A model generated the notes under the pieces. It did not search any database, was not told the DNA's origin, and saw only the letters and a list, made by a program, of their open reading frames with translations. A program made the translations under genes and the position numbers. Of a stretch of 34,053 bases of DNA, positions 1 to 34,053 are shown piece by piece. The DNA is from Sedimentisphaerales bacterium. Its GTDB lineage: Bacteria; Planctomycetota; Phycisphaerae; Sedimentisphaerales; Anaerohalosphaeraceae. Each line of letters starts with the position of its first letter. Within the stretch, counting starts at the first letter, position 1. The DNA is taken from positions 1 to 34,053 of the forward strand of contig JAFGQP010000285.1 of the NCBI GenBank assembly GCA_016935635.1, in the 5' to 3' direction.

Positions 1-300
1 AATTTCCAATTCTTGTTTAGGATTTCGAGCTTCGGATTTCGGATTTTCTCCTTGTATCCCTGTATCCCTGCATCCTTATATTCTTGTTTCCCACCAAACA
101 AACCCAATTTTATACCCTCATATCCCTCGGTGCCCTCTGTGGCAAAAAACATGATTCTGCAAAACAAACCCAATTTCACCATTTTTGACCTGAAAACAAG
201 GATCTCCGCACAAAACAAAGCCAATTTCCAATTCTTGTATCCTGGTATCCTTGAATCCTTATATTCTTGTTTTTTTGCCAAACGAACCCAATCCCGCTGT
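1..300. repeat. Degenerate intergenic repeat: about 190-220-bp spaced imperfect copies of 'AATTTCCAATTCTTGT', 'ATCCTTATATTCTTGTTT' and 'AAACAAACCCAATTT'
   Basis: aatttccaattcttgt at about 1-16 and again at about 224-239; catccttatattcttgttt at about 70 and gaatccttatattcttgttt at about 252; (c)aaacaaaccccaattt-like motifs at about 97-111, 160-175, 211-225 and 279-291. Confidence 0.6.
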
Positions 301-341
301 TGCTTTCCCCTGCATAAAGCCGTACAATCATTGTTTTGTTT

Positions 342-1004
342 ATGGCAAAAAAAGTACAACAATCAGATCAATTGGTAATCCGGGACTGCGGCTTGGCCGG
401 ATATGGCCAGATTTTGTCCGTCCAGCAGGAGCTGCTCGCAGCCCGCCAGGAGGACTCGGTCCCAAATACGATCCTTGTGGTCGAACATCATCCGGTCATC
501 ACCCTGGGGGCACGGAAAAGCGAGAACAAGCTCCGAGTTGACGAGGCAGCATTGCGGGCAAAGGGCATCGAGATTATCACCATCGGCCGCGGCGGCGGCA
601 CCACCGCCCACAATCCCGGCCAGCTTGTCATCTACCCCATCGTCAAACTCAAGAGCCTCAAAATTGACGTCACTGAATTCGTCCGTCAAATCGAGCAGCT
701 CGGCCTGGAGCTGCTGTCCCAACTGGGCGTAACAGCTGACCGCAAAAAAGGCCTGCCCGGCCTGTGGGTCGGCGACGACAAGATTGCCTCCGTCGGTGTT
801 CAGATCAAAAAATGGGTCACGATGCACGGCATCGCCATCAATATCCAGAACGACCTGTCGATTTTCGATTCGATTGTCCCCTGCGGGCTGGACGGCGTAA
901 CTATGACCTCGGCCGCTCGACTGACCGGAAGACAGTACGACATGAATATGATTCACCAGGCGGCTGCACAGCTTTGCCTTAACTTTTTTTCAGAGGAACC
1001 TTAA
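342..1004 (+). CDS. lipB: Octanoyltransferase LipB
   Basis: Motifs RGGGTTAHNPGQLVIYPI, GLPGLWVGDDKIASVGVQIKKWVTMHGIAINI and the SIVPCGL catalytic Cys; ATG at 342 preferred over 336; directly followed by lipA. Confidence 0.93.
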   Translation: MAKKVQQSDQLVIRDCGLAGYGQILSVQQELLAARQEDSVPNTILVVEHHPVITLGARKSENKLRVDEAALRAKGIEIITIGRGGGTTAHNPGQLVIYPIVKLKSLKIDVTEFVRQIEQLGLELLSQLGVTADRKKGLPGLWVGDDKIASVGVQIKKWVTMHGIAINIQNDLSIFDSIVPCGLDGVTMTSAARLTGRQYDMNMIHQAAAQLCLNFFSEEP

Positions 1005-1007
1005 GAC

Positions 1008-1859
1008 ATGGAACCCAAACGCAGACTTCCCGAATGGCTTAAACGCCGCATCGGCTCCGGCGAGACCTTTCAGCATACGCACCACACCCTCAACACGCTG
1101 GGGCTGGAGACCATCTGCACCCACGCCAACTGCCCCAATCGCGGGGATTGCTGGAGTCGCGGGACGGCCACCGTCTTAATCCTCGGCGATGTCTGCACGC
1201 GCAACTGCAAATTCTGCTCGGTCGGCCACGGCATACCCAAACCCGTCGATCCCACGGAGCCGGGCCGTGTTGCTGCGATGGCTGTGGAAATGAAGCTGCG
1301 ATTCCTGGTGATTACCAGTGTGGATCGCGATGACCTGCCCGATGCCGGTGCGGGGCATTTCCGGGATGTCATTCAGGCCTGCCGGACCGCCAGCCCTGAA
1401 CTAAGGTTTGAATTACTCGTGCCGGATTTTCGCGACTGTCAGGACAAGGCTCTGGATATCCTCGACCCGGCCCGTCCTTTTATTTTCGGCCACAATATCG
1501 AAACCGTCCCCGCCTTGTACCCCATTGTCCGGCCTGGCGGAGACTACCGGCGGTCCCTGATTCTGCTGGAAAAGGCCCACACCCGCTGGGCCGATACCCA
1601 GACCAAATCCTCCATGATGCTGGGGCTGGGCGAAACCGATTCGCAAATCCTGGATGTCCTCAAAGATCTCCGCAGCGTCGGCTGCAGCCGGGTTGCCATT
1701 GGACAGTATCTCAAACCCGACAAAAACTCACTGGATGTTGTCGACTACGTTCATCCGGATAAATTTGATTATTGGGCGCAAACTGCAAAAGACCTGGGCT
1801 TCGCCTGGGTCCAAAGCTCCCCCTTTACCCGCAGTTCTTACCACGCAGAACAGGAATAA
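1008..1859 (+). CDS. lipA: Lipoyl synthase LipA (radical SAM)
   Basis: CPNRGDCW and ILGDVCTRNCKFCSVGHG cysteine motifs; RSSYHAEQE C-terminus; 3-nt gap to lipB. Confidence 0.95.
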   Translation: MEPKRRLPEWLKRRIGSGETFQHTHHTLNTLGLETICTHANCPNRGDCWSRGTATVLILGDVCTRNCKFCSVGHGIPKPVDPTEPGRVAAMAVEMKLRFLVITSVDRDDLPDAGAGHFRDVIQACRTASPELRFELLVPDFRDCQDKALDILDPARPFIFGHNIETVPALYPIVRPGGDYRRSLILLEKAHTRWADTQTKSSMMLGLGETDSQILDVLKDLRSVGCSRVAIGQYLKPDKNSLDVVDYVHPDKFDYWAQTAKDLGFAWVQSSPFTRSSYHAEQE

Positions 1860-1993
1860 TACACGATTTATTTCATCTTGTATGTTATTACACCTGCCTT
1901 GCCTGTTTTTATCGGACATTTTGCAAACCACTTTTTATAATACATATTTTATTCAACGGTCACCCGTATTGTTACTGATGTCAGGGGGTTATT

Positions 1994-3370
1994 ATGACTA
2001 CTCGAAAAATGTACTCGCGTCGCGGCGTTGCGTTATTGGCCGCGTTATTGTTCCTGGCGGTGTTTTGTGCCTTATCGGTCGGGTTTTTAAGCCTGTCCAG
2101 CGCCAATACCCAGATTGCTCGCAATCACAGCCTCGGCAATGGTGCCTTTACCAGTGCCCAGTCGGGCTACGAGGTTGTCCGCTATCTAATGGATGGCATC
2201 CAGATTTATGGCACACATCCTGCCGGGACGGTGTATGAGGTTTATCAGCAGCTTCAAAGCCGCATCAGCAGCTATGGCATGAGCTGCATCCAGGCCGGCT
2301 ATGATTTATCCACCGATACCATCTCTGTATCCAATGTGCCCCTGGCAGCCAGCGGTAAATCCTTCAATTTTACGATCTCAGGGGATGATGCCGATTCAAA
2401 TCTGTTTCATACGACAGTTACCGGCACCAATGGGGATATCAGCAGACGAATCTCTGTCAACTATCAACTGGCTACCCGAGGTCATACTGTCTTTGATTTC
2501 GGCATTGCCACCAAAGGCCCCCTGCTGATGAGCGGTCAAACTTCGGTCACTGCTGCGAACATCGCCGTGGAATCCGATGTGTTCATTGACGCTGTGACCA
2601 CGGGCGACACTTTTTCCATCAGCAATCAGGCCCTGGTCCAGGGCAATGTGCATATTGTCAATCCCTATGCCTCTTATACCATCGGCACCAAATCCAGCGT
2701 GGGCGGCGCCACCGGCGAAGAGGCCGAAGATCATGTGTATCTTGGTGCCGATCCTGTCGATTTTCCTACGGCTAATCCTCAGTATTTTCAAAAATTTGCC
2801 ACAGGCCCCATCATTGACAACACAAATGTAAATGATTATAGCGTTCTCGAAAACGCAGTGATAGCGGCAGGAACCAATCCCACTTTTGCCAGTGATATGG
2901 TGATCAAGGGCGTATTGTATGTTGAACAGCCCAATACGGTTAAATTCTCCGCCAAGACCACGGTTCAGGGGATTATTGCCGCGGATTCGCAGGCCGGGGT
3001 TATCGATACCGCCAACAGCCTCCAGTTTACCGGGCAGGTAGTCTGCGAGGATGTGTCCACATTGGAAGGATCTCAATTTGACGCCATACGTGGAGAAACC
3101 GGCACGTTCTTAATGGCTCCTGGCTTCTTTGCCGACTTCACCGGACAGGCCAATGTTATCAACGGCGTCATGGCCGTAGGCGGTATTCGCTTTACAGGGG
3201 ATGCCGGCGGCACCATCAACGGCTCGATCATCAATTACTCACCCATGCCCGTAACTCTGCAGGGGCAGAGCGAATTGCTGTTCAACCGTTCCGGAACGTC
3301 CCAGAATCCCGCAGGTTTCGTGCCTGTCATGACGGTTTCGATCGATCAATCCTCTTATTCAGAGATATAA
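1994..3370 (+). CDS. PilX-like type IV pilus assembly/pseudopilin-like protein with a long beta-rich body
   Basis: N-terminus RRGVALLAALLFLAVFCALSVGFLSLSSANTQIARNH (PilX_N-like hydrophobic helix after basic leader and Gly); repetitive beta-strand-rich body. Confidence 0.65.
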   Translation: MTTRKMYSRRGVALLAALLFLAVFCALSVGFLSLSSANTQIARNHSLGNGAFTSAQSGYEVVRYLMDGIQIYGTHPAGTVYEVYQQLQSRISSYGMSCIQAGYDLSTDTISVSNVPLAASGKSFNFTISGDDADSNLFHTTVTGTNGDISRRISVNYQLATRGHTVFDFGIATKGPLLMSGQTSVTAANIAVESDVFIDAVTTGDTFSISNQALVQGNVHIVNPYASYTIGTKSSVGGATGEEAEDHVYLGADPVDFPTANPQYFQKFATGPIIDNTNVNDYSVLENAVIAAGTNPTFASDMVIKGVLYVEQPNTVKFSAKTTVQGIIAADSQAGVIDTANSLQFTGQVVCEDVSTLEGSQFDAIRGETGTFLMAPGFFADFTGQANVINGVMAVGGIRFTGDAGGTINGSIINYSPMPVTLQGQSELLFNRSGTSQNPAGFVPVMTVSIDQSSYSEI

Positions 3371-3476
3371 CCCACTGTAAATAATTTCAGAACCCCCCTT
3401 GCTTTGTGCTGCAACATTTGCCATATTTTCTTTAGAGAAGTTGAGAATTAAAAAGTTCGTTTCGGGGGGAATTCAA

Positions 3477-5141
3477 ATGAAACGGTTTTTGCACCCAGGA
3501 CATCAGCATCACCGCGGCATCGCCTTAATTGCGGCGATGATATTTCTGGCCATCTTTGCATCGCTGTCGGTGGGCTTTTTAAGCCTGAGCTCAGCCAACA
3601 CGCAGATGGCTGCCAATCACAAGGCCGGCAATAACGCACTGAATGCGGCCCTGTCAGGGCTGGATTGTGCACTCTATGTCGCACAAAAGGCCTCGACCAC
3701 CAATCCATTGAAGACCGGATATAATTACGTCTCGACGACTGAAGCCGATACGATGTGGTCCAAGCTGTGCACACAACTGCAGACGGTCAAGCTGGGAAAT
3801 GTGACCGTTCCCAGCGCCATCGCATTTACGGACGCCGGCGGTACCGGAATGCGCATCCGGACACCTGCATATATTCCCTGTCAGAGCGGCGGAGCCTTTC
3901 AAATCAGTTTCTCGCGCTATTCCAGCGATCCCAAAGCGGTTATCATTCAGGTCACCGGTGCCGACGGTGGAGTCACCCGGGCACTGAAGCTTAACCTGAG
4001 CATCACCAAAGATGCCACAGTCATGAACTATGCCCTGGCCGGTCGCGGACGCATGTGGATTACCGGCGACACCACCATTCACGGCAGCATCTACAGTTCA
4101 TGGGACCGGGCTTCCATATCACCTTTCAATATGACTCCCGATTCGAGCGTCGAAGGAACCATTAATACCGTGTTGTCCAAAGATACTGTCATGGCCCAGT
4201 CGTATCAGCTTGAGACCCTGGACAGTGACGGCAATCCCATGTTCGATGCCGACGGAAACCGGATTTATACCTCAGCCGACGAAATCCAGGGAGACCACCA
4301 GGGCATTAACTACGGGGTTCCCGACCAGAGCAACATTCCCGGGCTGAGTATTGGCGATTATAATACATCGATGTACAAAAACGCGATTCCCGCCACCACC
4401 GTCTCAGCAACCGGCTCACTGGTGGCCAATGGCAAGATTTCGACTAGCGGCATCACGAAGGTCCGCGAATATTTTCCTCATGCGGCGGGCAACTACAGTC
4501 AGCCTGCCAGCAGCGGCAGCCGAACACTGGATCGCTATAAATATGAAAACAAGACATTTCGCAATGTCGTTCTCAACAGCAATAACAATGCATTATTCAA
4601 AAACTGCACGTTCGAAGAAGTGCTGTATGTGGACTGTTCGACCAGCACCAGCAGTTATTACAACAATGTGCGGTTTGAAAACTGCACGTTCAACGGGGTT
4701 ATCATCACCAATACTCCCAGCAGTCTGAACTGGCAGGCCAACTGCCTGTACTTCACCGGGACGGCGACGTTCCAGAATAATTCTTCGATTCCCGAAGCAA
4801 CGATTCTGGCACCCCACTTCAACGTCAACCTGGGCAATACCAACCCCAACACCGGCGACAACAACCTCCTGACAGGAGCCATTGTCGGCGGGATTGTGGA
4901 CGTGCGAGGCAATGCGCAGATTTACGGCACGATTATCTCTATGGCGGACACCACGAACTATACCTCGGGTTATGTGACCAACATCGGCGCCACGCTCAAT
5001 GACGGCGGTTCGGAAACGACCGAAGCCGGAGATATTGGAACCATCGAAATCACCCCCGCGGCCGACAACATGCTGCCCAGCGGGATTACCAGCCCTGTGA
5101 TATTGAAACCACAAGCCAATTCCTATCAGGAATGCATTTAA
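3477..5141 (+). CDS. PilX-like pseudopilin-like protein, paralogue of the preceding CDS
   Basis: N-terminus HRGIALIAAMIFLAIFASLSVGFLSLSSANTQMAANH nearly identical to the upstream gene; ATG 3477 preceded by GGGGGGA; body with FKNCTFEEVLYVDC/FENCTFNGVIIT beta-helix-like repeats. Confidence 0.65.
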   Translation: MKRFLHPGHQHHRGIALIAAMIFLAIFASLSVGFLSLSSANTQMAANHKAGNNALNAALSGLDCALYVAQKASTTNPLKTGYNYVSTTEADTMWSKLCTQLQTVKLGNVTVPSAIAFTDAGGTGMRIRTPAYIPCQSGGAFQISFSRYSSDPKAVIIQVTGADGGVTRALKLNLSITKDATVMNYALAGRGRMWITGDTTIHGSIYSSWDRASISPFNMTPDSSVEGTINTVLSKDTVMAQSYQLETLDSDGNPMFDADGNRIYTSADEIQGDHQGINYGVPDQSNIPGLSIGDYNTSMYKNAIPATTVSATGSLVANGKISTSGITKVREYFPHAAGNYSQPASSGSRTLDRYKYENKTFRNVVLNSNNNALFKNCTFEEVLYVDCSTSTSSYYNNVRFENCTFNGVIITNTPSSLNWQANCLYFTGTATFQNNSSIPEATILAPHFNVNLGNTNPNTGDNNLLTGAIVGGIVDVRGNAQIYGTIISMADTTNYTSGYVTNIGATLNDGGSETTEAGDIGTIEITPAADNMLPSGITSPVILKPQANSYQECI

Positions 5142-5161
5142 CCGATTTTAATCGAAAGGGG

Positions 5162-5362
5162 ATGTCTATGAAACGTATGATGATTGCACTGCTTTTACTG
5201 GTTTGTATTGTGATGATTCAGGGCAGCGTGTTTGCCCAAAGCCTTGCGTATGATACCGGTACGGCCGCCCTGACCGACGGCGATGACGGCGGAACAGTCG
5301 TCGAAGAGCCTTCCGACGGTGACGGCGGCGACAGTTCTTCCGGTGAAGGGGGTAACGAGTAG
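5162..5362 (+). CDS. Small secreted acidic/Gly-rich protein with signal peptide
   Basis: MSMKRMMIALLLLVCIVMIQGSVFAQ signal peptide followed by DGDDGG/DGDGGDSSSGEGG; ends just before a strong terminator. Confidence 0.55.
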   Translation: MSMKRMMIALLLLVCIVMIQGSVFAQSLAYDTGTAALTDGDDGGTVVEEPSDGDGGDSSSGEGGNE

Positions 5363-5385
5363 GGAGTTAACTCCTTTTCTGATAG

Positions 5386-5424
5386 GGCCGTCTGCGATTA
5401 CACCTTCCGGACGGCCTTTTTTTT
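5386..5424 (+). terminator. Rho-independent terminator
   Basis: GGCCGTC ... GACGGCC stem followed by TTTTTTTT. Confidence 0.85.
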
Positions 5425-5438
5425 GCGCTGAAGACGGA

Positions 5439-6323
5439 TTAGGTTTTGTCCGCACCCAGAGACAGGATGACTTCATAGAGCGCCTGAGTGCCATCGGAGC
5501 CGCGGCCCCGGGCAGCCAGGACACCCAGCAGTTCTGCGGCCAGCGCCGTTCCCGGCAGAGGCTGGCCGATGTTGCGGGCGGTTTCCTGGACCAGACGCAA
5601 ATCCTTTAACTGCAAATCGACCTTAAACGCCGGGGCAAAATCTCCTGCCAGAATTTTGGGCCCGAGATTCACCAGAGAACGGCTGGAGGCGGCACCTGCG
5701 GAGGTGGCGGCCATGGTGGTTTCCAGATTCAGCCCCGCCCGTTTGGCAAAAGCCAGCCCTTCGGCAATACTCATAATCGTATGAATGACCATGACCTGAT
5801 TGACCAGCTTGGTGGTCTGGCCGGAGCCGACCGGGCCGCACCAGGTAATGGCGGTGCCCATGGCATTCAGAACCGGGCGAATGGTGTCCACAGTCTCCTG
5901 CGGGCCGCCAATCATAATCGACAGTTTGGCTTCAATGGCACCTTTTTCTCCACCGCTGACGGGGGCATCCAGCAGGGTAATGCCTCTGCCCGACAATTGC
6001 TCTGCCATGCGGACCGTGGCGTCAGGGCTGATGGTGGAATGGTCCACACAGACAGCACCGGGCTTTGCGGATTGAATCACGCCGTCGGAACCCAGCAGGA
6101 CTTCTTCCACATCGGGGGTGTCGGGCAGACAGGTAAAAATGATGTCAGCGTTGTCGGCAGCCCGGGCGGGACTGTCGGCCCAGACGGCGCCGGCGGCCAG
6201 AACCTCGGCAGCCTTTGACTTGGTGCGGGTATGGACCGTGACCGGGTGACCTGCTTTGAGCAAATTCAGGGTCATCGGGGCGCCCATAATCCCCATGCCG
6301 ATAAAAGCCAGCTGCTGTGCCAT
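5439..6323 (-). CDS. NAD(P)-dependent beta-hydroxyacid dehydrogenase (2-hydroxy-3-oxopropionate reductase / 3-hydroxyisobutyrate dehydrogenase family)
   Basis: N-terminal IGMGIMGAPMTLNLLKAGH Rossmann motif; LLDAPVSGGEKGA; GSGQTTKLVNQV. Confidence 0.9.
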   Translation of the reverse strand: MAQQLAFIGMGIMGAPMTLNLLKAGHPVTVHTRTKSKAAEVLAAGAVWADSPARAADNADIIFTCLPDTPDVEEVLLGSDGVIQSAKPGAVCVDHSTISPDATVRMAEQLSGRGITLLDAPVSGGEKGAIEAKLSIMIGGPQETVDTIRPVLNAMGTAITWCGPVGSGQTTKLVNQVMVIHTIMSIAEGLAFAKRAGLNLETTMAATSAGAASSRSLVNLGPKILAGDFAPAFKVDLQLKDLRLVQETARNIGQPLPGTALAAELLGVLAARGRGSDGTQALYEVILSLGADKT

Positions 6324-6327
6324 CGGA

Positions 6328-7209
6328 TTAACGCACCAAACCCAGACGGCGAAGGGTTGCTTTGGCCCATTTTCCGGCACGAATCTGCGACCAGACAAAC
6401 AGCCACACCACCACCAGCCAAAGCGCGACGAATCGCAAATAGCACATCACCAGCCAGAAGGTGGATAATTTTGCCTTGGCACTCCATCGGCACAATAATT
6501 CCGTCGGCTGATAGATCGCCCCGGTCACCACACCGGGCAGCAGCACCTGCCAGGGCAGCAGAATGACCAGTGCAAACAGTGAAATAAAGAATGCCCGGCT
6601 GATATGATTGATGCCGCCAAGTCTTCCGGTCAGCGAAATTTTCAGGCTCATCAGCAGCATCAGGCAGTACATTGTCGCTGCAATCACGAGGATAAAATTG
6701 CAGGCCTTAACGATCATCGTCACTGTATCACAGGACGGATGGACGCGGAAAATCCCGGGCAGACTCTCATCTTCGACCGGCTGCTGAGACTGAGCCAGAG
6801 GCTCTTCCGCCACGGCTTGTGCCGGGGTCTGTTCGACCGTTTCGGCGCCGATAGAATCAGAAGACAGGTTCTGGTCGGGAGCATCCAGCTGGGATTCGAC
6901 CAGGGCCGATATCTGGCTGGCGGCCTGAGCAACTTCCGACTGGACTGTTTCTTTTTCGGCGTCGGCATTGACCATGGTATTGCCGGTCTTTGAGGCTTCA
7001 GATGTCTGCGAAGAACTGCCGCAGCAGGCCAGGCTGGATTTATCGATCCGGCCGGCGCGTTCCAGCCAGAACACGATGCCGGTAATAATTAAGCAGAGCA
7101 TAATCACAGCAAACAGAAAATTTTTCATGGATCGAATGGCGCCGATGGCTTCGAGGCAATCGGTCGTATCAATCAAATCGGGAGCTTTCTGCTGTTTATT
7201 TTCTTCCAT
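6328..7209 (-). CDS. Hypothetical multi-pass membrane protein
   Basis: Hydrophobic segments FLFAVIMLCLIITGIVFWL, FILVIAATMYCLMLLMSL, AFFISLFALVILLPWQVLLPG and FVALWLVVVWLFVW; 4-nt gap to the downstream dehydrogenase gene suggests an operon. Confidence 0.6.
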   Translation of the reverse strand: MEENKQQKAPDLIDTTDCLEAIGAIRSMKNFLFAVIMLCLIITGIVFWLERAGRIDKSSLACCGSSSQTSEASKTGNTMVNADAEKETVQSEVAQAASQISALVESQLDAPDQNLSSDSIGAETVEQTPAQAVAEEPLAQSQQPVEDESLPGIFRVHPSCDTVTMIVKACNFILVIAATMYCLMLLMSLKISLTGRLGGINHISRAFFISLFALVILLPWQVLLPGVVTGAIYQPTELLCRWSAKAKLSTFWLVMCYLRFVALWLVVVWLFVWSQIRAGKWAKATLRRLGLVR

Positions 7210-7223
7210 ATAAAGGTCTCCTG

Positions 7224-8534
7224 TCAGAGAATTTTTCGGAATGCATTATAGGCGGCGCTGACTGTTTTTTCAATATCTTCTGTCGTGTGGGCCAGCGAGA
7301 CAAACATCGCCTCGAAGGCGCTGGGGGCCAGGTAAATACCCTGCTGGAGCATGGCCGCGAAAAAGGCTTTGAAGCGGGGCATATTACAGGCTTTGACATC
7401 ATCAAAATTCTGTACGGGCCGGTCGGTGAAGAAGCAGGTCATGATGGAGCCAACGCGGTTGATGGTCACGGGTATGGCAGCCTTGCGGGCGGCATCGGCC
7501 AGGCCTTCAGCTAACGCCGCTGCGGATTGCTCCAGCTTCTGGTAGCAGGCGGGGTCCTGGAGGAGATTCAGTGATGGATTGGCAGCGGCTACGGCCAAAG
7601 GATTGCCGCTAAGGGTACCGGCCTGATACACCGGGCCCAGCGGGGCAAGCATATCCATGATATCCTGTCTGCCGCCAACGGCGGCACAGGGCAGCCCCCC
7701 GCCGACGATCTTGCCCAGGCAGGTCAGGTCGGGCTGGATGCCGTAAAGCTGCTGGGCACCGCCGAAAGCGACGCGAAACCCGGTGATGACTTCATCGAAG
7801 ACCAGCACGGCATTCTGTTCGGAGCATAACTGCCGAATCTGCTGGAGGTAGCCGGGCTGCGGGAGGACGACACCCATATTGGCGGCGACTGGTTCTATCA
7901 GAACACCTGCGATCTGGCCCTGATGCTTTTTGAAGGCCAGCGTCAGGGTGTGTATGTCATTGTATGCGACGGTGACGGTCTTGGCGGCCAAATCCGCAGG
8001 AACGCCGGCACTGGAGGCGGTGGACAGTTCCGCAACGCCGGAGCCGGCCTTGACCAGCATACTGTCGCAGTGGCCGTGATAGCAGCCGATCATTTTAATG
8101 AGAATATCTTTGCCGGTATAGGCGCGGGCCAGGCGGGCGGCGGTCATGGCTGCTTCGGTTCCGCTGCTGACAAGACGGACTTTCTGGATGGATGGATAGG
8201 CCGAACAGATTCGCTGGGCCAGTTCGACTTCGCCTTCGGTGGGGGCACCGTAGGAGGTACCCAGTGCGGCGGCCTGCTGAACGGCAGAGACGACGGCCGG
8301 GTGGGCATGGCCCAGAATCATCGGGCCCCAGGAGCCGACGTAATCGATGTATTCGCTGCCGTCGATATCCCAGATTCGGCTGCCGCGGGCAGACCGGATA
8401 AAGACCGGGCAAAGCTGGACTTCGCGAAATGCCCGCACGGGAGAATTGACCCCGCCGGGGATGACCCGGAAGGCCCGTTCGTAGGCCAACTCCGAGCGCT
8501 TACAGCATCCTGGTTGTTTTGATTGTTCGCCCAT
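7224..8534 (-). CDS. hemL: Glutamate-1-semialdehyde 2,1-aminomutase
   Basis: PGGVNSPVRAF, SSGTEAAMTAARLARAYTGK, VLVFDEVITGFR, CLGKIVGGGLPCAAVGGR; start at MGEQSKQPG. Confidence 0.95.
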   Translation of the reverse strand: MGEQSKQPGCCKRSELAYERAFRVIPGGVNSPVRAFREVQLCPVFIRSARGSRIWDIDGSEYIDYVGSWGPMILGHAHPAVVSAVQQAAALGTSYGAPTEGEVELAQRICSAYPSIQKVRLVSSGTEAAMTAARLARAYTGKDILIKMIGCYHGHCDSMLVKAGSGVAELSTASSAGVPADLAAKTVTVAYNDIHTLTLAFKKHQGQIAGVLIEPVAANMGVVLPQPGYLQQIRQLCSEQNAVLVFDEVITGFRVAFGGAQQLYGIQPDLTCLGKIVGGGLPCAAVGGRQDIMDMLAPLGPVYQAGTLSGNPLAVAAANPSLNLLQDPACYQKLEQSAAALAEGLADAARKAAIPVTINRVGSIMTCFFTDRPVQNFDDVKACNMPRFKAFFAAMLQQGIYLAPSAFEAMFVSLAHTTEDIEKTVSAAYNAFRKIL

Positions 8535-8728
8535 TAATGTGGCTGAATCCTTAATACTATTCCTTTTGCGACCACGTATTAACGGGGCAAAGTATAGTAT
8601 CTTTGTCAAAGATTGTCCAAATCTTTCTTGTATACCCTGTCGCAAGCGCACTGGAGCAAACGCCGCTCTTTGGATTGCAAATTCAGCATTTACAATAGAT
8701 TATGCATCAACCAGGAACCCGGCAAGAA

Positions 8729-10258
8729 TTAGAGTTTGCGGTCCAATTTGCGGTAGCTGATGGCTTCGCCCAGATGTTCAGGATGTATGGTGTCGCTATT
8801 TTCCAAATCCGCGATGGTACGGGCAACTTTGCAGATTTTGTCATGGGCGCGGGCAGACAGGCCGAATTCAGTCATCGCCTGCTTGAGCATCATCTGGCAG
8901 GTCTCGTCCAGCTTGCAGCATTTCTGGATGTCGCGGTGGGCCATGGTTGCGTTGGTCATCAGTCCGTCTTTGCCGAAGCGGGCGGACTGGATGGCACGGG
9001 CAGCGGAAACCTGCCGGCGAATCTGCTCGGAGGGGGTACCGTCCGGGCCGCTGCGGAGACAATGGAACGAAACGGGGGCGACTTCACAGTGAATATCGAT
9101 GCGGTCGAGCAAGGGCCCGGAGATTTTGGCCATGTAGCGTTCGATCTGGACCGTGGTGCAGCGACAGCGTTTGTGGTCGGAGCCGAAGTAGCCGCACGGA
9201 CAGGGATTCATGGCGGCTATCAGGATAAAACGGGCGGGGAAACGCATGGTGCCTTTGGCCCTGTTGACCATGACAGCCCCTTCTTCAAGCGGCTGGCGGA
9301 TCATTTCCAGGACATTGCGGGGAAATTCCGCGAATTCGTCCAGGAACAGGATGCCATGATGGGACAGGCTCAGTTCGCCCGGGCGAGGATGAGTACCGCC
9401 GCCGACCAGCGATGGGCCGGAGGCAGTGTGATGCGGGGTTCGCACGGGGCGCGTGGCGATTAACGCCTTGCCTTTTTCGAGCAGGCCTACGGCAGAATAG
9501 ACACGGGTAGTTTCCAGCGACTCGGCCAGGGTCAAGTCCGGCATAATGGTCGCCATTCGCTGTGCAAGCATGGTTTTGCCTGAACCGGGCGGGCCAATCA
9601 TCATGACGTTATGGCCGCCTGCAGCGGCAATGGTCAGGGCACGCTTGACGGATTCCTGACCTTTGACATCGGAAAAATCAATATCATAGGCTGAAGACCG
9701 ACGAAATAGATTTTCTATATCGATTACAGTTGGTTCAATCGGGAGCTGTTCGGTCAGGAATGCGACCGCCTGTGTAAGGGAACCGACACCGAAGACCTCA
9801 ATATCTTGTACTACGGCGGCTTCTGAGGCGTTTTCGATGGGGACAATGATGCCTTTAAAGCCTTGTCTGGCAGCGGCCATGGCCATACTGAGGACGCCGT
9901 TGACGGGCCGGACGCGACCGTCGAGGGCCAGTTCGCCGGCGATGACATAATCGCCCATTTTGTCACTGGTGATTTTGTCCCCGCTGGCAAGAATACCCAG
10001 GGCGATGGGCAGATCAAAGGCTGGTCCGGCTTTTTTGACATCGGCAGGGGCAAGGTTTATCAGGGCAAGTGTTTCCGGATATCGGAAGCCCGAATTTGTG
10101 ATGGCACTGCGAACACGTTCGATGCTTTCTTTGACGGCGGTATCCGGCAGGCCGACAATCATTGGTTTTTCGAGGCCATTCAGCGAAATGTCAACTTCAA
10201 CTTCACAGAGAATTCCCTCAATGCCTTCCAAAGTCACAGAATACAGTCGGGACAGCAT
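8729..10258 (-). CDS. YifB/ComM family Mg-chelatase-like AAA ATPase
   Basis: IVGLPDTAVKESIERVRSAI, MMIGPPGSGKTMLAQRM, RTPHHTASGPSLVGGG, FLDEFAEFPRNVLEMIRQPLE, DRIDIHCEVAPV. Confidence 0.92.
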   Translation of the reverse strand: MLSRLYSVTLEGIEGILCEVEVDISLNGLEKPMIVGLPDTAVKESIERVRSAITNSGFRYPETLALINLAPADVKKAGPAFDLPIALGILASGDKITSDKMGDYVIAGELALDGRVRPVNGVLSMAMAAARQGFKGIIVPIENASEAAVVQDIEVFGVGSLTQAVAFLTEQLPIEPTVIDIENLFRRSSAYDIDFSDVKGQESVKRALTIAAAGGHNVMMIGPPGSGKTMLAQRMATIMPDLTLAESLETTRVYSAVGLLEKGKALIATRPVRTPHHTASGPSLVGGGTHPRPGELSLSHHGILFLDEFAEFPRNVLEMIRQPLEEGAVMVNRAKGTMRFPARFILIAAMNPCPCGYFGSDHKRCRCTTVQIERYMAKISGPLLDRIDIHCEVAPVSFHCLRSGPDGTPSEQIRRQVSAARAIQSARFGKDGLMTNATMAHRDIQKCCKLDETCQMMLKQAMTEFGLSARAHDKICKVARTIADLENSDTIHPEHLGEAISYRKLDRKL

Positions 10259-10507
10259 ACGAATCCTTTTAAAAAAGTCCTTCAAACTCCTTAATCCTGG
10301 TTTGGCCAAACTACAGAACCATTCAGATAGACTGTATTGTAGAGATTTTTTATCCAAACGACAAGTGTTTTCTGGCCTGTTACGGCTGGATTATTGCGGG
10401 AAATTAACCCTATATAATGGCTATATTATACCTGTCTTTGTATAGATATGGAATTTTTCATAAAAATTTAAGAATATTATTGCATTCAAGCCGAAGGATT
10501 GTATATA

Positions 10508-10582
10508 ATGACGTTTGGAATTATAGCTCTTTTTCTTCTATTTACTCTCTATATGTTTCAAAGAGCTAAAGCGGGACGATAA
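10508..10582 (+). CDS. Candidate 24-aa membrane microprotein (MTFGIIALFLLFTLYMFQRAKAGR)
   Basis: GAAGGA Shine-Dalgarno-like sequence 9 nt upstream; one hydrophobic segment then basic tail; terminator about 45 nt downstream. Absent from the supplied ORF track because of its size. Confidence 0.4.
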   Translation: MTFGIIALFLLFTLYMFQRAKAGR

Positions 10583-10626
10583 TATTAAGTTATATATTCC
10601 AAAATTCTATTAGAACGCTTTAGCAA

Positions 10627-10656
10627 GGCTGGTACCGAAAGGTATCAGCCTTTTTT
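10627..10656 (+). terminator. Rho-independent terminator with GAAA loop
   Basis: GGCTGGTACC-GAAA-GGTATCAGCC-TTTTTT. Confidence 0.88.
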
Positions 10657-10691
10657 ATTATTCCCCTGTCGTGAATAATTTTCCGACATAT

Positions 10692-10892
10692 TCAGGCGTG
10701 TTTTCGCATATCGACCATGAGGGCAGCCAGCAGGATATGACGGAGTCGTTCGACAGTCAGGCCGTCCAGATAATCTTCGGAGAAATCCAGTTTGAGTTTG
10801 CCCGGAAAGTGCAGCAACTGGCTTTTGACTTCCCTTTTGCTCATCGCTGCGACATCGCAGCACATTTTTTCAAAATCGGCATATCGAGCCAT
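10692..10892 (-). CDS. Small hypothetical protein (66 aa)
   Basis: MARYADFEKMCCDVAAMSKREVKSQLLHFPGKLKLDFSEDYLDGLTVERLRHILLAALMVDMRKHA; internal ATG preferred over the ORF-track start at 10988. Confidence 0.5.
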   Translation of the reverse strand: MARYADFEKMCCDVAAMSKREVKSQLLHFPGKLKLDFSEDYLDGLTVERLRHILLAALMVDMRKHA

Positions 10893-10986
10893 ATCTGTTA
10901 CCCCACGACGCAATAAATCTGTATTCTGTACACGATTGTCTTCGGACAAGAATGCAGGCGGGTTAACACAAAAGAAGACAAGAAAC

Positions 10987-11020
10987 AAAAAAGGCCGCGG
11001 TGAAAATCACCGCGGCCTTT
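10987..11020 (-). terminator. Rho-independent terminator downstream of the giant minus-strand CDS
   Basis: AAAGGCCGCGGTGA-AAA-TCACCGCGGCCTTT with an A-run on the + strand side (T-run on minus). Confidence 0.85.
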
Positions 11021-11040
11021 GAAACCTTTACATCAGGGTA

Positions 11041-14000
11041 TTACTGGGCCTGCAACGGCTCACTCCACTGACCTGTATTCTGCAGCGGGGAGCGGTCGCG
11101 ATACCGGACACGGTACTGATAACCGGCAAACTGGCTATCGACTTGGACCCAGATGACATTGGGCGTCGGAGCGGTTCCGTTCGGGTTATTCGGCATATCG
11201 GCCACATTGTCGGCATTTCTCCAGATGGCGTTGTTGCCGTCCAGAGAATTTCCAACAACACACTCGAACTGATACTCGACATCGCTGTCATCATCGGCTT
11301 CCTGAGCCACAACCAGGTGGTACCAGATACCGTTGACATTGACCTTCGTGGCACTGGTAAGGACAGCCGGATTCGGCAGCGGCGGCTCATTATCCACGAC
11401 CTGCGGGGTTGCAGAGGCTTCAATAGATAGCTGCGTCCATGTATTTAGTGTATTGCCATATCTGCAGCGTACTCTATAAGTGTAAATCTGACCTGTGATC
11501 AAGCCTGTGTCGGTAAAGACCCATGGTGTGGCTGAATAAAAAGTATTTAAACCTGTAGAACCTGGATCAATATTTTGAACCTTAAATGTCGCGGCAGGAG
11601 AACCTATCGCGACGTCTCCGACATAACGCTGGAATTCATACTCCAAGCCAAGATTTTCAGGATCAGTAATCTCCAATGCTGTCATTGTGATGCGAGTTTC
11701 ATCCATTGCAGCCGGCGGAACGTCCCACAGCATTATCGGGTTAGGCACCGGGTTCAGCGGATCCGGCTGCGGGAAGTACTGCGTTCCGGGGATTCCAGTC
11801 AACTCAACTGCTGCAATCGAAATATTGTCCATCGGGTCAAGGACCTGATATTGGAATTTGTATTGTCTCCCAAAGGTAAGACCAGTCACCACATAGGCAG
11901 GGTCTGTCAGCCATCCGCTATCGGGACCGTCAACCGGATCAATACAAAGGAACCGATACTGCAATTGATTTTCCGGGAACCAGTTGTCCCTGGTGGGCTG
12001 TCCTGTCAATACCAACTGATTATAGGTATTGAATGGGGCGAGAATCGGGTCAATCAGAGCCCACGCCGGTGCTATCGGAGCTTCATTATCCGCTTCGAGC
12101 CAGCAGCGCGACAGGATCGACATATCGTCAAAATCGACCTGTGAGTCATAATTAAAGTCAGACCCGCCACACCAGGTATTGATGTCACTGCAGCCAAACA
12201 TCCAGTACTGCACCAGAATCGCCAGGTCATCCAATCCAACCTGGCCATTCATTACCAGGTCAGTCATAACACAAGTGGATGTGCCCTGCTGAAGGGGATA
12301 GTGATACCCCATATCGACGATACCCTTATCCAGTCCGCCAAGGATGTTGGTGGTGTAGGTTTCCAGTCCAATTGAGCCTGCCGGAACAGAGCCGGTACTG
12401 ATACAGGGGCCGGTCTGATTCAGATAGTAATTGCCCAATCCATCGGGGTGAACCTGGAATCCGGGGTCGGCATTGATGTTGCCAACGCCCCAGTTGAGGG
12501 TCGAACCAGAAGCTACCCGGACCGAAGAGACGGTGTTTCCGCCCTGAACATCACTATAAGAGATGCTTAAGGTCGCCGGACGCGGATCATAAATGAAACC
12601 CGTACCGACTGTGATTTGAATACCATCTGCAGCAGTATTATCCCAGAAAATGCTGTCAAGGATATTAACATTGCTACCATAGGCACAATACAAACCACCG
12701 CCGGAACCAGGATCACTATAATCACCGCCCCGTCCCGTGGACTTATTATTGGCAAATGTACAGTTGGCAAAGTTTGAGGTCACAAACCAGTTAACCGAGG
12801 CACCGCCGCCATCCCGCCGTCCGACGTTGTTGTCAAACAGGCAGTTGAAGATGCTGGAGTCGACAGGGTCTTCCCCGGCCAGGTAGATACCGCCGCCGGA
12901 GATGTCGGCCAGGTTGGTTGTAAAGACCGAGTGGCTCAGTTTGAGTTCGGCATTGCCGACAAACAAACCGCCGCCCTGACCGGCCGCCGCCAGCGTTTCA
13001 TAGATGACCGGCGGGTCATTTTCGCCTTCACCGGGGATCACATTAGCCGGCGGAGTCACTGCTTCATTACGCACAAACCGGGTGTTGGTAATCTCGATGG
13101 TGTCGTATTCGGCATAGATGCCCGAACCGGCATACGCATAATTATCAAAGGAGTTGCAGTCCGCCACGGTTGTCTGCGACTTATAGGCATAGAGCCCGCC
13201 GCCGACCGCTGCTTCATTGTTGTTGAAGTCGCACCGGGTGAAGACCACATTGCACGCGTTTTCGTAGGCTATCGCACCGCCAAAGCTGGTATTAAACGTC
13301 AGCGGCAGTTCAACGGTTGTGCGATCAGCGGTATTGTTATTGAACTGGCAATCGGTGAATTCGAGTGCACAATCCTGCAATGCGAAGACGGCACCACCAG
13401 CGGTGGGCAGATCCAGCTGACGATTGGGGGTCGGTTCAATTTCATCGCCTATTCCCGACAAACTGCCATCGGTTGCATTGTCGGCAAAGACGCACCCGAC
13501 AAATTTAGCTGTGGTGTCATAAGCACAATACACCGCACCGCCGTAACCGCTGTATCGCCAGTACTCTTCATAACCATCAGGCTTGGGCGTGGTGGTCATG
13601 GCATTGGCATAATCTTCTGATGCCAGGAATTCTTCCCAGTTTTTCCACTTGGTCCAGCCAAACCATCTGGCCCAGACATCGTAATCGTAGGTGCCGAACA
13701 TGGAGGAATAGAAGTAGTACTTATCGCCTTCTTCCCAGCCATCCCACCAGGAGCCGAAACTGTCATAGCTGTTTTCGATGGAATCCGGCCATATCATGCC
13801 GCCGCCGCGTCCGCCATGATATTGAGTTCCGCCAATCGTAGCGCCAACGCCGCCGTTACCCCCTGTGCCGCCGAGGGCTTCATTGCCGGTAAAGGTACAA
13901 TGGTCAAAGATGACATTGCTGCTGAATCCAGCGTAGACGGCACCGCCATAAGCCCGGCCCGGCCATCCGCCATCACCGCCGGTGGGATGCGCTTCGCATC

Positions 14001-17000
14001 CACCTGCACCATTCTGGCCATTGCCGCCCTGGACACTGTTGTTTTCAAAACTGCAGTGAATAAATTTCGGCGAGCTTTCAAGGATGGTTACAGCACCGCC
14101 AAGGACACTGCCTCCGTCGGCTCCATCCACAACACCACCGCCGCAATTAAGCGTCTTGGTCGGGTTCCCGCCTGTCCATCGGCACTCTTCAAAGATCATG
14201 TTGCGAATGGTCGGGCTGCCGGCGATGATGTACATCTGACCGGACCGCAGGGTGATTCCCTCGATAATCGCTTCTTCGGGCGTATTGATGAGAGAAAACT
14301 CGTAATTCTCAAACGCCGTTGCACGCACAACTTCTTCATCAGCGGGATTGGACCCGGTAATCTTGAGTTTCTTGCCATTGAGGCTGATAGTTACCAGTGA
14401 GGCGTCATAATCGCCTGAAGTTCCGACGCCCGGATTGTAGCGTCCCGGCATAACCATAATCGTATCACCGTCCTGGGCGACATCGATGGCCTGCTGGACT
14501 TCCGTAAAGGGGCTGGAACCGCCAACCAGATAAGTCTGCTTCTGGCGAACCAGCACGGTAATCGTCTTGTTGGACGTCATCATCACATGATTGACAGCCT
14601 CATCGGAGCCATCATTGACCGTACCGCCGCTCCAGCCGGTGATGATGTAGTCGGACTGAATATCTGCCGTCAGCGTTGCTTTCTGACCCATGTAATAGAT
14701 CTGGCTGGACGGTGTAACCACGCCCCGGTTGTCCTGGACATAAGCTGTCAGGGTAAAGCGAGGCATGATATTGGCATTGGCCGCGTTATAATAGTGGTAT
14801 CCAAGGTCAACGATACCGCCATCAAGAACCGCGGGACTGATACTGGTGTTGGTGGTATACGTATTGAGCCCGAAGCTCAGCGCGGTTCCATTGCCGGCAT
14901 TGATGGCCGGGCTGGACGGATTGAGATAATAATCGCCCAATACGCCCACTGCAAACAATGGATTTGCGGCAAGATTGGCCGCATTGCCGGCAATCGCATT
15001 CAACTGCGGAACCGTCAGGGCCGAAGCCGTCTGGGCATTGAAGTAATCGCCGTTGGGATTGCCGTAGAACAGACAGTTGTTCACCTTGGCATCCGCCGAG
15101 GAAGGCTGTTCATAGACTGCAAAACTGCCATTGCCGCTGAGGATGCTATTGGTCAGCGTCGCCTGACTGCTGTTGCTGATAAACAGGCCGCCGCCCTGGC
15201 CGTCGGTCGTATTGCCGACGATGGTGCAGTTGTTGAACGACGGACTGACACCATTGGTCATGGCGACTGCACCGCCGGTCAGTTTGGCATAGTTATCCGC
15301 CAGCAGACAGTTATCGAGCTGATGCTTGATAATTGCATTGCCGCTGACGAGGGCAATCGCACCGCCCTGGCCCTGGCCGCTTTCGGCACGGTTTTCAACA
15401 AAGACCGTATCCACAATCGTGGCGCTGGTGTTCAGGCAAGCCAGAGCACCGCCAAAGCCTTCGCCGCTGACTGCCCGATGGAAATACGACAGGCCGGTTG
15501 CAGAGTTTCCGCTGAACAGCGAGTTGCCCACCTGGATGCTGCCTTCGGACAGATGCATCGCGCCGCCGCTCCAGGCCGTGTTATTGATAAAGTAGCACTG
15601 GTTGAAGGCGGCCTCAAAATTCTGGGTATGGATTGCACCGCCCCAGTTGCCGGCCTTGTTGTCGGCAAAGGTACATCCGGTCAGAGTCATTTCCAGCGTG
15701 TAGGTGTTCGGATCGGGTATGTAATAATACATATCGATCGCACCGCCGTTGGCCTGGGCTTCGTTGGCACCAAAGCTGCAATTGATCGCCGTGAAGTCCG
15801 ACTTGGCGTTGATGGCCCCGCCGTAGCTCTTGGAGTAGTTCTTATTAAAGGTGCAGTTTTCAAAAATAACATTCTGACAATCTTCATTGATAAACACCGC
15901 ACCTGCACTGATTGTCAGAGCTTCCGGATAATACTGCTCATACAGCTGCAGAACCTGTTCCGGTTCCAGATAGAAATCCAGGAACGTCCTTTCCCAGTCG
16001 TAGTTGTTTTCAAATACGCAGTCTTTGACATAAATTTGAGTTCCTGAGCCGATATCCAGCGCACAACCGCCGCTGTTTTTGATGATCAGGTTGCTGAAGT
16101 TCTCAATGGTGCTGTTGGGGTCGACCGTAATCGCACCGCCGCGAGTCAGGAATTGATATTCTTCGGACGTCTGGGTTACTTCCTGTTCACCAATGATATA
16201 AACCGTATTCAAGTAATCGGATTCAAATGCCTTATTACCGTCGAATACGCAATCGATAACGCTGGAGGTCGCACCCTTGCCCAGGGTAATCGCACCGCCG
16301 CGAATCATTCCATACGACACTGCAAAGCCGTTGCTGCCGGGCGTAGACGGATTATACGGGTCAGGATATTCCGCCCCGCTTCCCTTGGCGCCGCCGGTGC
16401 CGGGAATTCCCTGTCTGGCATAATTGTCATCAAAGACACAGTTGGTGATTACGGCATCGCATTGTTCTTCGGCATAAATCGCGCCGCCGATGCCGTCACC
16501 AATTCCGTAACCGCCGTCACCACCCCAGCTTTCACGACCGCTGCCGTCGGCATTGCTGCCGTTGCCGCCGATGCCGCCGCAGCCGCCGAGGGCCCGGTTT
16601 TCAGTAAAGATGCAATTCTGAATCAGCGGAGAACTCTTATCAAGAATTGCGATCGCGCCACCGTAACCATTGCCCTGGCCGATGCCGCCATGTCCGCCGC
16701 TCTGGCCATCCTCGTTGCTGCCTTCAGCAGGAGTTCGGCCATTGGCACCATCGCCGCCCCAGGCCGCAACGACCTGGCAATTGTAGAATACGCAGTTGCG
16801 AATGATGGGCGAGCTGCCGTTATCAATCAGAATGGCGCCGCCGAAGCCATCCCCAATAGCGTCTTCACCGCTGTTGGCACGCGGAGGCGGCGGGGGATTG
16901 ATGGTGGGATCATCCGGCATGGGCGGATTCGGAATCACCGCGTTCTGACCCAGTTCTCCAATCCAGAGTGCATTTCGAATGGTAAGTCCCTGGATGATGG

Positions 17001-20000
17001 TATCAGGACCTTCACCGCGGCGAATCATGAATGCCCGCTGCGGAACATAGCGTGAGCCCTGACAATCGATCACGGTATTGGCAACTACGGCCGGATCGTT
17101 GGGATCTTCAGAGGTAATGATAATGCTCTTGCCCATCAGGTCCAGGCCGTCGCCTGTTTCAGTAACAATCGTGTAAGGCAGATTGGGCCGCGGCGCCAGA
17201 ATAACGGTATCGCCATCCCGTGCGGCTGCCAATGCGGCATTCACCGTCGGATAGTCTGTGGGGACCAGGCGATTGCGAGGCACGGCCAGTTCAAATTCAA
17301 CCTGAACCGTGCGATTGCCGCTCATGGTTATCGTATTCGTGTTGCCGGTCAAGGTATCATCGTCGGTTCCAATCCAGCGTTTGACGCGGTAATTATCGTT
17401 GGGTATAGCCGTCAGAAGGACAACCGTACCCTGTCTAATCATGGCTATATCCTGCGACTCGGACACAATCATCGATCCGGCAGGAGTCCATTCGGCTTTG
17501 AGGCTTCCATAAGGATCCCTGTCCGCAATGTAAACCGAGGCAGTCAGTACATAATCCCGCACGGTCAAGGCCGCATTCTGATGGTATCCCAGGTCCATGA
17601 TCCCCGTATCGGGCACATGGTCGCTGCGCGTGGTGCCGATATAACCAAAGGTGTCCGGATCCAGGAGGCTCAAGCTGGCCGGATCGCCCGTATTGACACA
17701 GGAACTGACCGCCCGCTGGCCGGACTCGATCTGGCTGAGATAATAGGTGACTTCAAGCGGGGAATCGGCATCGACCACACGAACAAACAGCGGATCATCC
17801 GCTTCGATATCGTCCCCGAAATTGCCGCCGAAATCCAGCCACAGAGGATCACCCGGGGCCTCATAGACCTCGGCGAATCCACCCATGAGATTGGAATAGG
17901 ACGAAATCAGAGTGACATAGGGATTGCCGACCTGGGCAGGATCACCCAGGGCAATCTGATTGCCGTAAGGTCCAAGGTTGTCCCAGACGATGGTATTAGT
18001 CAGCCAGACGACTGCATCAAAGCAGCCAATACCGCCGCCATAAGCATACAGACCTGTGGTAACATTGTCCGCGATGGTGCAATTGTACAGATTGACAAAG
18101 GCCGAATTGGCGGAAATGCCGCCGCCGCCGAATCTGGAACTATTGTCGTTAATCAGACAGTTGCGAACCATCTGATCCATATCCTCTTCGGGATTCAGAC
18201 CATAGCCTTCAATGAACAGCCCGGCACCAAAACCATCACTCCTATTATTGGTCATTCTGCAGGAACGAATCAGGAATGAACTGTCGAGGGCATAAATGCC
18301 CGCACCGTCACCGCTGATGCCGACCTGGCTGACATCGGTGGCGACGTTATTGAAAACCGTCACATTCTGAAGCAGAACATCGCTTTCATAGAGATACAAG
18401 CCGCCGCCGTTTTGAGCCTCATTTTCATGAACCAGACTGTCTTCATAGGTAAAAATCAGGCGTCCAATCGCGGCTCCTGCACCATAGGCACCCTCATTGC
18501 CGGAGAAATTGACATCCTTGAAATGAACCCAGGTCTGATCCGAAGGAACCATATTATAAGCATGCACACCGCCGCCGGCACTGACATGATAGGTGGTGTT
18601 GGTGACGGCAATGTTATCCTCGAAGTCAACGCCTTCGGCGTCCAGATAGCCGATGGTGGTGTTGGCGCCCTGAAGGGCATCCCACTCAAATTCCATCAGA
18701 TACCAGTCATAAAACCGGATTTCAGCCGGAGGAGTGAGAGGTACGGGCTGCCAAACCTGAATCGCTGCGATCTTAAGCTGATCACGGTTATCTTTAAGAT
18801 AACCCCAGATCACATCTTTAACCGTGGTATGGGCTGTCAGGTTGAATGCACTGTCAACCGTATAATAGCCCATCGTTCCCATCGGATTGCCTTCATTGTC
18901 CACCATAATGGACCAGGCCCGGAACAGGGACACGGAAGACATACCCTGAGATTGTGCTCCCAGCCAGAGAATACCCGCACCATCACCCACGCCGTCAAAA
19001 TCATTGCCTGGATCGCGATCCACGCCGACGGTATTTTCTGAGAACAAGCAGTCTCTCAGTGTAATCTGGCAGTTTGGCGCGCTGTACAGAGCGCCGCCAT
19101 CGAGAGCGGATGTATTACCAATAAATTGACAATCCTCATAAACTGCGACACAGGGAGTTTCTTTTTGAGTCAAAGGAACCGATTGGTAGTTTACAAGATG
19201 TTCAATCGCATTCGGTTCTTCAATGATATCGCCAATCACAAATTCTGCGCTGGCCAGGAAGTCACCGCCGGCATAATCCCAGAAGGACTCATTGTCCTGA
19301 ATAATCGTATTGGTCATCGTGATGTTGCAGCCATACTGATAGAAACTGGCGCCGCCGAGTGTTTGTGTGGTACGGAATGCACCCCCTGACGAGCCCTGGC
19401 TGCCCCGCGGATTGCCGCCGTCACCGCCGGTTGCACCACTGCCGCCATTGCCGCCAACCCCGCCGTCAACACCATCACCGCCATCGCCGCCGTCACCAAT
19501 AATCATACCATCGCCGCTATTGCCGCCGAAGCCGCCATGTCCGCCGCTGCCGCCCTGGGCACCGTCGCCATCTGCTCCGCCGCCATTGCCGCCGTCGCCG
19601 CCGCGATAGTCCTGAGATGTCAGAATCTCAGACCTCAGGATCGTATTGCCGGTGAATTCACAATCTTCAACAGTAATGGAGGATGTTGGACCATAATAGA
19701 TGCCGGCACCGTAGGCATAGAAGCCATCGGAACTGCCGTCACCGCCCCAGCCGCCAAAGCCGCCGTTACCCGGCACGCCTTCGCCTTCCTTACCGTCACC
19801 GCCATTGCCGCCGTTGCCGCCGAAGCTGCCGACACCGACTCGCAGTGAACACAGATTGATTGTGACATTTTTCAGTACAATAGTATTATTGCCATCGGTG
19901 TAAATAGCACCACCATAGGCATTTCCGCCAAAACCGGCATCACCGCCGGCGCCTCCATTACCCCCATAACCACCCTCTTCCAGATCATCAGCACCGGCAC

Positions 20001-22743
20001 CGTTGCCGCCATTGCCGCCGGCAGCGCCGTTGCCGCCCCAGGCCCGGCAATTTTCAAACAGGGTATTTGAAATGACAGGCGAACTGTTCGGATCGCAGTA
20101 TATCGCCCCGCCGCGCCCTTCACCGCCATGGCCGCCATCTCCGCCATCCTGACCGCTGGCGCCGTTATTCTGATTGGGACTTTGACCGTTGGCCCCGTTG
20201 CTTGCATTTTGACCGATCGCTGCACAATTCCTGAATACACAGTGATTGATTGTCGGACTGGCTCCGCCGGTACAAAGAATCGCACCGCCCAGAGCATCCG
20301 CGCCGCTTGCTCCCGGCATCGTGGGAGCACCAGAAGGATTATTCACCGCCATGGCATTGATGATGGTTAAACCGTCAATCACCATCGTATTATCGTGCCC
20401 CTCAACAAACTCAAACGCTCGTCTGGGAGCATGATCGCCGCCGCCGCCGTCCGAGGCCTGACAATCAATCACCGTGGCCGCTACAACAGTCGGATCCTCA
20501 GGATTTTTACTGCGAATCGTGATATTTTTACCTACTAATTTAAACTCTCCCGGATTGTCCGGGTCGGGAACCATGATAGACGGCGACAGATTGCGATTCG
20601 CATCAAAATGGTAGGTGCCGGGATGAATCACAATGACATCGCCATTATTGGCAGCACTGACAGCCTCACCAATGGTGGCATATGGGAACGGAACTTCCAG
20701 CGTGCGAGCCGGAGGCGCCAATAAGATTTTATTTTCTTCCGATGCCGCTGTCAGATTCTGGGCCGCCGATTTATCGCGAACCAGAACAACATAATGATAA
20801 TAGCTTCCGGGTGCGGCACTATTCAGGCCGGTCTTGACAAATGTCGTTGCGGACTGCCAGCTGCTGCTTAATGCGGATGGATCGGCTGCATAGAGCGGAT
20901 CGGTTGTACTGGTGCATTCAAATTTATACTCCACACCGCTTTCATCGTAATGCGTTGCGGCTTCCATTGCAATTGAAGTCGAGCTGATTTTGCGCGGTCT
21001 GGCCTCCCACCGGGCCGGGCTGGGCGCCGGAGGCAGGGTGTCTGAACCCACCGAGGTTGTCGCAGAACTCGACACAGACCATTCCGTTTCATTCCTATTA
21101 ATGGATTTATCGCGTACCTTGCATTGGAAACTCAGGGTTGCGCCCTGAGGAACACTGGTGCACTGATACAGCGGGCTGTCCTGCCAGGCTGTACTGTCAA
21201 ACGCGTCGTTTTCAATGCAATCAAAGAAATACTCAACACCGGATTTGTCGTCAGCTTCGAGCGCCCGCATCACGATATGCGACATGCCGGTCGCCACAGG
21301 GGCAATATCCCATTGGGCCGGATTGGGCATGGGAGCGGCCATATCACCACCGCTGATTTGCTCGATAGCCGCCTCGACATTGACCAATGGGCGGGTAATA
21401 TCCGGGGCTTCTGTATCCGTGGTCGGAATACCGGTTAATTTGAAAAGCTGAACGACTTCGTTCTGTGTCAGATAGCTCCCTGTTTTTTCAAGACTGGCCT
21501 GCTGCAGCACGGCAATCACACCCGAGACATAAGGCGTCGCACAGGAAGTCCCGGCAAAACAACTCATCCAGTTGCCGGCATCGTAGCCGTTTACACCCAC
21601 AATATCACTGGTGGTGGTGCAATTGGCCGGGGCAAATACATCCAGGAGAATGCCGGTATTGGAATAGGGCATCACCATACCAGCCGCATTAATACCTTCA
21701 CCTACACCAGCAGCATCGGATACGGCACCCACAGCAATGGTATTAGAACAGGCAGCAGGCAATCCGATACCATCTTTAAAATAGTCATTACCAGAGGCAA
21801 CCACAACAATCATTCCCGCCTCAACACAGTTTTTAGCAGCCTGAGCTTCCAGGGGGACCAATGCATCCGCAAGTGCCTCGTCATTGACCGGGTAAGAAAT
21901 GCCCCAGCTATTGCTGACCACCAGAATCGGATTGGCCGGATCGTCATACTTGTGCGAAACACACCAGTCCCACGATGCCGCACCGCCATCGTTGGTCAGG
22001 CCGCCGGTTGCATCATCAGAAAACTTCAATGCGTAAATCTTGGCGTCCGGGGCGGCACCGCCGATATAATCCCCGGCTTCGATATAACTGCCCGCGGCGA
22101 CACCGGAAACACTGGTTCCGTGAGCCTGAGCCGCTCCCGGAAGTACGGGGGCGGGATCATTATCCATATTGCCAAAATCATACCCGCCGATAATTTTGCT
22201 GTTGGGGAATCCGCCATTGCCCAGGGCCGGGTGGCTGTAATCCATCGCGTCATCGACAATGGCAACAGCGACTCCTTTGCCTGTGTATTTTGTGCGATAG
22301 GTCAAGCCTTTAATCAGGGCAAGCCCCTGCTTCATCTGCTTGTACACAGGGACAACCGGCTGAATATAGCGAACATTGTTATCAGCAATCAGTTTGTCCA
22401 GCCCGGCCTCAGCAATAAACCCTGAAAACGCAGCGATATTGTCGTATTTATATCGCAGGGTAAATTCGCTGGTCGTCAGCGTGGACAGGACCGCATTCTG
22501 CTTTGTCTTGATGGCCGACTGCAGCGTTGCAAGCGATGATTTGGAATTCCAGTCGGTCGTGCTGCGGACCGCCTCCGGCTCAAATAAGCCGACGATCACA
22601 CGAACCTGACTTTGCCCCGAGGCAAAGCCGCTCTGGATTTTTGCTGCATCGGTAAACTTGGACGACCCATAATTGACAGCCGTCGCGCTGGATACCATCA
22701 TCAGGCCAGCCAGCAATACACACCACACACTCATACGATTCAT
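11041..22743 (-). CDS. Giant secreted multidomain protein (about 3,900 aa): S8 subtilisin-like protease, FN3-like repeats, three parallel beta-helix supermodules, dockerin-like domain, FN3-like repeats
   Basis: Start MNRMSVWCVLLAGLMMVSSATA (signal peptide) with GGAGGG upstream; S8 motifs VAIVDDAMDYSHP, AHGTSVSGVAAG and FAGTSCATPYVSG; many GGAI/NCxFxxN beta-helix turns; dockerin-like DLVMNGQVGLDD...DFNYDSQVDFDD. Confidence 0.9.
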   Translation of the reverse strand: MNRMSVWCVLLAGLMMVSSATAVNYGSSKFTDAAKIQSGFASGQSQVRVIVGLFEPEAVRSTTDWNSKSSLATLQSAIKTKQNAVLSTLTTSEFTLRYKYDNIAAFSGFIAEAGLDKLIADNNVRYIQPVVPVYKQMKQGLALIKGLTYRTKYTGKGVAVAIVDDAMDYSHPALGNGGFPNSKIIGGYDFGNMDNDPAPVLPGAAQAHGTSVSGVAAGSYIEAGDYIGGAAPDAKIYALKFSDDATGGLTNDGGAASWDWCVSHKYDDPANPILVVSNSWGISYPVNDEALADALVPLEAQAAKNCVEAGMIVVVASGNDYFKDGIGLPAACSNTIAVGAVSDAAGVGEGINAAGMVMPYSNTGILLDVFAPANCTTTSDIVGVNGYDAGNWMSCFAGTSCATPYVSGVIAVLQQASLEKTGSYLTQNEVVQLFKLTGIPTTDTEAPDITRPLVNVEAAIEQISGGDMAAPMPNPAQWDIAPVATGMSHIVMRALEADDKSGVEYFFDCIENDAFDSTAWQDSPLYQCTSVPQGATLSFQCKVRDKSINRNETEWSVSSSATTSVGSDTLPPAPSPARWEARPRKISSTSIAMEAATHYDESGVEYKFECTSTTDPLYAADPSALSSSWQSATTFVKTGLNSAAPGSYYHYVVLVRDKSAAQNLTAASEENKILLAPPARTLEVPFPYATIGEAVSAANNGDVIVIHPGTYHFDANRNLSPSIMVPDPDNPGEFKLVGKNITIRSKNPEDPTVVAATVIDCQASDGGGGDHAPRRAFEFVEGHDNTMVIDGLTIINAMAVNNPSGAPTMPGASGADALGGAILCTGGASPTINHCVFRNCAAIGQNASNGANGQSPNQNNGASGQDGGDGGHGGEGRGGAIYCDPNSSPVISNTLFENCRAWGGNGAAGGNGGNGAGADDLEEGGYGGNGGAGGDAGFGGNAYGGAIYTDGNNTIVLKNVTINLCSLRVGVGSFGGNGGNGGDGKEGEGVPGNGGFGGWGGDGSSDGFYAYGAGIYYGPTSSITVEDCEFTGNTILRSEILTSQDYRGGDGGNGGGADGDGAQGGSGGHGGFGGNSGDGMIIGDGGDGGDGVDGGVGGNGGSGATGGDGGNPRGSQGSSGGAFRTTQTLGGASFYQYGCNITMTNTIIQDNESFWDYAGGDFLASAEFVIGDIIEEPNAIEHLVNYQSVPLTQKETPCVAVYEDCQFIGNTSALDGGALYSAPNCQITLRDCLFSENTVGVDRDPGNDFDGVGDGAGILWLGAQSQGMSSVSLFRAWSIMVDNEGNPMGTMGYYTVDSAFNLTAHTTVKDVIWGYLKDNRDQLKIAAIQVWQPVPLTPPAEIRFYDWYLMEFEWDALQGANTTIGYLDAEGVDFEDNIAVTNTTYHVSAGGGVHAYNMVPSDQTWVHFKDVNFSGNEGAYGAGAAIGRLIFTYEDSLVHENEAQNGGGLYLYESDVLLQNVTVFNNVATDVSQVGISGDGAGIYALDSSFLIRSCRMTNNRSDGFGAGLFIEGYGLNPEEDMDQMVRNCLINDNSSRFGGGGISANSAFVNLYNCTIADNVTTGLYAYGGGIGCFDAVVWLTNTIVWDNLGPYGNQIALGDPAQVGNPYVTLISSYSNLMGGFAEVYEAPGDPLWLDFGGNFGDDIEADDPLFVRVVDADSPLEVTYYLSQIESGQRAVSSCVNTGDPASLSLLDPDTFGYIGTTRSDHVPDTGIMDLGYHQNAALTVRDYVLTASVYIADRDPYGSLKAEWTPAGSMIVSESQDIAMIRQGTVVLLTAIPNDNYRVKRWIGTDDDTLTGNTNTITMSGNRTVQVEFELAVPRNRLVPTDYPTVNAALAAARDGDTVILAPRPNLPYTIVTETGDGLDLMGKSIIITSEDPNDPAVVANTVIDCQGSRYVPQRAFMIRRGEGPDTIIQGLTIRNALWIGELGQNAVIPNPPMPDDPTINPPPPPRANSGEDAIGDGFGGAILIDNGSSPIIRNCVFYNCQVVAAWGGDGANGRTPAEGSNEDGQSGGHGGIGQGNGYGGAIAILDKSSPLIQNCIFTENRALGGCGGIGGNGSNADGSGRESWGGDGGYGIGDGIGGAIYAEEQCDAVITNCVFDDNYARQGIPGTGGAKGSGAEYPDPYNPSTPGSNGFAVSYGMIRGGAITLGKGATSSVIDCVFDGNKAFESDYLNTVYIIGEQEVTQTSEEYQFLTRGGAITVDPNSTIENFSNLIIKNSGGCALDIGSGTQIYVKDCVFENNYDWERTFLDFYLEPEQVLQLYEQYYPEALTISAGAVFINEDCQNVIFENCTFNKNYSKSYGGAINAKSDFTAINCSFGANEAQANGGAIDMYYYIPDPNTYTLEMTLTGCTFADNKAGNWGGAIHTQNFEAAFNQCYFINNTAWSGGAMHLSEGSIQVGNSLFSGNSATGLSYFHRAVSGEGFGGALACLNTSATIVDTVFVENRAESGQGQGGAIALVSGNAIIKHQLDNCLLADNYAKLTGGAVAMTNGVSPSFNNCTIVGNTTDGQGGGLFISNSSQATLTNSILSGNGSFAVYEQPSSADAKVNNCLFYGNPNGDYFNAQTASALTVPQLNAIAGNAANLAANPLFAVGVLGDYYLNPSSPAINAGNGTALSFGLNTYTTNTSISPAVLDGGIVDLGYHYYNAANANIMPRFTLTAYVQDNRGVVTPSSQIYYMGQKATLTADIQSDYIITGWSGGTVNDGSDEAVNHVMMTSNKTITVLVRQKQTYLVGGSSPFTEVQQAIDVAQDGDTIMVMPGRYNPGVGTSGDYDASLVTISLNGKKLKITGSNPADEEVVRATAFENYEFSLINTPEEAIIEGITLRSGQMYIIAGSPTIRNMIFEECRWTGGNPTKTLNCGGGVVDGADGGSVLGGAVTILESSPKFIHCSFENNSVQGGNGQNGAGGCEAHPTGGDGGWPGRAYGGAVYAGFSSNVIFDHCTFTGNEALGGTGGNGGVGATIGGTQYHGGRGGGMIWPDSIENSYDSFGSWWDGWEEGDKYYFYSSMFGTYDYDVWARWFGWTKWKNWEEFLASEDYANAMTTTPKPDGYEEYWRYSGYGGAVYCAYDTTAKFVGCVFADNATDGSLSGIGDEIEPTPNRQLDLPTAGGAVFALQDCALEFTDCQFNNNTADRTTVELPLTFNTSFGGAIAYENACNVVFTRCDFNNNEAAVGGGLYAYKSQTTVADCNSFDNYAYAGSGIYAEYDTIEITNTRFVRNEAVTPPANVIPGEGENDPPVIYETLAAAGQGGGLFVGNAELKLSHSVFTTNLADISGGGIYLAGEDPVDSSIFNCLFDNNVGRRDGGGASVNWFVTSNFANCTFANNKSTGRGGDYSDPGSGGGLYCAYGSNVNILDSIFWDNTAADGIQITVGTGFIYDPRPATLSISYSDVQGGNTVSSVRVASGSTLNWGVGNINADPGFQVHPDGLGNYYLNQTGPCISTGSVPAGSIGLETYTTNILGGLDKGIVDMGYHYPLQQGTSTCVMTDLVMNGQVGLDDLAILVQYWMFGCSDINTWCGGSDFNYDSQVDFDDMSILSRCWLEADNEAPIAPAWALIDPILAPFNTYNQLVLTGQPTRDNWFPENQLQYRFLCIDPVDGPDSGWLTDPAYVVTGLTFGRQYKFQYQVLDPMDNISIAAVELTGIPGTQYFPQPDPLNPVPNPIMLWDVPPAAMDETRITMTALEITDPENLGLEYEFQRYVGDVAIGSPAATFKVQNIDPGSTGLNTFYSATPWVFTDTGLITGQIYTYRVRCRYGNTLNTWTQLSIEASATPQVVDNEPPLPNPAVLTSATKVNVNGIWYHLVVAQEADDDSDVEYQFECVVGNSLDGNNAIWRNADNVADMPNNPNGTAPTPNVIWVQVDSQFAGYQYRVRYRDRSPLQNTGQWSEPLQAQ
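12087..12267 (-). other. Dockerin-like EF-hand domain inside the giant CDS
   Basis: MTDLVMNGQVGLDDLAILVQYWMFGCSDINTWCGGSDFNYDSQVDFDDMSILSRCWLEAD; second loop fits DxNxDxxVxxxD, first loop is degenerate. Confidence 0.75.
12290..14545 (-). other. Beta-helix supermodule 3 inside the giant CDS
   Basis: Starts QTYLVGGSSPFTEVQQAIDVAQDGDTIMVMPGRY; ends KGIVDMGYHYPLQQ. Confidence 0.7.
14550..17280 (-). other. Beta-helix supermodule 2 plus InlB-like repeat inside the giant CDS
   Basis: Starts NRLVPTDYPTVNAALAAARDGDTVILAP; ends DLGYHYYNAANAN...KATLTADIQSDYIITGWSGGT. Confidence 0.7.
17281..20717 (-). other. Beta-helix supermodule 1 plus InlB-like repeat inside the giant CDS
   Basis: Starts ARTLEVPFPYATIGEAVSAANNGDVIVIHPGTY; ends DLGYHQNA...VVLLTAIPNDNYRVKRWIGTDD...VQVEFELA; Gly-rich loops. 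Confidence 0.7.
21480..22298 (-). other. Subtilisin-like (S8) peptidase domain inside the giant CDS
   Basis: Asp (VAIVDDAMDYSHP), His (AHGTSVSG) and Ser (GTSCATPYVSG) catalytic motifs in the canonical order. Confidence 0.88.
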
Positions 22744-23244
22744 GACACCCTCCATACGGAAATAAGTCCTGATTCTCATATTCGCCTTTCCGATCACATT
22801 CCAAAAAACACAAGACGTCCCTGCCTGAACAGGCGCTGTCAGGGATTATCGATTGTCTCTTAGAATCGGAAAAAGTCCCCATTGAGATTAAGCGGAAATT
22901 AGCAGAAACACGCTGAAAAGTCAAGAAGAATATAGAGTTACAACTCTCGATAGCCTATAAATATCCGATATTATAGGACGTTTTTGTTTCGTTCTATTTA
23001 CATCATTTCTGGACCCCCAAATGACCAATAACTATTTCGTTCCCACTATTAGTAACTGATTTGCTAATCCCATTTCAAATAAAATCTGATTTTTTTGAAA
23101 ATTTTTAGATTTTTCTTCACTTTTTTTCAAAATTTGATATACCCTTCACGATTTTATTTGTCTTACCGCAGAATCCGGCCGAGTAATCATGAAGCAAACC
23201 CCGGAATTATGAGGCATTAAAGACAGAGTTAAACTGGAAATAAT

Positions 23245-24531
23245 GTGCATATAAATGCTCTAAAATCAAGGCTTTCAGGCAAGGTCGCAATACCTGCCTC
23301 CAAATCCCACACCATTCGGTCTGTGGCGATTGCCGCTTTGGCAGATGGACAGAGCATCATTCGCAATCCTCTTTATTCTCACGATACCCTGTCTTGTGTG
23401 AGCACATATCGTTCTCTGGGAGCGACTATCGATACAACTGATCCTCTACAATGGATTGTTCAGGGAATCTGCGGAGAAATCAGCTTCAAGAATACGACTA
23501 TTGATGTCGGAAACTCTGGAACCACCCTTGCCATTGCGCTGGGTTCCGCAAGCCTTGCTGATCCCAATAAAGAAGTGATTTTTACAGGCGACTACCAGAT
23601 ACAAAACCGACCAGTTGGTTCTCTTTGCAGAGCATTAACTCAGCTTGGAGCAAGCTGTATCGCCGTGAAAAACAATGATTGTGCGCCAGTTCAGGTCAAA
23701 GGGCAGCTTTCCGGCGGCAAAGTCAGTATTCATTGCCCAACCAGTCAATATCTCAGCAGTCTGCTACTGGCATGTCCGCTTGCTGATGGGGATACCGAAA
23801 TCGAAGTACCCCTGCTGTACGAACCTGACTACGCTAAAATGACTCTGGATTGGCTTGATAAACAAGGCATCCGCTATTCGCGTCAGGAAATGGCACATTT
23901 TTCTATTTCTGGACACCAAAAATACACCTCTTTTAACTTACCGGTCGCCGCTGATTTTTCCAGTGCAACCTTTTTTCTATGTGCCGGGGCACTGCTGGCC
24001 GATGAACTGACTCTGACAGGTCTGGATTTTTCCGACAGCCAGCCGGATAAAGCGGTGGTGGATTATTTACAGCAAATGGGTGCAGAGATCACCATCAGCA
24101 CCGAGGGCGTCCGCATACATCAATCGTCTCTGAGAGGAGTTGATATCGATATGAACCGGACTCCAGACGCCCTGCCGGCCATGGCCGTGACGGCGGCTTT
24201 TGCATCCGGAACAACGCGTTTGCTCAATGTCCCGCAGGCCCGTAACAAGGAAACTGACCGCATCGCCTGTATGGCCAAAGAGTTAACAAAATTGGGTGCA
24301 GACATCGAAGAATTACCCGATGGCATGGTGATTCGCGGCGGCAAGAGGCTGCATCCTGCCTCCCTGCATGGCTATGATGACCATCGGATTGTCATGGCCT
24401 GTGCCATCGCCGGGATGTGCCTTGAAGACGGCCCATTGACTGTCGATACTGCCGAAGCCGCCGGCGTCACATTTCCCGATTTTGTCCCGCTGATGAACAG
24501 CATCGGCGCTAAGATTACCCTGTCTAAGTAA
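23245..24531 (+). CDS. aroA: 3-phosphoshikimate 1-carboxyvinyltransferase (EPSP synthase)-like protein, GTG start
   Basis: PASKSHTIRSVAIAALADG, VGNSGTTLAIA, NRPVGSLCRAL, PTSQYLSSLLLACPLA, DMNRTPDALPAMAVTAAFA, ARNKETDRI, YDDHRIVMACAIAG. Confidence 0.88.
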   Translation: MHINALKSRLSGKVAIPASKSHTIRSVAIAALADGQSIIRNPLYSHDTLSCVSTYRSLGATIDTTDPLQWIVQGICGEISFKNTTIDVGNSGTTLAIALGSASLADPNKEVIFTGDYQIQNRPVGSLCRALTQLGASCIAVKNNDCAPVQVKGQLSGGKVSIHCPTSQYLSSLLLACPLADGDTEIEVPLLYEPDYAKMTLDWLDKQGIRYSRQEMAHFSISGHQKYTSFNLPVAADFSSATFFLCAGALLADELTLTGLDFSDSQPDKAVVDYLQQMGAEITISTEGVRIHQSSLRGVDIDMNRTPDALPAMAVTAAFASGTTRLLNVPQARNKETDRIACMAKELTKLGADIEELPDGMVIRGGKRLHPASLHGYDDHRIVMACAIAGMCLEDGPLTVDTAEAAGVTFPDFVPLMNSIGAKITLSK

Positions 24532-24609
24532 AATAATGAACCATTTATGGAGTTTATCCGTACACTTTCACTGCGCGTACCGAGATAAGAAAGGTTAAGG
24601 AATCCAATC

Positions 24610-26376
24610 ATGAATCAAAAACGATTTGAAATCGAAGGCCGCCAAATAATCCTTCATACCCCCGGTTCCATTTGTACCACCGCCGGTGAATTGCTTCATA
24701 GTGAGATCTTTGCCAAGGTAGTCCATTTATACTGCAAAACGCTTCAAAAGCAGGACTCTCCGGCATGGACTCTTTTTTCGAGTTTGCTGGGACAGGATTG
24801 TTCAGCCAATATTATCGCCCTGCTGATTCAGCTTGCCGATATTTCACTGGCCGATTTGTCGGAAAACCAGCCGGAACTGAAACCATTACTGGACCGACCC
24901 AATCGTCTTCGACTTCACGAATTTGTCGAAGGGCTGTATGACTTCTGGCGCTCGTTTGACCGGTTTATGATTCTGCATTCCGAACCCGGCAAGAGCAGTT
25001 TTGAACGTCGCCCCTATCGATCATTTAACGTCACCGTGGAAACGTTGACGCATATTATTCGGGGCACTTATCGCGATATCTGTGAAAATATTACCGGTGA
25101 TCACCCGCGTATCTATCGCCAGGTTTCAGCCGGCTGCGATATCGGTCTGATTGCCGTACCGCGTTTGACCACCCTGCCAGACAAATATGCCGCGTCCCTG
25201 AATCAGATTCCTTTCATTCGTCAGGTCTGGATTGCACCGCCGATGATTATCGACCCTCCGATGAACAAACGTACGGGTGAATTTAAAAAAGTAGAACAGA
25301 ATCCGATTGATGGATTGACGCTGGATGCAGCCAACTGGATATGCTACCCTGCCCAGGTTGGCCCCATGGTCATTTTTGTTTATTTCCATCAGCGCATGAT
25401 TGATTTGGGATGCGCGCTGTCGAACCTGTTTGAGCTGGCTACCGATGAACAAATCGCCAAAGGCCCTGATGCAATTTATTTATTCGGCACTGATCCGGAA
25501 TTCATGAAACAATATGGAACAATGCCGACCGTCTTTCATGAGGACCATCAGCACAATCTTCTGGTAGCGGCAGTTCCCTGTGAACCGCAGTACGGTTACT
25601 TCGGATACCTTAAAAAGATGGTGCTGACGCTTCACAATATCGCCATGATGAAAAAAGGCCGGATGCCCTATCACGGGGCCATGGTGCGCATCACCCTGAA
25701 AAACGGCAAATCGGCCAATATCGTTTTGATCGGCGACACCGCGACCGGCAAATCCGAATCGCTGGAAGCATTTCGGCATATCGGAAAAGAATTCATCCGC
25801 GAACTGCGCATCATTGCCGATGACATGGGTTCCTTTGAAGTTGATCCCGAAGGCATCATTCGCGGTTATGGCACTGAAATCGGTGCGTTTGTCCGGCTTG
25901 ACGATCTCCAGGCCGGATATGCCTTTGAACAAATCGACCGCGCCATCATCATGAGCCCTCAGAAGATTAATGCCCGCGTCGTGCTGCCTGTCACCAACCT
26001 GGACGAGGTGCTGCACGGATATGCGGTGGACTATATCTTATATGCCAACAATTATGAACAAGTCGACCAGGAACATCCCGTTCTTGAACAATTTGACAGT
26101 CCGCAAAAAGCCATTCAGACATTCCGGGAGGGTGCCAGCATGAGCAAAGGCACAACCACCTCTTCAGGTCTGGTCCACAATTATTATGCCAATATTTTTG
26201 GCCCTCCGCAGTATAAATCGCTTCACGACAAACTGGCTAACGAGCTGTTCCAGACAGCCTATGCCAGAGGATTATTTATCGGACAGATGCGAACCCGGCT
26301 GGGTATCGACGGCTATGAATCCTCGGGTCCGCAAGAAGCGGCCAGGGCCCTGTTTGAACAAATTTCAAAGAAGTAA
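24610..26376 (+). CDS. PEPCK(ATP)/HprK-superfamily P-loop protein of unclear function
   Basis: Walker A-like IGDTATGKSESLEAF; acidic motif IADDMGSFEVDPEG; PEPCK-like INARVVLPV and SMSKGTTTSSGLVHNYYANIFGPP regions. Confidence 0.6.
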   Translation: MNQKRFEIEGRQIILHTPGSICTTAGELLHSEIFAKVVHLYCKTLQKQDSPAWTLFSSLLGQDCSANIIALLIQLADISLADLSENQPELKPLLDRPNRLRLHEFVEGLYDFWRSFDRFMILHSEPGKSSFERRPYRSFNVTVETLTHIIRGTYRDICENITGDHPRIYRQVSAGCDIGLIAVPRLTTLPDKYAASLNQIPFIRQVWIAPPMIIDPPMNKRTGEFKKVEQNPIDGLTLDAANWICYPAQVGPMVIFVYFHQRMIDLGCALSNLFELATDEQIAKGPDAIYLFGTDPEFMKQYGTMPTVFHEDHQHNLLVAAVPCEPQYGYFGYLKKMVLTLHNIAMMKKGRMPYHGAMVRITLKNGKSANIVLIGDTATGKSESLEAFRHIGKEFIRELRIIADDMGSFEVDPEGIIRGYGTEIGAFVRLDDLQAGYAFEQIDRAIIMSPQKINARVVLPVTNLDEVLHGYAVDYILYANNYEQVDQEHPVLEQFDSPQKAIQTFREGASMSKGTTTSSGLVHNYYANIFGPPQYKSLHDKLANELFQTAYARGLFIGQMRTRLGIDGYESSGPQEAARALFEQISKK

Positions 26377-26459
26377 GACAAACAGGTCTTCACAAGATAG
26401 CTCTTTTCGGGTATAAGAATGATTCTTTATATAGAAACCTTTTTCTTTGGAGGCCAGCT

Positions 26460-27788
26460 ATGATTGGTTGTCATACAGGACGATTTTTTCAGGTTACCGT
26501 CGCAGGAGGTTCGTACCAGGAAGGCCTGACCGCCGTGGTCCAGGGGGCTCCCCCGGCGATGAGCCTGTCCGAACAGGAACTGTATGGGGATTTATTACTG
26601 CGAAAACCCGGAACGGATGAATTATCCAGCCCGCGAAAAGAGCCGGATTTGCCGGTGATTTATACCGGGCTGAATGCAGCCGACACCATTGAGAACGCCG
26701 GCAACAAAAATTTAACCAACGGGACACCTATTTCGATTTTGATTCCCAATCTGGATCGGCATTTTATTCACATCAAGCAATACCAGGACACCAACCGCAC
26801 CCCGCGGCCGGGTCATGCGTCATGGGCCTCGTTCTGCAAATACGGCCCCTGCGATGATGCTATTGGTGCGGGCATTTTCAGCGGACGATATACCTCCACA
26901 ATTGTCGCGGCAGGCTGTGTCGCCAAAAAGATTCTGAAAAAATTCGGCATCAACGTCTTTTCCTATATCCGCGAAGCCGCCGGTGTCTGCTGTCCGGATA
27001 TAGACCACAAAACAATTTTTGACTACACCGAACGCTACAAACAGATGCGGCGGGATCTGGATCCGTTTTACCAGGAAATTTATATCAAAGGCCTGGTGAC
27101 CATGGAGATGCGGTTCCTGGAAAAAATGAAAGTCTTTGCCCAGATCGAACAGGCCATTGATGATATCCGGGCCAAGGCCCCCCTGATTTCGGCCGATGAA
27201 ATTCGCTCCAAATACGGCGTTCATCATGTCATTCTCAGTCCCGACCCGGAAATCGCTGAAGCCATGCTGCAGGCGTGCAATAAAATCAGCCGCAGCGGGG
27301 ATTCTTCCGGCGGTGTTGTCGAAGTGGTGGTAACGGGGGTTCCGGTCGGTCTGGGTGAACCGGTATTTGATAAGCTGGATGCGCAGCTGGGACAAATGCT
27401 GGGTATCGGGGCAGTCAAGGGCCTTGAAATCGGCGCCGGTTTTGCCGTCAAGGACATGACTGGAATTCAGTCCAACGATGCCATGCAGGCCCAGCAGGGT
27501 CAGGTGCAATTCATGACCAATAATGCCGGCGGCATCACCGGAGGACTTTCCAGCGGACAGGACATTATTGTTCGCCTGGCCGTCAAGCCGACTCCCACAA
27601 TCGATAAAGCACAGCAGACCATTGATAAATATACCCTCCAGAATACCCAATTGGCGGCGATTACACGACGCGACCCTACCATTGTCAGCCGCATCTGGCC
27701 GGTCGCGGAAAATTATACCGCAATGGTTATGCTGGACAATCTGATTGCCTGGATGGGATACGAACAACTCAAGGCACGATTTGCCTGA
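26460..27788 (+). CDS. Divergent chorismate synthase-like (AroC-fold) protein
   Basis: Clear AroC core: RKPGTDELSSPRKEPDLPVIYTGL, RPGHA, VAAGCVAKKIL, GVPVGLGEPVFDKLDAQLGQML, GAVKGLEIGAGF, NNAGGITGGLSSGQDIIVRLAVKPT, RRDPTIVSRIWPVAE; canonical GESHG and GGGRSSARET motifs are not present. Confidence 0.75.
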   Translation: MIGCHTGRFFQVTVAGGSYQEGLTAVVQGAPPAMSLSEQELYGDLLLRKPGTDELSSPRKEPDLPVIYTGLNAADTIENAGNKNLTNGTPISILIPNLDRHFIHIKQYQDTNRTPRPGHASWASFCKYGPCDDAIGAGIFSGRYTSTIVAAGCVAKKILKKFGINVFSYIREAAGVCCPDIDHKTIFDYTERYKQMRRDLDPFYQEIYIKGLVTMEMRFLEKMKVFAQIEQAIDDIRAKAPLISADEIRSKYGVHHVILSPDPEIAEAMLQACNKISRSGDSSGGVVEVVVTGVPVGLGEPVFDKLDAQLGQMLGIGAVKGLEIGAGFAVKDMTGIQSNDAMQAQQGQVQFMTNNAGGITGGLSSGQDIIVRLAVKPTPTIDKAQQTIDKYTLQNTQLAAITRRDPTIVSRIWPVAENYTAMVMLDNLIAWMGYEQLKARFA

Positions 27789-27821
27789 GATTGATTCTGG
27801 TGTGAGTCATTGTCAGCGCAC

Positions 27822-27857
27822 AAAAAAGGGACGCATTTGACGGCGTCCCTTTTTTTA
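27822..27857. terminator. Bidirectional rho-independent terminator between convergent genes
   Basis: AAAAAAGGGACGC ... GCGTCCCTTTTTTT. Confidence 0.9.
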
Positions 27858-27883
27858 TTGCTTTCATGATGTACTGCTTTGGA

Positions 27884-30800
27884 CTATCTGCCCATCGCAG
27901 CAATGGCATCTTCTTCCGCTTCATCCTGGAGCACAATGGTCGGCTTGACCAGAATCAGCAGGATGCGTTTATCCTGGACTTCGCTGCGGTTCGAGAAGAA
28001 ACGGGATATCACCGGAATCTTGCTGAGAATCGGAACCCCGGCTTCTCGTTCAACCTGAGCGGTTAGAGTCAAGCCTCCCAGGAATACGGTACCGCGATCC
28101 GGAATAGATACGCGGGTCTGAATCGATGAAACCTGTTCGGTAGGATACGATATTTCAACCCTGACTTCTTCGCCGGATGTGGGATTGAAGCCAAGCGTCT
28201 GCTCAACCTTATTATCCGTCAGATCCAGAGTGAAGGTCGTGACACGCAAGATCACGTATTTCATATCCGACGTGATGGTTGGTGTAATCGACAGACGTAT
28301 GCCGGAATCAAAATCTTCGTAGGTGTTTTCAATATAAGCATTCGTGATCGGCTGACCATCAGCAGGAGTAATCGTCTCCGTGCCGAGGGTTGCATCGGTA
28401 CGAAGCCGGCGTACCGTGGTGACCTGCAGGGTGGCGGATTCGCCGCTGAGCACCATCGCTTTGGGAGCGGTTAACTGACGTGAATTACTGTGCATCTGTG
28501 TGGCACGCAGCAGGAAATCCACCTGTAAATCATCCAATACATAGGCAAAACCGGAAGACATTGAAGGAGTGGATCCGCCCAGCGTACCGCCAACGGCCGT
28601 CGGCTGAGACGCCGCCGCATTGTAGCTATTCTGTGTAAACATCAGATTACCTGGGCCGGCATCGCTTTCCCACTGCCCGCCGACGCGCAACCGATTAATC
28701 TGGACATCCAAACCGATATCTTCGAGGAAATGCTCATCAACCAGCAGAAAACGCGCTTCAATGGCAACCTGCTGCCCAAGCTGTTTTCTCATTTCATCAA
28801 GGAATTTACGTATCTTTTCATGATTTTCCGGTGTCTGCCAGACAATCAGCTTGGTGCCCATGAACTGCTCAATACGAGCCTCACCGCCATTGTCATACCA
28901 GCTGTCCGGATCGATGGTCTGCAGAATGGTATCAATCAGCTGATCGCCCATTTCACGAGAACGCCAGCTTCCAAGATACTGACTGCTGCTGCCGCTGCTG
29001 CGACGGTTGCCGCGGTTCTGACCGCCGCTGGAACCGCCCTGGCCGCCCTGCTGTCCACCCTGATTACCCTGACTTTGTCCCATCACGTTATCGCTTTGGC
29101 CTACTCCCTGAACACCGCCGTTGTATTCATCATAATCCGCCGGCGGACTCAGTAATTCCGCAACATCATAAACAATATTGGTAAACGGCTTGGGCAGATA
29201 ATCCACCGTTGCAATCGTAACGATGCCGTACTGCACCACATATCCGAGTTCGGCCATACCGCCTGCACTGACCGCCTGAAGAACACGCTCCAGACCAACT
29301 CGCAGGGGAACCGCTACAAGCCCTTCACCGCTCAAGGTGATAGGAGTATCTCGGTCAATGAAGGCATTTTCAGTCAAATCTTTCCACATCACTGCAATCG
29401 ACAACTGAGGTTCAACCGAATCTCTGAGAATATTGATTGCTTCTTCAAACGTCGTTTCCGGAGTCAACGCGGACAAATTCACCGTTTGATCCAGCAGTTT
29501 GTTGGCCGCAGCATCGGCCGGACTCATCTGTTCCTGAAGTAGCTGCTCGCGACGCTCGGATATTTCTTTCCAGTTGCGGGGATAATTAATTTCCTTGGAG
29601 AAAGGCGTGGATTTTCCGCTGGTTTCCAGAATCAGCTGCATCTCTTCCTTTTCAGCCTCATGCTTGATGCGAAGCTGTTCGACCCACCGAACGGTATTTT
29701 CCAGCGTTTTTCGCTTGATCAGGGCTTCCCGATTGTGGGGATCAACAGCCAGCAGCTGTTCCAATTGCCCCAGCGCCTCCTCGTAGCGTTCCTCCGCTTC
29801 GAAAGCAAGAGCTCGTTCCATGTAATCACTGACGGCCTGGGCACGTTCGGTTTCAAGATTCTTGCGGATTTCCTGATTGATCCGTTCGGCCTCGCTGCCC
29901 TTGATGATAATCTGCTCTTCGTTGTATTTCTTTTCTTCCGTGTCAACGACTTCTTCTTTTTCAGTCAGCTTTTTCTTGAGGTCGCCATATTCATCACCCA
30001 GCAGCAGCCGGTTGTGTTCCAGCGTCGAAAAGGCATTTCGCAAAGCGGTTCTGGCGGCAGTGAAATCTTGTTTTGCTTTCGCCTGATCCGCTTTGTTCAG
30101 GGCATCCGTAACGACCGCCCGGGTGTAGCTTCGCTGAACTTCCTGCTTACGGATCACTTCCTGCAGGTAGGAATTGGCCTGACTGGCCGTGGGAGTTTCG
30201 GCGGCAGGCTGTTCGGCAGCTGTTTGCGTCACGTCGATCGCAACGGGAGCCGCCACGACTTCTTGAACAGTCTGAACCGCAGTCGGCTGTTCAACCGTGA
30301 CTTCCACCACCTCTACAGTCACCGGCGCGGCTTCGACCTGAACCGGTGTTGCTTCTTCAGCCTGAACCTCGACCACTTCCACCGTAACCGTAGCCGCTTG
30401 AACCTCGGCCTGGATTGCAGCGGGCTGTTCTGCCGGAACTTCAACCACTTCAACGGCAACCGGGGTCTCAACAACCTCGACCACTTCAACGACAGGCTGC
30501 TGGACAGGTTCGGCCGGAGGGGTCTGCTGACTTAAAGAGGCATTGACCTTGTTCAGGTCGGCAGTGATAATGCTCTTTTCCATTTCATTGACATAAGGAC
30601 TGGCCTGAATCTGCAGCAGGAGCTTTTTGGCCTCAGTATAATTCCCATCAGCGATAAGCTGGTCAATTTGCTTTCTGAGGGTAACAATCTTTTCGCGTTC
30701 AGCTAAAGCGGTTTGAATCTGCCCGGCAAGCTCTTTGGCTTTCTGCTTCTGGGTGTCGGTCAAAAAGGAGCCGTATTCCTGCTCCACCACAGCAAGGTCG

Positions 30801-31006
30801 CCCTGGGCCTTGGTGTACATGCCCCGTTTAATCCATTCTTCCACGACCTTAAGAGAGCTGTCGGCCTTTTGCTGCTTGGCTTCCTGCTCGGAAGCCGGAG
30901 TATCTGCCGCCCGTATGGTGCCTGTGGTCCAGACAAACGCCAACACGGCAAATAGAAGTGCAAGTGTACCGGCTCGACGTACCCAAATAAATGATTGCGT
31001 ACTCAC
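27884..31006 (-). CDS. Secretin (type II/IV pilus GspD/PilQ-like) with N-terminal TPR-like region and Val/Glu repeat linker
   Basis: C-terminal VSIPDRGTVFLGGLTLTAQVEREAGVPILSKIPVISRFFSNRSEVQDKRILLILVKPTIV is a secretin signature; N-terminal signal peptide. Confidence 0.88.
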   Translation of the reverse strand: MSTQSFIWVRRAGTLALLFAVLAFVWTTGTIRAADTPASEQEAKQQKADSSLKVVEEWIKRGMYTKAQGDLAVVEQEYGSFLTDTQKQKAKELAGQIQTALAEREKIVTLRKQIDQLIADGNYTEAKKLLLQIQASPYVNEMEKSIITADLNKVNASLSQQTPPAEPVQQPVVEVVEVVETPVAVEVVEVPAEQPAAIQAEVQAATVTVEVVEVQAEEATPVQVEAAPVTVEVVEVTVEQPTAVQTVQEVVAAPVAIDVTQTAAEQPAAETPTASQANSYLQEVIRKQEVQRSYTRAVVTDALNKADQAKAKQDFTAARTALRNAFSTLEHNRLLLGDEYGDLKKKLTEKEEVVDTEEKKYNEEQIIIKGSEAERINQEIRKNLETERAQAVSDYMERALAFEAEERYEEALGQLEQLLAVDPHNREALIKRKTLENTVRWVEQLRIKHEAEKEEMQLILETSGKSTPFSKEINYPRNWKEISERREQLLQEQMSPADAAANKLLDQTVNLSALTPETTFEEAINILRDSVEPQLSIAVMWKDLTENAFIDRDTPITLSGEGLVAVPLRVGLERVLQAVSAGGMAELGYVVQYGIVTIATVDYLPKPFTNIVYDVAELLSPPADYDEYNGGVQGVGQSDNVMGQSQGNQGGQQGGQGGSSGGQNRGNRRSSGSSSQYLGSWRSREMGDQLIDTILQTIDPDSWYDNGGEARIEQFMGTKLIVWQTPENHEKIRKFLDEMRKQLGQQVAIEARFLLVDEHFLEDIGLDVQINRLRVGGQWESDAGPGNLMFTQNSYNAAASQPTAVGGTLGGSTPSMSSGFAYVLDDLQVDFLLRATQMHSNSRQLTAPKAMVLSGESATLQVTTVRRLRTDATLGTETITPADGQPITNAYIENTYEDFDSGIRLSITPTITSDMKYVILRVTTFTLDLTDNKVEQTLGFNPTSGEEVRVEISYPTEQVSSIQTRVSIPDRGTVFLGGLTLTAQVEREAGVPILSKIPVISRFFSNRSEVQDKRILLILVKPTIVLQDEAEEDAIAAMGR
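30250..30510 (-). repeat. Tandem protein-level repeat (V[TA]VEVVEV...EQPTAVQ, about 22-26 aa units) in the secretin linker
   Basis: VAVEVVEVPAEQPAAIQAEVQAAT / VTVEVVEVQAEEATPVQVEAAP / VTVEVVEVTVEQPTAVQTVQEVVAAP. Confidence 0.75.
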
Positions 31007-31241
31007 CAGAAAAACCTCCAGAAAATCTGAATTATTAGTTCAATTATTCCGACAAATCCTGCCGACCGAAATTATGGAGACGCTATGTCCCATATAACAG
31101 TCGATTCGTAAGTGTATAACCATGATGAGATTAATGCAAGTGAAAAAATCCGGGTTTAGCCTTGATAATTCGCTTGTTTTTTATGCGGTTCATTTGTATA
31201 TTCCGCCTCGCTGTAAATTAACGCTTATAGGACTCTGAAAA

Positions 31242-32021
31242 TTGACAAATCGAGCTATTAATACTGATTCGCCTGATTCCCCTCTCCAGCCAAAGGTCTC
31301 CATCGCTATTGAAACCAGCGGCAGGACAGGTTCTGTCGCGATTGCCCGCGAGGAAGTGATCCTGGACCACGCCACCTTGTCAGGCTTTCAAAAGCATAGT
31401 TCAGAGCTTTTGCCTGCCATTCAAAGCCTTTTATTAAGACACGGCTTGTCCACTAAAGACATTCAGCAGATTTACCTCCCTAAAGGCCCCGGCAGTTTTA
31501 CCGGCATTCGGATTGCAGTGACTTTTGCCAAGATGGCAGCGTTTTCCATGGGGGCAAAAATTGTAGCAGTAAACACATTGGATGCCTTGGCACACAATGC
31601 TATCCATGACATGGAGAACACCGATTCCCCTGTCCAGCAGATTGCAACTATTCTCGATGCAAAAAAGGGATATTTCTACATCGCTGTCTTCAATAAAACT
31701 GATACCGGTCTCCATCGCATGACCGAGGATTTGCTGATAACACCGGCGGTTTTTTTATCGGACCATTGCGAAGGCCAATCCAAAACAGCCCTGCTCGGAG
31801 AAGGCTTGGTGTACTATCACAAGCAATTCGAGCATCCAAATACTGTGATTCTGGACAAATCCTGCTGGCCGGCCAGTGCTGTATCGGTCTGGCATGTGGC
31901 CCGACGGCGGGCAAAACAGCAGCAGTTTGACGACCCGAATAATCTGGTTCCGCTTTACATCCGAAGGCCGGAAGCTGAAGAAAACTGGGAAAAAGCCCAG
32001 CAAGCCAAACACGCAAAATGA
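31242..32021 (+). CDS. tsaB: tRNA threonylcarbamoyladenosine biosynthesis protein TsaB (TTG start likely)
   Basis: VSIAIETSGRTGSVAIA, LPKGPGSFTGIRIAVTFAKMAAF, VNTLDALAHNA; AGGA upstream of TTG 31242. Confidence 0.85.
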   Translation: MTNRAINTDSPDSPLQPKVSIAIETSGRTGSVAIAREEVILDHATLSGFQKHSSELLPAIQSLLLRHGLSTKDIQQIYLPKGPGSFTGIRIAVTFAKMAAFSMGAKIVAVNTLDALAHNAIHDMENTDSPVQQIATILDAKKGYFYIAVFNKTDTGLHRMTEDLLITPAVFLSDHCEGQSKTALLGEGLVYYHKQFEHPNTVILDKSCWPASAVSVWHVARRRAKQQQFDDPNNLVPLYIRRPEAEENWEKAQQAKHAK

Positions 32022-32152
32022 AAACAGGCCTGCTTTCTTCTGTTAAAGGGGCATATTTTTTTAAGCTTTTTTTGTTGCTAAAACGATGCTCGGGTGGTAT
32101 GTTTTGTGGTCTTTTCGGCAGGGATTTCTCTGCCGGCAGGCGGAATACGCCT

Positions 32153-32225
32153 GGGTGAGTAGCTCAGCAGGTAGAGCAACGCACTTTTAATGCGTAGGTC
32201 TTGGGTTCGAATCCCAACTCACCCA
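32153..32225 (+). tRNA. tRNA-Lys (anticodon TTT)
   Basis: Acceptor GGGTGAG/CTCACCC; D-arm GCTCAGCAGGTAGAGC; anticodon arm ACGCA-CTTTTAA-TGCGT; T-arm TTGGGTTCGAATCCCAA; no encoded CCA. Confidence 0.96.
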
Positions 32226-32235
32226 GTAATGATAA

Positions 32236-32269
32236 GGCCTTATAAGTGATGAACTTATGAGGCTTTTTT
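32236..32269 (+). terminator. Rho-independent terminator downstream of tRNA-Lys
   Basis: GCCTTATAAGT-GATGA-ACTTATGAGGC-TTTTTT. Confidence 0.8.
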
Positions 32270-33430
32270 GTTTGTGTCAACTGCTTCATTCTTGGGTTTT
32301 TCTTGACTTTCCGTCACTTTTTCCGTCACGACAGGCTTTGTCCAGAATGATTCTTTTGTTGCCTTGTCATAATCACTGTCGGACACTTGGGTATAGAATG
32401 TCTGGGTCGTGGTGATGGAAGCATGACCAGCATATTCTTTGACCACGTGCATCGGGTATCGTGAGGCCCAATCGGTGATACAGCTTTTCCGGAGTGAGTG
32501 TATCGGCTTGTCAAAAGGCTTCAGACCGGCCCGTTTCAGGATTGCCAGAAAATCACGATGTAAATTACCTTCATATACATCCGTGATAACCTTCTCTTGT
32601 CCCTCTGGAGCCGCCGCATACGCAGCCAGTAACATCTTGGCCAGTTCCGGCGGTATCGGAATAACTCTCTTGTCACCGTCCTTGGGCATCCACTCATCGC
32701 AGGCTATTATGGTCAGACGGTTCTTGTCCCAATCGATATTCGACCACCGGAGATTAAGAGCCTCACCGCTGCGAAGGCCGCACATCCTACACAAAGCAAT
32801 GACCAGCTTTAACCGCTGGGGTGCGTGTTCCATAATCTTATTGAACTCGTCCAGCTCGACAGGGTGCCATTCTTTAGGTGCCTCTGTATCCATCACCACG
32901 TGAGCGAAGGGATTGACCGTCAGCAGGTCTTTTTCGACTGCCCAATTAAAGATCGCCTTGGCCATAACCAGAATGCTGTTGACGGTGTTCTTGGCGAGCT
33001 TTTCTTTGCGTTTTTTCTCTACCCGAAGGCGATTCGATAGTAAGGCGGTCTTGAACTTGCCAGCATCTACCTTAGATATGCTGTCAATACGTCGGTTCTG
33101 GCCAAAGTGCTTTAACAGATACGTTTGACATTCTTTCCGCTTCAAGACCGTCCCGGGCCTCAGTTCAAGTCCCTTTTCTTCAAGATAATCCTGACACAAC
33201 TGGCTTGTGGTGAGAGCTTTTCCAGTGTTCCTCTTGGATGGGTTCTTGTCGAACGCAAGCTCAATCTCTGATGTACGTTTCTTGGCATCACGTTCCGACA
33301 GTTCATCGACCCTGCCAAGAGCCTTACTGCGCCGCTTGCCGTTCTCGTCGAACCACCGGCAGCACCAGTATTCGACAATCCCGTTCTTGCCTTGCTTGCG
33401 GTCTTTATAAAGTGTTACCGCTCGTCTCAT
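32255..33430 (-). CDS. Tyrosine recombinase / phage-type integrase
   Basis: Catalytic motifs GLRSGEALNLRW, HSLRKSCITDW, GHASITTTQTFYTQV; located at the 3' side of tRNA-Lys. Confidence 0.92.
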   Translation of the reverse strand: MRRAVTLYKDRKQGKNGIVEYWCCRWFDENGKRRSKALGRVDELSERDAKKRTSEIELAFDKNPSKRNTGKALTTSQLCQDYLEEKGLELRPGTVLKRKECQTYLLKHFGQNRRIDSISKVDAGKFKTALLSNRLRVEKKRKEKLAKNTVNSILVMAKAIFNWAVEKDLLTVNPFAHVVMDTEAPKEWHPVELDEFNKIMEHAPQRLKLVIALCRMCGLRSGEALNLRWSNIDWDKNRLTIIACDEWMPKDGDKRVIPIPPELAKMLLAAYAAAPEGQEKVITDVYEGNLHRDFLAILKRAGLKPFDKPIHSLRKSCITDWASRYPMHVVKEYAGHASITTTQTFYTQVSDSDYDKATKESFWTKPVVTEKVTESQEKPKNEAVDTNKKAS

Positions 33431-33672
33431 TTTTCACCTCTTTTCCCTTTGGGTTTACTATGGGCATCTGCACCGATAGCAGATTTTTTATCACGTGGCA
33501 CAATAACCAGATTGAAATAGTCCAGTAACTCTCCGGCCTTTTGGAGTGAGCATCCGTTTCCCTGCATCAGTCGGCACAAATCCGACTCCGTCACACTGGT
33601 TTCCTTGGAGATATGGTATCGGGTATGGCCGCAAGTCCTGATTCTATGCCGGATGATTTCTGCAATATCCAT
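33427..33672 (-). CDS. Small HTH (XRE-like) DNA-binding protein, overlapping the integrase start
   Basis: TRYHISKETSVTESDLCRLMQGNGCSLQKAGELLDYFNL fits an HTH_3-like fold; 4-nt overlap with the integrase ORF. Confidence 0.65.
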   Translation of the reverse strand: MDIAEIIRHRIRTCGHTRYHISKETSVTESDLCRLMQGNGCSLQKAGELLDYFNLVIVPRDKKSAIGADAHSKPKGKRGEK

Positions 33673-33726
33673 TGTCCTGTCCTTAATTATTATATGCTCT
33701 ATGATTCATTATCAGTATTCTACGAC

Positions 33727-33750
33727 AATACTTTGAATATTGCAAGTATT
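33727..33750. promoter_or_regulatory. Inverted repeat, candidate operator upstream of the HTH-integrase operon
   Basis: AATACTT-TGAATATTGC-AAGTATT, perfect 7-bp arms, about 55 bp upstream of the HTH start codon. Confidence 0.4.
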
Positions 33751-34053
33751 ATTTCAGAAATATTTTATAAATTGCCCGGATTTTACCGCTTTGTGCTTTT
33801 GGTTAGAATTGTCTTCATTGCTTCACCCCATTTTAAACCCCTTTATCATACGATACATTGCTGGGGCGTGTGCTTCATTGAATTGTTCCATATAGCCGCT
33901 GGCCGTCTTATTTTCGGCCTGTGGGCAGGACCCGCAGCGGGCCTATAGTGCGTGTCATGTGAACCTGATTTTTTGTGTCTAAAAATTCCGGCAAAACGCG
34001 CTGCCGACCGTATTTTATTGCCTTATCCCACAAGGACCCGCCAAAGATGGAAT

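What the first reader, a model, noticed from the sequence alone, without database searches (positions are those of the whole stretch)
23245..27788. Three-gene cassette: AroA-like, PEPCK/HprK-like P-loop protein, catalytically divergent AroC-like protein
Seen: three co-directional genes with short gaps (78 and 83 nt) closing at a strong terminator. Known: AroA consumes PEP plus shikimate-3-phosphate, AroC acts on the AroA product, and PEPCK-family enzymes handle PEP/oxaloacetate. Inference: a PEPCK-like protein placed between homologues of consecutive shikimate steps, with the AroC homologue lacking canonical active-site motifs, suggests either a strongly diverged chorismate branch or a repurposed enolpyruvyl-transfer pathway making another product.
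Basis: partly seen in the sequence, partly recalled or inferred. Interest (0 to 1): 0.62.

Follow-up and report, generated by a model that had tools for sequence, protein, structure and literature searches.

The report
Divergent chorismate synthase replacing AroKC
Three neighbouring planctomycete genes encode an ordinary EPSP synthase, an unrelated and sporadic PEPCK-like protein, and an unusual but almost certainly working chorismate synthase that serves as the only one in many related bacteria, so this is a variant of the known pathway to aromatic amino acids and not a pathway to a new product.

Summary
The three genes, gaps and terminator are as described. Gene 1 is a normal aroA and the only one in the genome. 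Gene 3 ("AroC2") is a divergent chorismate synthase. The genome also holds a canonical shikimate kinase-chorismate synthase fusion (AroKC) on another contig. AroC2 forms one long-stemmed clade, found in 32 of 150 genomes of the class and in other classes of the phylum. In 23 genomes at least 90% complete it is the only chorismate synthase, although all carry chorismate-using enzymes. In one genus it sits exactly where sister species carry AroKC. It keeps the five EPSP-binding arginines and the flavin-side His and Asp named in the literature; it changes the phosphate-side catalytic His to Tyr, has lost or altered further motif residues, and carries a 70-residue insert. So it most likely makes chorismate. 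The middle gene is a distant PEPCK-fold protein with catalytic residues intact. It is sporadic (3 of 150 genomes), inverted in one relative, and replaced by AroKC, by a pectate lyase or by nothing in others; it is not a conserved part of the cassette. A repurposed enolpyruvyl pathway is not supported. A side observation stays open: 15 of the 23 AroC2-only genomes lack any recognisable shikimate kinase.

The parts
23245..24531 (+). aroA, EPSP synthase (428 aa), the only one in the genome; S3P/PEP site residues conserved as in relatives
24610..26376 (+). PEPCK-like P-loop protein (588 aa); K335/K336, H355, K381, D404/D405, R456 align with the PEPCK catalytic residues; sporadic, probably horizontally acquired gene
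26460..27788 (+). AroC2, divergent chorismate synthase (442 aa): Y19 for catalytic His, H119 and D405 kept, Arg48/116/143/403/411 kept, helical insert about residues 176-255
27822..27855 (+). intrinsic-terminator-like hairpin closing the three-gene run (convergent with the secretin gene 27884-31006 -)

Best explanation
Genes 1 and 3 are the last two steps of ordinary chorismate synthesis. AroA makes EPSP from shikimate-3-phosphate and PEP, and AroC2 turns EPSP into chorismate with reduced FMN. AroC2 is a subfamily of chorismate synthase found here in Planctomycetota, in which the phosphate-side histidine is a tyrosine (inferred to assist the leaving phosphate in its place), while the EPSP-binding arginines and the flavin-side His and Asp are kept. 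It has displaced the canonical AroKC fusion in many lineages; in this genome both coexist. The PEPCK-like gene between them is an incidental passenger, probably an active nucleotide-dependent phosphotransferase of unknown substrate. Shown: distribution, sole-copy status, in-situ replacement, residue conservation. Inferred: the catalytic activity itself, and the role of Tyr.
For: The chorismate synthase HMM finds exactly one copy, AroC2, in 23 genomes at least 90% complete, and all of them carry anthranilate/aminodeoxychorismate synthase-type chorismate users. G146, read to about 80%, also has AroB, an AroD-AroE fusion and chorismate mutase-prephenate dehydratase. In genus g3, G087 has AroC2 exactly where G042/G049 have AroKC, with the flanking PLP-enzyme and PFOR genes about 93% identical. 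G110 carries aroA-AroKC-AroC2 in tandem. aroA lies directly beside aroC2 on the same strand in at least 8 genomes without the middle gene. All five EPSP-contacting arginines, including the two at the 3-phosphate, map to invariant AroC2 residues (residues from PMC11633415). His (proton to flavin N1) and Asp (primes N5; 300-600-fold loss when mutated) are kept. AroC2 is one clade with 100% SH-aLRT. hhalign against E. coli AroC gives E 2.7e-53.
Against: An otherwise near-invariant catalytic His is replaced by Tyr, and the GRSS Arg is lost. The stem branch is long (2.1 changes per site). Six genomes, this one included, keep a canonical enzyme as well, which would allow a second function there. 15 of 23 AroC2-only genomes lack a recognisable shikimate kinase, so the source of the substrate's phosphate is unexplained. 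No activity has been measured.
Confidence: 0.82

Rival explanations
1. AroC2 has been neofunctionalised: it takes EPSP (or a relative) to another product, and the PEPCK-like protein and AroA feed that branch.
For: The catalytic His is changed and a canonical AroKC is also present in this genome. G086 has a separate aroA-aroC2-aroK module besides another AroA and AroC.
Against: AroC2 is the only chorismate synthase in 23 near-complete genomes that use chorismate. It replaces AroKC at the same site. The EPSP pocket is kept. The PEPCK-like gene is not conserved.
Confidence: 0.08
2. The PEPCK-like protein is a replacement shikimate kinase or another pathway enzyme working with aroA and aroC2.
For: It lies between aroA and aroC2 in this genome, in UBA7708 and in G093. 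It keeps phosphotransfer residues. Shikimate kinase is missing in many AroC2 genomes.
Against: All three class genomes that carry it have a recognisable shikimate kinase (G000, G093, G009), and the kinase-less genomes do not carry it. In other phyla it lies beside unrelated genes.
Confidence: 0.04
3. AroC2 here is a degenerate or inactive paralogue.
For: Its motifs have diverged and a canonical AroKC is present.
Against: 69-79% identity across most families of the class with 80% mean column identity, intact ORFs, and sole copy in many genomes.
Confidence: 0.04

Closest known systems
Chorismate synthase (AroC, EC 4.2.3.5; PF01264, TIGR00033)
   Same: Fold, FMN/EPSP-binding arginines, flavin-side His and Asp, position next to aroA
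   Different: Catalytic His to Tyr, GRSSxRET to GIFSGRYT, HDP to RDP, about 70-residue helical insert, long separate clade
Planctomycete AroKC fusion (shikimate kinase-chorismate synthase)
   Same: Shares the C-terminal chorismate synthase domain; found at the same locus in sister species
   Different: AroC2 lacks the kinase domain and is not derived from the AroKC of the same genomes
EPSP synthase (AroA, TIGR01356)
   Same: Gene 1 is a member
   Different: Thr for Ser169 and Glu for Ser197, as in its AroKC-bearing relatives
Phosphoenolpyruvate carboxykinase (PF01293, NF006821)
   Same: Predicted fold of gene 2; Lys-Lys, His, P-loop Lys, Asp-Asp and Asn-x-Arg align
   Different: Sequence far below family cut-offs; own family with no Pfam entry; substrate unknown
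HPr kinase (PF07475, TIGR00679)
   Same: GKSE P-loop
   Different: Only weak matches in a minority of members

Membership tests
Chorismate synthase | Passes the curated HMM (TIGR00033 212 bits; PF01264) | tested here: met
   305 and 308 bits; the stricter NF003793 narrowly missed, 313.5 against 321
Chorismate synthase | EPSP-binding arginines (R46, R103, R129, R354, R362 of P. brasiliensis) | tested here: met
   Map to invariant R48, R116, R143, R403, R411 (residue list)
Chorismate synthase | Flavin-side His and Asp | tested here: met
   H119 and D405 invariant
Chorismate synthase | Phosphate-side His17 | tested here: not met
   Invariant Tyr19 instead; the G007 enzyme, sister to AroC2, also has Tyr
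Chorismate synthase | Converts EPSP to chorismate | not testable with these tools
   Inferred from sole-copy genomes with chorismate users
EPSP synthase AroA | TIGR01356 cut-off and S3P/PEP residues | tested here: met
   385.8 bits; K22, R124, S170, Q171, D313, K340, E341, R344, R386 kept (which residues matter is from memory of the E. coli structure)
PEPCK (ATP) | Family HMM cut-off | tested here: not met
   17.5 against 369 bits; PF01293 only 0.024 at best
PEPCK (ATP) | Fold and catalytic residues | tested here: inconclusive
   Foldseek 1.4e-12 but TM only about 0.4; residues align in a weak hhalign (E 0.0033, probability 9.7)
Conserved three-gene cassette | Middle gene conserved beside aroA/aroC2 in relatives | tested here: not met
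   3 of 150 genomes; inverted in G093; unlinked in G009

The most novel reading that the evidence does not exclude
In the AroC2 lineages without a shikimate kinase, the end of the shikimate pathway uses a differently activated substrate. AroC2 (His to Tyr at the phosphate) and, in one family, an AroA with Asp in place of the phosphate-binding Ser169 would work on a shikimate that does not carry the usual 3-phosphate.
Probability: 0.05. Interest if true: 0.85.

Novelty: new variant of a known kind. Interest (0 to 1): 0.4.

Why it matters
If AroC2 is active, it shows that the supposedly invariant phosphate-side histidine of chorismate synthase can be a tyrosine in an enzyme on which cells depend. 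That is a natural experiment on a debated flavin mechanism. It also shows displacement of a bifunctional AroKC by a single-function enzyme at the same locus. The same genomes expose a missing-enzyme problem: most AroC2-only lineages have no recognisable shikimate kinase of either known type.

Tried and rejected
(1) Middle gene as a conserved pathway member: rejected on distribution and synteny. (2) Middle gene as a shikimate kinase substitute: rejected, because the carriers have a kinase and the kinase-less genomes lack it. (3) Archaeal GHMP shikimate kinase filling the gap: none over the cut-off; the best G146 hit is IspE by reading. (4) Weak shikimate kinase hits in G146: these are a cytidylate kinase-acyltransferase fusion, by reading. 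(5) Loss of phosphate binding in AroC2: at first suspected, then weakened when the two phosphate-contacting arginines proved conserved. (6) PADLOC, PHROGs, PDB sequence and Rfam searches of the genes or region found nothing useful for gene 2 or the gaps. (7) Literature searches found no paper on this subfamily or on a shikimate kinase gap in Planctomycetota, within the open library only. (8) The rest of the G146 genome could not be fetched.

Full report
Observation. The three co-directional ORFs, the gaps of 78 and 83 nt and the closing hairpin are real. The window lies on contig C280 of a 3.8 Mb, 87.6% complete genome bin. Its closest named relative at this locus is Phycisphaerales bacterium UBA7708 (92% identity in gene 2, same order of the three genes), so I place it in the Phycisphaerae.

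Gene 1 is EPSP synthase. It passes the aroA equivalog cut-off and is the only aroA in the genome; the other hit is a 25% identical second member of the enolpyruvyltransferase family. Against E. coli AroA the substrate residues are kept, except Thr for Ser169 and Glu for Ser197. Both changes are shared with relatives that use a canonical AroKC.

Gene 3 (AroC2) is a chorismate synthase by HMM, profile comparison and predicted fold (model mean pLDDT 78). The genome holds a second enzyme, an AroK-AroC fusion on contig C126. An alignment of 33 AroC2 and 13 canonical sequences shows that AroC2 has Tyr19 for the phosphate-side histidine (GESHG to GGSYQ), GIFSGRYT for GRSSARET, RRDP for RHDP and an insert of about 70 residues. 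However, the five arginines that bind EPSP in the fungal enzyme, two of them at the 3-phosphate (docking study, PMC11633415), correspond to invariant residues 48, 116, 143, 403 and 411. The histidine that protonates flavin N1 and the aspartate that primes N5 (PMC3509576) are H119 and D405, also invariant. The mapping of published numbers onto this alignment is mine.

Distribution. In 150 genomes of the class, 32 carry AroC2. Searching with the family HMM, 23 genomes at least 90% complete have AroC2 as the only chorismate synthase, and every one has PF00425 chorismate-using enzymes. AroC2 also occurs in other classes of the phylum (14 of 392 sampled genomes of the phylum, four of them from the class already sampled). 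Presence outside the phylum was not tested. All AroC2 sequences form one clade on a long stem (SH-aLRT 100). The nearest relative is the G007 enzyme, which already has the Tyr, although long branches make that join less certain.

Replacement in place. In genus g3, species G042 and G049 carry AroKC between a secretin gene and a PLP-enzyme/PFOR pair, and species G087 carries AroC2 at exactly that spot, with the PLP and PFOR flanks about 93% identical. G110 carries aroA-AroKC-AroC2 in a row. The simplest reading is that AroC2 took over the AroKC function.

The middle gene. It encodes a 588-residue member of an unnamed family found in Phycisphaerae, Deltaproteobacteria-type bins, Armatimonadota and others. 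Its predicted fold matches PEPCK (E 1.4e-12, TM about 0.4), and a weak profile alignment places its invariant K335-K336, H355, K381, D404-D405 and R456 on the PEPCK catalytic residues (the PEPCK residue roles are from memory). It occurs in only 3 of 150 genomes of the class. It is inverted between aroA and aroC2 in G093, and it lies 44 kb from aroA in G009. Elsewhere aroA and aroC2 are direct neighbours (G128, G146, G105, G134, G099, G086, G043, G147) or are separated by AroKC (G110) or a pectate lyase (G116). It is therefore most simply read as an incidental insertion. Whether the whole genome holds another PEPCK was not tested.

Open side observation. PF01202 shikimate kinase is not found in 15 of the 23 AroC2-only genomes, nor in G007, and no archaeal-type shikimate kinase passes its cut-off in any of these. 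The HMM scan misses some controls at its default threshold, so a divergent kinase is possible. In G146, about 80% of which I read, the rest of the pathway is present: AroB, an AroD-AroE fusion, AroA, AroC2 and chorismate mutase-prephenate dehydratase. The apparent kinase hits there are cytidylate kinase and IspE (the naming of these two and of AroD-AroE is by reading the sequence). In family f14, whose sampled AroC2-only genomes lack the kinase, AroA has Asp for Ser169 and Trp for Tyr200. A non-orthologous shikimate kinase is the likeliest answer. I did not test whether canonical-AroC genomes of the class lack the kinase as often, so a link to AroC2 is not shown.

Verdict. A divergent but probably working chorismate synthase beside a normal aroA, with a passenger gene between them. 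New variant of a known kind; moderate interest.

Noticed in passing
genomes G099, G081, G116, G134, G140, G146, G005, G043, G057, G064, G070, G076, G100, G141, G147: No recognisable shikimate kinase of either known type, although AroA, AroC2 and chorismate users are present; a missing-enzyme case.
   Followed up: partly
L162, L164, L166, L168, L149, L173 (family f14 AroA): AroA has Asp for the phosphate-binding Ser169 and Trp for Tyr200; all planctomycete AroA sampled but one (G086b, Ser) have Glu for Ser197.
   Followed up: partly
L082:6575-7738 (G007): A chorismate synthase with GESYG (His to Tyr) but canonical RSSGRE: an intermediate between canonical enzymes and AroC2.
   Followed up: partly
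L085 (G086): aroA-aroC2-aroK module in a genome that also has a separate AroA and AroC elsewhere.
   Followed up: no
G146 contig C7:10501-13440 (locus L181): A gene resembling archaeal-type ADTH synthase (by eye), then an HMGL-like aldolase (by eye), then aroB; possibly a different entry into the pathway.
   Followed up: no
window 24610-26376 and loci L008, L010-L019, L054, L071: The PEPCK-like family has no Pfam entry and an unknown substrate; in L012 it sits next to PurE and carbonic anhydrase, in L010 and L012 near MpsC.
   Followed up: partly
window 11041-22797 -: A 3918-aa ORF that looks by eye like a subtilisin domain followed by long repeat regions; related ORFs flank aroA/aroC2 in several relatives.
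   Followed up: no
window 32255-33430 -: Phage-type integrase gene 4.5 kb from the cassette; no link to the passenger gene was tested.
   Followed up: no
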